NCBI GenBank assembly: GCA_021108215.1
Contig: JAIORK010000026.1
Coordinates: 1-64,000 of the forward strand
Reading direction: 5' to 3'
DNA length: 64,000 nucleotides
Source of the DNA: a bacterium
GTDB lineage: Bacteria; Oederibacteriota; JAAXVQ01; JAUVAV01
A model generated the notes under the pieces. It saw nothing but the letters and a program-made list of their open reading frames with translations, had not been told where the DNA came from and did not search any database. Each line of letters starts with the position of its first letter. Within the stretch, counting starts at the first letter, position 1. The translations under genes were made by a program, and so were the position numbers. Positions 1 to 64,000 of this stretch are shown here, piece after piece.

Positions 1-168
1 TTACGCAAAAAGGTCTTCTGAGTTGAATGTGTCGCACTATAAGTTACAATTCACCTTTTTTCCAATTACTGTTTTCTTGAATTGCCTTTTTTACTCTATT
101 TTGTCATAATTTACGTCTACACCCAGCATTTCTTCATTATTTTAATTACATGTCTGAGGGGGGCGCTT

Positions 169-3114
169 ATGTTTAAAAAAAGTATCCTGGTATTTAGCTT
201 CGTACTTTTTTGCATGTGCATTACGCCGGCCGCGTGGTCCGCGACATTCACTGTTACCAGCAATCTGGATGCCGGCCCCGGAACTTTACGGGACGCAATT
301 ATACTGGCCAACAGCAATGGCAATCCTACTGTGCGGGATACGATCGACTTCAGCCTGCCTTTTCCCGGCAATGTTATTGTCTTGCTTTCAGCTTTGCCGA
401 CTATTGTGGAAAATGTACAAATCCTGGGTAACAATAGCGGTAGTTTTGTGAAACTCGTTGGCGGCGGAGCCATGTTTTTTAGCGGGATTTCGATTAATGA
501 CCCGGCCAATGCACAAATCATACTCACTGATCTAAGTTTGGTGGCATTTAACTACGCGGTCCATGTTCAATCCAGCAATGTCATTATCTATCATTGTTGG
601 TTTGGTACGGATTGGGCGGACAATATTTCAGCCGGGCAGAACAGTTACGGCATCTATGATGTAGGGAGCAACCTGTCAACCTACGGAGGTTCCGGCTCCT
701 TGTTTCGTAATGTTATTGTGCAAAGCTCCATTGCCGGTATTTATTTGAATGGCAGCACCAATACTCGTATTTGGGGTAACTATATTGGTGTGGACAATGC
801 CGGAAGTGCTGTGCTAGGCAGCCAAACCACAGGTATTATGCTGCATGATACTACGGCTGTGACTGTAGGCGGTAGTTTTACCGGTTCCAATGGTAATGTA
901 ATTTCAGGGAATGTAAATGGTATTATTTTGGAGGGAACTGCTTGTACCAATAATACTGTCTCAGGCAATATCATTGGCTTGTCTTTTGATCAATCCTCAG
1001 CTATTGCAAATACGGATATGGGTGTGCATCTGTACAATGAAGCTAATAACAATTTTATTGGCACTACTGCTGCCGGTAGTTACAATGTGATTGCCGGCAA
1101 TGGAACCGGTGTGGGGATCACCAATGCCGGTATTTTTATAAGCGGATCTCCGGCTCCTTATGAGAATTTTATTCAGAATAATTATATTGGATTAAATACT
1201 TCCAATGCGCCTTTTTCCAATCAAAAGGGTATTTATATTATGAATGGTGTTGGCAACTTAATCGGCGGATTTCGTGATGCCAACATGGGAAATGTGATAT
1301 CAGGCAATACGGATGGAACAGTAAATTCAGGTGGTATTGTATGTCAGGATGAGGGCAATACCATTAGTGGTAATTATATTGGCACGGATGATACTGGTGT
1401 CAACGCGGTTCCCAATTATTGCGGAATAAGTATAGAAGCTGACGGCAATATGGTCGGTGTGACGCTTACTGCCAAGGATACTCAGAGAAATGTGATTAGT
1501 GGTAACACGTATCGTGGGATTCAAATAAGCGACGCAGTAGGTACCAGCATTGCGGGGAATTACCTTGGTCTGACAGCCGATGGCGCGACCGGCTTGGCCA
1601 ATGGGTATGATTCGATTTATCTCGGCAGCACTGCAACGCAGACTTTAATTGGCGGTAATCACGATAATTTGCGTAATGTAATTGCCGGTAGTAATGGAAA
1701 TAATTTTGCCATTCACTGCGTCGGTTCTAGTAATAATATGGTTGTCAATAATTATGTCAATTGTAATGCTGCTGGGACCGTATCGGACACGACCTTTCAG
1801 AACCAGGAATCCCTGCGCATGAACAATCTGACCGGCGTGAATCCAGCCTATGGCAATTATGTGGCAGACAATTATTTGTGCACAGAGGTCGGTCTCTCTG
1901 ACGCGCATGGCAACACCTTTGTAGGAAATGCCTTTGGTGTGCTGCCTAATGGGACAGAGGTTACGTGGAGCTCGCCTTATCCGGAAGGTATTACCATTTG
2001 GAATGGCGCAACTGGAAACATGTTTGGCTTAAAGGGTGGACAGGGAAATTTATTTGCAGGTCAACCTTTAAATGATGGAATACGCATTAATGGCGGCACC
2101 TGTCTTCAGAATGGAATATATGGGAATACAATTACAGGGATGAGTCTACTGCCAATTAATCTTCTCAGTGGCGCGAATCTTGGTTATGCGGCTCCTGTAA
2201 TATCCGTGGCAACCACAGAATATGGTGTTACCATCACTGCCAATGCATCCACGGATTATGTGGAAGTATTTCTGGCCGGACGCGATTATGGCAATAATCC
2301 GGAAGGGAGTTTGCGGTACTTGGGTATTGCCGCTAATCTTTTTGGCAATACTTTCTGGTTCCAACCCAGTGGATATGTTTCAGGCGACTGGATTGCAGCA
2401 ACCTGTTCGGATATTAGCAACAATACCTCAATGTATTCCGCCGCCTATCAGGTCAGTGCGCCACCCACTGCCACATTCACAACCACGCCGACCTTTTCAG
2501 CTACGCCGACCCATACTTCTTCGGCAACGCCTACCTTGACTGCGACAGATACCGCTACTCTTACCACAACTTATACCATTACTACTACTGACACTCCGAC
2601 AGCTACCATAACACCAACTGTTACAGATACTCCCTATATGACTGCCACACCAACCGCCACCATAACTTCAACAACTACAAATACTCCTTATGTTACTGCT
2701 ACCCCAACCGCCACGGCAACAGCAACTATAACATCAACCTCCACAAATACCCCGTATGTGACAGCCACACCCACAGCTACTATTTCACCTACGTCTACTG
2801 TGACCATCACACCCACGTTGGCTGTCGGCACGGAATTACCGGAGTTTGGAATGTACGGCGGAATTCCAGCTTATCCGATTCCTGCAAAAGATACGCTGAA
2901 TTTCGTGGTGCCTGGCGGTTCGCAACACGGAGAAGTGACCATATCCGTATTCAATCCCAATGGTGAACAAATAGCGCAATTGCATGAATCCACCAACCCC
3001 GGAACCAACCTCCTGATCTGGAATTGTCAGGATATTCCGGCAGGTGTGTACTACGTTATTATGGTATTAAACAACGGACAAACGGAGAAATTTAAAATAG
3101 CGATTCAAAAATAA
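169..3114 (+). CDS. Secreted right-handed beta-helix protein with Thr/Pro linker and C-terminal sorting domain
   Basis: The protein is about 981 residues and is probably a cell-surface or secreted adhesin-like protein. It starts with a signal peptide (MFKKS...TPAAWSA), followed directly by a CSLREA-type segment (FTVTSNLDAGPGTLRDAI). About 700 residues of NosD-like parallel beta-helix come next, with recurring G-N-x-I-S-G-N and N-Y-I-G motifs. A Thr/Pro/Ala-rich linker with tandem TNTPYVTATPTATI-like units follows (roughly nt 2460-2820). The C-terminal Ig-like FlgD/T9SS-type domain (AYPIPAKDTLNF...IPAGVYY) ends in FKIAIQK. I chose ATG 169 over the longer frame from 82 because GAGGGGGG lies just upstream and the signal peptide begins there. 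The ligand or substrate is unknown. A paralogous architecture occurs at 13883-17551. Confidence 0.85.
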   Translation: MFKKSILVFSFVLFCMCITPAAWSATFTVTSNLDAGPGTLRDAIILANSNGNPTVRDTIDFSLPFPGNVIVLLSALPTIVENVQILGNNSGSFVKLVGGGAMFFSGISINDPANAQIILTDLSLVAFNYAVHVQSSNVIIYHCWFGTDWADNISAGQNSYGIYDVGSNLSTYGGSGSLFRNVIVQSSIAGIYLNGSTNTRIWGNYIGVDNAGSAVLGSQTTGIMLHDTTAVTVGGSFTGSNGNVISGNVNGIILEGTACTNNTVSGNIIGLSFDQSSAIANTDMGVHLYNEANNNFIGTTAAGSYNVIAGNGTGVGITNAGIFISGSPAPYENFIQNNYIGLNTSNAPFSNQKGIYIMNGVGNLIGGFRDANMGNVISGNTDGTVNSGGIVCQDEGNTISGNYIGTDDTGVNAVPNYCGISIEADGNMVGVTLTAKDTQRNVISGNTYRGIQISDAVGTSIAGNYLGLTADGATGLANGYDSIYLGSTATQTLIGGNHDNLRNVIAGSNGNNFAIHCVGSSNNMVVNNYVNCNAAGTVSDTTFQNQESLRMNNLTGVNPAYGNYVADNYLCTEVGLSDAHGNTFVGNAFGVLPNGTEVTWSSPYPEGITIWNGATGNMFGLKGGQGNLFAGQPLNDGIRINGGTCLQNGIYGNTITGMSLLPINLLSGANLGYAAPVISVATTEYGVTITANASTDYVEVFLAGRDYGNNPEGSLRYLGIAANLFGNTFWFQPSGYVSGDWIAATCSDISNNTSMYSAAYQVSAPPTATFTTTPTFSATPTHTSSATPTLTATDTATLTTTYTITTTDTPTATITPTVTDTPYMTATPTATITSTTTNTPYVTATPTATATATITSTSTNTPYVTATPTATISPTSTVTITPTLAVGTELPEFGMYGGIPAYPIPAKDTLNFVVPGGSQHGEVTISVFNPNGEQIAQLHESTNPGTNLLIWNCQDIPAGVYYVIMVLNNGQTEKFKIAIQK

Positions 3115-3117
3115 ATA

Positions 3118-3145
3118 GCCCACCCCGGACAAATCCGGGGTGGGC
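3118..3145 (+). terminator. Strong stem-loop after the beta-helix gene
   Basis: A perfect 12-bp stem (GCCCACCCCGGA / TCCGGGGTGGGC) with a CAAA loop starts 3 nt after the stop codon. No U-tract follows, so it is either a Rho-assisted or 3'-stabilising hairpin rather than a classical intrinsic terminator. Confidence 0.55.
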
Positions 3146-3299
3146 TGCGGAGCGGGATAAAATAATCTAATACCTTAAGGTTTCCTTTATTTTTGGGCAG
3201 ATCTCGGACCCACCCCTACAATGTTTTTTTCCGATTGCCACCGATTCACCACTGGCGTACAATACTCCTGTTTTCATCATTTTTATCAGGAGGATTGTT

Positions 3300-3821
3300 A
3301 TGATCGGACTCAAATCCATCAGCAAACTGGCCAAAGTTTTGCAATCAGATGCCTCGCCTTGGCAGGTAGCTGTCGCGGCTGCCTTGGGCGTGGTCCTGGG
3401 CATGCAGCCGGCCAACGGCCCGCAAAGTCTGGTTCTCTTTATCTGCATCTTCTTTCTCAATGTCAATATCGGTGCCGCATTTTTAAGTGCCGCCCTCTTT
3501 GCCTTGGTGGGCGGTTTACTCGACCCGGTAGCCCATAAAATCGGGTATGCCCTGCTAAGCGGCAACGAGACCTTGACCCCGCTCTGGACCAGCTTCGCCA
3601 ACATGCCCATTGTTCCTTTTACACGTTTTAACAACACAGTTGTGCTTGGCAGTCTGATACTGGGGTTGCTGCTATTTGTTCCGGTCATGCTCGCAACCAA
3701 ATATTTGATTGTTTATTACCGCGCCCGCTGGCGCGATAAAGTGGCCAAATCCAAACTGGTGAGTTGGCTCAAACTGACAAAAATTGCAACTCTTTTTGGA
3801 TTTGGAGGACTGAAGGGATGA
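3300..3821 (+). CDS. TIGR03546 family integral membrane protein
   Basis: A 173-residue hydrophobic protein resembling the uncharacterised family TIGR03546. About four membrane segments are visible: around residues 22-38 (VAVAAALGVVLGMQPA), 45-62, 65-85 and 115-140. A basic C-terminal tail follows. The start is supported by AGGAGG at 3288-3293. The gene overlaps the next one by ATGA (3818-3821), so translation is probably coupled. From memory, TIGR03546 and TIGR03545 occur as a two-gene pair in bacteria with outer membranes, which matches what is seen here. Function is unknown; an envelope role is an inference. Confidence 0.8.
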   Translation: MIGLKSISKLAKVLQSDASPWQVAVAAALGVVLGMQPANGPQSLVLFICIFFLNVNIGAAFLSAALFALVGGLLDPVAHKIGYALLSGNETLTPLWTSFANMPIVPFTRFNNTVVLGSLILGLLLFVPVMLATKYLIVYYRARWRDKVAKSKLVSWLKLTKIATLFGFGGLKG

Positions 3822-5767
3822 CGATGACCAAAAACAAAAAACCTAAAAAATCCGGACCCATCCGTTTAAGCTATACCATCCCGGCAGTCGTGCTGCTGGC
3901 ACTGGCTGTGCTCTTCAATCTTTTCTTTCTCAACACAGTACTCAAATACAGTCTGATCGCAGCCGGTGAGATGGCTGTGGGTGCCAAAGTAGACATTGCC
4001 TCGGTCTCTTTTAAATTCAAGCAGCTTTCCATCACGATTAATCAACTGGCCATTACTGACAGAGACGCACCCATGAAAAATCTTATTCAGGCTGAGCGCA
4101 TTCAGGGCGCACTCAAGCCCTTGCCCTTACTCTCGAAGAAAATTGTAATTTCCGAACTTGAAGTCTCAGGATTGCAATGGGGGACAGCCCGCAAAACCTC
4201 CGGCGCGCTGCCGCCGGGGCGTCAAAAAAATATCGCCGAGCGTATGGTAGGCAAAGACAGCGGCACTGCCAAACTGCTCACCGGCATCAAGGAAAAAAGC
4301 GCAGACAAAGCCACCAGTCTGCCGGCCTGGCAGGATGTGCAAAATGCCAAGGACCAGATCGCCAACCTCTCGCTGGAAGGCGTGATCAAGCCGGAGGAAC
4401 TGGAAAGTGTCAAGCAGGCCCAAGCTGCAAAACAGACATATCAAAATAAATCGGCTGCTTATGACAAGCATATAAACTCCCTGGATATTCAGGCCAAGCT
4501 CGATGCAGTCAAACCGGCTTTGGAAGATCTAAAAAATATTCAGGTCAACTCCTTACAGGATGCGGCCGCTGCCAAAACAAAAATCGAAACAGCGCAACAA
4601 AAAATCAAAGAATTAAATGCGCTCAAAGACCAAATCAATGACCTTCAGAAACAGGCAAAAAATGATTTCGGTGAAACCAAAAATCTACAAAACCGGATCA
4701 ATACCTGGCAGAACCAGGATATGAAATCCCTGACCACCAAGCTCAAGCTACCTTCGCTCTCCTTTGGCAGCCTCACTGAAGCTCTGGTCGGACCTGTCTG
4801 GCTTTCCAAAATCCACAAATTTGTGGCGCTAAGCAACACCGCACGCAAATATATGCCAACGCGCAAAAAAAATGCAAAAAAAACCGAGCAGCCGCGTATG
4901 CGTGGTGTGGATGTCTATTTCCCGCATCCAGCCGAACCACCGGCTTTCCTGATTGGAAAAATTATTTTGACCGGCACCACCGGCGGCGAGGGCAAAGCAG
5001 GGACCCCGATTAATTTTTCCGGCAATGCCTCCAATCTCACATCCGACCCCCGCTTGTTGGGCATCCCGGCCAAAGCCGATCTTGGGGGCAGCCAATCCGG
5101 GCGCAGCTATACGGTGACCGCTGTCCTGGACCATACTCAGGATATTGCCAAAGATACTGTCAGACTCAATGCCTCTGGTCTTTCCCTCGCGGATATGGAA
5201 CTACCAAAATCCGATTACCTGCCCCGCTTTGACCAGGGCAGCATGGCAATCGAGAGCAGCTTCATGATGGATGGTGAAAAACTCACTGCGACGCTCAAGG
5301 CTGTGTTGGGCAATCTCAAAGCACCTGCCAAAAAATCCGGTGACAATGATCTGGTAGCTGATCTCTGGCAGGGTGTGGACAAAGTTAACATCAATGCCAC
5401 GGTCTCCGGAATCGGTGATAATCTGGATATCAAAATCACATCTGATCTGGACAAACTTCTCAATAAGCGTCTCAATGACATGGCAGGTGAAAAACTGGGA
5501 GAATTGCGCAACAAGCTCAAAGCTGAGATCAACAAATACAGCCAAGACAAACAAAAAGAACTCATGGACCAATACGGACTTTCCAAAAACAGCACACTGA
5601 ACAACCTGACAGGTGCGCAAAATTCCGTACAGGCAAAAATTGATGATTTCAAAAAACAGATCAGCGAAAAACAAAATGCCGGCAAACAGGCGGCTGACCA
5701 GAAGAAAAAAGCTGCGGAAGATGAATTGAAGAAAAAAGCAAACGATCAGTTGAAAAATTTATTTTAA
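3818..5767 (+). CDS. TIGR03545 family AsmA-like envelope protein
   Basis: The protein is about 649 residues. It begins with a basic N-terminus, one membrane anchor (about residues 15-38, LSYTIPAVVLLALAVLFN...) and then a large probable periplasmic part. Residues about 40-110 look AsmA-like (VDIASVSFKFKQLSITINQLAI). A long Ala/Lys/Gln-rich coiled coil follows (about 125-310), then a beta-rich domain (about 370-560) and a second charged coiled-coil tail rich in Lys/Gln. ATG 3818 was chosen because it sits in an ATGA overlap with the upstream partner and has GGAGGACTGAAGGG before it. An in-frame ATG lies at 3824. AsmA-like proteins with one N-terminal anchor are often linked to lipid or envelope transport, but that role is not shown for this family. 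Confidence 0.8.
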   Translation: MTMTKNKKPKKSGPIRLSYTIPAVVLLALAVLFNLFFLNTVLKYSLIAAGEMAVGAKVDIASVSFKFKQLSITINQLAITDRDAPMKNLIQAERIQGALKPLPLLSKKIVISELEVSGLQWGTARKTSGALPPGRQKNIAERMVGKDSGTAKLLTGIKEKSADKATSLPAWQDVQNAKDQIANLSLEGVIKPEELESVKQAQAAKQTYQNKSAAYDKHINSLDIQAKLDAVKPALEDLKNIQVNSLQDAAAAKTKIETAQQKIKELNALKDQINDLQKQAKNDFGETKNLQNRINTWQNQDMKSLTTKLKLPSLSFGSLTEALVGPVWLSKIHKFVALSNTARKYMPTRKKNAKKTEQPRMRGVDVYFPHPAEPPAFLIGKIILTGTTGGEGKAGTPINFSGNASNLTSDPRLLGIPAKADLGGSQSGRSYTVTAVLDHTQDIAKDTVRLNASGLSLADMELPKSDYLPRFDQGSMAIESSFMMDGEKLTATLKAVLGNLKAPAKKSGDNDLVADLWQGVDKVNINATVSGIGDNLDIKITSDLDKLLNKRLNDMAGEKLGELRNKLKAEINKYSQDKQKELMDQYGLSKNSTLNNLTGAQNSVQAKIDDFKKQISEKQNAGKQAADQKKKAAEDELKKKANDQLKNLF

Positions 5768-5846
5768 CCATATGTGTCCAAAAAAGCGGCAACAAATCGA
5801 AATCATCATTAGTACTTATTTCAACATATCTGCTTCGATGTAATTC

Positions 5847-6743
5847 TTACAGCCATTTGAGCTTTTCCATAATATTCAATGCGTCTTTATCAAGTCTTGA
5901 AAAAGCAAACCATTTTTTACCAAGATCTTTAAGTGAAGCCCCGATGTGATACACATTCTTTTTGTCGATGATCAAAAATCGATCATGTGATTTTCTGAAT
6001 ATCTTTACTTCAATAGATGAATATTGAGTATTATATTTTTCCAGATCAAGACGAAGTTCTTTAGAAATACTTTTCGTCAAAATCGTTGCCGCAACTTTCC
6101 TGCGCCGCTTGGCAAACAATGTCAATACTGTATCATCGACATAGTTGTCAATGAGAATGATCGATTTCTTCGCACCTCTGATAACATCCGCGACAAATTG
6201 ATATGCATCAAATACCTGTCCGTTAAAAAAGATCCCTTGCTTGGGCTGGATATTAGCTGTTTCCAGAGCTTTAAAGACTTTTTCAAAGTTCTTATTGATA
6301 TCTAATCAATACATTGACTGATTGTGCTCCACAGCATTCATCCGATTAAAAAGAACTTGGTTTAATTGTAGAAACCTCCGCATCTCAACAAAAGTACGTA
6401 TAATTCTGATATTAACTTCTATCGCCTTATCATTTGTAAGAACACTTGATATGTTTGCAATACCCTGCTCTGTAAAAACATATGGCAAAAACCCTCCAAA
6501 ATTCCTCCTCGAAGGTATCGCATTTTGCGATACCAGAATGTTTACTTCATCGCCCGTCAGTTGAAACATGAAATCTCCAGGAAATCTTTTCCTATTCCTT
6601 TTTACTTGCTCTCTTAATCGTATTGTTTTCACCTCATAAAGCTCAGCTAAATCTTTATCCAGCATTACCCGCAACCCACGTATTGTATAAATTTTTTCTC
6701 TGATTTTTTCTTTGCTAATCATTGCCAATTCCTTGGTCATCAT
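5847..6743 (-). pseudogene. ORF6N-domain protein disrupted by an in-frame TGA
   Basis: Two open pieces lie in the same frame, separated only by TGA at 6306-6308. The upstream piece carries the ORF6N (KilA-N-type) DNA-binding domain: IYTIRGLRVMLDKDLAELYEV and FTEQGIANISSVL. The downstream piece continues as LDINKNFEKVFKALETANIQ, FFNGQVFDAYQFVADVI and a PLD-like tail with HDRFLIID and HIGASLKDLGKKWFAFS, the usual C-terminus of this family. Read through, the product would be about 298 residues, the expected full length. The start at 6743 follows GGAGAAAG. Such proteins are common in phages and mobile regions. The TGA is either a recent nonsense mutation or a sequencing error. Confidence 0.8.
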
Positions 6744-7031
6744 CTTTCTCCTTTTTTCAATCGCTTGAAAATACCCACAGTATAGCTCTACTGTAGTTAG
6801 ACGATGAAAAAGAAAAAACAATGCACTTTGATTTGATTTTTTTGATATTTTTAGAAAAGGATAGTCGACAATTCATTTTTGCACAGCTACCCCACCATGA
6901 GCGTCGCACTCAAAGTAGCACAAGCATTGGGCGTAAAATTGTCCGGGATGATGAAAAAAATGGAATGAATTATTCGGTGTCCAAGTTCAAATATTCAATT
7001 AAAAAGACTATTTGACTATTTGTAGAACAGA

Positions 7032-7418
7032 TTACAGAAATTTACTCTCTATTAATTGGGCACAGATAATCGTTGGTTTACCCCAAGTATACTCTTTGAT
7101 TTGTGGCGGATTTATTTCACTAATATTCACAAGCCACTCCCAAAATAACTTTACTTGATCATAGACAACATCAAGCTTTATTTCATGTTCTCCGACAGTA
7201 ATTTGATATTTACAAATATATTTTTGATCTAATCTATCATAAACAATGCCGGGTGCGCCACAACTCACAGTTGGTTGATTAGAAAACAAGCAATAATTAT
7301 GCCCTTCATGTATCCAAGCAATAGTACCAAGTATTGGATAGCTAATATCACCGCCAGACATAAGCTCCTTGCTTATATGTTGTAGATAATTTCTACAGTT
7401 TCTTACTGGTTTAATCAT
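7032..7418 (-). CDS. Hypothetical protein
   Basis: A 128-residue protein with no family I recognise and no signal peptide or membrane segment. It is Cys-, Trp- and Tyr-containing and looks like a compact soluble domain (GGDISYPILGTIAWIHEGHNY near the N-terminus). Its start overlaps the end of the upstream gene by 8 nt, so the two are very probably cotranscribed and translationally coupled. Confidence 0.55.
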   Translation of the reverse strand: MIKPVRNCRNYLQHISKELMSGGDISYPILGTIAWIHEGHNYCLFSNQPTVSCGAPGIVYDRLDQKYICKYQITVGEHEIKLDVVYDQVKLFWEWLVNISEINPPQIKEYTWGKPTIICAQLIESKFL

Positions 7419-7716
7419 ATTCTAGCAATTCTTTGCGTTTCGGATGCTTTTTCGGAATTAACGGAATTACCTTTATAATTTCATAAAAGCGGTCAAAATA
7501 ATCCACCAATCCGTGCGCTGAAATATAACTTCTTATTACTATTGTGGAATCAATCGCAACTTTTGAATCATCAGTAGCCTGAATCATAGCTTTTTCAAAA
7601 CCAATATACAATTGATCTAAAATCAAAAGACACTTTTTGGCAGTATCAAACAAAATTACATATTTTTCTTGTGGCGTTCGACGCTTATCGGATTCGTGAT
7701 CGTATCGACCATCCAT
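7411..7716 (-). CDS. Hypothetical protein, first gene of a two-gene unit
   Basis: About 101 residues from the ATG at 7716, chosen because AGGAG lies a few bases upstream; a longer frame begins at 7749 without a good ribosome site. The protein is charged and predicted mostly helical. The N-terminus is MDGRYDHESDKRRTPQEKY and the tail is Lys/Pro-rich (PLIPKKHPKRKELLEYD). I do not recognise a family. It overlaps the 128-residue partner by 8 nt. A small helical protein paired with an overlapping partner would also fit a toxin-antitoxin or immunity pair, but no motif supports this. Confidence 0.55.
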   Translation of the reverse strand: MDGRYDHESDKRRTPQEKYVILFDTAKKCLLILDQLYIGFEKAMIQATDDSKVAIDSTIVIRSYISAHGLVDYFDRFYEIIKVIPLIPKKHPKRKELLEYD

Positions 7717-7758
7717 ATTTTTTCTCCTAATTTCTATGTTTAGTGTCAATTATACCGA

Positions 7759-8757
7759 TTATCCGAACAACGCTGCCTTCTTTTTTGCACCTTTCCTGAG
7801 GATTACGTAGGACACAAACGCAACTAGAGCCAAAGCACCATGGAGTTTACTTTGACTTCCGAGCGTAGTGAAGAGCACAATATTGAATACCCAAAATAGA
7901 GCTACTATTCCAACAGTCCAAGCCTTTCCAATTGAGCGCCGCATAAATACGAACCGAATGAGTATTGGTGGAGCAAGCCCTATACTCCATGTAATAAAAA
8001 ATGAAAGAAAGAGAGCCAAGCCCCATTGCTTTCCAAATAAATATGACATAATCGGAGATTCCTTCAGATTTGCATCAGCGGTAGATGTTTCTTTAACACC
8101 AACTTTCCTTACCCCTTCGAGGTTGAGAGAATTAATTATTCTGTCTGTAATCGGCTTCAACAAAAAAGATGCAGCTTCATGATATGAGATTGTGAGCGTG
8201 ATTGATTTTTCAGCAGCCATTATTCTTACGAGCCGCACTCTAAACTCTCCGTTCCCTTTCACGGCTTGTCTCTTATATTCGATCAAAAATACGATAATAC
8301 CGTTAATAGATGTTTTCTGCGTACCAACCCATAAAATAACCTTCCTATCAACTGCTTTCATTGAACGAATCACATTCTTCTTTAACGCAGCATCTACTTC
8401 TCTTACATCCTGTATACTTGTAGCCAGAGCATCAGCTTGCGTCAATAAAAGCTGTGGGTAATAACGAACATTAAGAATGCCCAACGTATTACCTTTATCG
8501 TCATAATAATTTGCGGCGAATGGTAATTTCGAGGCTTCTTGTTCAATTCCAGATAAATCAAGTCCAGATTCAGCAGCAGAATCCAATGTGATTCGTTGAT
8601 TTCCAGAAAGAACAACCCAATTTTTCGGAAGTTCTATTGACACACCCTTGGGTAGACTAACCTGCACAAAATTATCAGTCGCATATGCCACTGCATGAGT
8701 GGCAAATAAAACCGCGACGATTGCGATAATTTTCCATGTATTTATTTTCAGTTTCAC
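7759..8757 (-). CDS. Exported membrane-anchored hypothetical protein
   Basis: A 332-residue protein starting at GTG (8757) with AAGGAG seven bases upstream. A clear signal peptide (about residues 8-26, WKIIAIVAVLFATHAVAYA) is followed by an extracytoplasmic domain of about 200 residues. The region starting VSLPKGVSIELPKNWVVLSG resembles proteins that begin with a PsbP/DUF1795-like fold, though this is weak. Two or three membrane segments lie at about residues 243-330, with RFVFMRRSIGKAW between them. It has its own ribosome site and a 42-nt gap to the next gene. Function is unknown. Confidence 0.65.
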   Translation of the reverse strand: MKLKINTWKIIAIVAVLFATHAVAYATDNFVQVSLPKGVSIELPKNWVVLSGNQRITLDSAAESGLDLSGIEQEASKLPFAANYYDDKGNTLGILNVRYYPQLLLTQADALATSIQDVREVDAALKKNVIRSMKAVDRKVILWVGTQKTSINGIIVFLIEYKRQAVKGNGEFRVRLVRIMAAEKSITLTISYHEAASFLLKPITDRIINSLNLEGVRKVGVKETSTADANLKESPIMSYLFGKQWGLALFLSFFITWSIGLAPPILIRFVFMRRSIGKAWTVGIVALFWVFNIVLFTTLGSQSKLHGALALVAFVSYVILRKGAKKKAALFG

Positions 8758-8946
8758 TAGCCGGCTCCTTCTTTAATGCGCAACATAATCGGTGCAGGAG
8801 TTCAAATAGTCAAATATATCCCTTAATTGAACATTTGAACTCCATCACATTCACCAATCATGCCGGATATTATTCATCCGATCAATTTATTATTCGGTGA
8901 CTGGATATTCGGAGCTTCAGCGCGGCCGGAACATGATATCTATATT

Positions 8947-8965
8947 GGGCGCGGGAACCGCGCCC
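8947..8965. repeat. GC-rich hairpin repeat (GGGCGCGG-GAA-CCGCGCCC)
   Basis: A perfect 8-bp stem with a GAA loop, followed by CTACAATAAAA and ending next to the ywbE stop codon. It belongs to a theme seen elsewhere in this window: a GC-rich palindrome with GACCC/GGGTC or GCGCC arms next to CCCCTACAAT, also near 3197-3222. It may also act as the 3' hairpin of ywbE. Confidence 0.5.
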
Positions 8966-9160
8966 CTACAATAAAATCTTTTGCACCCGGCCGATCTGTC
9001 CATCAATTAACCGGACTTTGATCCCGTGTGGATGCGAGGGCGACTTGGTCAACAAATCTTTTACAATCCCCTCGGTTAATTGCCCGCTGCGCTGATCCTG
9101 CTTCAAAACAATCGCAACCTTTAACCCGGGTTTTATGTCCGCGCGTCGTTGTCCGTTCAT
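8966..9160 (-). CDS. ywbE: YwbE family protein
   Basis: A 64-residue protein matching the small conserved YwbE (DUF2196) family along its whole length: MNGQRRADIKPGLKVAIVLK, DQRSGQLTEGIVKDLLT, HPHGIKVRLIDGQIGRVQ. The fold is a small KOW-like beta-barrel; the biological role is not established. The start at 9160 was chosen because homologues begin MNGQxRxDI and AAGGA lies about nine bases upstream. Longer in-frame starts at 9172 and 9211 exist. It follows the SDR gene by 54 nt on the same strand. Remarkably, it lies in the same frame as that gene, directly after its TGA. Confidence 0.85.
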   Translation of the reverse strand: MNGQRRADIKPGLKVAIVLKQDQRSGQLTEGIVKDLLTKSPSHPHGIKVRLIDGQIGRVQKILL

Positions 9161-9214
9161 TTGGTTATTCATCCTTTTAGTTACTGATCTTGCTAAGCGG
9201 TGTTTGTGCACACA

Positions 9215-10150
9215 TCAACTCCGGCACCCCACCACTTGGAATTCTTTCGCAAACCAATTGCTTATTTTCGTCGAATCCAAGCCGACATTGCCAATCCGGG
9301 GCGGGCCGTTTTTTTCTTGATGCCGGGATAAGCGCTGTAATAAATGCTCAGAATAATTACCTTTTTTAAGTATTTTTTCTCCTAAATCATAGAGACTAAC
9401 TTGTTCTTCTCCCCCCAAATGGAACAATCCCGGGGTTTCTTTGCAAAAAAGATGCATCACGACTTCGGCCAGCTCCTGGCAATCAATACAACTGCGCAAT
9501 TCATCATAAAACAAGGTCATGGGCAGCTTGCGCTTGAAGCGTTTCTCGATAAAATCAACCGCGCCTTTGGTCCCGGTGACGGAATCACCGGTCGGCAAGG
9601 CCAATCGAACAATACAATGTTTCTCAGCTTTTTGAATTTCTTTTTCCGCCTCCAAAAATGTCCGGCCCACAACACTGACCGGGTCTGTTGCATGTTTTTC
9701 CAAATAGCCATTGGCAGGCGGACGATTTCCGGAAAAAACCAAGTCACTGCCTAAATACATGATATAGGCGGATAATCCGAAAAGGTCTATAATATTGGTG
9801 GTGCCTTTGACGTTGATATTTCTTGCCCACTGCGGATTTGCTTCACAAGCATCTAAATCACACACGCCCATTCCGTGAATAACATGAGTTGGGCGGAACG
9901 TGTCTTTAATTTTTGATAATGCTGCATAGTCATTGATGCATACGGAATAGACATTTTCCCCTTCCGGAATGGCCATTTGTACGGGCCGGACAGCATAGAG
10001 TTGTTCTGCCGGTAAAAGTTCGCTTAACCGCTGAAAAATCGGCCACCCGTGAATCGAGGTGACACCTGTCATCAAGACCCGCCAATCCTGGGGGATTTGA
10101 GGTTTGGGTACTTCATGCAATATATTTGTAAAAAAACTGGAAAATTTCAT
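9215..10150 (-). CDS. RmlD-like SDR protein lacking the catalytic Tyr/Lys
   Basis: A 311-residue extended short-chain dehydrogenase most like dTDP-4-dehydrorhamnose reductase (RmlD). The nucleotide-binding motif is TGVTSIHGWP (about residues 28-37). The segment YLGSDLVFSGNRPP corresponds to the STDYVFDG motif of RmlD. The catalytic YxxxK position reads VGRTF (in SVVGRTFLEAEKE), so both Tyr and Lys are replaced. It may therefore bind NADP(H) and act as a regulatory or structural subunit, as MAT2B does, or use altered chemistry. GGAG precedes the ATG. It is divergent from the barrel gene at 10433 and is followed by ywbE. Confidence 0.75.
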   Translation of the reverse strand: MKFSSFFTNILHEVPKPQIPQDWRVLMTGVTSIHGWPIFQRLSELLPAEQLYAVRPVQMAIPEGENVYSVCINDYAALSKIKDTFRPTHVIHGMGVCDLDACEANPQWARNINVKGTTNIIDLFGLSAYIMYLGSDLVFSGNRPPANGYLEKHATDPVSVVGRTFLEAEKEIQKAEKHCIVRLALPTGDSVTGTKGAVDFIEKRFKRKLPMTLFYDELRSCIDCQELAEVVMHLFCKETPGLFHLGGEEQVSLYDLGEKILKKGNYSEHLLQRLSRHQEKNGPPRIGNVGLDSTKISNWFAKEFQVVGCRS

Positions 10151-10361
10151 GTCACCACTCCGTTTTCAACAATCAATAATCGACCCGTGCTGTCCCACTG
10201 AGTAAATCGATCCCTTAAGCCCCTCGAAAACAAAGGCACTATCCACAGATTGCACAAATTTCTCAGATTCGATCTAAAAATAGTTGCGAATAATATCATA
10301 AATATACGGGATTCGTAAATATTTTTAAAAACCCCTTTCCATAATATATATAATAAATAAC

Positions 10362-10389
10362 TTGTCAACAAATCGCATTCCTGTATAAT
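10362..10389 (+). promoter_or_regulatory. Sigma70-type promoter for the barrel/lipoprotein operon
   Basis: A -35 TTGTCA at 10362-10367 and a perfect -10 TATAAT at 10384-10389 are separated by 16 bp, upstream of the GTG start at 10433. The remaining 10151-10361 stretch between the divergent genes is AT-rich; a 94-codon minus-strand frame there does not look like a gene. Confidence 0.6.
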
Positions 10390-10432
10390 TATTCCCATTG
10401 CAGTAAAAATTCTATTATATGGAGGTAGCATT

Positions 10433-12136
10433 GTGAGAAAACAAGGTTTACTCGTTTTGGCATTGCTGGCCGGTTGCTTCCTGGCAACGGCAAGTCATGC
10501 CGCGCAGGACCGCTCGTTTACGAACATCAACTCCGCAGGAATGTTTGAAGATGTCTATGATTTATTTAAGTACTCCCCCGCGTATCTTCCCTCTTTTCAA
10601 AAAGCCGCATTGTGGACCCAGCTCTCCAACTTATTCAACACATCCGATGATCTCATGGATGGTTCAGGTACCAGCTATCTGGTCTTCGGCGGCCAGATGA
10701 ATCTTATGGACCTGGGACGTGCCGGTATGCTGCTGGATTGGGACAGTGATAGTACTCCCCAAGGTGTTACAGATAACAACAGCCAGTCTGACTCAGGATT
10801 TGTCAGCAGCACGGAAGTGGATTATCTGGATACCAATTCGGACGGCATCATTGATGTACGGGCCGAGCGGATTGCAGATATCGAAAAAATATACAATTAT
10901 TTGGGAAATGATATTTACCTTGTTTATGGCATCGGCGATTTCATGGGCCTGGATGCCGGTGCTTCTTTCCGTGCTTTTTGGCGTAGTTACAACAGCACTT
11001 ACAATCCCTGGAATAGTTCTCTTTCTTTAAATGAAAACTATGAGGAACATACCTATGACCTTACCACCAATACCGAGACATCGCGTGATGGTTATACACG
11101 TACCGGTAACCTGGATTATGGTTATGCACGCTATGACCTTACGGTTGGCGGACGCTCCCAAACGCTGCTCTCCGGTTTTGATTTGGTTGCCAATCTCGGA
11201 TTTATCCTAAATCCTCACGGCAATGACTATGAATATATCTATGAACGCAATATGGACAGTGATCTTTCCACCACCGGCGAACTCTATGAAAAATACTCCG
11301 AAACCGGTATTGAACCGGACAGCGGATATTATCCGGGCACCGGCCTGGGCGGCTTAATTGATCTGCGTAGCGATTATCAATGGAATAAGCAAGTAAAGAT
11401 CATCGGTGAGGCTTCTTATGAAATTATTAGCTGCGGTATCACTGATGCCAAGCAGGAACGTGAAGATATCTATCGCAACACTTATATGTCCGGACTGGAT
11501 TTGTATACCGATGAAATTGTGGATACTGAATCCGACACCTATGAAGGCTCGGTCACGGATTCACTGCTTGACCTACGCGTGCGCGGTATTTACCAGGGAG
11601 AAGGCTGGCGCCTGGGTATGGGTATCAAAGCCTCTTCTGACACCAGTACCACCGAATGCACAACCACAACCACCTATTCCAATATCAACACAACATCCGG
11701 TCGTCCGGTAGCAGTCAATAATTCAACGGTAACAACTGTTAGTAGTGAAAAAAGCGACTACACCTATCGCTCCAATGTCGACACTTTGTCTTTCCCAGTT
11801 GGACTCCAAATTGACATCCTCAAAAACATGCCGATTTATTTTGGAGCGGAACACCGGATCACTATCACGGAAGATAGTAACTCCAATGAAGTTACCGAGC
11901 GTACCCAGGAAACCACCACCACGGTCTCGGGCGACGGCACCTCAACCAGCACCATCACAGATATTTCGAATGCCATTGATGCCCGTGCCGACTCCACAGT
12001 CACAACCAACCATGCTACCTATTATTATTATGGCTTAACCTGGTGGCCCATGGAAAATATCCAGATTGATATGAAAAATGTCTACCGCCTGGACTACTGG
12101 CGCGACTTTGAACTGTCTTTTACATTCCATTTCTAA
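10433..12136 (+). CDS. Exported putative outer-membrane beta-barrel protein
   Basis: A 567-residue protein with a GTG start right after GGAGG. The signal peptide is MRKQGLLVLALLAGCFLATASHAA. The mature part has alternating polar/hydrophobic stretches, many Tyr/Thr/Ser residues and segments of barrel-strand length. It ends in an aromatic C-terminal strand (YWRDFELSFTFHF) with a terminal Phe, typical of BAM-inserted outer-membrane proteins. Loops rich in Thr/Ser (TTECTTTTTYSN...) and acidic residues would face outward. No specific family was recognised. It is followed after 18 nt by a lipoprotein gene, so the two probably form an operon driven by the promoter at 10362-10389. Confidence 0.65.
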   Translation: MRKQGLLVLALLAGCFLATASHAAQDRSFTNINSAGMFEDVYDLFKYSPAYLPSFQKAALWTQLSNLFNTSDDLMDGSGTSYLVFGGQMNLMDLGRAGMLLDWDSDSTPQGVTDNNSQSDSGFVSSTEVDYLDTNSDGIIDVRAERIADIEKIYNYLGNDIYLVYGIGDFMGLDAGASFRAFWRSYNSTYNPWNSSLSLNENYEEHTYDLTTNTETSRDGYTRTGNLDYGYARYDLTVGGRSQTLLSGFDLVANLGFILNPHGNDYEYIYERNMDSDLSTTGELYEKYSETGIEPDSGYYPGTGLGGLIDLRSDYQWNKQVKIIGEASYEIISCGITDAKQEREDIYRNTYMSGLDLYTDEIVDTESDTYEGSVTDSLLDLRVRGIYQGEGWRLGMGIKASSDTSTTECTTTTTYSNINTTSGRPVAVNNSTVTTVSSEKSDYTYRSNVDTLSFPVGLQIDILKNMPIYFGAEHRITITEDSNSNEVTERTQETTTTVSGDGTSTSTITDISNAIDARADSTVTTNHATYYYYGLTWWPMENIQIDMKNVYRLDYWRDFELSFTFHF

Positions 12137-12154
12137 GAAAGGGGTTTAATAATT

Positions 12155-13513
12155 ATGAAAAAAAGTTTTCTTGCCTTATCCGTTTTAATCAGTCTGGGAC
12201 TTTTGGTGTCCTGCGCTGTGCAGCAGAGTCCGCTCAGCCCAAGCACCACGCTGATCGGACAGTCAAACAGCACGAGTACGCAAAAACCCATTGTGGATGA
12301 ATCTTCAGTACCATCATCTGCAGCTTTGACCAACCCGGCGGTTTATTACTTTGAAAACCAGGTCACCAGCGCCCGGATGGCCATGGATGCCTCGACCATC
12401 AACAGCAGCAACATCCAGGTCTATTACAAAACCTCGGATACAGAAGAAACCCAGGTAACCGGGCTCGGCATTTCCTACAATGCTGCTTTGAAGCAGGTTC
12501 AGATCACACCTTCCGGCGGTTGGACTGACAATACCCGCTACCGTGTGCTTTTCACCACCGGTATCCGGACCGCAGCCGGTGCGCCTCTGGATGGCAATGG
12601 CAATGGAATTGCTGAAAGCGGAACATTTGACAATAAAAATATGGCGATTTCAATCGGCGCACCCGTAGAAATCATTTATACTTTCATCGCAATCACTGCC
12701 GGCGCAGCGCTGGATGATGATGACCCAGTACTAAAATATCTCACTTCCACCAACCTCAACAGCGTGCAGGCTGGTTCCTATATCCATGTCACCCTCACCG
12801 TAACGTTTAGCGAGGATGTGGACCAAAGCACTATTTTCGTTAATACAACTACGTTGCATAACAATTTCGGTATTGTGAATAATGCAACCAATGCTGCGGT
12901 CTCTCCGGTAAGCGTCACGATGATTGATAATCAGACTATCGAGGGCGTCTTTATCTTGGCAGCGAATGCCCAGTATAAATTGACTATCATGGGCGGCACA
13001 AGCGGTGTTCGCTCAGCAGTCGGCAGCACCTACAATCTTCTCCGCGGCCGGCTCTATGGTGGCGAAGATACTGTGATTGAAGCCGCTGACAAAGTGACTC
13101 GCTATATCTCCACAGTCCAGGCAGGCGGTGGACTCACCAATGTACCGCCGACAGCCAGTGCCTCCTACTCATCCACACCTCGTTATTGGACTGTTTCTTT
13201 TAGTGATACCATGGACCAAACAACCTTAACAACAGCCAACTTCCAATTGGAAGCGACTTATACGACACCCATCCCGGATGAAACCTACAATGTGGGTATC
13301 AAAGCCATTGAGATCGTAAATGATACCACCGTGCGACTCTATGTGCCGGATTCATTCTATCCCAACGGTGACAATGTCTCCATGCGGGTAATTGTAAACC
13401 GCAATGTTAAGTCAACGGACGGCATCAAGCTGGACGGTGATGGCGATGGTATTGGCGGAGGCACTGAGGATGATTACCGCAGTGGTACCTCAACGGTTGA
13501 TTCACAACTATAA
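12155..13513 (+). CDS. Lipoprotein with bacterial Ig-like (Big_5/SbsA-type) domains
   Basis: A 452-residue protein. A lipoprotein signal with lipobox LVSC (MKKSFLALSVLISLGLLVSC) predicts an acylated Cys at residue 20. Two or three Ig-like domains of the Big_5/SbsA type follow, recognisable by NPAVYYFENQVTSARMAMDA, VTFSEDVDQSTIF and WTVSFSDTMDQTTLT, each the F-S-x-x-M/V-D core of this fold. D-G-D/N-G-I-A type calcium-like loops occur (LDGNGNGI, LDGDGDGIGG). It is probably a surface or periplasmic partner of the barrel protein encoded just upstream. An intrinsic terminator follows at 13541. Confidence 0.75.
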   Translation: MKKSFLALSVLISLGLLVSCAVQQSPLSPSTTLIGQSNSTSTQKPIVDESSVPSSAALTNPAVYYFENQVTSARMAMDASTINSSNIQVYYKTSDTEETQVTGLGISYNAALKQVQITPSGGWTDNTRYRVLFTTGIRTAAGAPLDGNGNGIAESGTFDNKNMAISIGAPVEIIYTFIAITAGAALDDDDPVLKYLTSTNLNSVQAGSYIHVTLTVTFSEDVDQSTIFVNTTTLHNNFGIVNNATNAAVSPVSVTMIDNQTIEGVFILAANAQYKLTIMGGTSGVRSAVGSTYNLLRGRLYGGEDTVIEAADKVTRYISTVQAGGGLTNVPPTASASYSSTPRYWTVSFSDTMDQTTLTTANFQLEATYTTPIPDETYNVGIKAIEIVNDTTVRLYVPDSFYPNGDNVSMRVIVNRNVKSTDGIKLDGDGDGIGGGTEDDYRSGTSTVDSQL

Positions 13514-13536
13514 GCTTCACTAGATTGAACTTGTTT

Positions 13537-13573
13537 AAAAAAGGCTGGCCGGATTTCCGGTCAGCCTTTTTTA
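13537..13573 (+). terminator. Intrinsic terminator of the barrel/lipoprotein operon
   Basis: The stem AAGGCTGGCCGG / CCGGTCAGCCTT has an ATTT-type loop and a run of six T residues. It is preceded by A residues, so it may work in both directions. It lies 24 nt after the lipoprotein stop codon. Confidence 0.85.
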
Positions 13574-13613
13574 TTTCTCCCTAGGAGCTTGAGCATTAAA
13601 TCGGTTTTTGGAT

Positions 13614-13770
13614 GTTGTCATTCCCGAATGCTCTTATCGGGAATCCAGAGGCTTTGATTTTAAAGGAATTAAAAGTCACTGAATACCCGCTCACTGAGCT
13701 TGTCGAAGTGAGCAATATTATAGCCAAATTACCCTCCTGTAGGGAATGGTCGCGACCCATTCCCTACGAT
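13614..13770. repeat. Cluster of three dispersed palindromic repeats
   Basis: The 363-nt gap between genes holds three hairpins after the terminator. They are TTCCCGA...TCGGGAA (13621-13643, in a GTCATTCCCG context), GCTCACT...AGTGAGC (13689-13713, containing GAGCTTGTCGA) and GTAGGGAATGG...CCATTCCCTAC (13739-13767). These are typical short intergenic palindromes; the first recurs in kind near 63871. No gene is seen here. Confidence 0.55.
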
Positions 13771-13882
13771 TTCCTGATATTTGCATAAAAAAATGGTATA
13801 TTAATGAAAATAAAGTGCATGAAAATCATCACTTCTCCGTCTAATACATTGGCACCCATTTCTTCTAAAAAGGAGTTTGAAA

Positions 13883-16800
13883 ATGATACAAACCGGTAAA
13901 TTCCCGATCATTACCCTGGGACTGTTTCTCATACTGATCACCGCGTCGGTGGCACAGGCAGTTACCTATACTGTCACCAGCCGTGAGGATAGCGGCGCCG
14001 GCACCTTGCGCGAGGCTGTGCAATTTGCCAATGGAATGCCGGGTGACGATATCATCATATTTTCCTTAGCTAATTCAATTACTGTCTACAGCCCTATCGA
14101 TATTACCAGCCGCGTTTATATCAGCGGCGCAAGTACACCTATCATTGGTGCAAACGATGAAATTTATGGCATATTGCGATTTCAAACTGGTAGCGACGGC
14201 AGTACATTGACCGGAATTTCCCTCATTGACTGCGGTACAGCTATTGAAGTATCCTCCAACTGCAATTGAATTATTGGATGCAGAATTGGCATGGACTGGG
14301 CCGGAACAATACAAAATATTGACCAGAATATATCTATTTCAGGAAATTATAATGACATAGGCGGCGCACTTGCTTCGGAAGGCAATACAATTACCGCATA
14401 CTATAGTATAGGAATATTTAATAATAATTTAACCATAAGCAATGGTGTTGGCAATCGTATTCGCGGAAATTACATTAACAAGGTGAAAATCATTATTAGC
14501 GGCAGTGCCGGATCATGTATGATCGGTGGCAACCGTCTGGCAGGCGAGGGCAATGTCATGTCTGGATATATTACAATTGACGGTATCGGAGGCAATACGG
14601 TTTGCGGAAATACTATTGGTTTAAACCAATCCCAAACTGCCAGCATCTCTATCGAAGGCCCGGGGGTCGAAATAAATTCAGACAGTAATTTTATCGGCCT
14701 TTCCCAAGATGGTTACGGAAATATCATATCTGGAAATACATCATACGGAATTAGATTAAACAGTGACAATAGTCATGTAAATAACAACTTAATTGGAATC
14801 AGTTCAGATAACAGCTCTTTTTCAAATGGAACAGGAATAGATATATCAGGTAACAATAATATTGTTGGTGGAAGGCATGATGATCTTTATTTTGAAAAAA
14901 ATATTATTTCAGGAAATGGAAGTGGAATACAAATAACTGGCCAAGCAAATACAGTCAGTGGCAATTATATTGGAACAAATATATCCGGCAATTCAGCAAT
15001 CAGTAATGTAACCGGTATTGTTCTCCTTGGTAGTAATAACATCATCGGTGGTGCCAACACCTCAGAAAATTCAAGGGGTAATGTTGTTTCCGGAAATTCG
15101 GAAAGAGGCATAATGTGTATGAGCGGAGGATTCAATGTTATTATCGGTAATTATATTGGAATTGACGCCACTGGAACAGCGACCATCCCAAATATCATTC
15201 ATGGGATTTATCTTAGTGCAAGCAATAATATTATTGGCGGTGATTCTGAATATGAAAAAAACATCATTTGCTGTGGAGATGTTGGGATTTATATATTAGG
15301 GGGAGCTACAACAAGCAACACTATTTATAATAACTGGTTTGGTGTTTATACAAATCTCGCTTTAGCCGCCCAAAGTTTTATAACTGCATCTATTTACTTA
15401 GAGGCCTCGACAAATCATAATAATATCGGAATTAAAAATACTTGGAATAGTGGGAATTTAATCACCAATGCTCCTATTGGAATTGGACTTTTAGGTGCAA
15501 CTACAGATAACAATGGTCTTTTCGCCAACACCATCTGTGCTTTTTCCGGATCAGGTATTTCACTTGCTGGGGATGGCGCGAACAACAACAAAGCTGCTCC
15601 TGTCATTTTAATTTCCCCTGCTCCGGATGTTTCTTTGATCTCCGGCACCACCTCCGGCTCAGATGATTATATTGAGCTATTTGTCTCTGACCGGGGTGCA
15701 GGTGTGTACGGAGGCAGTCTGCGCCTGGTCGGCAGCACAACTGCGGTATCCGGCAACTGGTCGATTGTACCCACCGGGCTTGCAGGCGGTGAATATGTCT
15801 CAGCCATTGCCACAGACAGCAGCAACAATTCATCCGGGTTCTCTCTCAATGCCCTGGTCCAGGTACCGACACCTACATCGACTCCCACGACGACAGCCAC
15901 ACCCACACCAACCCCGGTGGGTCAGGTCCAGGTTCATTCTATCTCACCGGAATACAAACGCGCTGCTACCCAGCAAAAAGTGATTATCCGTGGATCTGGA
16001 TATCAAGTACCGATGACAGTCAAGCTTGCCCGATCCGGTGCGGATATCGCCACAGCCTCCAATGTGACTGTGCTCGATTACAATACACTCCAATGTACCT
16101 TTGATCTCAGCAATATAGCTTCAGGGCCGGGCAATGTGGTGGTTACTTCCGCCGGTGTAAAGGGTACTTTGACCAATGGTCTCAAAGTATTGGGTACCAT
16201 ACCTTCGCCGATCCACTGGGATATAACCGATATGGGTCAGGCAGGTGCTCCGGCTGTGAGTGATGATACCTGCGGGGTATGGGTGGCGGACGGTGACAAT
16301 GACGGCAGCCAGGAAGTGTTTTCTGCCGGACTTTTGCAGAATATTCTCAAGTATGATCTGGACAACACCTGGTCGATCGCACCGCTGCCCAGCGGGAGTA
16401 TCGGTGAATACTATACTGCTGTACTGACCGCAGATATGGACAATGACGGCGAGAATGAGGTCTATGGCGCGACCCTGGATCATCATGTCTATGCGTTTTC
16501 CGGTACCAATTTTTCAACCAAGACCGATGTTGCTGGTGATCTGGGTTATGAAATCATTGACCTGGCCTGGGGGGACGGCAACAATGACCATGCCCCTAAG
16601 TTGTATGCTGCGGGTGGCGACAACAACGAGGGCTATGTCTACCAGTTTTCTTACAGCTCCGGATGGTCCAATACGGTGATCGCATCGACTTCCGAGAAAA
16701 TTTATTCCATCGCAGTCGCGGATGGCAATAATGATGACATCAACGAGATCTATGCAGCTTGCGCGGATAATAAGGTGTACCAGTATATTTACAACGGAAC

Positions 16801-17551
16801 CGCTTGGGCACAGAGTATTGTGCATACCGGCGGTTCATCTGCGCGTGTTGTGACAGTCGGCGACGGGAACAATGATGGCGAAAATGAGGTCTATACTGCC
16901 AATTCAGACGATCATATCTATCAAGCCAAATGGTCAACCGGCTTTTTCTGGTCACCCCTGACCATTACTGCCAGAGATGCGCTGGGTCTGGTGGTCACCG
17001 ATGCGGACAACAATGGTACGACAGAGCTTTACAGCGCCGGTTCGGATCGCACGGTCTACCAATATCAGTTTACCGGCAGCACCTGGACCGAGACGCCCCT
17101 GCTGGAAGTCCCGGATGATGTATATGCTTTGGCAGCCGGAGATGGGGACAATGACTATTTGCTTGAACTCTATGCGCTGGCAGGCAACCATCATGTGTAT
17201 GAAATCAATGCCGCCTATGCTGTTCCGACAGCCACGCCGACCCGCACACCTGTACTAGGATTTGAAGGACAAATTATTTCCAAGGACCATATCTATGCCG
17301 CTCCCAATCCGGTGCGAGGCCATCACGCCAATATCGTGATCTATACCCAGCAGCCGGCTGAAGTGAGTGCCAAGCTTTTCACCACCTCCAACCAGGAGGT
17401 GCTCTCCTTTAGACGACATTATTCCATAGGCAAGCATACGGAGCGTATTAATATCAGCAATTTGGCCAATGGGGTGTATCTCCTGCTGGTCAGAGCGAAA
17501 GCCAATGGCAAGGAAGAGCGTGTGATCAAAAAAATTGCAATCGTGAAATAA
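13883..17551 (+). pseudogene. Giant beta-helix/beta-propeller secreted protein interrupted by an in-frame TGA
   Basis: ATG 13883 follows AGGAG. The signal peptide (ITLGLFLILITASVAQA) and CSLREA-type start (YTVTSREDSGAGTLREAV) run to TGA at 14267-14269. The same frame then continues without a break to 17551. The full product would be about 1222 residues, with these parts in order: beta-helix to about nt 15600, a Pro/Thr linker (TPTPTPV), an IPT/TIG-like Ig domain (nt about 15930-16190), and seven blades each carrying a D-x-D/N-N-D motif (nt 16270-17210). A C-terminal sorting domain (YAAPNPVRGHH...NLANGVYLLLVRAK) ends in KKIAIVK. The stop removes everything after residue 128. It could be a nonsense mutation, a sequencing error or, less likely, a read-through site; an internal restart at ATG 14291 would lack a signal peptide. 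Confidence 0.8.
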
Positions 17552-17567
17552 AGTATTGCCGTGTAAG

Positions 17568-17752
17568 GGCGGGTCCGTGACCCGGCCAAAGGCAAAGACG
17601 TCCACCAATGAACACGAATAAACACAAATAGGGTAAAGACACAAAATCATTTTTATATTGTTTTTAAGATTTTGACCTCATCTGTTCGTGAATATTCGTG
17701 TTTGTTCGTGGAAGTGAATATCAGAGAAAATCAGTGTTCATCAGTGGTTGGC
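17568..17752. repeat. Palindromic intergenic repeats between convergent genes
   Basis: A GGGCGGGTCCGTGACCCGGCC hairpin-like unit (from about 17568) is followed by paired repeats. The segment ACCAATGAACACGAATAAAC (about 17602-17621) is mirrored by ATTCGTGTTTGTTCGTGGAA (about 17693-17712) and GTGTTCATCAGTGGTTGGC. This AACACGAATAAACAC family is a common dispersed element; the structured RNA may also end transcription from both sides. Confidence 0.5.
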
Positions 17753-17753
17753 T

Positions 17754-18671
17754 TTAATAATTGGCATTCCCGATAGTCAATGAGAATAGATGTAAATTCC
17801 CTAAATCACTCATATCTCCAAAAGCATAATCCAGCTTGAAAGGCCCCAAGCAAAGACCAAAACCGTATGTCAAGGATGCAAGGTCCTGATTGAGTTTATA
17901 TCCAATTCTTGCGAGTAAAATATCATTGAGTGAGTACTCAATACCTGAATTAATTTTATTATTCACCAAATCCAAGGAAATGCGCAGACTATTATATTGA
18001 TTTAAGGTTAATTTGTAGGACGTTCCCACACGGGCAGTAAGCGGCAAGGGATCATTTTCACTGAAATAATTTAACTTTGTACCGATGTTTTGTAGTGCAA
18101 AGGCGACGGCAAGTCCTTCGACCGGTGTTGGATAAAACAGGCCAAAATCAATGGCATAGGCTATTGCGGCATATTCCTCAACCAGCGTGGATGAAATTAT
18201 TTTCAGTGTTGTCCCGATGGCCACGCCCTTGGGGAAGCTGTCAAACTGCCACCCGAAACCTAAGCTGAAGACCGCATCTTGCTGAGCTTTTAATGTCAGC
18301 GAAGATCCGTCTTCTTCATTGATTTCCATTAAACCGCCATCATAACCCAAATAACTGACAGCCAAAGCACCTGAAGCAATCGGTTGAATATACCCGAAAT
18401 GACTGTAATAAGTATCTTCAAAACTTTTGATATAAGAACCGCTTAGTTCTGCAGAAGCAATATAGCCCAATCCGGCAGGATTGTAATAAAGTGCACTGAT
18501 ATCATTTGAAACAGCTACAAAAGCTTCTCCGGCAGCTTGGGCTCGCGCACTGATGGATTGTTTTAGAATTCTTGCGCCATCACTACCGGGTGAATTCCAG
18601 AAAGACAAAGCTTGGGCAGGAAGGCTCATGATGACCAGGATACTGAGTAGGGAAAATTTGATGGAACGCAT
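17754..18671 (-). CDS. PorV/PorQ-like outer-membrane beta-barrel protein
   Basis: A 305-residue protein with signal peptide (FSLLSILVIMSLPAQALS). The N-terminal part is diagnostic of the PorV/PorQ/UPF0164 family: ARAQAAGEAFVAVSNDISAL and YYNPAGLGYIASAEL. Repeated amphipathic strands run to the C-terminus (FSLTIGNANY). In Bacteroidetes, PorV is the type IX secretion shuttle that carries cargo with C-terminal domains. Here the gene lies 15 nt downstream of an amidase that carries such a domain, at the end of a four-gene minus-strand operon. A shuttle role is therefore plausible but unproven; many candidate-phylum proteins share this fold without a known function. Confidence 0.75.
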   Translation of the reverse strand: MRSIKFSLLSILVIMSLPAQALSFWNSPGSDGARILKQSISARAQAAGEAFVAVSNDISALYYNPAGLGYIASAELSGSYIKSFEDTYYSHFGYIQPIASGALAVSYLGYDGGLMEINEEDGSSLTLKAQQDAVFSLGFGWQFDSFPKGVAIGTTLKIISSTLVEEYAAIAYAIDFGLFYPTPVEGLAVAFALQNIGTKLNYFSENDPLPLTARVGTSYKLTLNQYNSLRISLDLVNNKINSGIEYSLNDILLARIGYKLNQDLASLTYGFGLCLGPFKLDYAFGDMSDLGNLHLFSLTIGNANY

Positions 18672-18686
18672 ATCAGCCTCTTTGGA

Positions 18687-20027
18687 TTATTTAATGACAC
18701 ATATTTTTTTTGTTGATTTAAAAGTATTTGTCGTTATGTGCAAATAGTAGATACCGCTTGCTACAAAATCGGAATACAAATTTTTGCCTGTCCAATAGTG
18801 AAGATAGGTTCCGGGAGCCAGAATAACATTATCCAGCACGGTGTAAACGAGAACACCATCAATGGTATAGATTTTGATGGTCGTGCGGCTTTGTTCCGTG
18901 AGTTTGAAATGGATATTGACAGACTCGCCGCGCTTGGGATTGAATTTATTGTGAACCAGTTTGATCGAATTATCCGTCAAACCGCCGGCTGAGCCGGAAA
19001 CATTTTTATCCGGACCATCTTCAGGATAACCAATATCCTGTAATATGGAATTGTAATCTCCGGAGCGGTCGGTGATATACCAAACAGCGGAAAGAATATC
19101 CATGCTTTCGGCATTGTATTGATTTCCAAGTATTACAGCCTTACGTACCCAATAGGACCAGTGTTCAGGCGAAGAATTGGTCCAGGGTTGGCCAAATGTC
19201 TGGCCATCACTAGGAATGCCCTTATGTGCATCTGTGCAATAAGCGCTGATATAGTGGGCACAACCATTGAGTGGGGTTGTGTTCTCACCAACAACAAGAT
19301 CCTGCTCATTGGGATCAGTATTATTGACGATATAGCCTTCGTAATTGTACCCGGAATCCATCACAATAAAATCTAATGAATTGTCTCCGTAATAATTGCC
19401 GGTTCCGTAAATCCGCATATGTTGTCCGGTTTCAGTGCTATTTGGAAAATGATAGGCAATGACGCGAGTATATTTTGGATCATTTCCGTTTTCGATCACC
19501 TCTTCAATCGGCATTTCATTACGATAATTGGAATGATATGCCAGAAATACTTCGCCAGCGGCTTTTTTATGAACAATCGCAGAATGTGAAAATTCATCAT
19601 ACTCATTATGCAAATGATCTCCATCATCATAGCCAAATACAATGACATCACCCACGTCAAGCACGGAATTTAAATATTCAAGAGAAGTCGATATTATTTT
19701 TTCAGCATGCTCAAAATTCTCGATGTAGGGCATCAAACTGACCACTGTCGAAATAGCTCCGCCTTTTTTTATATGATTTTCTTGCACACCGTTAATCAAC
19801 AATGCTTTGTTTTCATCAGTTCCAAGCATCATCCCGCCGGCAATCATGCATTGTGAAACAAAATTTGCGCAATCTGCCAATGGAAATGAATCGAAGTCCG
19901 GGTTATTCCGGTACCACCAATTATCTGCATATTGTTCAACGGCAGCAACATTGTAGGCAGCAGCGGATGACGAAAAATTAACCAGACTGAAAAAAATAAA
20001 TAGACCAACCAATAAATTCCGCACCAT
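18687..20027 (-). CDS. Secreted amidase-domain (Amidase_6) protein with sorting-like C-terminus
   Basis: A 446-residue protein with a signal peptide (about residues 1-24). The N-terminal half matches the putative amidase domain PF12671: AVEQYADNWWYRNNPDFDSF, the Cys-containing DCANFVSQCM (candidate nucleophile) and a later His in FSHSAIVHK. This is an NlpC/P60-CHAP-like layout, suggesting cleavage of peptides or peptidoglycan stems. The C-terminal 90 residues form a FlgD/T9SS-type Ig domain (VHNKFNPKRGESVNIHFKL...GIYYLHITTN) ending in KKICVIK. The gene overlaps the upstream HEAT-repeat gene by 1 nt and precedes the PorV-like gene. Confidence 0.75.
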   Translation of the reverse strand: MVRNLLVGLFIFFSLVNFSSSAAAYNVAAVEQYADNWWYRNNPDFDSFPLADCANFVSQCMIAGGMMLGTDENKALLINGVQENHIKKGGAISTVVSLMPYIENFEHAEKIISTSLEYLNSVLDVGDVIVFGYDDGDHLHNEYDEFSHSAIVHKKAAGEVFLAYHSNYRNEMPIEEVIENGNDPKYTRVIAYHFPNSTETGQHMRIYGTGNYYGDNSLDFIVMDSGYNYEGYIVNNTDPNEQDLVVGENTTPLNGCAHYISAYCTDAHKGIPSDGQTFGQPWTNSSPEHWSYWVRKAVILGNQYNAESMDILSAVWYITDRSGDYNSILQDIGYPEDGPDKNVSGSAGGLTDNSIKLVHNKFNPKRGESVNIHFKLTEQSRTTIKIYTIDGVLVYTVLDNVILAPGTYLHYWTGKNLYSDFVASGIYYLHITTNTFKSTKKICVIK

Positions 20028-21004
20028 TATAGGCCCCTTTTATGGAGGCTGATCGCTCTTTTGGTGTGCTTGACAATTTGTGGATCTGAAGAATTGAGAA
20101 AATCATTGATCAGTTTTTTTTCTTGGGTTCCGTTGCTTTGGACTATTGCGCGGATTGCGGATGCTCGGACTGAAATGGTGATGTTTGGGTTGTTGATTAT
20201 TTTTTCCAATACAGGTAAAGCTTTTTTAGTATCCTTTTTTTCCAACAGAATAAAGCCAGCGTGAAACCGGACAAAACTGTTTTCGTCTTGCAAACACTGC
20301 TTGATGACTTCAATCGATTTTTTATCATTGATATCGCCTAGTGCCAATAGAGCTTCGCTCGGAAGAAAATCATTTATAATTTGGATATCACCTTTGTAGT
20401 CGGGTTGGTTTTTAATACGTCCTTCTCCGGAATAATCAATCACCCAATTTTCAATGTTTTTTTTCAAAGCTATATTTTTTAATGTTGGAAATGCCGCATC
20501 ATATTGCTTAAAGGCAACCAGGGCGCTTGCAGCATTCACTCTCACGCGATAATCTTTATCTTCTAAAGCTGCTTCCAATGCTGGGATCGCGATAGGATCA
20601 CCGATTGCTTGCAAAGCTTCTGCTGCGGTTTTTCGATCATAGGCACAATCGTCTTGTAGTATGAATTTTGATAATATTGGAACGGCTTTCGGGTCTTTAG
20701 CCCGCGCTAAATTGAGTATAGCTCGATCACACCTTACTTCAGTTGATGCTAATCCTTCTTCAACCCGCTGGATGTTTGCCTCCACTTCCTTTGCATATTT
20801 TTCCTGCAATTGGTGTGCCTGGATATCAGCGTTCCATTCTGTTTTTTTTGCGGTTTTTTGATATGCGGCTTTGCTAGCAGCATTTTTTTTGGCAAATGCC
20901 TCTTCAAACGACATCTTCTGTCCGGCAAAGGTGTAACCTGCTAGTGCCAGGATGAATACCAACGTTCCATAAAGAGAAAACCTAATTAAATTTTTGGATT
21001 TCAT
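20027..21004 (-). CDS. Exported HEAT-repeat protein
   Basis: A 325-residue protein with AAGGAG before the ATG and a signal peptide ending near TFAGQ. A charged helical segment (residues about 30-85) is followed by PBS-lyase/HEAT-type repeats. The repeats are DPKAVPILSKFILQDD, DPIAIPALEAALEDKDYRVR, NDKKSIEVIKQCLQDENSFV, DTKKALPVLEKIINNPNITI and TQEKKLINDFLNSSDPQIV. Such repeats form alpha-solenoids used for protein-protein contacts, so a periplasmic scaffold role is likely. It sits 22 nt after the upstream barrel gene and overlaps the amidase gene by 1 nt, so it belongs to the same operon. Confidence 0.75.
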   Translation of the reverse strand: MKSKNLIRFSLYGTLVFILALAGYTFAGQKMSFEEAFAKKNAASKAAYQKTAKKTEWNADIQAHQLQEKYAKEVEANIQRVEEGLASTEVRCDRAILNLARAKDPKAVPILSKFILQDDCAYDRKTAAEALQAIGDPIAIPALEAALEDKDYRVRVNAASALVAFKQYDAAFPTLKNIALKKNIENWVIDYSGEGRIKNQPDYKGDIQIINDFLPSEALLALGDINDKKSIEVIKQCLQDENSFVRFHAGFILLEKKDTKKALPVLEKIINNPNITISVRASAIRAIVQSNGTQEKKLINDFLNSSDPQIVKHTKRAISLHKRGL

Positions 21005-21025
21005 GATAAAACTCCTTGATGAATT

Positions 21026-21904
21026 TTAAAAAACAATACCAATATTCAATCCGGTATAGAAAAAAAATTGAAAAAAATCTGAATTATTATCATCCAACTG
21101 TGTTTCAAATTGAAGTGTTGAATAGTAATATCCTATAAAGGGAGAGATGAAAAACCAGTGACGATTGCCCAATACCCATTTATAACCGACTTCCGTACCC
21201 AGCAGGTACTGTGATCCGCTCTCTCCGATGGCGCCAAGAGTGTCTTTATATTCATCATTCCAAAAGATTATTTTTGCGTTTGAGCCTACCCAAAAACCAC
21301 CCTGGGAAATACTTTGGTAAAAAGGATAATATTTAATGCCGCCGCCAAAGCCGAACTCTGACACCGTATATTCAAAATCACTTTCTTTTACATGATAGCC
21401 GGAGGAGAGTATGCTTAAGGTCAGGGAAAGATAATTGAAGAGTGCGGTTTCATAATTTAAGTTGAAAGAATGCCGTTTTTCTTGATAGAGATGTGACCAG
21501 CCAAGAATATCAGTATATAAACTATTGTTTTTTTGTAATGATTCTGGGAGTTGTGTGCCAGCCGTCTCTTTAAAAGAGGGGTTTGATTCAATGGGCATCG
21601 TTTCTGAAGAAGGATCATTCGATGTAAGCGTTCTCCGGTGCATTTCAAGTTCTGCCCAGGATTTATAGTCCTCAAGTGCTTTCTGAGCTTCCCAGGCTTC
21701 CAATTCCGCATCATGAAGTTGTTTTTTTAATCGTTTGATTTCATCAAGCAACAGTTGTCTTTCGTTCTCTTTTATAGGCTGGGAAACCTGGGAAGCGGTT
21801 ATTGTTGATGATTTTATATCAATCACAGCTGCCCATAGAAATTGAGGTGTGCTTGAAATTAGAATGAGTAATGTGATGAAAATGAGTTTAAGGGTCATAT
21901 TCAA
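21026..21904 (-). CDS. Exported coiled-coil protein with C-terminal beta-barrel
   Basis: A 292-residue protein and first gene of the minus-strand operon ending at 17754. The signal peptide (LKLIFITLLILISSTPQFLWA) is followed by a heptad-like coiled coil at about residues 42-85 (ERQLLLDEIKRLKKQLHDAE). A polar linker leads into an eight-strand-like barrel of about 160 residues with aromatic belts (YETALFNYLSLTLSILSSG, WFFISPFIGYYYST), ending in GLNIGIVF with terminal Phe. This resembles small OmpA/OmpX-size outer-membrane proteins, with the coiled coil in the periplasm. The family was not recognised. Partners downstream suggest an envelope or export role. Confidence 0.65.
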   Translation of the reverse strand: MNMTLKLIFITLLILISSTPQFLWAAVIDIKSSTITASQVSQPIKENERQLLLDEIKRLKKQLHDAELEAWEAQKALEDYKSWAELEMHRRTLTSNDPSSETMPIESNPSFKETAGTQLPESLQKNNSLYTDILGWSHLYQEKRHSFNLNYETALFNYLSLTLSILSSGYHVKESDFEYTVSEFGFGGGIKYYPFYQSISQGGFWVGSNAKIIFWNDEYKDTLGAIGESGSQYLLGTEVGYKWVLGNRHWFFISPFIGYYYSTLQFETQLDDNNSDFFQFFFYTGLNIGIVF

Positions 21905-22111
21905 TTCCGTGAAAGTATTTTCTTCCTATTATAGTTTGACTAATTTATTCATATTTTTATGCATTTATTTTAAGATTTTTTTATTTTTTTCTTCAGTTTC
22001 TGGTGCCTGGCACCAATTATAGCATGGAAAGTTTAAAAAAATGTGCAGTGCTTGTTTTTAAAGCACAAATAAGATTGATACAGGCTCCATTTACTCTGTT
22101 TTGCTCCAACT

Positions 22112-22254
22112 TTAGACAACATTATTCCGTAGGCAAACACACTGAGCGCATCAATATCAGCAATTTGGCCAATGGGGTGTATCTCCTGCTGGTCAGGGCC
22201 AAAACGAATGGCAAGGAAGAGCGTGTGATCAAAAAAATCGCGATCGTGAAATAA
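22112..22254 (+). pseudogene. Orphan sorting-domain cassette (gene remnant)
   Basis: The frame RQHYSVGKHTERINISNLAN...KKIAIVK repeats the last 47 or so residues of the 13883-17551 gene, and the similarity continues about 35 nt past the stop. By eye the DNA is about 85 percent identical to 17409-17586. No signal peptide, domain or upstream part of a parent gene is present. The open frame back to 22003 is unrelated sequence. It is a decayed copy or a recombination scar, in direct orientation to its parental copy. Confidence 0.75.
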
Positions 22255-22375
22255 AATATTGCTGCATTTGGGCGGATCCATGACCCGTCCAAAACATCCA
22301 GGAGCTGAATACCGGATGTCTCTCCCTATTCCCATGTACTGCATGATGACAGTGGAAATTTAAAAAAATTAATGC

Positions 22376-22393
22376 TAACATGACTTCATGTTA
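22376..22393. promoter_or_regulatory. Perfect 18-bp dyad over the start codon of the nucleotidyltransferase gene
   Basis: TAACATGACTTCATGTTA has 8-bp perfect arms around a CT centre, and the ATG at 22388 lies in the right arm. No Shine-Dalgarno is visible. It could be the operator of the toxin-antitoxin pair or an RNA hairpin hiding the start codon. Confidence 0.5.
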
Positions 22394-22672
22394 AAGGAAA
22401 AATACATCAATCAAATTAAAACTATTTTCAACCAATTCTGTTCCCCTGAAACCAAATTATTTATCTTCGGTTCCAGCGTGGAATCCGATTCCTTTCATGA
22501 TGTTGATGTTGGCGTACTTGATTGTTGTCCGGACGGTAAAACCTTGACGAAACTCCACGATGCTCTGGAAAAATCCACAATTCCTTACAAGATAGATGTC
22601 GTGGATTTTAATCAGGTAGAACCGGATTTCAAAGAAAAGATATTAAAGGGGAAAATATTATGGATTACTTAA
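22388..22672 (+). CDS. MNT-type nucleotidyltransferase (antitoxin of an MntA/HepT-like pair)
   Basis: A 94-residue minimal nucleotidyltransferase. The signature is FGSSVESDSFHDVDVGV (G28-S29 with D38 and D40) and a third acidic residue near D70 (YKIDVVDF), giving the full catalytic triad. In MntA-HepT modules this enzyme AMPylates the HEPN partner and neutralises it. Its spacing between GS and DxD is slightly shorter than usual. It overlaps the HEPN gene by 13 nt. The start sits in an 18-bp palindrome. Confidence 0.8.
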   Translation: MLKEKYINQIKTIFNQFCSPETKLFIFGSSVESDSFHDVDVGVLDCCPDGKTLTKLHDALEKSTIPYKIDVVDFNQVEPDFKEKILKGKILWIT

Positions 22673-23052
22673 AGGAAAAAACCCGCCAACTTGAGCAAGC
22701 CCTGAACAAGTGGCAAGCAGCCTTGGAAGCTGCTTTTACTGATTTGAATCGCGATGCCGCCATCCAGCGCTTTGAATTCAGTTTTGAATTGCTATGGAAA
22801 AGCATCAAATTATATCTAAAGGAAATTGAAAAAATAGGATGCCATTCGCCGCGTTCTTGTTTCCGGGAGATAAAACCGATATTTAATTTAAGTGAAGATG
22901 AAGTGGAAACTTGCTTGAAAATGGCGGATGACCGTAATTATTCCGTCCATACTTATTCCGAAAAAATGGCGGATGCGCTTTATCAGCGTTTGGATGGTTA
23001 TTGGAAATTGGCACATAAAATAAAACTGCTTATGGGAAACAATATTGATTAA
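22660..23052 (+). CDS. HEPN-domain nucleotidyltransferase partner (HI0074/HepT-like toxin)
   Basis: A 130-residue all-helical protein of the HI0074 'nucleotidyltransferase substrate-binding' family (TIGR01987). It carries an intact R-x4-H-x-Y motif (R92-NYSV-H97-T-Y99), the RNase active site of HepT toxins and the target Tyr of AMPylation by MntA. The core (AAIQRFEFSFELLWKSIKLYL) is typical. The 13-nt overlap with the MNT gene and the bidirectional terminator after it define a two-gene TA module. Confidence 0.8.
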   Translation: MDYLKEKTRQLEQALNKWQAALEAAFTDLNRDAAIQRFEFSFELLWKSIKLYLKEIEKIGCHSPRSCFREIKPIFNLSEDEVETCLKMADDRNYSVHTYSEKMADALYQRLDGYWKLAHKIKLLMGNNID

Positions 23053-23108
23053 ATAACTGAAAAACATATCTCTTGAACTTCTATTTTAAACCAAAAAACA
23101 ATACTATT

Positions 23109-23138
23109 AAAAGGACGGGTCACATGACCCGTCCTTTT
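23109..23138. terminator. Bidirectional terminator between the HEPN gene and ahcY
   Basis: A near-perfect palindrome with arms AAAAGGACGGGTCA and TGACCCGTCCTTTT (14-bp stem, CA centre). It gives a U-run in both directions between convergent genes. Its core GGGTC-GACCC arms match the dispersed hairpin theme seen at 17570 and 22270. Confidence 0.8.
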
Positions 23139-23159
23139 AATAGCCCGTAAACTCTTTAT

Positions 23160-24590
23160 TTAATACCGGTAATGCTCCGGTTTATACGGCCCGTCAACCG
23201 GCACACCGATATAATCAGCCTGTGCCTGACTGAGTTTGGTTAATTTGACCCCGATTTTCTTCAAATGCAGCCGGGCCACTTCCTCATCCAACTGCTTTGA
23301 CAGGCGGTAAACCCCTACTTTGTAGGTGTCTTTGTTCGCCCAAAGATCAAGCTGCGCCAGGGTCTGGTTGGTGAAAGAGTTGGACATCACAAAGGAAGGA
23401 TGTCCGGTCGCACACCCCAAATTAACCAATCGGCCTTCCGCCAGCATAAAAATCACGTGTCCGTCTTCATAGGTGTACTGATCGACCTGGGGTTTAATTG
23501 TGATCTTCTTCACACCGGGCCAAGCGTTGAGACGGTCAATCTGGATCTCATTATCAAAGTGTCCAATATTACAGACAATGGCCTGGTCCTTCATCCCGGA
23601 CATATATTCGGCTGTGATGACATCCCGGTTCCCGGTGGTGGTGACATAAATATCCGCCGCACCCAATGTATCCTCAATCGTGGCGACCTCAAAACCCTCC
23701 ATCGCTGCCTGAAGCGCACAGATGGGATCAATTTCGGTCACGATCACCCGCGCACCGAATCCGCGCATGGATTGGGCCGAACCTTTGCCTACATCACCGT
23801 AACCACAGACCACCACAACCTTGCCCGCCACCATGACATCCGTGGCGCGTTTGATGCCATCTGCCAGCGACTCACGGCATCCATAGAGATTATCAAATTT
23901 TGACTTGGTCACCGAATCATTAACATTCATCGCCGGAACCAGGAGCTTGCCTTCTTCCAGCATTTGATACAAACGGTGAACGCCGGTGGTGGTTTCCTCG
24001 GAAACGCCTTTCCACTCAGCCACGATGGTGTGCCAAAATTCAGCATCCCGGGCATGAATTTTTTTCAGCATATCTTTGATAACCGTCTCTTCATAAGCAT
24101 CAGACGGCGTATTCACCCAGTCGGAGCCAGCTTCCAGTTCATAGCCTTTATGAATCAGCAAGGTCGCATCCCCGCCGTCATCCACAATCAGCTGAGGACC
24201 TTTACTACCGGGAAAAGACAGTGCCTGCAATGTACATGCCCAGTACTCTTCCAGGGACTCACCCTTCCAGGCATAAACCGGTGTGCCGGTCGCTGCGATC
24301 GCCGCCGCGGCATGGTCCTGAGTCGAAAAGATATTACACGATGCCCAGCGCACATCAGCGCCCAAGGCCTTCAGTGTCTCAATGAGCACCGCTGTTTGGA
24401 TCGTCATATGCAGCGAGCCGGATATCCGAACGCCCTGCAACGGTTTTTTGGTTGCATATTTTTCACGAATCGCCATCAATCCGGGCATTTCATGCTCGGA
24501 AACCATGATCTCTTTTCTGCCCCAATCCGCCAAGGACATATCCGCCACAACATTGGGCTGATCTTTAAATAATTCCACTTTCGGTGCCAT
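23160..24590 (-). CDS. ahcY: Adenosylhomocysteinase
   Basis: A 476-residue S-adenosyl-L-homocysteine hydrolase. It splits SAH into adenosine and homocysteine in the methyl cycle, using tightly bound NAD. Visible signatures are [20 protein letters not shown] near the N-terminus, [36 protein letters not shown], the NAD loop [27 protein letters not shown] and the canonical C-terminus [11 protein letters not shown]. Length is normal for the long bacterial type. The start at 24590 follows AAGGAG; five codons upstream an alternative ATG lacks a ribosome site. It is monocistronic. I see no SAH riboswitch fold upstream. Confidence 0.97.
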
Positions 24591-24634
24591 AAAAATCTCC
24601 TTCATTAATTAATAATATAAAATCTCTACAAAAA

Positions 24635-24726
24635 TCATTACGAGAAGCCCTTAGCCTGCAAAGGGCGACGTGGCAATCTTAGATTTTAAAAAAAAGCGGG
24701 ATTGCTGCGCTTCGCCCGCAATGACA
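24635..24726. repeat. MITE-like palindromic repeat (TCATTACGAG...CGCAATGACA)
   Basis: The terminal inverted repeats TCATTACGAG and CGCAATGACA bracket about 90 nt with internal arms GACGTGGCAATC and GCGGGATTGCT. This is the widespread 'CATTGCGAGG...GTGGCAATC' intergenic palindrome family, here between ahcY and the transposase element. The rest of 24591-24857 shows no gene. Confidence 0.65.
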
Positions 24727-24857
24727 GTCACATTTCCAGACCGGCTTTCTTCCAGAGGTTTCAACAGTCATCAGACACAATAGGGCAAACCTACCATGTT
24801 GTCAAGAATGAGTATCACTCAAAATAATACTTTTTTAGAAGTCCGGAGTAAGCTTCG

Positions 24858-25916
24858 GGGACGTTGTTTCTTAGCTTGCTTTTTCTCTCTTCCGTTCAAG
24901 CGCTCTGGCAATACTGGAAGTGTTGACACCTGTCTGCCGCGCTATTTCTGCCATAGTTAAGCCGAGTTCTTCCTGACCTCGTATTGAAACTTTTGCGCGA
25001 ATTTCACTGACTTGTTTTCTTCGTCCCCCGTTTTGGAGTTCTTTTACGCTGATTTTTCCTTTTTGGCATTCTTCGGCAATAATTTTGTTCAAAGTCCGTC
25101 CCATTTTCCGCGACTTAAGTTGATGCCGCATCTTTTCTTCTGTTTCCCGGAGTATGGCGTTTACAAAATCACCGTCACCTAATATCCGTTCATCAAATTC
25201 TTCCTTTTCACTTTTTCGCCGAGCTGACAATACTTGCGACCAACCGCCTTTGCTCCGGATCAATCCGCCGCCAATTAATTCCGGGTTGCTACCAATATCA
25301 ATGCCATCCTCCACAAATAAACGATATGCCCGACGTGCTGATTTTATTTTATCACCAAACCGGGCCAGCACCGAAGCAGTATCCATCCATTTAATTTTAG
25401 AACAGCCCATTAGCGCTGCATGACCACTCCAGGGATACCGGTCCAATTCCGCCAGGCTGCTGATTATCTTTGCTCGTATAGGATTCAAATGTATATAGCG
25501 GACAAGAGCCAAAAAATAATTTTCTTCATCACACAGAATTGATTTGTAACGATTTTCAAAAAGATGCCCAGTACGATTATGGCGGTGATTAAAATATTGG
25601 GCATACCAGGTCAAAAGTTTTCTCATAACTTCAGAAATTCCTGCCTGGCCGCTTTTAAACAGAATGTGAACATGATTTTTCATCAGCACCCAGGCATAGA
25701 CCGAGCATTTCCCGGTTATGATATTCTGGCCCAGCCGGTCGAGAAAATTATTTCTATCCTGACGATCTTTGAAGATCGCTGATTTGTTTATACCGCGCAC
25801 CATGATATGATGCAAGGCACCGGAAATGTCCAGGCGAGCTTGACGTGGCATGAGGGGTATTTTAAATCTTTCATAAATGGCTGTCAATATTTATGCAAGC
25901 TAGGAAACAACGTCCC
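24858..25916. mobile_element. REP-associated (Y1) transposase element with 22-bp inverted ends
   Basis: 22-nt inverted repeats, differing at one base, lie at 24858-24879 and 25895-25916. Each reads GGGACGTTGTTTC..AGCTTGC outward to inward. They closely frame a Y1-type transposase gene. The right end lies 3 nt from the stop of a truncated trpB2 fragment, so the element, or a deletion ending at it, probably broke that gene. Confidence 0.75.
24871..25851 (-). CDS. REP-associated tyrosine (Y1/IS200-like) transposase, RAYT
   Basis: About 326 residues from MPRQARLDISGALHH, the classic RAYT beginning. The Y1 transposase domain spans about residues 1-180. It has the metal-binding HUH-type motif NHVHILF, the catalytic Tyr region LLTWYAQYFNHRH, and the family segments GHLFENRYKSILCDEENYF and ALVRYIHLNPIRAKI. 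The C-terminal part contains a DnaA-like/HTH domain (ELGLTMAEIARQTGVNTSSI). RAYTs nick and rejoin single-stranded palindromic repeats and are usually single-copy and domesticated. The 3' end of the gene runs into the left inverted repeat, so the last codons are repeat-encoded. A start 12 codons upstream (25887) is less likely. Confidence 0.88.
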   Translation of the reverse strand: MPRQARLDISGALHHIMVRGINKSAIFKDRQDRNNFLDRLGQNIITGKCSVYAWVLMKNHVHILFKSGQAGISEVMRKLLTWYAQYFNHRHNRTGHLFENRYKSILCDEENYFLALVRYIHLNPIRAKIISSLAELDRYPWSGHAALMGCSKIKWMDTASVLARFGDKIKSARRAYRLFVEDGIDIGSNPELIGGGLIRSKGGWSQVLSARRKSEKEEFDERILGDGDFVNAILRETEEKMRHQLKSRKMGRTLNKIIAEECQKGKISVKELQNGGRRKQVSEIRAKVSIRGQEELGLTMAEIARQTGVNTSSIARALERKREKAS

Positions 25917-25919
25917 TAA

Positions 25920-26297
25920 TTACTCAAATTGTTTGTTGTACCAAGCTTGTGCCACCGCGGTATTGGGTTTGTGTGAACCCGCAGGACTTACACCTTCATG
26001 TTTATAATAAATTTTTGCAGGTGTTCCTAGCGCTTTTTCCAAACGGGTGGCACGATAGAGCGGTGATGGCCGCCACATATAAAGCATTTCCAGGACTTCT
26101 TCAGGAATATCAATCCAGCGCTCCTGCGAAACTTCCTGTTCAATTAAATTCATCGGGAATATGGGAGCCAACATTTCAGGCGTGATAGGCTTTCCATCTG
26201 GACCCAAAGGCGGTTGCATCGGTGTGGGTAGATCAGCAGCCAGATTGTACCACTGGCGTGGAATTTCATCCTCGTCTAACAAAACTTTTAAGCTCAT
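25920..26297 (-). pseudogene. trpB2: Truncated TrpB-like protein (trpB2 N-terminus)
   Basis: About 125 residues of a tryptophan synthase beta chain of the TrpB2 type, normally about 450 residues. It starts with AAGGAGG-ACTTC-ATG and reads through [40 protein letters not shown] and the PLP-lysine segment [13 protein letters not shown]. It then stops at TAA after WYNKQFE, 3 nt before the inverted repeat of the transposase element. The missing part is not found on the other side of the element. It lacks most of the active site and cannot make tryptophan. Confidence 0.88.
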
Positions 26298-26518
26298 GAA
26301 GTCCTCCTTGAATGATGGTGCCAAAAACAGAACTGTAATTAAATCGACAATTGAAATATGATAAGCCATAATAAAAAGAAATGAAACCCAAAAAACCGGG
26401 ATTGACTTTAAAAAAAAGTTTTATTTGCATTCATTTATTGGTTATCATGCAATGAATTCCGAAATAGTTTGAACAGGTTGTTTCAAATAATTTAGGAAAG
26501 CAAAGAAAGAGGACTCAA

Positions 26519-26875
26519 ATGGTCATGGAGCGAATCAATAGCAAACTGCTATTTTGTAAAACAATGTTGATGATCAATACGGCTTTTTGGTTTGCGATTG
26601 CGATCCTCTATTCGACAGGGAAGCATGATTTGCCGCGTCATTTGATCATTAGCATATTACTTTTTATGGAAGTCATTCTCTGTGTTGGAGCCTATCTTGC
26701 AGTGGTCAAACGCTGGCGACTGGGTATTTTTTTGGCCATGTTACTGGCACTTTCCAATGCCGTGCTCGCGCTAATCGATCAGCAAGGTATTCTGGATAGT
26801 GTTGGAATGATATTGAGCTTGTTGGCATTGACCAGTTTGATACTGGTTCGGAAGGATATCCGGAATGAAAAATAG
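26519..26875 (+). CDS. Small four-helix integral membrane protein
   Basis: A 118-residue protein with four predicted membrane helices at about residues 12-32, 40-60, 68-88 and 92-112. A short basic/acidic tail (VRKDIRNEK) closes it. AAAGAGGA precedes the ATG. No family was recognised. It ends 18 nt before the metallophosphoesterase gene, which has its own AGGAGG, so they probably share a transcript. Confidence 0.6.
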   Translation: MVMERINSKLLFCKTMLMINTAFWFAIAILYSTGKHDLPRHLIISILLFMEVILCVGAYLAVVKRWRLGIFLAMLLALSNAVLALIDQQGILDSVGMILSLLALTSLILVRKDIRNEK

Positions 26876-26893
26876 AAATAGGAGGACGTTGCC

Positions 26894-29329
26894 ATGCTAG
26901 AGTTGTTTTTAGTCCGTCCCAATTTAGGAAATCCGATGATGTTAACACCTGAAAAATTGACACATTTCGAGGTGACGATTGCGGCCAAGAACCCGGTGTT
27001 AAGGAACCTGGCTTTGGTAAGGGGATTGCTAATGGCGAGACCGCCCAAAATAGCCAGAACAGACAAACCCGATAAGACCTATGCGCTGACTATTTTAAAG
27101 GTCAAGAAACTAAAAAATTATGCCGGCTTCAAGGCTGATTACAGTAGCCAAAAATTGCCCATTACCAATACGGATCATCAGTATACGCGTGGGTTTCGAT
27201 TTGAATTTATTGTTGAAGTCGGGTTGACAGAAGCCCGGATTCAACAAATCAAAGACCAGGGCGATTGGCCAGTACTCTGTAATTTGGAATATAATCAAAA
27301 ACATAATATGCATGCACTGTATATTCACAACGCATTGAAAGACAATCAGACGTTTACTATTATTCAACTCTCAGATTTGCATGTGGCGCATCGCAATGAC
27401 ACCATTCCTCAACTGTTGAGTGAGGTCAGAACACCGCAAGAATGCGAGACCTTAAAAAGCCGGTATATTAATTTCAATGATCATCTTCGAACAGCAATTG
27501 CGCAGATTAATCAACGGGTGAAACAGGGCGAGGCGATTGTGGTCGCGGCGACCGGTGATTTGATTGATTACTATTATGATGGGTTTTGGGATAGTGAGTT
27601 TATCTGGAAAAAAGGAAAAGCGATTGGTTGGGAGAATTGTAATTTTAACAAGCTTTACCAAATTCTTATTGGTAGCGATGGAAAGGGTGCTGGGTTGCAG
27701 TGTCCTATTTTTACGGTGTTAGGCAATCATGATTACTTGATTCATGAAACTTTGCCGAATGTGGATATCAATGCGTTATCCATCAAACTGAGTGACAAGG
27801 ATTCTTATCGTGCTTTTGGACTTACTGTGCAAGAGGGCCGGGAGTATTGTTTTTGGGCTTATCCCAAAAACAAAGGCAAATCACCTTCACTGCCTGAGCG
27901 AAAGTTGTATAAGAATTATAGTGAAATGCCAAAAGGCAAACAGCCTTTTCATCTTCGCCGGGATGTCGATTTGGATACGAACCATTCTTACTGGATGGGA
28001 AAACCCCACTATGAACATTTGGGGTTCTATCTTGAGAAAATAAATTATGATGTAAATTTTTCTATAACTTTAGGACAGCAGCAGTTGATCTGTCTGAATA
28101 CCGGGCCGGATCGTTACGGAACAAAAGGGGATTTTATTAGCGCCAGCTCCGGAATCGGGAGCGCACCGGATTATGTACACGACTATATTCACGGTGGACC
28201 GCATAATCGGGGAATTTCAACCGAGCATATCAAGCTGGTAAACACGGCAATGAAAAATGAAACCGCGCGGGGCGCAGTGCTGATTTTTACCCACGCACCC
28301 CTGGTGGGTCTGCAAAATGATCCAACCCAAGGACACGAAGTGTTATTTGAAGAGCAACACGCACAGATGCCCAAGCCGCCGAATCTTGTGAGCCGATTTT
28401 TTAGTAATCTTTATGGATTGAATTTTATGCGCGGTCCGTTTACGTCTGGCATTGCGATGTTGAACAAAATGGGTTATCCACTTCACCAAAAAAAATATTT
28501 TATGCGCGGCCAGCGTGATCCACAGCTCAATTTTGGGTGTGCGGATAGCCTTCAAACCAACACACTATTTCAATTGTTTGGTTTGATACGTCGACCCGCT
28601 GCCAAACCTGTGATGGTACTCTCCGGGCATACCCATAAAGCGCATGAATTTCGGATTGAAGGGCCTAAGACGGTGCAGGAAAAAAAGAATCATATCTATG
28701 CTTATTTTATTGATGACTATTCAAAAAAAATAAAGCAACAAAGCAATCTTGCTAAAAAATGGGTTTGGTTTAAAAAGAACAGTCCCTTGCTGCTGACTTC
28801 CGGAGGCATGAAAAACAAGGTTGCCATGGCACCCAAATATGAGGAACATTATCGGGAAATTAAAATTGAAAACGACAAACTACACAGTATCGATAGAGTT
28901 CTATTAAAAGCAAGGCCTTTGACCACAACCCTAACACCGGGATGTCGACCTGTTGGTTTGCGTGCAGCCAATGGCAACTATGTAAGCGCAGATCATGGTG
29001 GTGGCGGTTGGCTGGTTGCGAATCGCGCCCAGCGTCGTAAATGGGAAACGTTTGAGCTTTTTCAATGGGCAGGGGGCAAAGCTGCCGTGCGATGTCATCA
29101 GGGCGACTATTGGCGTGCCGAAGGCGGCGGTGGTAAGGCGATTAAAGCAGACAAGAAACACATTCAAGCGCATGAGACTTTTTATATGTTTTCCAAGGGA
29201 GCCAATCAGGTTATTTTTCAATCGAAAAATGGACAGTATATTGCGCTGGATCGTGAGAAACGGTTGGTGGCCACATCCAAACAGATCGGCGCAGCCGCGA
29301 AATTTACGCGGGTCGATATCCGGGGATAA
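26894..29329 (+). CDS. Metallophosphoesterase with N-terminal unknown domain and C-terminal beta-trefoil (fascin-like)
   Basis: An 811-residue protein with no signal peptide. Residues about 1-150 form a beta-rich domain I do not recognise. A calcineurin-like metallophosphoesterase follows with all five metal motifs: LSDLHVAHR (about 162), ATGDLIDYY (about 219), VLGNHDYLIH (about 277), THAPLVG (about 466) and SGHTHKAHEF (about 577). Residues about 683-811 resemble a fascin-like/actin-cross-linking beta-trefoil, with repeated 'VGLRAANGNYVSAD', 'AAVRCHQGDYWRAE' and 'VIFQSKNGQYIALD' units. It is probably a phosphodiesterase or phosphatase targeted by a carbohydrate- or protein-binding trefoil. 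AGGAGG precedes the start. Confidence 0.8.
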   Translation: MLELFLVRPNLGNPMMLTPEKLTHFEVTIAAKNPVLRNLALVRGLLMARPPKIARTDKPDKTYALTILKVKKLKNYAGFKADYSSQKLPITNTDHQYTRGFRFEFIVEVGLTEARIQQIKDQGDWPVLCNLEYNQKHNMHALYIHNALKDNQTFTIIQLSDLHVAHRNDTIPQLLSEVRTPQECETLKSRYINFNDHLRTAIAQINQRVKQGEAIVVAATGDLIDYYYDGFWDSEFIWKKGKAIGWENCNFNKLYQILIGSDGKGAGLQCPIFTVLGNHDYLIHETLPNVDINALSIKLSDKDSYRAFGLTVQEGREYCFWAYPKNKGKSPSLPERKLYKNYSEMPKGKQPFHLRRDVDLDTNHSYWMGKPHYEHLGFYLEKINYDVNFSITLGQQQLICLNTGPDRYGTKGDFISASSGIGSAPDYVHDYIHGGPHNRGISTEHIKLVNTAMKNETARGAVLIFTHAPLVGLQNDPTQGHEVLFEEQHAQMPKPPNLVSRFFSNLYGLNFMRGPFTSGIAMLNKMGYPLHQKKYFMRGQRDPQLNFGCADSLQTNTLFQLFGLIRRPAAKPVMVLSGHTHKAHEFRIEGPKTVQEKKNHIYAYFIDDYSKKIKQQSNLAKKWVWFKKNSPLLLTSGGMKNKVAMAPKYEEHYREIKIENDKLHSIDRVLLKARPLTTTLTPGCRPVGLRAANGNYVSADHGGGGWLVANRAQRRKWETFELFQWAGGKAAVRCHQGDYWRAEGGGGKAIKADKKHIQAHETFYMFSKGANQVIFQSKNGQYIALDREKRLVATSKQIGAAAKFTRVDIRG

Positions 29330-29500
29330 ACAACAGATAAAAAGGAGCGTCTATAGTAAACTTGAGGACACCATACTTATTTTTCATAATTCAACGTAGC
29401 GTCCGCGAGATTGAGCATGTTGCTAATTCGGAAGGTTTTCTTAAAACCAGAGGAAATTTAATATTAAAGTGGCGCAATAAAATATAATGAATTTGGTCTA

Positions 29501-29550
29501 ACTCCATAGTGTAATTAAAAAAGTTGCGTGGAAGGCTACACTTATGGAGT
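29501..29550 (+). promoter_or_regulatory. Inverted repeat enclosing the start of the HigB-like toxin gene
   Basis: ACTCCATAGTGTA (29501-29513) pairs with TACACTTATGGAGT (29537-29550), with one bulged base. The right arm contains the ATG and the loop contains GGAAGG, the likely ribosome site. A TATAAT box lies upstream at 29483-29488. It could be an operator or a translation-limiting hairpin. Confidence 0.45.
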
Positions 29551-29909
29551 ATAAGATCTACTATGTTGCTGATGAAAAAGGAAAATGCCAGGTACTGGAT
29601 TTTGTTGAAACCCTGGGAACTCGATTTAAAGCACGGTTTTTTGCTTATATTCACCAGCTCTCAAAAGAAGGACCTCTATTACCACGTCCGATTGCAGATA
29701 CATTGCGCGAAGGCATTCATGAATTGAGATTTAACTATAAACACCAGGAAAGAATTCTCTGTTTTTTTATGCATCAGCGAAATATCTTTATTTCTCATGC
29801 TTTTAACAAAAGGGGTTCAAGTGTTCCTCAAAAAGAGATAAAAAAAGCAATTTTGAATCGACAAAACATCAAAAATTTGATTGTCAAGGGGAAGTTTAAA
29901 CTGAATTGA
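29544..29909 (+). CDS. RelE/HigB-type toxin (Gp49-like family)
   Basis: A 121-residue protein of the phage-derived Gp49-like/HigB family (PF05973): YYVADEKGKCQVLDFVETLG, a middle LREGIHELRFNYKHQERILCF and FISHAFNKRGSSVPQKEI. This is the standard RelE-fold core, with basic residues for mRNA cleavage on the ribosome. It is followed by an XRE antitoxin gene 58 nt downstream, the toxin-first order typical of higBA. The intergenic region has its own promoter and operator. Confidence 0.82.
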   Translation: MEYKIYYVADEKGKCQVLDFVETLGTRFKARFFAYIHQLSKEGPLLPRPIADTLREGIHELRFNYKHQERILCFFMHQRNIFISHAFNKRGSSVPQKEIKKAILNRQNIKNLIVKGKFKLN

Positions 29910-29915
29910 CGAATG

Positions 29916-29944
29916 TTGACAAAACACCTTATAAGGTGTACGAT
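29916..29944 (+). promoter_or_regulatory. Internal promoter and operator of the antitoxin gene
   Basis: TTGACA (29916-29921) and TACGAT (29939-29944) are spaced 17 bp. A perfect 16-bp palindrome ACACCTTATAAGGTGT (29924-29939) fills the spacer. This is the expected layout for autorepression by the XRE antitoxin, and it allows extra antitoxin synthesis independent of the toxin gene. Confidence 0.75.
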
Positions 29945-29967
29945 GATACCGTGTTAAGGAGGCTATT

Positions 29968-30276
29968 ATGAAGACAATACAGCATAAAGACGTTCTCGAA
30001 AAAGAACTCAAGAATCCAACATTTAAAAAACACTATGAAGAAGAACTAGTTATGGCATCGGTTGCAATTAAAATTGCTGCGTTGCGTCGCAAACAACAAC
30101 TTACTCAAAAAGCACTCGCAAAGAAAATACATACAACACAGCAAACCATATCAAAGTGGGAAAATGATAATTATGAAAATATTGAGATTCGATCCTTACA
30201 AAAGATTGCCAAAGCACTCAATGCCAGATTGAAAATTGAAATCATTCCCAAAAGAGTACATACTACTAGAATTTAA
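29968..30276 (+). CDS. XRE-family antitoxin (HigA-like)
   Basis: A 102-residue protein. An N-terminal helical part (toxin contact) is followed by an HTH_XRE domain at about residues 35-90. Its recognition-helix region reads LTQKALAKKIHTTQQTISKW, and SLQKIAKALNARLKIEI closes the domain. GGAGG precedes the ATG. It should bind the 16-bp palindrome at 29924-29939 and neutralise the RelE-fold toxin encoded upstream. Confidence 0.85.
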   Translation: MKTIQHKDVLEKELKNPTFKKHYEEELVMASVAIKIAALRRKQQLTQKALAKKIHTTQQTISKWENDNYENIEIRSLQKIAKALNARLKIEIIPKRVHTTRI

Positions 30277-30296
30277 ATTTTAGATCGGAGCCCTTC

Positions 30297-30947
30297 ATGT
30301 CTTACCAAGCAGTGATTTTTGATTTGGATGGAACGTTGTTGGATACGATTGAGGATATTGCGGAGGCAATCAACCATGTGCTGGAAAAACGTCATTATCC
30401 TACGCATACTGTTTCGCAATATAAAATGCTGGTGGGTCTGGGGATGGGGCAACTCATCATTGATGCGCTACCTGAAACAGCCAGAGATGTCACCACCGTG
30501 AGCATGGTGACAAAGGAGGCGGAGCAGGCGTATTCCGAGCGTTGGCAAAATAAAAGTAAACCGTATGTTGGTGTGGTTGAACTCTTGAAGCAATTGAACT
30601 TACGGGGATTAAAGCTAGCCGTTCTTTCCAATAAACCGCACGCCTTTACCGAAGTGTGTGTTGCAACATTATTATCTGATAGTAATTTTGATCAGGTGAT
30701 GGGGGCACAGGAATCGATACCGCAAAAGCCAGCACCGGATGGGGCGATTAAAATTGCCAAAGCCTTAGGACTCGCGGTTGAACAAATTCTTTATGTGGGT
30801 GATTCTGGGACCGATATGAAAACCGCCAAGGCTGCTGGAATATTTGCCGTGGGGGTAAGTTGGGGGTTTCGGTCTGAAGAAGAATTAAAAGCAACTGGTG
30901 CAGATAAAATTATTCATCAGCCAAAAGAATTAATTGAACTGATATGA
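30297..30947 (+). CDS. HAD-superfamily hydrolase, phosphoglycolate phosphatase-like
   Basis: A 216-residue HAD phosphatase. Motif I is FDLDGTLLDT (nucleophile D9), followed by a small alpha-helical cap (residues about 15-85). Motif II is LAVLSNKPHAF, motif III Lys lies in IPQKPAPDGA, and motif IV is YVGDSGTDMKTAKAAG. It is closest to Gph/PGP-type enzymes that dephosphorylate 2-phosphoglycolate, but substrates of this group are hard to predict. It lies 20 nt after the antitoxin gene and is followed by a strong terminator. It ends at a TGA. Confidence 0.85.
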   Translation: MSYQAVIFDLDGTLLDTIEDIAEAINHVLEKRHYPTHTVSQYKMLVGLGMGQLIIDALPETARDVTTVSMVTKEAEQAYSERWQNKSKPYVGVVELLKQLNLRGLKLAVLSNKPHAFTEVCVATLLSDSNFDQVMGAQESIPQKPAPDGAIKIAKALGLAVEQILYVGDSGTDMKTAKAAGIFAVGVSWGFRSEEELKATGADKIIHQPKELIELI

Positions 30948-30963
30948 AAATTAGCTGTGCAAT

Positions 30964-31003
30964 AAAAAAGGGCAACCTGTTGATAGGCAGGTTGTCCTTT
31001 TTT
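30964..31003 (+). terminator. Intrinsic terminator after the HAD phosphatase
   Basis: A stem GGGCAACCTG / CAGGTTGTCC flanked by AAAAAA and TTTTTT, with an 8-nt loop. It probably acts in both directions and lies just upstream of the insertion sequence. Confidence 0.85.
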
Positions 31004-31104
31004 ATTGCGATTATGATTATAAATTTAAACATTTCTTGAATAAAGTAAAAAAATTGCAATAATAATGCATGGAAAACAGTGTAAGTAAAGTCCAAAAGGA
31101 AAAG

Positions 31105-31158
31105 TGTCGCAGCAAAGTGATAATGTCCTATTCCAGCAAAATAGAAATGTCCTATTTT
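31105..31158 (+). repeat. Left terminal repeat of the IS
   Basis: Starts TGTCGCAGCAAAGTGATAAT and contains a second copy GCAAAATAGAAATGTCCTAT. The two tandem units of about 26 nt probably bind the transposase. Confidence 0.75.
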
Positions 31159-31197
31159 GTATAATGTCGCCAACTAATCCAAGAAAGGGAGTTGGCT

Positions 31198-32445
31198 ATG
31201 CGAAAGGATATTATCCCCATGAGCACTAAAGAACTTAAAAAATTACATCTGGTCAAAAAAGCTGACGAAAAACTTATTACTCAAGCCCAGGCAGCCGATT
31301 TATTGAATATAACCGAGCGTCAATTCAGACGGATTATTCAAAATTATCGTCTTTTTGGAGAACGCGGATTCGTTCATCAACTACGCGGCAAATCTTCTAA
31401 TAGAAAATTTTCCGATCATTTCAAGCAATCCATTGTTTCCATCTATCAAAAGGATTTTTTAGGCTATAAACCTACTTTTTTCACCGAAAAACTTACCTCT
31501 GAGTTTGATATTTCCATCAGTAAAGAATCCGTCCGCCTTATTTTGGCTGAACACAATCTCTGGACTGTTCGAAAAAAAAGGCTCAAACACAGAACCAAAC
31601 GACCCAGGAAACTTCATCGCGGCGAACTTGTTCAACTTGATGGCTCTGTTCATCAGTGGTTTGACGGCACTGAAGGCTACTGTGTCCTTATGCTTTACAT
31701 TGACGACGCCTCTTCCAACGTTTATGCCCGCTTCTACACTTATGAAGGAACTATCCCTGCCATGGATTCCTTTCGTCGTTATATTCAACGATATGGTATT
31801 CCTATGGCCATTTATGCTGATCTTCACAGCACTTATAGAAATAACAACAAAAAGCTTTCTATTGAAGAACAATTGGCCGGGGTGCGCGCCGACACACAAT
31901 TCAGTCGTGCACTTAATCAATTATCGGTTAACTATATCCCGGCTTATTCTCCTCAAGCCAAAGGGCGTGTCGAACGGACTTTCCAGACTTTTCAAGACAG
32001 GCTTGTCAAAAAACTTCATCGCTTAAATGTTTCTTCCATCAAAGAAGCCAACGCTTTTTTGGACACCTGCTTTCTGAAAGACCATAACCGCCGATTTGCT
32101 GTTGCACCGGCTAATCAGACCGATTTGCACAGAGGCGCTCTCCCGGTCTCAACACTCAATAAATTTCTTTGTATCCAGGAAAAACGCTCTGTTGCTAAAG
32201 ATTTCACTGTGCGCTACGAAAACAAAATTCTTCAACTCGCTGTTCCCACCATTGCAAAACAGGTTATGGTTCATTTATTTTGTAACAGCTCTCTTGCCGT
32301 TTTTCACAAGGACAAGTCTCTCAAATTCATGGATGTTACTCACAAACATCTTCAACCCAATAATAAAAACAAAAAGAATTTACCTTTTATGCCTGTTATT
32401 GATCCTATTACTTTAAAGGAGGTTCCGGCTCAGTATACTTCTTAA
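31198..32445 (+). CDS. IS1202-like DDE transposase
   Basis: About 415 residues. An N-terminal HTH domain (AADLLNITERQFRRIIQNYR) and a second helix-turn-helix region precede the DDE catalytic core. The first Asp lies in LVQLDGSVHQWFDG, the second Asp in IYADLHSTYRN and the Glu in GRVERTFQTFQDRLVK. This is the DGS-H-x-W signature of the ISNCY/IS1202 group, related to the IS481 type. The C-terminus (FMPVIDPITLKE) is ordinary. Start ATG 31198 follows AAGGGAG; an upstream TTG at 31192 is unlikely. The gene looks intact, so the element may still be active. Confidence 0.88.
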   Translation: MRKDIIPMSTKELKKLHLVKKADEKLITQAQAADLLNITERQFRRIIQNYRLFGERGFVHQLRGKSSNRKFSDHFKQSIVSIYQKDFLGYKPTFFTEKLTSEFDISISKESVRLILAEHNLWTVRKKRLKHRTKRPRKLHRGELVQLDGSVHQWFDGTEGYCVLMLYIDDASSNVYARFYTYEGTIPAMDSFRRYIQRYGIPMAIYADLHSTYRNNNKKLSIEEQLAGVRADTQFSRALNQLSVNYIPAYSPQAKGRVERTFQTFQDRLVKKLHRLNVSSIKEANAFLDTCFLKDHNRRFAVAPANQTDLHRGALPVSTLNKFLCIQEKRSVAKDFTVRYENKILQLAVPTIAKQVMVHLFCNSSLAVFHKDKSLKFMDVTHKHLQPNNKNKKNLPFMPVIDPITLKEVPAQYTS

Positions 32446-32498
32446 ATTAGGACATCCTTACTTTGCTCATAATAGGACATTTCTACTTTGCCTTGACA
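32444..32498 (-). repeat. Right terminal repeat of the IS
   Basis: On the minus strand it starts TGTCAAGGCAAAGTAGAAAT and contains a second copy GCAAAGTAAGGATGTCCTAA. It mirrors the left end, including its internal doubling. Confidence 0.75.
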
Positions 32499-32536
32499 GA
32501 ATGCGTGTCGGTATCCATCACTTTTTCCAAACCATT

Positions 32537-35500
32537 TTATGCGCGTGGAGCAACTCGCTTAATCTGACGCAAACGCAGTTGATTCGTTTTAACCTGGCGA
32601 TATTCAATCACAATATTCTGAAGGCCTCGTTTGGTTCTTTGTGGACGAATAACGAGTTTTTCGCCAATTTGGTTGATTTTACAGACTAGTTTTTTTGTCT
32701 GTTTTTTACCTGCTCTGTTTTCAACAGTAATGGTAACGGCATCATTGGCAACCGCAGGTTCGATCTCCAAATCACCACCATGTTTTGCGCGTCGCACAAT
32801 TGCAGCTCTGGCTTTGGTAATTGGAAGATCAATTTTATAAAACCACGCATCATTCCCATAGGAATCCCGTTCAACTTCCATATCAAGTAACGCCGTTTTC
32901 TTGGTTCGCTTGGTATGCAGAAAAATCTCAGGACGTGCAGTATGGCTACCTTGAATATGAATACTATCCTGATCCGCGCTGGTCATGGGGACTTGTACTG
33001 ACAAGGCCAGGTTTGGAGTAGACCAGTGGGCATTGGCATTACCACGTTTGGTCCCTTTGAGGTTGACTTTCAATTGTTGCGGCGCTTGACTACGCGCAAC
33101 ATATAATTCCCCTCCTGCTCCAGCCAAAGGAATGCGTGTCAGCGCGCCTGCTTTGGGATAACGCCAACGCGGCTTCCCGCGATAAGCGATTTTTTGCGCT
33201 TGCCCATCCACCTCAATTTGCTGGGTTGATGCATCCCCGGATATGACTAACACTGTAAACATCGCTGCAATATTCGCCACTTTATGCGCCAAGGAGATTT
33301 GAGGACCACTGACCAAAGCATAGGATGTTTCAAAAATATATTCATTCGGAAAAACATTAAATGCGATCAGCTCTTCTGAAAGCAAATCAGTTGTTCCGAA
33401 TATTTTATACTTCGAATCTGGGGAAACCTGAAAAAAATAGTCATTGGGCTTAATTTCTATATAAGTGCAATCATTTTGGTACTTCGTTTTTTTATCATGC
33501 CATGGAATATTCGGATCAGCAGTCCATATTTTATGGGATTGCCCGTTTTTGCCTTCTTCATAAGCATAGGCAACAACCGTATGCATACAATAATCATCAG
33601 CAAAATCAACCATGTTCAGCAGAGGATACTCACCTAAATCAATATATTTTTTTATTTTTTTGAATACTTTTTTCGGCGAAAGCGAATTCTTCTTGCTTTC
33701 GAGTTTTTCTAGGTAATCGTCTACAAAAGCCCAGCCCAATTGATACCCCTGCCGACGTTCAATTCGATGACGATACTGCAAAGACAGATCTTTATTCTCG
33801 ACTTCACGTATATGTTTCAAACTTTTGTACTGATACAAAGGTGTGGAAAAATCCGATTCACCCCTTAAACAGCACACTGCTTCTAAACTCATGCCAAAAC
33901 AGTTTCCTGGCGCAGAGCTACCTTTATACAACAATTCATAAAATGCCGCCTCTCGCAATCGAAACACCGGACGATCAGCATCCAAGTCTGTAAATGTTTC
34001 AGCACATTGTTTCCAACTCAATAGCGGGGTCTTAAAGTTATCAAATGCCCACCAATGATAATTTCGAAAATGCTTTTGAGCTGCCATATTCTCGGATAGA
34101 AGTTCTTGCTTCTGCAAGGCATACTCGAGTTTTATTTTTCGAATAGATTTTATCCCTTTCCCTTTCTTGGTAAGCGAGAGCGTCCCCATGCCTACTTCAG
34201 GAGCAATATCAAAAATATGATCAATCGTAAACGTTTTTTCGATGGTTCCCAAATAATCATTTTTAGATCCTTTATCGTAATCATACACCGATACCTTCAG
34301 TTCTATTTTCGTATCCATGCAAACAGGCGAAATATATTTCGTTTTTCCGGGATAATAGGTTCCCAGCTCAAAAGCTGTATAACCATGTTTTTTGTTTTCC
34401 GGCCGTCGTTTTTTTTGTTCGATCCATTTCCCGTTGATCTTCACACTGGTATACGTAATCAGTTCCGCGCTATTATCATCAAAGAGGCCGTCGTTGATTG
34501 TACCACTTCGGATAAACCCTAATCGCAAACGAACACCAGTCAGTGCGTGACATTTTTTCCCGTCATAGCGGATGATCCCCCGCTCAAAAACATAAAATGC
34601 ATACTTGCCGTGATAAACTGCATTTTGAACAGGAAATCCCAATGTCCCCGCAGGTCCACCCAACGCCATAAATTTTGTGACAACTGGCTTAGGTAGCGCG
34701 ACTGCACCATACTTGACGTGCGAATGAATTCTGCCACCCTCAAATCGTGCAAACCATCCTTTGATAGAGCCATGATCATCTTTTTGCTGTTGATCTGAAC
34801 CTACTGGTCGTTTCAAATAACCTTTTTTAGATCCCAGCGACTCATAATAATCCCGAATCGCCCCATGCAACGCCACGCATCCAAAGTCAGAATTTCGGTA
34901 TAGTGTGCCGCCTGAAAAATGACACTTGCTGCCGCCTTGGGGCATGGGTATCGGATTCGATGTAGGCAAACCCAACCTGCACCATGTTTGTTCCGCACCG
35001 CATAAAACATAATCCGCATACAAATCTCCGTAGATCGCGTGAATACCGCTTTCCTTTGAGAAATAAATTGCGCCATGCTCAAAGTGCGATACGTAACCAA
35101 CCGGAGTTTTAAAAGGAAGTTTTTGCATATCCGTGGTGGGAAATCCCAGTTTGACTTGCATTCCGGCCGTCCTAATATAATATTCGCGCAATTGACCCAT
35201 GACCGCACACGCCCCGGTTTTGGGTGACCAGTAAATCGAACCGCCTTGATATTCACGGTACCGTCCTTGACCCAGTTTTTTTTCCGGGAGCACTGCGTGA
35301 TGCAGCATACTTTGCGTCCCACCCATATTCCAATATTTACTTTCAATTTCGCCCATCCCCTGACTCTCTGCCGCTGCCAGACCGGTTTCCAGATGCGGGG
35401 CAATGCCATCCCAAATACGCACTGCGTGCAGGGACCCTTTGAATTGCTGTTGCAGGCTATGGATGCCGATTCCTAAATGACTCTGTTTACTACCGGTTGC

Positions 35501-36007
35501 TTCCAACTGAGCTGCTTGAAAAACACGGCGTGCTTTAGGAAAAGCATTGATAAAAATCACCAGCGCATCCCCGGTAAAAACAACTGACAACCACGTTGCT
35601 TTATTGAGCACAATTGCACTCGATGTTTTTGCAGCCCCCCAACCCGTCGACAAGTGAATGACAGCATCAACATAATATTGTTTTCCTATTTGCTTCAAAG
35701 CCAATTCCAAGGGCAAGGTCTGACCACTAAAAAGAATCATATTCCCGGTTACATTCTTCTTGGGATGAATCACCATTTCCAAAGTAAATGCACTCATGTT
35801 TTGCAATGAAGAAACATTGGGCAGGGTAACATAGCTGCCAGGACCGGTTAGAACCAGAGAATGCGCAAGGCCTCCCCATGTCTGGGTCTGCAGCGCCGGC
35901 GAAACCGATTGATAGCTGCAATTGAAAACCGTTCCCTTGTAGCCCGTATTACTGTTTTGGGCGAGACCGTTTTTAAAATCATAAAAAAGAATAGGTTGTT
36001 TTGCCAT
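32537..36007 (-). CDS. LamG - LGFP repeats - C2-like - cysteine-peptidase-like multidomain protein
   Basis: A 1156-residue protein with GGGAGG before the ATG and no signal peptide or membrane segment. Residues about 1-205 form a LamG/concanavalin-like fold (GSYVTLPNVSSLQNMSAFTL, FKGSLHAVRIWDG). About 220-495 hold four LGFP-type repeats (VKLGFPTTD, CRLGLPTSN, LKRPVGSD, GTLGFPVQN). About 500-640 look C2-like (VSVYDYDKGSKNDYLG). About 660-900 resemble a papain/C39-type peptidase: Cys near 702 in PGNCFGMSLEA, His near 810 in CMHTVVAYAYEE and Asp near 829 in TADPNIPW. The remainder is beta-rich and basic. LGFP repeats usually bind cell-wall glycans. It could be a wall-binding protease or a toxin-like effector; function is inferred only from domains. 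Confidence 0.7.
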   Translation of the reverse strand: MAKQPILFYDFKNGLAQNSNTGYKGTVFNCSYQSVSPALQTQTWGGLAHSLVLTGPGSYVTLPNVSSLQNMSAFTLEMVIHPKKNVTGNMILFSGQTLPLELALKQIGKQYYVDAVIHLSTGWGAAKTSSAIVLNKATWLSVVFTGDALVIFINAFPKARRVFQAAQLEATGSKQSHLGIGIHSLQQQFKGSLHAVRIWDGIAPHLETGLAAAESQGMGEIESKYWNMGGTQSMLHHAVLPEKKLGQGRYREYQGGSIYWSPKTGACAVMGQLREYYIRTAGMQVKLGFPTTDMQKLPFKTPVGYVSHFEHGAIYFSKESGIHAIYGDLYADYVLCGAEQTWCRLGLPTSNPIPMPQGGSKCHFSGGTLYRNSDFGCVALHGAIRDYYESLGSKKGYLKRPVGSDQQQKDDHGSIKGWFARFEGGRIHSHVKYGAVALPKPVVTKFMALGGPAGTLGFPVQNAVYHGKYAFYVFERGIIRYDGKKCHALTGVRLRLGFIRSGTINDGLFDDNSAELITYTSVKINGKWIEQKKRRPENKKHGYTAFELGTYYPGKTKYISPVCMDTKIELKVSVYDYDKGSKNDYLGTIEKTFTIDHIFDIAPEVGMGTLSLTKKGKGIKSIRKIKLEYALQKQELLSENMAAQKHFRNYHWWAFDNFKTPLLSWKQCAETFTDLDADRPVFRLREAAFYELLYKGSSAPGNCFGMSLEAVCCLRGESDFSTPLYQYKSLKHIREVENKDLSLQYRHRIERRQGYQLGWAFVDDYLEKLESKKNSLSPKKVFKKIKKYIDLGEYPLLNMVDFADDYCMHTVVAYAYEEGKNGQSHKIWTADPNIPWHDKKTKYQNDCTYIEIKPNDYFFQVSPDSKYKIFGTTDLLSEELIAFNVFPNEYIFETSYALVSGPQISLAHKVANIAAMFTVLVISGDASTQQIEVDGQAQKIAYRGKPRWRYPKAGALTRIPLAGAGGELYVARSQAPQQLKVNLKGTKRGNANAHWSTPNLALSVQVPMTSADQDSIHIQGSHTARPEIFLHTKRTKKTALLDMEVERDSYGNDAWFYKIDLPITKARAAIVRRAKHGGDLEIEPAVANDAVTITVENRAGKKQTKKLVCKINQIGEKLVIRPQRTKRGLQNIVIEYRQVKTNQLRLRQIKRVAPRA

Positions 36008-36133
36008 AATGCCTCCCGAATAAATTTAATAACATCTCCACAAAAATATTTCTCATGTCTCGCAGGCTGCCAATCGTATCGGCGCATGAAGCCCGGCATG
36101 CCGGGTTCCCCGGCAAAATGTTATGCTGCTTGG

Positions 36134-37540
36134 TTAATACGCATCCGTATGATGAAAAACTTCAAGTGTTGTGCGGATGATAATTTTAAGATCCAGAACC
36201 AATGACCAATTTTCCACATACCACAGATCATACTTGGTCCGCTCCTCAATCGGGGTATCGCCGCGCAGGCCGTGCACTTGCGCCCAGCCGGTCAAACCGG
36301 CTTTGACTTTGTGCCGGTCAAGGTAACGTGGAATGGATGTTTTAAACTGTTTTACAAAATAGGGGCGCTCCGGGCGGGGTCCGACCAGACTCATCTCACC
36401 CTTCAGGATATTAATCAGTTGGGGCAGCTCGTCTAAAGATGTTCTGCGCATAAAGGAACCAATTTTAGTCGTGCGGGCATCCCCTTTGGTGGCCCAGACC
36501 GGACCGCTCTCTTTTTCCGCATCCATCCGCATGGAACGAAATTTGAAAACCCCAAAAGATTTGTTCCCCCGGCCCACCCGCTCTTGCTTAAAAAACACCG
36601 GACCCGGCGAGGTCAACTTCACAATCAGTGCCAGGAACAGGAATACAGGAAATATTAAAATCATGCCCGGCACGGTAAACGCCAGATCAAACATCCGCTT
36701 GGATACGCGTGCGCTTAATGTTGATAAAGGGGATTCCTTTAACGCAAAAACCGGAATACCGTAAATCTGATCAATTGACATGGGGTTGGTGATAATCCCG
36801 AACAAATCAGAGACAATCTTAAATTCCACTCCGGTTTCCTCAACCGCTAAAAGTATATCCTCCATCTCGGCATGGGCCGTGGCAGGGAGTGCAAAAAGGA
36901 CCTCGTCAATATTATGTTTTTTTATGATATCCGGCAGAGTTTCTAAACCGCCTAGTACCGGCACTGTCGCAAACATCTTGGGAGACTTGTCTTGTTCTGA
37001 AACCACACCGACCAAACGGTATCCCAGACCGGGATGGCGTTTGACTTGTTCGGCAACCCGCTTACTTGTTTGCGTCAGACCCACCAGTACCAAGCGGGAA
37101 ATGCCCACACCCCTGCGCCGCAGCACCACCTGAATCCGCCGTACCCAGGAACGAAATACTGTCGTTAAAATAATGGTAAAGAGCCAGGCATAGATCATCA
37201 CCAAACGAGAGTATTCATCCCGCCGGTAAAAAAAAGTCATCCCGATAATCATCAGGAATGCCACAATCGCCGACCGCGTAATGCGTGAAAATTCATCAAC
37301 CCCGGAGATGCCGCGGCGCTGAATATACAACCCGGCATATTGATAACTGACGAGCACAACCAGCACCACGATCGGCAGGGTTTGCAGATAAATAATCAAG
37401 TCCGGGGCATCGTGGGTCACAGGTACCGGCCAGCCGGAAAAACGCAGGGCATAGGCCAAAAGCAGTGCCGCGCCGGCTGCTATGCTGTCGGCTAAAAAAG
37501 TCAGATAATAAAAATTTTTGGAAAATCCCCGGTGTACCAT
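36134..37540 (-). CDS. Undecaprenyl-phosphate sugar phosphotransferase (WcaJ-type)
   Basis: A 468-residue polyisoprenyl-phosphate hexose-1-phosphate transferase, starting polysaccharide repeat synthesis at the inner membrane. It has four N-terminal membrane helices (residues 10-130), a CoA-binding/Rossmann-like domain (about 140-260), a fifth helix (about 278-300) and the catalytic bacterial sugar transferase domain. Key motifs are [40 protein letters not shown] and GLTGWAQVHGLRGDT. The GLTGWAQV...R..YDLWYVENWS form is typical of the glucose-1-P transferases (TIGR03023). It lies 4 nt downstream of the GT4 gene and ends the cluster. Confidence 0.9.
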   Translation of the reverse strand: MVHRGFSKNFYYLTFLADSIAAGAALLLAYALRFSGWPVPVTHDAPDLIIYLQTLPIVVLVVLVSYQYAGLYIQRRGISGVDEFSRITRSAIVAFLMIIGMTFFYRRDEYSRLVMIYAWLFTIILTTVFRSWVRRIQVVLRRRGVGISRLVLVGLTQTSKRVAEQVKRHPGLGYRLVGVVSEQDKSPKMFATVPVLGGLETLPDIIKKHNIDEVLFALPATAHAEMEDILLAVEETGVEFKIVSDLFGIITNPMSIDQIYGIPVFALKESPLSTLSARVSKRMFDLAFTVPGMILIFPVFLFLALIVKLTSPGPVFFKQERVGRGNKSFGVFKFRSMRMDAEKESGPVWATKGDARTTKIGSFMRRTSLDELPQLINILKGEMSLVGPRPERPYFVKQFKTSIPRYLDRHKVKAGLTGWAQVHGLRGDTPIEERTKYDLWYVENWSLVLDLKIIIRTTLEVFHHTDAY

Positions 37541-37544
37541 CTGA

Positions 37545-38642
37545 TTACTCCGTGCGCTGTTTTAGAAAAGACGCGATCGTCATTTCCATTTTTTTTCTAA
37601 ACTTAGGCCGATCAAATATCAATGCCCGGTTCCGAATCACCTGGCTGTCCCATTTCATCTTCCGGGATTGTTTCACCATATCTGCCAGCGATTGTGCAGT
37701 CGGACTTTTAAAAAACAAACCGGTTTTTTTGTGCACCACGGTCTCCAGTGCACCGCCCTTGCCAAAAGCAATGACCGGTCTGCCGGATGCCATGGCTTCC
37801 AGCGGTGTAATCCCAAAATCCTCTTCCCCGGGAAAAATAAATGCCTGACAGTCGGCATAAAGATGCTGTAATTCTTCAGGTGAACATTTCTGTTTAAATG
37901 TGATGGTCGGACCGGCCATACGGCGCAGTGTCCTGAGTTCCGGCCCCTTCCCTACAATAACCAACGGCAGGGCCAGATGATTAAATGCTTCAATGGCACG
38001 ATCAATCCGCTTGTAAGGCACCAGCGCTGAAACCGCCAAATAATAATCACCTTTGGCTTTCACCGGTTTAAAGCGGGCGGCTTCGACCGGCGGATGAACC
38101 ACTTTCGCTTCACGCCGGTAATAAGCTTTTATTCGTTTTGCCACATGCCGGGAATTGGCAATGTAAGCATCTACCCGATTAGCGGAAGCAACATCCCAGA
38201 CCCGCAACCGGCTCATGGCCGCCGAAATAATCAACCGCTTGAAAAAACCCATCTTATGGACCGGGAAATATTCGTGATATTGCTCCCAAGCATACCGCAT
38301 GGGTGTATGACAGTAACAAATATGCGGCGTATCCGGTTCGGTTAAAACACCTTTGGCCACACAATGCGATGTGCTCACCACCAAATCATAACCGCGCAAG
38401 TCAAATTGCTCAATTGCCGTAGGAAAAAGCGGCAAATAATTACGATAATGTTTTCCGGCAAAAGGCAACTTTTGAATAAAAGAGGTTGTTACCTTGTGCT
38501 TACGAATGGTCGCAGAGAGTTTCTCCGGTTCATATAACAATGTAAATAAATCAGCCTCGGGGTACATCTCGCAAAGGACTTCCAGTACTTTCTCGCCGCC
38601 GCGCATACCGTTGAGCCAATCATGAACCAGGGCAATTTTCAT
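37545..38642 (-). CDS. Glycosyltransferase family 4
   Basis: About 365 residues from MKIALVHDWLNGMRGGEKVL, the usual GT4 N-terminus with the G-G-x-E acceptor loop. The C-terminal half has the nucleotide-sugar site: YYLAVSALVPYKRIDRAIEA, and the E-x7-E signature in EEDFGITPLEAMASGRPVIA. It is of the WbaZ/mannosyltransferase type, probably using GDP-mannose or a similar donor. A longer start at 38672 is possible but MKIALVHDW is the family start. Length is normal. It precedes the WcaJ-like gene by 4 nt. Confidence 0.88.
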   Translation of the reverse strand: MKIALVHDWLNGMRGGEKVLEVLCEMYPEADLFTLLYEPEKLSATIRKHKVTTSFIQKLPFAGKHYRNYLPLFPTAIEQFDLRGYDLVVSTSHCVAKGVLTEPDTPHICYCHTPMRYAWEQYHEYFPVHKMGFFKRLIISAAMSRLRVWDVASANRVDAYIANSRHVAKRIKAYYRREAKVVHPPVEAARFKPVKAKGDYYLAVSALVPYKRIDRAIEAFNHLALPLVIVGKGPELRTLRRMAGPTITFKQKCSPEELQHLYADCQAFIFPGEEDFGITPLEAMASGRPVIAFGKGGALETVVHKKTGLFFKSPTAQSLADMVKQSRKMKWDSQVIRNRALIFDRPKFRKKMEMTIASFLKQRTE

Positions 38643-38695
38643 GAATAGAAAAATCCTTTCGTCGTAAAACAACCCCGCTTTCGAACGCGGAGAAT

Positions 38696-39850
38696 TTATA
38701 CCGAGCTGCTGAGCAACTCATCCACCGCCCGCAAGACATCCGCCGGTGTAACTGCCTTCATACAGGCCAGGGTCTTTTCCTTGCAAATGGTTGCATCCCC
38801 ATACTGAACAGTTATTGGATTATAACACGGTGAACAAGGAATAACTTTATGAATGACGCGGTGCTGCCGTCCCCGCGGCGCCAACAAGGCCGGGTCTGTC
38901 GGCCCAAAAATCGAGACCGTAGGAATGCCCACAGCATCGGCCAGATGCAGCGGTCCGGAATCACCGCCAATAAACAGCGCACAGCGTTTGAGCAGAGCTG
39001 CCAGCATCAATAGCGTGGTTTTCCCCTCAGAACGAATGGCGCGTGATTCCCAGGTCTGCCCGGCTAACAACATATCCCCGGTATTGAGATCACCCTGATT
39101 GCCCACCAGTAATATCCTGGCGTCATAGCGTTCCACCAGATCACGGCAAACCTCCCGATACCCTTGCAGAGACCAGCGCTTGGTGGTCATGACGGTTCCC
39201 GGATTGACCCCGCCGGCGGGAAACACGGCAATCAAAGGACCCTTGCCCTGTTTACCGGAATACTGATTTAAAAAAGCCTCGGCTGCCTCATCAGCTGCCT
39301 GTGGCGGCATCAACTCAGGTTCAATCCCATCCGGCCGAATATCCAATGGCGCAAGACAATCCAGATGACGATCCACCTCATGCGCTTCAGCTCTAAACGG
39401 TATGCGGTGCGTCAAACCAAAACCCCCGTTTTCCCAATCAAATCCTATCCGCACCGGAATGCCCGCCCAGGCAGTCAACATCCCTGAAAAAGGTGTACGA
39501 TGAAGCACCAAGGCCAGATCAATTTTCCGGCGGCGTATTTCCGCCAGGACTTGAATAACTTGCCTGATTCTCCCAAAAAAACCTATCTTTGCATAAGCAT
39601 TGAATTCTATCACATCATCCACACGCGGATCCGCAGCTGCCAGCTCCTTACACCAGGAACAAACCATATAGGTAATTTTTACGCGCGGCATATCCTTTTT
39701 CAGAGCCCGCAAAAGGGGGGTGGTAAACATGATGTCACCAATACAGCACAATTTAATGACAAGAACATGATCCACCGTAGCACGCACCAACGGCTTACGC
39801 GGAAAAAAATAAAAAACTATTTTTCCCAACCAATAAAACAATTGCTTCAC
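38696..39850 (-). CDS. Glycosyltransferase family 9 (heptosyltransferase-like)
   Basis: A 384-residue cytoplasmic GT9 enzyme of the ADP-heptose:LPS heptosyltransferase group. It starts at GTG with GAAGGGA upstream. Motifs: VIKLCCIGDIMFTTPLLRAL at the acceptor side, WAGIPVRIGFDWENGGFGLT in the middle, and the donor-site segment LFIGGDSGPLHLADAVGIPT with FGPTDPALLAPRG. A cluster of four Cys follows (IPCSPCYN, ATICKEKTLACMKA), common in this subfamily. It would transfer a heptose or similar sugar in core or O-chain synthesis. A second GT9 gene lies upstream. Confidence 0.88.
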   Translation of the reverse strand: MKQLFYWLGKIVFYFFPRKPLVRATVDHVLVIKLCCIGDIMFTTPLLRALKKDMPRVKITYMVCSWCKELAAADPRVDDVIEFNAYAKIGFFGRIRQVIQVLAEIRRRKIDLALVLHRTPFSGMLTAWAGIPVRIGFDWENGGFGLTHRIPFRAEAHEVDRHLDCLAPLDIRPDGIEPELMPPQAADEAAEAFLNQYSGKQGKGPLIAVFPAGGVNPGTVMTTKRWSLQGYREVCRDLVERYDARILLVGNQGDLNTGDMLLAGQTWESRAIRSEGKTTLLMLAALLKRCALFIGGDSGPLHLADAVGIPTVSIFGPTDPALLAPRGRQHRVIHKVIPCSPCYNPITVQYGDATICKEKTLACMKAVTPADVLRAVDELLSSSV

Positions 39851-39882
39851 AATGGTTGTCCCTTCATCACTGTTTCAATTCT

Positions 39883-39984
39883 ATAAATAAACCTTGGCAT
39901 CTCGCAAAGACGCTAAGAACGCAAAGACAGAAAAAAAATATAAAAAGATTTTCCTTAGTACCTTGGCGTCTTAGCGCGAGGTCA
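39883..39984. repeat. Inverted-repeat pair of the CGCAAAGACGC family, without an ORF
   Basis: CTTGGCATCTCGCAAAGACG (39892-39911) continues as CTAAGAACGCAAAG, and is mirrored by CCTTGGCGTCTTAGCGCGAG (39961-39980) with about 50 nt between. It resembles the arms that bracket the GxxExxY gene at 62642-63145 but holds no gene. Its right arm reaches the 3' end of the GT9 gene at 39982. Confidence 0.6.
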
Positions 39985-41115
39985 TTTTTCCCGGAGAAAC
40001 TTTTTGACCACTTCCACGGTCTCCGCAATTTCCTGCTCAGGTGCGCTGCGCCGTACCACGGCTGCCCGGACGTCTTCCCCCCAGGGACCCCACTCTTCCG
40101 GTGCATTGGTCTCGCTCCAGAGCATCACGGCCGGACATTCTTGAACAATTGCCATGTGCGCCGGACCGGAGTCATTGCCGACAAAACAATCCGCCGCCGC
40201 AATGATGGCTGCCAATTGCCGCAAACCGGTCTGGCCGGAAAAATCACGAATTGTGCTTTGGACCTTATCCATCACCGCGTACGTTGTGATTTTTTCTTCC
40301 GCTGTTCCCACCAAAATAACTTCACAGCCAACCTTTATCAATTGATCACAGACTGCCGCGAAATATTCAGGCGCCCATTGCTTGGCAGGGTCCCCGGATG
40401 CCGGATGCACCACCACCCGCAGCCCCTTTTTTTCCCAAAGGGCGGCACCGCTTTGGCTTTCATCCGGCGTCAGTGCCAGGGGCGCATAACGATCCGGCAC
40501 TTGCTGTGCGCCCAGTCGGCGAACAATATGCAAATTCCGTTCAACCTCGTGCATTCCCTGGGGTAATTTGCAAGGCAACTGAAGCAAAAATCCGCCGCCG
40601 GTAATTGTATAACCGGCCCTTATACAAACCCCGGCAAAAAAAAGAAGTATATGATGCCGTAGATCACCGCGCAGATCAAGTGAAAGATCATAGTTCTCCG
40701 CCCGCAAGCGCTTCATCATGTCCCAAAAGCACGACAGTTGATTTTTTTTCCGAGCACGGCTAAACCAGGGTGCGTCCCAAGCCAAGACGTGATCAATCAC
40801 GTCTTCTCGCGCCAGTAAACTCGCCCCTGCGGTTGAGGTTAGCAGTGTCACGTTAGCCTCCGGGTAGAATGACCGCAATGCCTGCAAAGCAGGACGGCAA
40901 AAAAGCACATCACCGATATGATCCAGACGTATTACCAGAATTTTCTTCGGATGTGCCAGCCTTTTCGGATCAGGGCGCAAACCCCGGCCCAGCGTAAACA
41001 CCCATACTAAAAATGTGCCGCAACAATCAATCACCCCGGCTGCAAAGCGTTTTCCCAAAGATTTATAAATGTAACGGCGCGTCCCGCGCGCCACAAACAA
41101 TTTTGAAGTTCCCAT
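39982..41115 (-). CDS. Glycosyltransferase family 9 (heptosyltransferase-like)
   Basis: A 377-residue GT9 enzyme, the second of this type in the cluster. After an amphipathic N-terminus it has ILVIRLDHIGDVLFCRPALQ (acceptor loop) and RAGYTITGGGFLL. The catalytic-domain segment VVVHPASGDPAKQWAPEYFA follows, then FVGNDSGPAHMAIVQECPAV in the donor site. AAGGAAG precedes the ATG, only 2 nt after the stop of the GT39 gene. The N-D-S-G-P version of the donor motif differs from the G-D-S-G-P in the other GT9, suggesting different donors or steps. Confidence 0.87.
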   Translation of the reverse strand: MGTSKLFVARGTRRYIYKSLGKRFAAGVIDCCGTFLVWVFTLGRGLRPDPKRLAHPKKILVIRLDHIGDVLFCRPALQALRSFYPEANVTLLTSTAGASLLAREDVIDHVLAWDAPWFSRARKKNQLSCFWDMMKRLRAENYDLSLDLRGDLRHHILLFFAGVCIRAGYTITGGGFLLQLPCKLPQGMHEVERNLHIVRRLGAQQVPDRYAPLALTPDESQSGAALWEKKGLRVVVHPASGDPAKQWAPEYFAAVCDQLIKVGCEVILVGTAEEKITTYAVMDKVQSTIRDFSGQTGLRQLAAIIAAADCFVGNDSGPAHMAIVQECPAVMLWSETNAPEEWGPWGEDVRAAVVRRSAPEQEIAETVEVVKKFLREK

Positions 41116-41117
41116 GT

Positions 41118-42611
41118 CTACTCTTCCTTCTCAAATCGCATAAGATAAATACTCTGGAACCGTTTTTCAAATTTTTTCTCATACTGCCCGACAAACCAAT
41201 CGTGAATCAGGGTTTGTTCCAACCCGGCATTTACTATCACCAGCCAAAGTGCTTTCCGCTCAGGAAACACTGATTGTAATTGATCCATATTTTCCGGATC
41301 AATGTTAAAAAAATGTTCAGACCGGCCTGTTATCGGAGTGTAATTCCCCGGGATTCCTTGAATCGGAATGCTGTCTTCAAGATAATAGTTTAACGGGATC
41401 GCATTCCAAGCCGGGTAAACTGCGACAATGTCTTCCCGGCCCGGCTGCGAGGAAATCTCAGCAGCAATACGCCGCCAGTCATCATAATACCCATCTACAA
41501 AAAACTGGTTCAAGAGCGGAACACTCACTGCAGCCAGCATAAGCACACCAACCCAACGACGCCGAATCGCCGGCAACCCGGCAATCACGACCGCGCTAAA
41601 AATGATCAGGGAGAGTGCACTAATACTGAGATATCGGTTATCAAAAACATTAAGTTTTCCACTGGAGTAACCCCATACCAACCCCAAGGGGACAAATACC
41701 AGCGTTAATCCCATTCCCCAAACTCGCGGCTTGACCAGCATGAAACAGTTCCGAATGCGGGGCAAACACGCCTGCAGGATCAGAACCATTGCCGCACCGA
41801 AAAATGCCAGGAATAAAATCTTATGCATCCCGGTCCAGCAGGCTGTGCCGGCCCAAAAGACATAGAGTGAGTGAAGCGGCTCCCACCAAGCAGCACCGGC
41901 ACCCCGCCAAGCCGGGCCGCCTTTGCTAATGTGGTCCCACAGCGTCGGCAACCAGGGGGCAAATCCAATCATTAAAAACATCTGAAGCAGAAACCAATTT
42001 TTTCTGATTTCGCGCGAAAGATTAAGCTTCCCGATTCCCATAAATATATAACTATGCTGACTGGCAAAAACCAAAAACGCAAAATAATGCGTATACATCG
42101 CCGCGAGCGTGGCAAAACAATATCCCAGGCTATTAAAAAAATCAGGTTTCCGCAGCAAGCGCCAAAAAAACATGACCGAAAGCACGGAAAAAAAAACCAA
42201 CATACTGCCCATCCGCCCGCTCCGGGAAAGCTCGACAAAATAGGGCGAAACCGAAACAAGTCCGGCAGCCCACCATGCCGCCCGGCGGCCGGCCCAGTCG
42301 CGGGTTAAGATAAATACCAGCGGGACCAAGGCTGCTCCGAAAAAAGCCGAGAATGTACGCAGCGCAAATTCAGTTGTCCCAAAAATCCTGATCCACCCAC
42401 CCAATAAAACATAAAAAAAAGGCGGATGAATGTCCGTGGCCGCGCCCCGGAAAATTCCCTGCCAATCTGCTGATGCCAGCACAAGACTATAGGCTTCATC
42501 CAACCATATAGACCGTAATTCAACCCGAAAAAGCCGCAACCCCAAAGCGATAAAGATGAAATAAAAAAGCGGATGCCGAACCATCCGCAAAATAGTGTGT
42601 TTTTCAAACAT
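41118..42611 (-). CDS. GT39-type membrane glycosyltransferase (ArnT/PMT-like)
   Basis: About 497 residues with 11-12 membrane helices. The first extracytoplasmic loop carries the catalytic acidic pair in SIWLDEAYSLVLAS, and ATDIHPPFFYVLLGGWIRIF follows. This is the D-E / H-P-P pattern of the dolichyl-phosphate-mannose mannosyltransferase superfamily (PMT_2). Such enzymes use polyprenyl-phosphate sugars on the periplasmic side. A soluble C-terminal domain (about residues 390-497) contains DIVAVYPAWNAIPLNYYLED. ATG 42611 lies 4 nt after the stop of the preceding GT4 gene; a longer frame from 42644 is less likely. Confidence 0.82.
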   Translation of the reverse strand: MFEKHTILRMVRHPLFYFIFIALGLRLFRVELRSIWLDEAYSLVLASADWQGIFRGAATDIHPPFFYVLLGGWIRIFGTTEFALRTFSAFFGAALVPLVFILTRDWAGRRAAWWAAGLVSVSPYFVELSRSGRMGSMLVFFSVLSVMFFWRLLRKPDFFNSLGYCFATLAAMYTHYFAFLVFASQHSYIFMGIGKLNLSREIRKNWFLLQMFLMIGFAPWLPTLWDHISKGGPAWRGAGAAWWEPLHSLYVFWAGTACWTGMHKILFLAFFGAAMVLILQACLPRIRNCFMLVKPRVWGMGLTLVFVPLGLVWGYSSGKLNVFDNRYLSISALSLIIFSAVVIAGLPAIRRRWVGVLMLAAVSVPLLNQFFVDGYYDDWRRIAAEISSQPGREDIVAVYPAWNAIPLNYYLEDSIPIQGIPGNYTPITGRSEHFFNIDPENMDQLQSVFPERKALWLVIVNAGLEQTLIHDWFVGQYEKKFEKRFQSIYLMRFEKEE

Positions 42612-42615
42612 GGAG

Positions 42616-43755
42616 CTATCTCTTTTCGCTGAGCAGTTTTGCATAGACCTGTTCCACCTGGTGAATCATCTTATCCCAGGTATGCTGTTGAGCACAAAGC
42701 CGCGCCTGGATTCCCATCTGCCTGCGCACATCCACATCACGCACCAGGCAGTCCATGGCATTGGCAACGGTTTGATCGTCCACCCGCGCCGGAAAAACAA
42801 ACCCCTCCAAACCGGGTGTCATCAACTCCGCAGCACCGGCATTATTGGTCAGCAGTACCGGCAATCCACAGGCCATCGCTTCTAAAATCGTTAAACCAAA
42901 GGATTCATATTCCGGCAAGGCTGCATATACATCCCCGGCAGCATAGACTTGAAATGCATTCTGCCCGGCAGCAACAAAGTGTACCTGTTTTTCCAAACAA
43001 TTTCTTTTCACCAGCTTCATCAGGTCTCTATGCCGTCCTGATCCGGAGGCAATCATCAGGTGAGCATCGGGGTTTTTTAATAACCGCAGCGCTTGAATCA
43101 ACCGGACGGCACCTTTGAGCTGCGGCATATTGGCTACCAAAATAAAAACAACCTGGTTTTCTCGAAATCCATACCGCTTTCTAATGGCCATACGCGTCAA
43201 TGCCAGCTTAGCAGGTGAGTACGTTTGAATATCCACCCCGGGATAAATCACCTCTATTGGAATATTCCGCGTATCCGGATAGGCCGACCTTATCTGCCGT
43301 TTCACCCTTTTTGAGACCGCGATCATCCGGCGGGCGCTAAAAAAAGCATTGCGCTCCATGTTCAACACCGCCCGGTGAGCCGGACTGAAAAATTTCCGCA
43401 ATTTATTGTTGAAAGAAGAATTTTGTTTCAAAGAAGCACGCATCCCTGCCAAATGACAGGAATGAGCAGTCACCACATCTCCCCAGCGTCCGTCCGACCC
43501 TTGCGTGTGGACAACATCATATCTGGATGTTTGTGCTAAAAAACCGGCCTTGGTACTAAATGCGGAAATGGAGTGCCACAAGGGACGCCGGGGCGCCTTC
43601 ACAGGCACCACTTCGGCTTGACATCCCAGGACTTCGTTCGGATCTGTCAGCACAGTCACCTCATGACGTGTGCTAAGCCGGTTGGCCAACTCATGCGTAT
43701 AAAGTTCAATGCCGGCACCGGGCCGGCATCCTCTGGCAATCAATGCGATACGCAC
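42616..43755 (-). CDS. Glycosyltransferase family 4
   Basis: About 379 residues starting at GTG 43755 (VRIALIARGCRPGAGIELYT), with AAGGATTGAT upstream and 1 nt from the stop of the preceding gene. The Gly-rich acceptor loop is RPGAGIELYTHELANRL. The Rossmann C-terminal domain includes FILVANMPQLKGAVRLIQAL, and the E-x7-E motif lies in YESFGLTILEAMACGLPVLL. It is of the UDP-glucose:heptose/WaaG-like type by the PGAGIE start, which fits its neighbours from GT9. The open frame upstream to 43878 overlaps the previous gene and is unlikely to be translated. Confidence 0.85.
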   Translation of the reverse strand: MRIALIARGCRPGAGIELYTHELANRLSTRHEVTVLTDPNEVLGCQAEVVPVKAPRRPLWHSISAFSTKAGFLAQTSRYDVVHTQGSDGRWGDVVTAHSCHLAGMRASLKQNSSFNNKLRKFFSPAHRAVLNMERNAFFSARRMIAVSKRVKRQIRSAYPDTRNIPIEVIYPGVDIQTYSPAKLALTRMAIRKRYGFRENQVVFILVANMPQLKGAVRLIQALRLLKNPDAHLMIASGSGRHRDLMKLVKRNCLEKQVHFVAAGQNAFQVYAAGDVYAALPEYESFGLTILEAMACGLPVLLTNNAGAAELMTPGLEGFVFPARVDDQTVANAMDCLVRDVDVRRQMGIQARLCAQQHTWDKMIHQVEQVYAKLLSEKR

Positions 43756-43756
43756 A

Positions 43757-44866
43757 TCAATCCTTTTTAAACATTTTCTTATAAAACGCATACATCTGTA
43801 AAGAAATGCGTCCAGTGGTATAGTGGTCCAAAACACGCAGGCGGCCCTTTCTTCCCAAACGCAGGCTGGCAGGTGCATCCTGATGAACGGAAATAAGCTT
43901 CCCGGTCAAAGCCTGCCAATCACCTTCCGGAAAAACCATACCTGTATCTGCAATCACGTGGGGAATTTCCCCGGAGTCAGACCCCACCACCGGGACCTCA
44001 CACGCCATCGCTTCGATGAGAACCCGGCCGAATTGTTCTTTCCAATGGTCGCGGGTTTCCGAAGGAAGGACAAGCACATCTAATTGTTGGATACTATGCG
44101 GGACTTTTTTATTATCCACTGCGGTAACGAACCGGATTTTTTCCAAAACACCAAATTCTGCTGCTGTTTTTTTCAGAACATCACGCAATTCACCATTGCC
44201 GGTTATAATTAAATTCCAGTCAAATTTTAATTCACGGACTGCCTTCAACAGTGTTACCAATCCTTTTTCTTCAATCAGGCGGCCAAAATAACCAATCGTA
44301 AACTTGTGATGTACGGCGTTCATCACTGCAAAAGGACGAAAAACGTCGGGGTCAACACCATATTGGGGGATCACGTCGCAGTTTCCTTGATAACCGCGTT
44401 TTTTCAGCACCAGCCCCGCTTCCCGGTTCCCGGCAATCGCCCAGCGGGAATTTTTTAAAACCCAGTTATCAATCCAGTTCAAAAGCGGTTTATAGGGTCT
44501 GTAAATATTTTCCCAAGTGAAAAACACAAAAGGAATGGCTAATTTTTTAGCAATACGCAGCGCCTGTGCACATACAAGAGAATAGGGTTCTTCCTCAACA
44601 TGAAGAATATCCGGCGCAATTTTTTTAATCCGGCGCTTCAGACCGATGAGATAAAATCCACCCACCCGGCCCAAGAACCGCCCCGGTAAGCGGTGAATAT
44701 GAATACCCTTTTCCTCCCCGCTTTTAGGTGCCTCCACCCAGCGGCCGCCTTCCGGCCAGCCGGTCGGGAGCACCAGATGCACCTCGCAACCATACCCGGC
44801 CAATAAGTGATACTTTTCGCGATAAACAGGCACAACCGCGCTATGTGAAATAATTAAAATTTTCAT
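43757..44866 (-). CDS. Glycosyltransferase family 4
   Basis: About 369 residues from MKILIISHSAVVPVYREKYH. The N-terminal acceptor domain includes IAPDILHVEEEPYSLVCAQA. The donor domain carries FTIGYFGRLIEEKGLVTLLK, and the E-x7-E-like EQFGRVLIEAMACEVPVVGS with SGEIPHVI after it, so the catalytic site looks complete. It ends at TGA, with the next gene's GTG one base away, so translation is likely coupled. The start has no strong Shine-Dalgarno; an in-frame extension to 44950 exists but lacks family similarity. Confidence 0.86.
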   Translation of the reverse strand: MKILIISHSAVVPVYREKYHLLAGYGCEVHLVLPTGWPEGGRWVEAPKSGEEKGIHIHRLPGRFLGRVGGFYLIGLKRRIKKIAPDILHVEEEPYSLVCAQALRIAKKLAIPFVFFTWENIYRPYKPLLNWIDNWVLKNSRWAIAGNREAGLVLKKRGYQGNCDVIPQYGVDPDVFRPFAVMNAVHHKFTIGYFGRLIEEKGLVTLLKAVRELKFDWNLIITGNGELRDVLKKTAAEFGVLEKIRFVTAVDNKKVPHSIQQLDVLVLPSETRDHWKEQFGRVLIEAMACEVPVVGSDSGEIPHVIADTGMVFPEGDWQALTGKLISVHQDAPASLRLGRKGRLRVLDHYTTGRISLQMYAFYKKMFKKD

Positions 44867-45627
44867 CAGTGGTTTATAATCCCTCCATACTGCCTGCAAC
44901 CTGCTGTCCAAAATAAACCGTAATAAATCATCCCCGCACTCCCCCGGCATCCGCCGGACAAGTTACGCCGGGCAAGAGCACGGGGATTCCTTCGTATATT
45001 GAACGAATCATCAAGGTGCATCAATTTTACATGGAAATATATGGAAATGCAAAATATTTGCGACCCGGCCGGCGGAGCAGACTAAAAAGGACATCGTTCT
45101 TCAGCACGACGCATCCAGCCAGTCGGTCCTGAAAAACATAAAAAGTTCTGTGACTATTGAAAAAACAGTAAAAAGTACATGTCATCATTTGCAAACAATC
45201 ACGTAACAAAGCTAAAATTTCTTGCAAAGTGTGGCCTTTAAGGGCAAAGCGGACCTGTGTGTATTGTTGAACGAATACGCTGCAGGGGTATGGCCTGACA
45301 AACTTCTTTAGCAGTTAGCAGCTTATTGCAGGCTGTTATTTTCATGCCCCCGTAACATTCTACGGCCCCTTTGCAGAAAAGCAGAGAAACAATGCGCACG
45401 GGTCCGGCCTATATACTGATATAAAAACCACGGAATGACCTGGTCAATCTGTTGAGCGCGCGTGCTGCCAAAGGACATTACCCAAGACGGGGACGTGTAT
45501 AAATAAAAACCGATAATGAAACCGGATGTGAGAAATGCCGACATCCGAATCCCGGCAGCGTACTTGCTCAATAGTTTGACCAGGCTTCATCAAGAAATTG
45601 TCTTTTAGTCGACTTTTTCAAAACCGG
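44867..45627. other. 761-nt stretch inside the polysaccharide locus without a confident gene
   Basis: A GGCATCCGCCGGACAAG...GCCGGG palindrome lies near 44949-44977. Minus-strand frames at 45323-45571 (82 codons, one hydrophobic segment MSAFLTSGFIIGFYLYTSPS) and 45027-45227 (66 codons) are open but match nothing I know and have no clear ribosome site. The first might be a remnant of a membrane protein. The gap divides the minus-strand cluster and may hold a promoter for 44866 onward. Confidence 0.4.
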
Positions 45628-46764
45628 CTAGCTATTAATCAGCTGCTGATAAACGGCACGATATTTCTTCACAATACTCTCCCAGGAAAAATAATCCGCG
45701 ACCTCTCGGGTGCAGGTTTGTAATTTTTCCACCAGCTCAGGATGGCTCAATACATGCCGGATGCCGGTGGCCAGGGCGGCAGGATCATGCGGCAGCACTC
45801 CCCAATAATGCCGGCCATGCTTGAGGTTTTCCATCTGGATTCTCGGATCAACTGTAATCACCGCCCGATGATGGGCCAACAAGGTTACCAGACTACTGCG
45901 ATTCAACTTGGCACCCTCCGTATACGGCTGGACCGCAACCGCACATTGTGCAAATACTTCGGGTAAATCTTCGGCAGCGAGATATCCGGTAAAACGAACC
46001 CATTCTGTCAATCCATACTCGCGAATAAGGGAATGTATTTTATGATGATAGCTATATTTTTCCGGAGCCAACTCACCGGCAACCAAAACGCCTACCGGAA
46101 AATTTTGTTCCTTTAGCCGCTTGAGTGCCGGCAGCAAAAACTCCCATCCTTTGTTGGGCATGACAGTCCCAAAATGAAGAATCCAAGGGTACTTCCGGTC
46201 CAATGCAATCATTTTTTTATTTGTCCTGTTTTTTTTCTCTTTTAAACCACCCACATTACTCCCCAAGGGAATCACCTGAATTTTTTGTGCATACGCTGCG
46301 GCTGTTTCCAAAACATTTTCCAAGTCCAATGAATTAGTACAAATAATCCGGTGTGCAGCCAATAAGGCCGGTATAAGCCGTATCCGGCCTGCCAGGGTAT
46401 AGGTGGCATATTCGTGTAATGTGACCACACATTTAATCTGCGGTGCGCGCCAACGAATAAGTGCAAATAAAAAATTGGGGGTCAATCCGCGGTCGAATCC
46501 CAAACTGGGATACTGCAAATGACAGATATCCGGCTTCAAAGAGCATATTGCCTGAAAAAGATTCCAAAGCGCTGACAAAGACCATTGCGAAACCACGGCA
46601 TGCACCGTCACGCCATGGTTGTCATCCGTTTTCCGGTCGGTGCGGGTTGTCAAAACCAATACATGCTCACCCTTGGCAGCCAACTGCTTTGAAAGATGAT
46701 GTGTCTGATCACCGACACCGCAGTGCATGGGCGGGTAAGAACCTGAAACCATGCAAATTTTCAT
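45628..46764 (-). CDS. Glycosyltransferase family 4 with altered catalytic motif
   Basis: A 378-residue GT4-fold protein (MKICMVSGSYPPMHCGVGDQ). The donor-domain start WILHFGTVMPNKGWEFLLPA is normal. However, the usual E-x7-E region reads PYTEGAKLNRSSLVTLLAHH, so the second Glu is replaced. A similar N-R-S-S-L version occurs in some active glycosyltransferases. GGCGGAGT precedes the ATG, which overlaps the TGA of the ligase/methyltransferase gene (ATGA). Confidence 0.83.
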   Translation of the reverse strand: MKICMVSGSYPPMHCGVGDQTHHLSKQLAAKGEHVLVLTTRTDRKTDDNHGVTVHAVVSQWSLSALWNLFQAICSLKPDICHLQYPSLGFDRGLTPNFLFALIRWRAPQIKCVVTLHEYATYTLAGRIRLIPALLAAHRIICTNSLDLENVLETAAAYAQKIQVIPLGSNVGGLKEKKNRTNKKMIALDRKYPWILHFGTVMPNKGWEFLLPALKRLKEQNFPVGVLVAGELAPEKYSYHHKIHSLIREYGLTEWVRFTGYLAAEDLPEVFAQCAVAVQPYTEGAKLNRSSLVTLLAHHRAVITVDPRIQMENLKHGRHYWGVLPHDPAALATGIRHVLSHPELVEKLQTCTREVADYFSWESIVKKYRAVYQQLINS

Positions 46765-48869
46765 ACTCCGCCTCTTTTCCCCTTTGTTTGCTTCTTCAGC
46801 ATCACCACCAAATTCATCATCCAGTAAGCGCCGGTTTTATATTCAAAACGGTCCCACTGTTTTGGCGCCAAAGGCCGCAACCAATTATGCAGGGCATACG
46901 TCCAATCGAATTTCCCCTTACGATATCCATAGCCGCTAAAACGTACTACCGTCAAGCCAAGCCGTGCTGCAACACTCCGCATATCCCCCAATGAATACTG
47001 TGTCTCCCATCCCCAAGGCCAGTCACCGCGAAAAACATGCCAAAGTTTTGCCGCCGTATAGGGATTCCAGGTCTGCGGAACATCAACAATCATGGCACCG
47101 TCCGGTTTAAGCAGCCGCATCATCTCGCTCCAAACAGGCGCAGGATCTGCAAAGTGCTCCAGCAACCCTTGCGAAAAAATCAGATCAAATGATGCCGGCG
47201 CCAAACCAGTATGCCGTGCATCCGCCTGGATACAGGTGAGATTTCTTTTCAGCCGGTGTGCGTCCGTTTTCGCCAATTGGATTGCCTGAGATGCGCTGTC
47301 CAGTGCCACCACCCGGACTTGTTTATTTTTGGCAACCACAAGTGCATCCCGTGCCGGACCGCAGCCCATTTCAAGAACTGCGGCATTTTTTTTATGCAAG
47401 AGCGCATAGATAATGAAATCATGCAAGGGTTGTCTGGCCTGAACCCGCAGAGCAATATCTTTTTTCAGCTCTTGCAGCGATTGTGTTTCCCAGACATGTT
47501 CAAAAAATCTGCGCCGCTCCTGATACCCTACTCTGGGCGGGCGTTTCACAAAAACAATCACGGCTGCTAAAAAAAGTGCAGCATGCACCCCCCGGTCATG
47601 AATTAAACAATGTTCTGTAAAATTAGCAATAAAAAAACCGGCCAGCCCTGCAACCAGTGCCCAACCACCTATGGCAGGCCACCCGGGGCGGAGTCGGCCA
47701 ATCTTCCGAAAAAAATAGAGTACCATGCGCATGGTAAACAGCAGCAGGGTCGCCAAACCCAGAAAACCGGTTTCTGCTATCACGGTCAGCCAGAAAGAAT
47801 GCGGATGAGTGATGACACCAATAGGATTGATGTCGCTCCCGGCAACCATGGGCGCAAGAAAACGGTACATACCAGGCCCAATACCCAGCCAAAAATGATC
47901 AGATACCAACTTGCCGGTCACCTGTAAATAATCCAACCGGTCAGCCAAAGAAGCCAACTTGGTCTGCCAAAAAGAGCCGGTAACCAGGTCCGGCAGCTGG
48001 ACCAAAATCAATACGAATCCGGTTGCCCCGAGCGTCATCAACCAAATTATATGTCGTGGTGATTGTTTTGCCAAACCCAGAAGGATAACCAGCAAGGCCC
48101 CTGCCAGGGCAATGAATCCGGTCAGAGAAAACGTGGTGATGAACCCGGCCGTCAAAATAAAGCTGCCGACCAATCCGACAAACCGGAAAAAATTACGCGG
48201 ATGAAAAAGTGCAGCTGCCATGGTAAACGGCAATACCATCCCCACAAAAACCGCAAGTGTGTTGGGTCCAAAACCGGCACTGGCCCTGATCAATTCACCA
48301 TGCACGGTCACAATGGTCAATAAATCAGGATTGGAAATCCGTCCCATCGTGGTCTCAAAAAATCCCTGACCTGCACTCACCATGGCGGCCAAAACCAGCG
48401 CCCAGATAACATGTTCCGCTTCCCGACCCCGCCGGAGCACATGGACACCGACGACCAATACCAGCACCATTTCCAATATTTTCAAACTTCCGCGCAGAGA
48501 CTGCGGCGAGAGGACTCTCACTGCAGCTGCGATCGTGATAATCACAAAAGGAAGTACCCAAATCGCAATGGGAAGCGCACTGCGCTGCCAGGCCCGGTGT
48601 TGTATTATGTTTCTGAACAAACCCGGAAGAATCACAACCAGTAGCAACTCTCCGGTATGCACGGTGCCAAAACCAAACAGTTCCGCCTGATTTTCAAATG
48701 GCACAACCAGAGCAAGCAGGACCAACGCCTGGGAAGGTTGAAAAAAAGCCAGTAACCCGGCACACAGACTCAGTAAAATAATACTGAATCCATTTCCCGA
48801 AAAATACCAAACCGACCAGGCCAGAACGACCGCCAAGGTGGTGATGCCGTCCCAACGCTGCCTTGCCAT
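46761..48869 (-). CDS. O-antigen ligase-like protein fused to a SAM-dependent methyltransferase
   Basis: About 702 residues. The N-terminal 440 or so residues have 10-12 membrane helices and the Wzy_C/WaaL signature around VTGKLVSDHFWLGIGPGMYR and GVITHPHSFWLTVIAETGF. The C-terminal 230 residues are a class I methyltransferase: motif I VLEMGCGPARDALVVA, an acidic post-I VVALD, and FDLIFSQGLLEHFADPAPVW followed by MMRLLKPDGAMIVDVPQTWN. One polypeptide would polymerise or ligate glycans and methylate a sugar or lipid on the cytosolic face. Start ATG 48869 has AGGGAG about 13 nt upstream. A TTG at 48926, overlapping the previous stop by 4 nt, is an alternative start giving 721 residues. Confidence 0.8.
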   Translation of the reverse strand: MARQRWDGITTLAVVLAWSVWYFSGNGFSIILLSLCAGLLAFFQPSQALVLLALVVPFENQAELFGFGTVHTGELLLVVILPGLFRNIIQHRAWQRSALPIAIWVLPFVIITIAAAVRVLSPQSLRGSLKILEMVLVLVVGVHVLRRGREAEHVIWALVLAAMVSAGQGFFETTMGRISNPDLLTIVTVHGELIRASAGFGPNTLAVFVGMVLPFTMAAALFHPRNFFRFVGLVGSFILTAGFITTFSLTGFIALAGALLVILLGLAKQSPRHIIWLMTLGATGFVLILVQLPDLVTGSFWQTKLASLADRLDYLQVTGKLVSDHFWLGIGPGMYRFLAPMVAGSDINPIGVITHPHSFWLTVIAETGFLGLATLLLFTMRMVLYFFRKIGRLRPGWPAIGGWALVAGLAGFFIANFTEHCLIHDRGVHAALFLAAVIVFVKRPPRVGYQERRRFFEHVWETQSLQELKKDIALRVQARQPLHDFIIYALLHKKNAAVLEMGCGPARDALVVAKNKQVRVVALDSASQAIQLAKTDAHRLKRNLTCIQADARHTGLAPASFDLIFSQGLLEHFADPAPVWSEMMRLLKPDGAMIVDVPQTWNPYTAAKLWHVFRGDWPWGWETQYSLGDMRSVAARLGLTVVRFSGYGYRKGKFDWTYALHNWLRPLAPKQWDRFEYKTGAYWMMNLVVMLKKQTKGKRGGV

Positions 48870-48922
48870 TCCGGTATAAGGACTCCCTGGCGCAAACAAC
48901 TTTACTGTCCGGCTATTTATAT

Positions 48923-49408
48923 TCAAAGGAAAGCCACACTATGCTCTTCTTGAACGTAGATAACACTGATAATGATTCCGGACAGTTCAACTTTCTGCGT
49001 ACTGATCAAACACCAGGCACCGGCCTTGAGCCCGGTTGCTTCTCTGGGAAATCCGGGTGTGTTGCGTACAACCTGCAACGCACCTTCCACGCGAAGTTTT
49101 ATAATCACATCCTGTTGTCCGGCCAGTGGTACCGCCAACGGCAATCCGTCTTTGGCCGGAACAGGTTGCACGGATATTATTTCCGCGACTTTATTCCCCT
49201 GGCGGTTTACCACTGCATCTGCGGGTGATATTAAGGCCACAATTTCCGGCAGGGGTTTGGTAACCCGAACCTCAATCACTGCCACTTTAGAAATTTTGGA
49301 AGGTGTTGTTCCCCGCGAGATGGCGTATTGCACCGCCATCACCGCCGCACCCATGGCAACTGTCAAGGCAATCACATCCCACCAGCGAATCGTCCAATCT
49401 GTTTTCAT
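48923..49408 (-). CDS. DUF4330-like membrane-anchored protein
   Basis: A 161-residue protein with AGGAGG before the ATG. One N-terminal membrane anchor (about residues 10-30, WWDVIALTVAMGAAVMAVQY) is followed by a periplasmic beta-rich domain with KVAEIISVQPVPAKDG, VIIKLRVEGA and LKAGAWCLISTQKVELSG. This order fits the DUF4330 family, which is often encoded in polysaccharide loci. Function is unknown. It is directly followed by the ligase/methyltransferase gene, so an accessory role in polymerisation is possible. Confidence 0.65.
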   Translation of the reverse strand: MKTDWTIRWWDVIALTVAMGAAVMAVQYAISRGTTPSKISKVAVIEVRVTKPLPEIVALISPADAVVNRQGNKVAEIISVQPVPAKDGLPLAVPLAGQQDVIIKLRVEGALQVVRNTPGFPREATGLKAGAWCLISTQKVELSGIIISVIYVQEEHSVAFL

Positions 49409-49433
49409 TCCTCCACCTCCTTATCAAGTACAT

Positions 49434-49852
49434 TTACCGCAGAGACGCTGAGGACGCAGATAAAAATCCACAGGCTTATCCGGCATACGCCGGACAGGCT
49501 GCCTGTAGATTTTTGTCCTGAGATGTTCGCCTTCGGCGGTATTGACTCGCTTCCTCAATGGGCTTAAGACGCATGATATATAATCATTCATCTCGTCTCC
49601 ACACGTGACTGCCCATTGTGTTCGCGCTGGCACGATAAAATCAAATTCTAATATAAAATTTAAACATCCAATGATTTTATTTATGTTTCGCCTCTGCAAC
49701 GGGCACTCTTGTTTTTAAACTTTATCCTACCTAGCCTTTGCTTTTCTCTGCGTCCTCAGTGTCTCCACGTTAAATTTTTTGTTTTTATTTTCCCGCCCTT
49801 GCTTTTCATCTTATCTGAACTTCCTCTGCGTCCTCAGCGTCTCTGCGGTGAA
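49434..49852. repeat. Inverted-repeat unit of the CGCAGAGACGCTGAGG family, without an ORF
   Basis: A perfect 24-bp inverted repeat lies at 49436-49459 and 49827-49850 (outer end ACCGCAGAGACGCTGAGGAC). A third partial copy in the second orientation is at about 49750-49770. The interior, about 365 nt, has a CCGGCATACGCCGG palindrome near 49484 and no supported gene. Size and ends parallel the GxxExxY unit at 62642-63145. The right arm encodes the tail of the GT2 protein at 49806. Confidence 0.7.
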
Positions 49853-50831
49853 TACCCGGTTTGATGTTGCGATATTTCCACTCACCCAGCAGTACCCAAA
49901 ACAGACGCACCCAGGGTATTAGTAAATATTGCGGCACGAGCAGCATCAGGTCACGCAATCCGGTGGTACGTTTCCGGCATACCGCATAAACCGATCCGGC
50001 CCATCCCATCACAAATCCACCGACAAAAAGCAGACCCGCCAACGGTTGTTCCAAGAGATAACCAAGCAACATCCCCGGAAAACCAATGAACATGCCCCAA
50101 TAAAAAACCGGAAACGCCCGTCCATCGATCCATTTCAGGTGCTTTTTATAGAGTACCGGATGTTTTTTCCTCAACAGAGCTTCATGCATACCGAACCGGG
50201 CTTCCTTAAAATAAACCCAAGGCGATGATACGAACAGGGGATGTTCAACCCGGCACTTCGGTTCAAATACAATACGGTTATTTTTCTCCAAAATGCTAAA
50301 AGCAATATCAGAATCCTCACGGTTTGCACGAAGAAACCGTTCATCAAACCCCCCTACCTGTTGAAAAACCGTTTTTCTATAAAGCATATTACAGGTCAAA
50401 TAATTACCGCCCTTGACATTGGATACAATATGCGTAAACGGAGTCGGCGGTGCGGTCAACTTGGATGGTGCGGTTAACCCCTCCACACCGGCAATATGTT
50501 CATCTTGAAAATACGGTTCCGCAGCACACCACCAATCAGAACCGACAATAATATCCGAATCTAAAAATCCTAAAACATCTCCGCGTGCCGCCTCAGCACC
50601 CCGATTTCTTGCAATAGCAGGTCCCAAGGATTTTTCATGACGAATCACAATGACTGGAAAAGGGTCCCTGCGCGCTTCCAGCGCAGCAACGGTCCCATCA
50701 CTGGAACCGTCATCTACAACCACCACTTCCAGCTCTCCGGGTTGGTGACGCAGTTGCCGGAGCGACTCAAACACAGTTAAAAGCAATGTCTTGCGGTTAT
50801 AGGTTGGAATAATAATACTCAATCGAATCAT
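49806..50831 (-). CDS. Glycosyltransferase family 2
   Basis: A 341-residue inverting GT-A enzyme. The N-terminus IIIPTYNRKTLLLTVFESL, the VVVDDGSSDGTV site, the DxD-type FLDSDIIVG (metal/UDP) and GGFDERFLRANREDSDIAFS (general-base ED region) are all present. One or two membrane helices at about residues 240-300 anchor it. The last 15 or so residues (IHRRDAEDAEEVQIR) are encoded by a copy of the dispersed CGCAGAGACGCTGAGG repeat, so the original stop was probably lost when the repeat inserted. AAGGAAGG precedes the ATG, 5 nt after the flippase stop. Confidence 0.87.
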   Translation of the reverse strand: MIRLSIIIPTYNRKTLLLTVFESLRQLRHQPGELEVVVVDDGSSDGTVAALEARRDPFPVIVIRHEKSLGPAIARNRGAEAARGDVLGFLDSDIIVGSDWWCAAEPYFQDEHIAGVEGLTAPSKLTAPPTPFTHIVSNVKGGNYLTCNMLYRKTVFQQVGGFDERFLRANREDSDIAFSILEKNNRIVFEPKCRVEHPLFVSSPWVYFKEARFGMHEALLRKKHPVLYKKHLKWIDGRAFPVFYWGMFIGFPGMLLGYLLEQPLAGLLFVGGFVMGWAGSVYAVCRKRTTGLRDLMLLVPQYLLIPWVRLFWVLLGEWKYRNIKPGIHRRDAEDAEEVQIR

Positions 50832-50836
50832 TGCTG

Positions 50837-52270
50837 TCAGACCTTCCTTTTAAACATCCGGACGAATAATTCCAGATCATCTTTTTCAATTGCCCGGGTG
50901 CCAAAAATCGCAACCGTATAGACCCCGGCTGCGGTTGCCAAAACTAAAAACACATTGAGCTCTCTCATCCAGACAATAACACTCAGCATCAACCCCACCG
51001 ATACCAGCACTCTGAGAACCATCTTAAAAACGGGAACAGGAAACAACAAACGATGCACCGCGGTCAAATACGCGACAAATAAAAATACCTCGGTGACCAC
51101 CGCTGCCATGGCCGCACCCACATGTCCAATACGGGGAATCAGCAACAGGTTGGCGCCAATGCTTACAATGACTGCAATACCGGAAACGACCGCATTGACC
51201 ATTTGACGCTCACACGATATCAGCAAATAAGATAACGCATAATTTAAAAAAATCATACACAATGCCAGGGCGAGCCAGCCGAGCGCTGCACCGGAAGGCG
51301 CATAGGCCTCTCCAAAAATTAAAATCATAAGCGGATTGGCCACTACCCACGCACCGCCGGCAATCGGCGCGCCCAACAGTAAAAGCAGCTTGATGACTTT
51401 AGTATTGGCCCGAATCAATTGTTCCCGGTTTTCGCGAAATAATTTTGAAAATCCCGGAAATGCAGCTATAACCAAAACTGCCGGAATCACCATCAATACC
51501 TCAATACACTTGTGCGCCGCGCCATACCACCCTACCTCGGCACTGGACCTAAGTTTGGCCAAAAGCGTCATATCAATGCGAAAATAAAGATTAATAAAAA
51601 GCGTTGTCACGGTCAGCGGCAGCGCCTGCTGCCAGACATATTTAAAAAAAGTAATGTCCCATTTCCAGGCGCCGGGTAAAAACCGTCCCTTCAGCAACAA
51701 TCCGGCTGCCAGTAAAACTCCCAGCGCACCCGCTGCCACATACGCCATGGCAACCCCTTGAATACCCAGTCCGGCCTGCAAGGCGCCAATACCAAACAGC
51801 AGCAATCCCAATTTCTGGAGTGACATCACCAGAGCTTCATACTGCATTTTTTGATGGGCATGGAAAACCGAATTGATAAACTCAGTAAAGGAATTAAGCA
51901 TAACAAACAATGCCATCCATAAAACCACCCGCACGGTTGCCGCATCGGATGCCGCCCAGCGTACACCAATAAGCACTGTGAAAAAAAACAGCGTTGCCAG
52001 CACCAATTTCATCAACAACAGATTAAAGAAAAGATTTCGGGTTTGTGCCGGATCTTTGGCTGCATCCCGAATGAGCAGCGGATTTAAGCCAAAATCAACA
52101 ATCACGACAAATAACAGTGAAAAGGAAAAAGCAAAATTAATAATACCAAAACTCTCATCCCCCACCACCCGGGCCACCAAAACCACAAAAGCAAAGGAAA
52201 GCAGCCGGATGATCACTTCACCCAGCCCTTTGAACACCGCATTTTTTGCGAATGCCCGCGAAAAACTCAT
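50837..52270 (-). CDS. Wzx-type oligosaccharide flippase
   Basis: A 477-residue MATE-like/MVF-superfamily transporter with 12-14 membrane helices. It begins SFSRAFAKNAVFKGLGEVIIRLLSF and VVGDESFGIINFAFS, the family pattern in which an R-x-x-G-x-x-x-F-G loop follows helix 1. It would flip undecaprenyl-diphosphate-linked repeats across the inner membrane. The start overlaps the stop of the preceding GT2 gene by ATGA, showing tight coupling. Alternative members of the fold include Wzx-like teichuronic acid exporters. Confidence 0.88.
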   Translation of the reverse strand: MSFSRAFAKNAVFKGLGEVIIRLLSFAFVVLVARVVGDESFGIINFAFSFSLLFVVIVDFGLNPLLIRDAAKDPAQTRNLFFNLLLMKLVLATLFFFTVLIGVRWAASDAATVRVVLWMALFVMLNSFTEFINSVFHAHQKMQYEALVMSLQKLGLLLFGIGALQAGLGIQGVAMAYVAAGALGVLLAAGLLLKGRFLPGAWKWDITFFKYVWQQALPLTVTTLFINLYFRIDMTLLAKLRSSAEVGWYGAAHKCIEVLMVIPAVLVIAAFPGFSKLFRENREQLIRANTKVIKLLLLLGAPIAGGAWVVANPLMILIFGEAYAPSGAALGWLALALCMIFLNYALSYLLISCERQMVNAVVSGIAVIVSIGANLLLIPRIGHVGAAMAAVVTEVFLFVAYLTAVHRLLFPVPVFKMVLRVLVSVGLMLSVIVWMRELNVFLVLATAAGVYTVAIFGTRAIEKDDLELFVRMFKRKV

Positions 52271-53010
52271 GATATTTTCCGATTTTTTTTAAAATGGCGC
52301 ATGCGAATCAAAAAAAGATCCACAAACATCTGGAAAGAATCGGCAATCGGGGAAACTTTCGAATCCATGACATTGTTCCATATCACCGGAACCTCAACAA
52401 TCTGTGCTTGGGATTGCCGGGCAAGATAAAGAATTTCAACATCAAACCCAAAACCCTTAATCGTCATTCGGCGGAATATATCTCTGGCAATTTTTCGGGT
52501 AAATAATTTAAAACCACATTGAGTGTCATGAATCCCGGACAATGTAATCAAACGCGCAAAACGATTAAATGTTTTCCCCATCATCTCACGGTAAAACGGC
52601 TGCCGAACAGTAACGGCCGCGCCTTGCAGCGCACGCGAGGCAATCGCCACATCTGCCCCCTGCTGCATCGCCGCCTCCAGTTTCTCAAGCTCCTGGATTG
52701 GTGTGGAAAGATCCGCATCTGTAAACAACACCCGCGCTCCCCGGCTGGCAGCGACACCGCGCCGAATCGAGGCGCCTTTGCCGCGATTGCGTTTATTATG
52801 TAAAACCCGAATATTTAAACCTTGCTCCGCAAAACGCCGGGCAAGGCCGACTGTATTGTCTGAGCTGCCGTCACTAACCACAATAACTTCATACGAGTCC
52901 TCTCGTTTTTGCAAATACGTCTGAATGGTCATCAGCGTTTTAGCCAGCCGGGCTTCTTCATTGTACGCCGGAACAACAATAGAAAGTGCCGGCCGGGAAA
53001 TATGTGTCAT
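52267..53010 (-). CDS. Dolichyl-phosphate glucosyltransferase-like GT2
   Basis: A 247-residue GT2 of the DPM1/ALG5-like group. It has LSIVVPAYNEEARLAKTL, VVSDGSSDNT, NRGKGASIRRGVAASRGARV and the DxD motif in FTDADLSTPIQELEKL. This is followed by IHDTQCGFKLFTRKIA, diagnostic of polyprenyl-phosphate-sugar synthases. It probably makes undecaprenyl-phosphate glucose or mannose, which would serve as donor for the GT39 membrane enzymes at 41118 and 59399. Both neighbours overlap it by 4 nt (ATGA). Confidence 0.88.
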   Translation of the reverse strand: MTHISRPALSIVVPAYNEEARLAKTLMTIQTYLQKREDSYEVIVVSDGSSDNTVGLARRFAEQGLNIRVLHNKRNRGKGASIRRGVAASRGARVLFTDADLSTPIQELEKLEAAMQQGADVAIASRALQGAAVTVRQPFYREMMGKTFNRFARLITLSGIHDTQCGFKLFTRKIARDIFRRMTIKGFGFDVEILYLARQSQAQIVEVPVIWNNVMDSKVSPIADSFQMFVDLFLIRMRHFKKNRKIS

Positions 53011-54344
53011 GATGGCAATGGCTCCGGGCGTGGTTGATTGCTTTCCATGTAGGCAACAATTGCGATGCCCAGACCGACGAGCACGCCAAAATGAATACCC
53101 CGGGCATACATACTAAGAACATCAAAAAAATTATGAATTAAAAACGCCAAAACAGCACCGATCACACCGGAGAGCAATTGCCGCTCATAGTCCGGCGGGT
53201 TGTTAAAAAAACTTCGCCCCATTCGAAAAAGCATTGAAAAACACAGCACTAAAAATGCCACCAATCCCAGCAGACCGATTTCAATCCATATTTGTAAATA
53301 CCAGGAATGAATATGTTTATTGATCGCTTCCCAGGCATAATATTTTTCATCAAAATATTTCCGGATATTATGCTCATACCCGCCCGCACCGAATCCCACC
53401 CAGGGATGCTGCCGAATCATTTTTACCGCCGTCTTGATGCAAACACCGCGAAAACCGAAGGAATCTTCTTTTTCCGGCTGGGTAAAGGACGCCACCCGGT
53501 GCATGACCGCTTGCCGGGTCTTTTCCAGCGGCCCTTGATATAAAACCACCACAGTCACGACCACAGTTATAACCAAGGCAATAATCATCTTCATTTTTTT
53601 GGGAATATTCAAATAAATCAGGATGCCGCCGATAAGCGTCATTGCCAGCCAGCCGCCACGCGAGAAAGTAAAGATAAGCGCAGTAAGCATAATAACCGCT
53701 AAAAAACCAACCGCCATCCGCTGTCCAATTTTTTTCATTTCCACAAATTGAATAAAGGCTATCGGTATTGCCAGAATTAAGTACCCGGCAAACTGGTTGG
53801 GATGACCGAAGGTAGAGTACGCCCGCATGGTCGCACCCCTGTCCACTGTAAAAATATATTTCCCTGTATTGAACCCGGCTTCCGGACCGGCAATCGTCTG
53901 CACAATTCCTATAATCGATGCAATCACTGCCGCCCCGATAATGACGGCGGCGATCATTTTCATCTCCCGGCGGGTCACAACCACGCTGAAAACCAGCCAG
54001 GCAGTTAAAATAATTTCCATCCAGCGCAGCCACTGCTTGATGACAGTGTTAAACTGCTCGGCATTGACAGCCGAAATAAACACTGCCAGGCTAAATGCGG
54101 CAATTGCAATAATCCAAAACCTGGAAAATAAACGCGTAACATTTCCTCCCCGCAAACGATTTAACCCAACTCCGATTAAAACTGCAGAAAGAACCATTTG
54201 ATTGAGATAAACCGTTAAACCAATTTCAAAGGGCAAATCATAGGGAATGCAGGCCATGAGGAACAATACCCCCAACAGGGGATAAAAAAATGCGCTCACT
54301 CCGGCACCCACAAAAACTGCCGAAATGACTATACCGACTACCAT
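53007..54344 (-). CDS. O-antigen ligase/polymerase (Wzy_C family)
   Basis: A 445-residue integral membrane protein with about 12 helices. It carries the Wzy_C signature: STFGHPNQFAGYLILAIPIA in the first periplasmic part, FTFSRGGWLAMTLIGGILIY, and the large loop with HPWVGFGAGGYEHNI and the catalytic His-region INKHIHSWYLQIWIEIGLLG. It would ligate or polymerise undecaprenyl-linked glycan at the periplasmic face. The ATG at 54344 overlaps the TGA of the upstream sugar transferase (TGATG). A TTG one codon earlier is also open. Confidence 0.88.
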   Translation of the reverse strand: MVVGIVISAVFVGAGVSAFFYPLLGVLFLMACIPYDLPFEIGLTVYLNQMVLSAVLIGVGLNRLRGGNVTRLFSRFWIIAIAAFSLAVFISAVNAEQFNTVIKQWLRWMEIILTAWLVFSVVVTRREMKMIAAVIIGAAVIASIIGIVQTIAGPEAGFNTGKYIFTVDRGATMRAYSTFGHPNQFAGYLILAIPIAFIQFVEMKKIGQRMAVGFLAVIMLTALIFTFSRGGWLAMTLIGGILIYLNIPKKMKMIIALVITVVVTVVVLYQGPLEKTRQAVMHRVASFTQPEKEDSFGFRGVCIKTAVKMIRQHPWVGFGAGGYEHNIRKYFDEKYYAWEAINKHIHSWYLQIWIEIGLLGLVAFLVLCFSMLFRMGRSFFNNPPDYERQLLSGVIGAVLAFLIHNFFDVLSMYARGIHFGVLVGLGIAIVAYMESNQPRPEPLPS

Positions 54345-55720
54345 CAATAAGCACCCTTCCCAAACAAAACTGCAGGAAGCGTTCTGAGCATAATCACCAC
54401 ATCCAACAACAATGATTGATTCTTGATGTAATATAAATCATATTTAATATTCTCTTCAAGCGGTTTATCCGTCCGCCCCGAGACCTGCCACAATCCGGTT
54501 ACGCCCGGGAGAACAAGCAGCCGATAACGGTATATGGCTTTATATTTTTCCACAATAAACGGCATCTCGGGCCGCGGCCCGACAACGCTCATATCCCCTT
54601 TAATCACATTGATCAGTTGCGGCAGCTCATCCAGGCTGGTTTTGCGTAAAAAGGCACCCAGCCGGGTCACGCGCGGGTCACCTTTACCCTTGGGTGTTTT
54701 GGCGTATTGCGGTGCATCAACATACATGGAACGAAATTTATAAATCAAAAATTTCTTGCCGTGGTAGCCCACTCGCTCTTGGCGAAAAAACACCGGTCCT
54801 TTGGACTCTGCCTTGATGGCAAGCATAATCAACACCCAAATCGGCAATGAAATCATCAATGCTACAATGCAAACCACCTCATCCACAAACCGTTTCAAAA
54901 CCTTGTAGCCGCCCCCAAGCTGACCTTCCTGCAGGCTGCTGATCAAGCCTTCCAGTCCCGCACCCGAGGGAGCGTCAAATCCGGAGAGATCAAATGCTTC
55001 GGTCACATTGCGGTGCGAAATGCCATATTCATTAAAAAGCTCATTGACTTCCAACGTATGTTTATAATTTTTAACTGAATCGGATACGATCACACCATCA
55101 ATTTCACCGCGCTTAAAGCGCGCTAGTACGGCCTGATCAATTTTTTCCTGGAGTTTTCCAATCTTCGGCGAAATCCCCCGGGGCAGGACAACGCGCGCAA
55201 CAATGTTGTAGCCTAACTGAGGATATTGTTTAAGCAATTTATGAATCGCCTTCACTTTTTCTTCAGAACCGACTACAGCCACATGCCGTTGATTCCACCC
55301 GTGGGATCGCATGCGCCTTAAAAACCGGTACCACAAAAACCGGGTCGTAATCACGAAACAGTTTGTAACAATCCAAACAATCAATACCAAAACCCGCGAC
55401 TGTTCGTAAAGTTTAAAAAAGAATGTCAACGCCAAAGCCATCAGCAATGCATAGGTTAAGGATTTAATAATATTGGAATATTCCTCAATCATGGAGAGAT
55501 CCCGAATATCGCGGTACAACCCCTGTTTTCCAAAAAAAGCGATAATAATCACGATCAAAATGGAAAAAGAGACTATGTATTCCCCAACCGGCTGTACATT
55601 AACAAACATCTCCAGCCGGCTCCGAATCCAATAAGCAATCCGAAAAGAGAGCAGCAATGTTATTAAATCAATACACACCAGCATCAATGTCATAATAAAG
55701 TGGTTGGTCTTGGCCTTCAT
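54344..55720 (-). CDS. Second polyprenyl glycosylphosphotransferase
   Basis: About 458 residues from [20 protein letters not shown]. It has the TIGR03025 layout: four N-terminal helices, a nucleotide-binding-like middle domain ([20 protein letters not shown]), a further helix (about 285-305) and a catalytic domain with [55 protein letters not shown] and [20 protein letters not shown]. The [11 protein letters not shown] form differs from the GLTGWAQVHGL form at 36134, so the first sugar may differ. AGGAATCC precedes the chosen ATG; the longer frame to 55786 lacks one. Confidence 0.88.
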
Positions 55721-55821
55721 TGTGGATTCCTGTTCTATGAATGCGTTTTGCCTATTATCATACCATTTTTCATAAATATTTCTCAATGGATATGCTTGTT
55801 TTGAAAGGTTTTTTTAGTCTT

Positions 55822-57000
55822 TCACCCGGAATGATCGGACCCCAGCTGCAGATAGCACGTTTCCAGTACTTCAGTTAAATGTTCCCATGAATAGCGTAAT
55901 TCCGCAGCCGTACGAGCATGGCGCCCCTTGGTTTCACATGCAGATTCATCTTCCAGCATCTGCCAGACTGCCTGACCAAAATGATCGGCATCCGGATCAG
56001 CCAAAGTACCAATATCTTCCGCCGCAAACAAATGACGCATCTCCCCCACTGAAGAAGATATAATTGGTCTGCCCATGGCCATATAATCCCCGACCTTGTT
56101 GGGCCAGCGCCCGATATTGGCCTGCTTATCGGCAAACGGCAGCAAGAACACGTCTGCCGCACCCATATGGTCTGAAATCACTTCATATGGCAGGATACCA
56201 TATTCCAAAATACCCTTTTCACAGCCTTCTTCCCTGGCAATGGTCTTGGTCATGGGGGACGGTTTCCCGACCAGAATTAATCTGGCATCCTTGTCCTTCC
56301 TAAAAATCCGGGCAAACGCCCGTAATGCCAAATCCAGATCATAATGCACAAATCCCATGAATCCCGCCACTTTGGCATCCAAGGCAATACCTAGTTTTTT
56401 ACGACAAGCCTGTTTGTCGCGGGGTTGGAAATTCTCGACATCCGCCCCGCCGGTAATTTTGCAGATGCTTTTTTGGGGGACGCCAAGTTTCACGGCCCTT
56501 TCCAGCAGTGCGGTGGATATCACGGTTGTGGCATCTGCCTGGGTACGAAAGTGTTCCTCATACCAGGTCTCAATCCCGCTAAAAAAAACTTTGATCAACT
56601 TGTTGGAGCGTTCCTCAATCACACCGCCGCGCCCCCACCAATCCGCCCAATCCATCACCAGAGGTACTCCCTGTTTTTTCAAACGCATGGCCGGATGAAT
56701 TACCGCCGGCCGGGAATCAAATGCGTGTACAAGATCATATTTTTCTTTTTTTAAATACTGTTTTCGAATATGGGTATCATATAAATCCCAGCCGGACCGC
56801 CCGATTCCCCAGAGCAGATCAGGAAACTGGACCACCCGTACACCTTGGAGTTCAATTTCCTCAATTCCGCGCCGGTGGGTGGGATGAATGGTATAGATCG
56901 TGACCTCATGTCCTTTGCGCACCAAATAACGCCCAAAATGGTAACAGCGGAAAAAGGTTGAGCGCCAAATCATATTGTGGTTAAGCATGAGTATTTTCAT
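55822..57000 (-). CDS. Glycosyltransferase family 4
   Basis: A 392-residue GT4-type protein (MKILMLNHNMIWRSTFFRCY). The middle has DWADWWGRGGVIEERSNKL and a Rossmann donor domain with VAGFMGFVHYDLDLALRAFA and ARLILVGKPSPMTKTIAREE. The E-x7-E region is replaced by GRWPNKVGDYMAMGRPIISS, the P-x-K-x-x-[DE]-Y/F-x-A version found in many active GT4 enzymes. It is the first gene of this cluster segment, separated from the TA genes upstream by only 29 nt, with a weak ribosome site. Confidence 0.85.
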   Translation of the reverse strand: MKILMLNHNMIWRSTFFRCYHFGRYLVRKGHEVTIYTIHPTHRRGIEEIELQGVRVVQFPDLLWGIGRSGWDLYDTHIRKQYLKKEKYDLVHAFDSRPAVIHPAMRLKKQGVPLVMDWADWWGRGGVIEERSNKLIKVFFSGIETWYEEHFRTQADATTVISTALLERAVKLGVPQKSICKITGGADVENFQPRDKQACRKKLGIALDAKVAGFMGFVHYDLDLALRAFARIFRKDKDARLILVGKPSPMTKTIAREEGCEKGILEYGILPYEVISDHMGAADVFLLPFADKQANIGRWPNKVGDYMAMGRPIISSSVGEMRHLFAAEDIGTLADPDADHFGQAVWQMLEDESACETKGRHARTAAELRYSWEHLTEVLETCYLQLGSDHSG

Positions 57001-57029
57001 TAGTCAAGTGTCCATTTCATTACAATTTA

Positions 57030-57824
57030 TTATTCGATCATTCCCAAAATTAATTTTTTATCAAACAATTTCAATTCATTTTCATCTTCAAGAAAACGGC
57101 CTACATCTGCCCTTGCTTTTGCCATATCTATTTTTTCAAACCGTTCCCGCATAAAAACTTTCATATTATCTGAACTAATTTCAGGATGATTGTCCCGGGT
57201 CTGTTTGATGGCATTATTTAAAAATAAATAATTTGGTTTTACTTTTTTGCCCAAGTACCAAATCAAGTCATAAATATCGCGGCCTTTGGTGTAAGGGCGA
57301 AAAAACAGAGCATGCAGCTTCCCGGCAAATAAGGACGGCAAATCATAATGTTGAATAACAGTTAAATACTCTCCCGTAACCGGCGTCACTTGGATTACCC
57401 CGCCTTTGGGTGGGCGGACATCCACTTCCAGTTTGATGGATAATTTTTGCCCAGCCAAAGGACTAAGACTCAATTCTTTCAATAATCCCGGGAATTTTAA
57501 AAAACCACTATTTACCGTATTTTTTTCCTTGTGCGCATGCTCAGTTTCCAGTCCATTCAGCCGCAATTCCTGAATTATTTCCTTACTCAATTTCGAAAAA
57601 GAGTACCCCTTGCTTTTGATCAAAGAAAAATCCATATCCTCGCTAAACCGGCGAAGATTGTACAAAATTCGCAAAGCTGTCCCGCCAATAAAAACCAGAT
57701 GCTCAAACATACCCTTATTAAAAATAATTCTTAAAATCCATCGTTGTAAATATTCTCTGGCCAGATTCAATTTTTCTCTATCATCCCGGCCTGCCCCGGC
57801 TACGGCCAATAAAGTGTCCTTCAT
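57030..57824 (-). CDS. AbiEii-family nucleotidyltransferase toxin
   Basis: About 264 residues of the nucleotidyltransferase-fold AbiEii/AbiGii family. The signature is FIGGTALRILYNLRRFSEDM directly followed by DFSL (G-G-T-A-L...R-x-S-x-D-x-D). The downstream core includes PSLFAGKLHALFFRPYTKGR and DIYDLIWYL, where the conserved K and D-x-x-D lie. These enzymes transfer nucleotides to tRNA and act as type IV TA or abortive-infection toxins. The start at ATG 57824 overlaps the antitoxin stop as ATGA with GAAGGA before it; a GTG at 57842 is an alternative start. Confidence 0.85.
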   Translation of the reverse strand: MKDTLLAVAGAGRDDREKLNLAREYLQRWILRIIFNKGMFEHLVFIGGTALRILYNLRRFSEDMDFSLIKSKGYSFSKLSKEIIQELRLNGLETEHAHKEKNTVNSGFLKFPGLLKELSLSPLAGQKLSIKLEVDVRPPKGGVIQVTPVTGEYLTVIQHYDLPSLFAGKLHALFFRPYTKGRDIYDLIWYLGKKVKPNYLFLNNAIKQTRDNHPEISSDNMKVFMRERFEKIDMAKARADVGRFLEDENELKLFDKKLILGMIE

Positions 57825-58459
57825 TTTTCCATCCTTCGGCACAAGGCCTCTGCTGCCAACCGCATATCTGCGCGCTGAAACAATGCAGCGTATCCACGAA
57901 TTTTATTCGGATCTAATGTTTCAACATGTTGCAATCGGAGATTTTCTTCCCAAATTTTTTCATCCACTGTTGCCAGTCGAAATTCGCGATGTAAATATAT
58001 ATAATCAATTAATGCTTTTTCAGGCATTGCAATAGAATAGACAGCTGACTGATTTCCATCCTGATGCTGACGATAACCTGAAAATGCTTCCAGTTTTACA
58101 TGTTGAAAAACAAAGCGCCCCAATTCATTTTGAAATGTTTTTGTTTTTCTGGTTGTAATACAAGTGATCGCAGTCGTTTTTTCCGGGATAAGACCATAAA
58201 AAGATAACGCAGTTTCCAAACTTACATAGGCCGGCGAATATAAATTCATAGCAATCGCCATCAGGGACAAATTCATCTTGCGGTCATCTTCATTTAAAAT
58301 ATACACACTCTTGCGCAATCTAATAATTTTTTTTTGACGAATCCAGTTCTGAAGCTGATTTTTTAAAGTATGGGGATTCTCCTGAAACAGCAATTTCATC
58401 GCTTCCCCGGAAATCACCGGTAAATGCTGCACCTTTTGTCGAAAATCATCGTATTTCAT
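57821..58459 (-). CDS. AbiEi-type antitoxin/transcriptional regulator
   Basis: A 212-residue protein with an N-terminal winged-helix domain (LKNQLQNWIRQKKIIRLRKS, VYIL) and the AbiEi middle domain: YSPAYVSLETALSFYGLIPE, AITCITTRKTKTFQNELGRF and YSIAMPEKALIDYIYLHR. AbiEi antitoxins repress their own operon by binding inverted repeats; a 38-bp dyad lies just upstream at 58463-58500. AAGGAAAC precedes the ATG. It is coupled to the AbiEii toxin gene by an ATGA overlap. The pair is inserted in the polysaccharide locus. Confidence 0.85.
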   Translation of the reverse strand: MKYDDFRQKVQHLPVISGEAMKLLFQENPHTLKNQLQNWIRQKKIIRLRKSVYILNEDDRKMNLSLMAIAMNLYSPAYVSLETALSFYGLIPEKTTAITCITTRKTKTFQNELGRFVFQHVKLEAFSGYRQHQDGNQSAVYSIAMPEKALIDYIYLHREFRLATVDEKIWEENLRLQHVETLDPNKIRGYAALFQRADMRLAAEALCRRMEK

Positions 58460-58462
58460 ATC

Positions 58463-58500
58463 GTTTCCTTTATTACTATTTTATTAGTAATATCGGAAAC
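58463..58500 (-). promoter_or_regulatory. 38-bp dyad upstream of the AbiEi gene (candidate operator)
   Basis: Nested arms share one centre at 58481/58482: GTTTCC (58463-58468) with GGAAAC (58495-58500), and ATTACTA (58472-58478) with TAGTAAT (58485-58491). The two 19-nt halves match at about 15 positions. The dyad overlaps the Shine-Dalgarno of the antitoxin gene, a position suited to autorepression. The rest of 58501-58658 shows no gene. Confidence 0.6.
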
Positions 58501-58658
58501 ATCGTAACATGTTTTCCTTGTGTCCGTCAAATATTATTTGAAAGTTTTTCCAAAGGGACAATACATTAGTGGCCTGATGAAAACACCACAGGTTTATAGC
58601 GCGAATATTTTTCATCCCAACAAACATACCTTACCAATAATTTTCCCATCTTATCGTC

Positions 58659-59360
58659 TCAACTAAACAACCCATATTTTATAATACAATATAATGCGCG
58701 AATGGCATCTTTGGCGCCAATTTTCTTTCCTTCTTCATAAGACCGTCCATGATATGAAATACCCACTTCATAAAATCGCAGCTTCTTTCTGGCAAGTTTG
58801 ATTGTCATCTCAGGTTCAATCCCAAAGCGTTTTTCCTTTAATTGAATACTTTGGATATGCTCACGCTTAAAGACTTTATAGCATGTTTCCATATCTGACA
58901 TATTGAGATTGCTGACCATGTTACAGGCGAGCGTTAACATGCTATTTGCCACATAGTGCCAAAAAAAGTGAAGACGTCTGATTTTATTTGTAATAAATCT
59001 ACTACCATAAACCACATCCGCATTATCAGTTACAAAAGGCTGAATAAGTTCATAATAATCTTGAGGATCATACTCCAGATCAGCATCCTGAATGATTACT
59101 ACATCATTTTTCGCATGTTTAAATCCTTCGCGAATCGCTCCTCCTTTTCCGGAATTACCCGGCAATGTAATGATGCGCATATCCGGTCCACTTAAAGATT
59201 CTAATATTTTTAGCGTACTGTCTTTGGAACCATCATTGACCACAATAATTTCTTTTTCTATTTTTATGTCACGGACCCGACTAATAATTTCGGCAATCGT
59301 CGCTTCTTCATTGTAAGCAGGAATAACGACCGAGATCGAAGGATAGTTAACATCACTCAT
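58659..59360 (-). CDS. Polyprenyl-phosphate mannose synthase-like GT2
   Basis: A 233-residue GT2 of the dolichol-phosphate-mannose synthase group. Motifs: ISVVIPAYNEEATIAEIISR, IVVNDGSKDST, GNSGKGGAIREGFKHAKNDV, the DxD in VIIQDADLEYDPQDYYEL, and MSDMETCYKVFKREHIQSIQ with RFGIEPEMTIKLA. It probably makes undecaprenyl-phosphate mannose or glucose for the adjacent GT39 enzyme encoded 38 nt upstream. Unlike longer DPM types there are no C-terminal membrane helices. Confidence 0.88.
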   Translation of the reverse strand: MSDVNYPSISVVIPAYNEEATIAEIISRVRDIKIEKEIIVVNDGSKDSTLKILESLSGPDMRIITLPGNSGKGGAIREGFKHAKNDVVIIQDADLEYDPQDYYELIQPFVTDNADVVYGSRFITNKIRRLHFFWHYVANSMLTLACNMVSNLNMSDMETCYKVFKREHIQSIQLKEKRFGIEPEMTIKLARKKLRFYEVGISYHGRSYEEGKKIGAKDAIRALYCIIKYGLFS

Positions 59361-59398
59361 TTTATATGCCCCTTTTTTAAATTATTAAAAGCAATTAT

Positions 59399-61324
59399 TC
59401 ATTCACCTATATTTATCTTCTTAGATCCCAACTCATAAACTGCGCAATACTGCCCTTCCCAAACCCGCTGATAAACCGCATTGTTAATTATAGGATTTTC
59501 TTCAGTCCGTACTGGAATCTCAATAATGATCGACTTCATCTCATTTTTACTATGTGCCTTCTTATTTTTTATTGACTCGTTGGTCACAGCAACATGTTCA
59601 AGTGTGATTTTGTCATTATTATTATAAAGCATTCTCCAAATCGGATATTCCCAACTATCTTGTCCAAAAACAGCGCCTATATTTTGAACATTACTATTTT
59701 TAATAAATTCAACCACATCCAAATACTCTTGTCGTATCGCGCTACGATTATTAAAATAATTAAACTCTCTTGAATGTTGAAAAATACTGTTTTTTTCTGT
59801 TAATGGACGTGTTTGATTTTCCAATAAATACGGAATTGACTGATAAAGCAGTAAGACAGGAACAATATAAAGAATCCATTGGATTTTTATTTTAGATAAA
59901 GCGAAAGCAAGTATGGGTGTAAAAACGACAAATATTGGCAACTGCAATCTTGAGTGCCATGGTTGCCATTTTAAATAAAAACAGAATATCGCGAACATAC
60001 TTATACCGGAAATCAAATAATACAACCACAAGCGATCCTGTTTCCTGATAAAAATATAATAAATTATAACCACTAAAACTAAAATAATTATTAGCACTGT
60101 ATGGAAAAAATTACCGGCATAATCCTCATGTTTGGTGAGTTCTGAATAAATTCTGAATTTCGACCCCGGCCATGTCGTTTTCGGATCATTCCAGGGAATA
60201 TTAAATTTCATAAATAATTTTTCAATATTAAATTTGGTCATATTGTCTATTTTGGGATTTGTTGTAGCAAGATGCATTGCTGTATTTCTGATTCCATTAG
60301 AAACAAAGGTATTCATGTTATATTCTTCATTATTATAACTAGTCTCATGTTTCCCCAACACGTGTCCGAATGTTTGGTGATTTCTAAAGTAATGACCACC
60401 ACTAATTAACATTACCGGTAACAGACTAATTGCCAACAACAGTATTGCTTTCTTTTTGAGTTTAATAGTCAGTATAATTCCAAATATCGCCATTATAGGC
60501 AGCGTATATAAAAATGCAGTCCCTTTGGTTAAAATCGCTACTGCAAATGCCAGCGAGGCCCACAAACCGATGACCCATTCTTCTTTTTTAATCGCTTCAA
60601 TCATAAAATATAGAAGACATAACAAAAAAAACGCCAGAACATAGTCATTTTGCGTACTTGTAGACTGCAAAATCCCCATCGGAATCGTCGCAACAAATAC
60701 AGCTGTTATTATCTGACCAATTCGATTGATGTTTAATTGTTTTGCAATAAGGGATGCCGCCACTACACTTCCAATCATTGCTAACCATTGCACACTATTT
60801 GCAAAAAAATCATTTCCGCTCAATATCATCAATTGAGCAACAATATATTCCGCTGCCGGTGGTTGATATAGCTGCCGTAGTATATGCGTAGGATAATGTG
60901 CAATACTTTCATTTTGAATCCAATGTCCAATACGCGCCAAATGATAGGTCATTGAATCCCAGTTATTGGGTGGTGCATAAATCGCAAGAAAACCTGTTAG
61001 TATAATTATTAATGCTGCTGCAATCAAAAATAACCATTCAATACTCGTTAACGAAGGAAAACGAGTTGCAAACAAAAAAACATTCAATCTTTTTTTATAT
61101 AAAATGATCAAAACCACCAAATTCAAAATACTCCAGCCAATGATCAACCCTGTAAAATTAAACAACCCGACCAGACTGGATATTTCTGTAAGTAAAACAG
61201 CGGCGACCATAGTACTTATGGATGCCTTCAAAACAGACTCGCGCCAGTTTTTATACACAGATTGATACCACCCAAAATTCCCAAGCCAAAATACCATTGG
61301 CATTAGCAATCCGATTAAATACAT
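59399..61324 (-). CDS. GT39-type membrane glycosyltransferase
   Basis: A 641-residue integral membrane protein with about 12 helices followed by a C-terminal soluble domain (about residues 490-641). The first large loop carries APPNNWDSMTYHLARIGHWI and RQLYQPPAAEYIVAQLM, the Asp-containing extracytoplasmic motif of dolichyl-phosphate-mannose mannosyltransferase-like enzymes. It would use a polyprenyl-phosphate sugar such as that made by the GT2 encoded next to it. GAGGAATAAAACA precedes the ATG. Base composition is more AT-rich than in the 36-57 kb part of the cluster, as is its GT2 neighbour, which suggests a separately acquired pair. Confidence 0.8.
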   Translation of the reverse strand: MYLIGLLMPMVFWLGNFGWYQSVYKNWRESVLKASISTMVAAVLLTEISSLVGLFNFTGLIIGWSILNLVVLIILYKKRLNVFLFATRFPSLTSIEWLFLIAAALIIILTGFLAIYAPPNNWDSMTYHLARIGHWIQNESIAHYPTHILRQLYQPPAAEYIVAQLMILSGNDFFANSVQWLAMIGSVVAASLIAKQLNINRIGQIITAVFVATIPMGILQSTSTQNDYVLAFFLLCLLYFMIEAIKKEEWVIGLWASLAFAVAILTKGTAFLYTLPIMAIFGIILTIKLKKKAILLLAISLLPVMLISGGHYFRNHQTFGHVLGKHETSYNNEEYNMNTFVSNGIRNTAMHLATTNPKIDNMTKFNIEKLFMKFNIPWNDPKTTWPGSKFRIYSELTKHEDYAGNFFHTVLIIILVLVVIIYYIFIRKQDRLWLYYLISGISMFAIFCFYLKWQPWHSRLQLPIFVVFTPILAFALSKIKIQWILYIVPVLLLYQSIPYLLENQTRPLTEKNSIFQHSREFNYFNNRSAIRQEYLDVVEFIKNSNVQNIGAVFGQDSWEYPIWRMLYNNNDKITLEHVAVTNESIKNKKAHSKNEMKSIIIEIPVRTEENPIINNAVYQRVWEGQYCAVYELGSKKINIGE

Positions 61325-61410
61325 TGTTTTATTCCTCAGATTTGTTTGATTTTATTCGTCGAACACTCTCGGCCAGATATATCATTTATAGGCCTGCGCC
61401 GCCATAGTAG

Positions 61411-61740
61411 CGTGGATCCTTGGACTCTGACCCGATACCGACCATAAAAAAATGTGCCCTAGCAATTCAAACTTCACGTCCATATCAAAATCACGCACCA
61501 CACCTATTCCTTTTGGGACTGTTCTGCGTTAACAATCTCCTGGAACGCTTAAACTTTGAGTTGCGCCAACGGTTTCAGGCTACTAGAGCACCATGTATTC
61601 CGAATTGAAGGTGCTCAAACTTACTTGGGCGGCATCTGAAGCCCGGAAATCAACTACAAGCTAAAGACTTCAAAAATTGGTCAGCATTAGAAAGGCTACT
61701 TAACTTTTGTGCGCTCTATACGAATTCAAACCACAAATAG
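61411..61740 (+). pseudogene. Unrecognised decayed reading frame with an in-frame TGA
   Basis: The 476-nt gap 61325-61800 contains a 110-codon plus-strand frame open except for TGA at 61606-61608. It reads IQTSRPYQNHAPHLFLLGLF and ERLNFELRQRFQATRAPCIP before the stop, and HLKPGNQLQAKDFKNWSALE then RLLNFCALYTNSNHK after it. No start with a ribosome site is seen. I do not recognise the family; a transposase tail is one possibility. A minus-strand 26-codon frame over 61391-61470 overlaps its beginning, so the call is tentative. Confidence 0.35.
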
Positions 61741-61800
61741 TAACATGACCGGTTATTATACTCCGCAAGTGTTGTGTTAAATTACCTTAAAATAATTTTA

Positions 61801-62604
61801 TCATTTATAAAATACCATAATAACCATCACATGACGATTAGTTCTAATTGATTCCCCTGAAGGCGAAATACTGATAGGATTGATATTAAGTGTAATAGTA
61901 TGTGTTCCCGCCGTCAAAATAGCGGTCCCTATCAAATTTACCATTGCTGAAGGCGTACCCGTATTAATGGAATTTTCCCCATTATCTCCCCCCATCCCTT
62001 CCATATCAATATGAAACTGACATACCGAAGCTGTTGCACCTGTAACAAGTGCGTAATTGCATTTTGCAAACGCAACAACAGTAGCATCTTTTGTCAACGT
62101 GATCTCTTGGCTCAATATTTGTTGGCTTCCAAATGTATTCCAGTTTTTTGACGGTATATCTGTCTCAATCCATTTATTCGTGACCGCATTATCTGCTATC
62201 TTATCCGTTATAATTGCCCCATCAGCTACATTCATGGCATAAGCTGCGCTGTTGAGTTTATGCCGCGGGGCCATGAATTCATCTGTGCCAACTTGCATAT
62301 CCAAATAATACGTGGTATTAAAATCAAGACTATCCAGTGTGTTGAGTCCTGACCCGAGTTCAATACTGAAGTATCCGTTTTTTGTTGGCACCTGATAGGA
62401 ATCATTCCATACCCGATAAGTCCCTTCATCATCTGATGTCGGATGGGTCCATAATCGAAACGCCACGGAATAGGTTCCGTCAGCTAAAATATTGCCTGTG
62501 CTATCCGTCAAACGTCCTTGATAATTAATGGTTTTCGGAATATCTGCCATAGCGGCAACTGCCAGACTGATTGCCAAAATTGATAACATTACTATTTTTT
62601 TCAT
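61801..62604 (-). CDS. Secreted hypothetical protein (INYQGRL-type N-terminal domain)
   Basis: A 267-residue protein with AGGAGG before the ATG and a signal peptide (MKKIVMLSILAISLAVAAMA). Residues 20-125 form the domain often seen in candidate-phylum secreted proteins: IPKTINYQGRLTDSTGNILA, TYSVAFRLW, NGYFSIELGSG and YYLDMQVGTDEFMAPRHKLN. A hinge with DGAIITDKIADNAVTNKW follows, as in tail-fibre-like proteins. The C-terminal beta domain (about 160-267) may be a TNF- or lectin-like jelly roll. It is probably a surface-exposed or fibrous protein; no enzymatic motif is seen. Confidence 0.7.
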   Translation of the reverse strand: MKKIVMLSILAISLAVAAMADIPKTINYQGRLTDSTGNILADGTYSVAFRLWTHPTSDDEGTYRVWNDSYQVPTKNGYFSIELGSGLNTLDSLDFNTTYYLDMQVGTDEFMAPRHKLNSAAYAMNVADGAIITDKIADNAVTNKWIETDIPSKNWNTFGSQQILSQEITLTKDATVVAFAKCNYALVTGATASVCQFHIDMEGMGGDNGENSINTGTPSAMVNLIGTAILTAGTHTITLNINPISISPSGESIRTNRHVMVIMVFYK

Positions 62605-62641
62605 TTGTTTTTCCTCCTGATTGTATTGAATGCAAGACCGG

Positions 62642-63145
62642 CCTCACGCAAAGACGCAAAGGCGCTAAGTTAAAGTCCATTGACGACTCGATGCATTCCA
62701 TCTTTTATTAAATGCTCTCCAAAATTGATTAATAACCCTAATTTCTTATGGCTCAATCTTAAATAGGTTAATAATTGCTTTTTATGAACCGGTGCAATTT
62801 TTTCAATCGATTTCAACTCGATAATAACACAATCATTAACAACAATATCAGCACGAAATCCTTGCTCGAAAATATATTTCTTATATTTTACTGAAATGGG
62901 TTGTTGAACGCTGACATTCAATCCTTCATTTTCCAGTTCCTTTGCCAAAATCACTTCATATACCGTTTCCAGTAAACCTGGTCCAATATCTTTATGTATT
63001 TGAAATGCTTTATGAATAATCATTTTTGCTAATCCATTTTCATCCATCTTTTTAGTTTTCCTTTATGTCATTGCCTGATGCTTTTAGCCTTTTAGCTTCT
63101 TAGCTTTTTAGCTTTTCCTTTGCGTCTTTGCGACTTTGCGTGAGG
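62642..63145. mobile_element. Putative GxxExxY unit bracketed by 28-bp inverted repeats
   Basis: 28-nt arms at 62642-62669 and 63118-63145 are inverted copies with three mismatches. Outermost bases are CCTCACGCAAAG on the left and CTTTGCGTGAGG on the right. They enclose exactly one gene, the GxxExxY protein, plus a TTTTAGC-repeat tract near 63091-63114. ORF-less units with related arms lie at 39883-39984 and 49434-49852. This suggests a small transposable or MITE-like family, but no transposase is present. Confidence 0.55.
62670..63047 (-). CDS. GxxExxY protein (PD-(D/E)XK-like)
   Basis: A 125-residue protein of the GxxExxY family (PF13366/TIGR04256): IIHKAFQIHKDIGPGLLETV with YEVILAKELENEG next. 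A PD-(D/E)XK-like core follows: FRADIVVNDCVIIELKSIEK (D-x21-type E-L-K triad), and then HKKQLLTYLRLSHKKLGLLI and LINFGEHLIKDGMHRVVN at the end. The fold points to a nuclease, but activity is not established. It lies between 28-bp inverted repeats. AAGGAAAAC precedes the ATG. Confidence 0.85.
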   Translation of the reverse strand: MDENGLAKMIIHKAFQIHKDIGPGLLETVYEVILAKELENEGLNVSVQQPISVKYKKYIFEQGFRADIVVNDCVIIELKSIEKIAPVHKKQLLTYLRLSHKKLGLLINFGEHLIKDGMHRVVNGL

Positions 63146-63152
63146 ATAGTCA

Positions 63153-63737
63153 CTATTTGATCAGGGCAATTTTTTTCTTCACAATTGTTGTCCTATTACC
63201 ATTTTTAGCTTTTACCCGCATGATATACACACCATTGGCCAAATTCGACATATTCCATTGCCAATAATTTTTTCCAGCCGGTCTCATGTCCCAGCGTTTA
63301 GATATTACCAACTGATTACTAGTGGTATAAACCTTGATCTCAACATCAGCAGGTTCTGACAAATGAAAATAAATATGCCCAATATGGCCGCGGATAGGAT
63401 TGGGTGCTGCATAAACCCATTTTTTGGTTATCAATTCCCCGCCAAATTCCCTGATGGGGGTCATGGTGACCGTTACGGTAGGTGTCACTGTCGGGGTGGG
63501 CGGCGCGATAAAATAATCATTGAAAAACCCGGCTTGAGAAGACGTGGTGCCGCCCCAAATCTGGCCGACGATGGTCTCGCCGACAGATGATAAAACACTC
63601 CGGCTTGCTGTGGATTGGGTATTGCCGCCTGAATTGACAACTGAATCTTTTAAAATATAATTTGCTGATTGAGCGGCAAAAACAGTCATGGGATAAAAGA
63701 CGAGGACGGTTAAAATTATGCTAGTGATAATTTTCAT
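63153..63737 (-). CDS. Short secreted protein with C-terminal sorting domain
   Basis: About 194 residues from ATG 63737, which follows GGAG. The signal peptide (MKIITSIILTVLVFYPMTVFA) is followed by a segment of about 60 residues (SANYILKDSVVNSGG...SVGETIVGQIWGG) and a Pro/Thr linker (PPTPTVTPTVTVTMTP). The C-terminal domain of about 95 residues, KKWVYAAPNPIRGH, VYTTSNQLVISKRW and SNLANGVYIMRVKAKNG, ends in KKIALIK. It is almost the same domain as in the 13883-17551 gene. Its 3' end lies 8 nt from the inverted repeat of the GxxExxY unit. Confidence 0.8.
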   Translation of the reverse strand: MKIITSIILTVLVFYPMTVFAAQSANYILKDSVVNSGGNTQSTASRSVLSSVGETIVGQIWGGTTSSQAGFFNDYFIAPPTPTVTPTVTVTMTPIREFGGELITKKWVYAAPNPIRGHIGHIYFHLSEPADVEIKVYTTSNQLVISKRWDMRPAGKNYWQWNMSNLANGVYIMRVKAKNGNRTTIVKKKIALIK

Positions 63738-63879
63738 TATTTCTCCAATTTTAGTTGCTTTTAAAATTTTCACTGAGTTTTTTATTGCCTGCAACTACAA
63801 GTAGTTTTCAAACTTTTTATCAAACGCTTCCTAATTTATATCTCCAGCGTTTTTTAATATTTATTTTTTTGGCGTCATT

Positions 63880-63925
63880 CCCGCACCGTGTCCGGCGTAT
63901 GCCGGATGCCGGGTGACTTTGTCGG
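63880..63925. repeat. Dispersed palindrome (GTCATTCCCG / CCGGCGTATGCCGG)
   Basis: GTCATTCCCGCACCGTGTCC is followed by CCGGCGTATGCCGG and GCCGGGTGAC. The inner palindrome is the same type as at 49484 and near 44949, and the outer element as at 13617. The remaining sequence to 64000 shows no gene. Confidence 0.5.
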
Positions 63926-64000
63926 GGATAAGATCATTCGGCTGCGATAGCGTCCCAAATATATGACATCCATCAAGTTGGGGGTATGACAACTTAAAAA

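Follow-up and report, generated by a model that had tools for sequence, protein, structure and literature searches.

A Wzy_C-family membrane protein joined to a class I methyltransferase domain in a Wzx/Wzy-type glycan locus of the Oederibacteriota

Introduction

In a window of 64,000 nucleotides (positions 1 to 64,000 of contig JAIORK010000026.1, assembly GCA_021108215.1, phylum Oederibacteriota), one reading frame on the reverse strand runs from an apparent O-antigen ligase-type membrane protein into an apparent methyltransferase. Wzx/Wzy assembly takes place on the periplasmic side of the membrane and SAM is cytosolic. The locus raises the question of whether such a join is real, where it came from, and what one polypeptide might do with both halves.

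The fused reading frame and its domains

46761..48926, reverse strand: fused Wzy_C-methyltransferase ORF, 721 aa if read from its TTG; an alternative ATG would place the start at 48869
47541..48857, reverse strand: predicted membrane domain, residues ~24-462, ~14 predicted helices, WaaL-like fold (AF2 models; Foldseek)
47745..48164, reverse strand: Pfam Wzy_C stretch, residues 255-394
48285..48287, reverse strand: Arg214, in a predicted periplasmic segment before helix 222-240, invariant in the 7-sequence alignment
47766..47801, reverse strand: H376-X10-G387, the HX9-10G motif
47436..47540, reverse strand: junction, K/R-rich and predicted cytosolic where it leaves the last helix, continuing as a linker of variable length (alignment, loop analysis)
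46791..47504, reverse strand: putative class I SAM methyltransferase domain, residues ~475-712 (profiles, alignment, structure model)
47154..47159, reverse strand: Glu590-His591, the catalytic-region EH

The start at 48869 given in the initial annotation is the first in-frame ATG, and the TTG at 48926 lies further 5'; from there to 46761 there is one frame with zero internal stops. If the TTG is used, the gene overlaps the upstream stop as TTGA, and at its 3' edge it overlaps the next glycosyltransferase gene as ATGA, an arrangement on both flanks that fits an operon.

Pfam places Wzy_C at residues 255-394 (E 1.1e-14, 54.9 bits against a curated cut-off of 31.7) and Methyltransf_11 at 518-614 (E 2.8e-19, above its curated cut-off), and several class I methyltransferase profiles cover ~512-619 over their full length, also above curated cut-offs. 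Both catalytic signatures are invariant in all seven fusions described below: the HX10G histidine and glycine in the membrane half, and E519, G521, G523, D543, D569, E590 and H591 in the methyltransferase half. The initial annotation's description of a Wzy_C/WaaL-type protein joined to a complete class I methyltransferase with motif I and an invariant EH is therefore borne out by Pfam and by the 7-sequence alignment. By its profile, the HX9-10G histidine of its predicted large periplasmic loop and its modelled WaaL-like fold, the protein belongs with the Wzy_C (PF04932) O-antigen ligase superfamily, and the C-terminal half, with motif I, a post-I acidic residue and a complete domain, appears from its sequence to be a class I SAM methyltransferase.

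Conservation of the join

The search for the same fusion proposed in the initial annotation recovered it, full length and in a single frame, in six further independently assembled genomes of the same order (G001-G006; 42-51% identity), five of them in the family to which the window belongs and the sixth in a different family. A single-protein query of the genome contigs gave no match, and it was an alignment-based query that recovered these relatives. The missed stop at about 47,560 that the initial annotation had named as grounds for doubt is absent: this position falls inside the final helix of the membrane half, and none of the seven genomes has its frame interrupted there, the conserved fusion ruling out a missed stop or frameshift. 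A flag for an internal TGA in three relatives proved to be the terminal stop only.

That two separate genes were joined by sequencing or assembly error has one observation in its favor. The order also includes G007, a MAG of 84% completeness, in which the methyltransferase half occurs by itself where a contig ends, next to an HU-like gene (identified by eye), and the Wzy half was not found elsewhere in this incomplete genome. The G007 contig, however, looks chimeric, as it runs into the HU-like gene with the methyltransferase lacking an obvious start codon. With the join present in six further assemblies made independently, we reject the error and regard its probability as negligible. Between two members of one genus (G001 and G005), dN/dS comes to ~0.14 in the membrane half and ~0.17 in the methyltransferase, with the junction at ~0.28; by this measure both halves appear to be under purifying selection, the methyltransferase about as strongly as the membrane half. 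Since the join is real and common to related uncultured bacteria, it represents a genuine, undescribed variant of surface-sugar machinery; we found no report of a Wzy_C-methyltransferase fusion in the literature searched, where it is apparently undescribed.

Membrane half and topology

AF2 models were built on the seven sequences and are of moderate quality (pLDDT 71 and 79). The model of the membrane half (pLDDT 79, pTM 0.83) has as its best Foldseek match the solved WaaL 7TPG (7tpg_B; E 1.3e-6, TM 0.52/0.58), followed by the SEDS protein FtsW, and a PDB sequence search with the same half gave zero matches even at E 10. Both WaaL and the Wzy_C-type polymerase Wzy-beta require the histidine of the HX9-10G motif, and Wzy-beta has its N- and C-termini in the cytoplasm (PMC4815439).

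Loops assigned to the inside of the membrane carry 0.19 K+R per residue against 0.07 for those assigned outside, and with the motif loops taken as periplasmic, the helix count leaves the N- and C-termini both inside. The methyltransferase begins 12-13 residues past the last helix, after which the linker length differs by up to ~22 residues among genomes. The topology check called for in the initial annotation thus predicts, by the positive-inside rule and the helix count, that the methyltransferase lies in the cytosol.

The Wzy_C profile does not tell polymerases and ligases apart. The locus holds a Wzx and two Wzy_C proteins, and a plausible ligase, a Wzy_C-GT9 protein, is encoded elsewhere in the genome as a rival candidate for that role; together with the nearby Wzx, this leads us to lean slightly toward a polymerase for the fused membrane half.

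The glycan locus

45628..46764, reverse strand: GT4 glycosyltransferase directly downstream of the fusion, ATGA overlap (Pfam, synteny)
48923..49408, reverse strand: conserved small protein, its DUF4330 match weak and under the cut-off; the fusion's immediate upstream neighbor in 6/6 relatives
50837..52270, reverse strand: Wzx-type flippase (Pfam, synteny)
53007..54347, reverse strand: second, stand-alone Wzy_C protein of the fusion's locus (Pfam, synteny, tree)
54344..55786, reverse strand: polyprenyl-phosphate hexose-1-phosphate transferase, an initiating enzyme (profile match)
36134..37540, reverse strand: second initiating enzyme, WcaJ-type (above NCBIfam cut-off)

The locus extends over 36.1-57.0 kb and includes two initiating phosphoglycosyltransferases, Wzx, the two Wzy_C proteins, GT2, GT4 and GT9 glycosyltransferases, and PMT-like and DUF4330-like proteins. 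This Wzx/Wzy-type locus is largely syntenic around the fusion in the relatives' contigs that were compared. LpxC is present in the window's genome (97% complete), while Wza-type Poly_export and the Wzz family were not detected there, the Wzz search having used PF02706, which may miss divergent regulators.

The locus is bordered by an AbiEi/AbiEii type IV toxin-antitoxin pair (57030-58459) and adjoined by a gene for a 1156-aa protein with LGFP repeats and a laminin-G-like domain (32537-36007). Elsewhere in the window are large secreted proteins with Por_Secre_tail (type IX sorting) domains (82-3114 and 14291-17551) and a metallophosphatase-like protein with a C-terminal fascin/DUF7910 domain (26894-29329).

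Origin of the fusion

The fused methyltransferases and the G007 half form one clade in the tree (support 100/99), the remaining relatives being stand-alone. A stand-alone Wzy_C gene from another family of the phylum (G009) groups with the fused membrane halves (99/97) on a long branch; in the Wzy_C tree, L094_G003_WzyC2 duplicates the fused protein, so that two 'changes' shown there are not real. The G009 gene sits between another Wzy_C gene and Wzx and is preceded by a small protein that, by eye, resembles the DUF4330-like one. The G009 arrangement is the pre-fusion layout, and we infer that the methyltransferase joined once, in the stem of the window's order.

The best matches of the methyltransferase are small-molecule and sugar methyltransferases, and its best solved relatives are small-molecule enzymes. 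Ten neighbors of stand-alone relatives were scanned, with GT4 found in four, TMEM260-like proteins in two, and RtcB or HypD in two; as these last are unrelated to glycans, the subfamily is not exclusively glycan-associated. Matches in the Acidiferrales considered as distant fusions are actually stand-alone methyltransferases, and these adjoin glycosyltransferase genes. Large-frame methyltransferase matches in other phyla were set aside as fusions, having no membrane segments or no Wzy_C match, and plasmids gave weak matches only. The GT4 downstream of the fusion has no special closeness to the GT4s beside stand-alone methyltransferases. As a separate observation, an Acidiferrales GT4 adjoining a stand-alone relative apparently continues, by eye, into a methyltransferase domain (639-666 aa; L038:1672-3591, L039:8617-10617).

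Other Wzy_C architectures

The initial annotation held that Wzy_C/WaaL proteins are normally stand-alone, a view contradicted here. The window's genome has seven Wzy_C proteins with eight Wzy_C domains, and five of the seven carry other domains: Wzy_C-MT, Wzy_C-GT9, two Wzy_C-TPR and one Wzy_C-Wzy_C-TPR. Wzy_C is present in 218 of 240 genomes, many of the proteins being long, and a C-terminal extension of >200 residues follows Wzy_C in ~30 of 40 long frames examined elsewhere. Of ten such C-terminal ends inspected, most resemble TPRs, and in several the repeats are preceded by an additional hydrophobic segment. A methyltransferase profile made here matched none of 40 long Wzy_C frames from outside the order, which are a sample in which other methyltransferase families might be missed.

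Two of these architectures may be described further. The fusion of Wzy_C with Glyco_transf_9 in the window's genome (760 aa; G000:C1:119731-122007, L117:1232-3511) occurs in all eight genomes of the order at 57-69% identity, and a similar 707-residue frame is found in another phylum (G047). In several other genomes, including other families of the phylum, Wzy_C and GT9 are adjacent separate genes (in G020, two adjacent ORFs). With Wzy_C-MT and Wzy_C-GT9 counted together, a WaaL-fold protein has been fused to a cytosolic glycan enzyme at least twice here. A 1136-aa single frame has two Wzy_C domains and then TPRs (G000:C5; L114:1959-5366), and Wzy_C frames of ~1030-1150 aa recur across the phylum.

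Possible functions of the fused protein

We consider it probable, though well short of assured, that the protein is a bifunctional inner-membrane enzyme that methylates an undecaprenyl-PP-linked glycan on the inside and polymerises or ligates it on the outside. The C-terminal cytosolic domain would use SAM to O-methylate a sugar of the lipid-linked glycan ahead of flipping by Wzx, and the N-terminal WaaL-fold domain, with ~14 predicted helices and its termini inside, would transfer the lipid-linked glycan in the periplasm, as polymerase or ligase, by way of the invariant His376 and arginines. Because the Wzy step is periplasmic and SAM is cytosolic, the methyltransferase could act only before the flip, on the lipid-linked unit or a precursor, and most simply it would decorate the unit as assembly proceeds. 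Placing both domains in one protein would, we propose, tie modification to assembly 1:1; the methyl acceptor, the order of the steps and coupling as the purpose of the fusion are what we infer.

Methylation was suggested in the initial annotation to cap or tune chain length. The predicted topology excludes direct capping of a growing chain, and what survives is an effect through pre-flip methylation of the lipid-linked unit, a speculative route that would call for sub-stoichiometric methylation of the acceptor position. In that case the methyltransferase would methylate the acceptor hydroxyl of a fraction of the units in the cytosol; a methylated unit, once flipped, could donate but not accept and would become the distal end, so that the methylated fraction would set chain number and length. 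In ABC-transporter systems such as that of WbdD, chains are terminated by methylation (PMC3482155), and the window's genome gave no Wzz-family match, but WbdD belongs to a cytosolic-growth pathway rather than Wzx/Wzy, a divergent regulator may have escaped PF02706, and nothing links the methyltransferase to a terminal sugar; we think this kind of chain control distinctly unlikely. It is also unlikely that the membrane half merely tethers a methyltransferase whose substrate is some other membrane-near molecule (a lipid, core sugar or small molecule). The small-molecule character of the best solved relatives and the non-glycan neighbors of some stand-alone ones would suit a tether, whereas the Wzy_C catalytic residues are invariant and the whole glycan locus travels with the fusion. 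For a fused cytosolic domain it is conceivable that the methyltransferase acts without catalysis, as a SAM sensor or scaffold through which the Wzy_C half is regulated; nothing direct favors this, and it seems very improbable given the invariance of motif I, the acidic residues and EH, and purifying selection about equal to that on the membrane half.

A broader proposal, and a quite doubtful one, is that premethylation of lipid-linked units by a Wzy_C enzyme's own cytosolic methyltransferase provides Wzz-independent control of chain number and length in this uncultured order, and that WaaL-fold enzymes more generally have repeatedly gained cytosolic glycan enzymes at the C-terminus (MT, GT9), through which the two membrane faces are coupled.

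Fusions point to enzymes working together, and under the bifunctional-enzyme reading that we prefer, this one would link, across the membrane, modification in the cytosol with an assembly step in the periplasm. For a lineage that has no cultured models, it speaks for methylation being integral to a conserved surface glycan, and as a single gene it gives a handle on how modification is coordinated with polymerisation or ligation.

Comparison with known systems

The window protein resembles the WaaL O-antigen ligase (7TPG) and other Wzy_C-family GT-C enzymes in its Pfam Wzy_C match, HX10G motif, fold, and Und-PP-glycan locus with Wzx and initiating transferases, and differs from them in its C-terminal, predicted cytosolic methyltransferase. 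Stand-alone class I methyltransferases of glycan clusters (Methyltransf_11) share a subfamily with a WPWGWET-type motif, and several adjoin GT4 genes, but these are unfused. The Wzy_C-TPR proteins common in the phylum and beyond also have a long C-terminal extension, although in these TPRs follow, in several after an extra hydrophobic segment, whereas in the window protein an apparent enzyme comes directly after the last helix, on the predicted cytosolic side. The Wzy_C-GT9 protein of the same genomes is likewise a Wzy_C protein fused at its C-terminus to an enzyme using a cytosolic substrate, with a glycosyltransferase replacing the methyltransferase and at another locus. In WbdD, the bifunctional kinase/methyltransferase of E. 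coli O8/O9a, a methyltransferase is also joined to another O-polysaccharide enzyme; Pfam found no kinase domain match in the fused ORF, and WbdD is the terminator of an ABC-transporter pathway with cytosol-grown chains, while the partner of the methyltransferase in the window would be a periplasmic-face membrane glycosyltransferase in a Wzx/Wzy-type locus.
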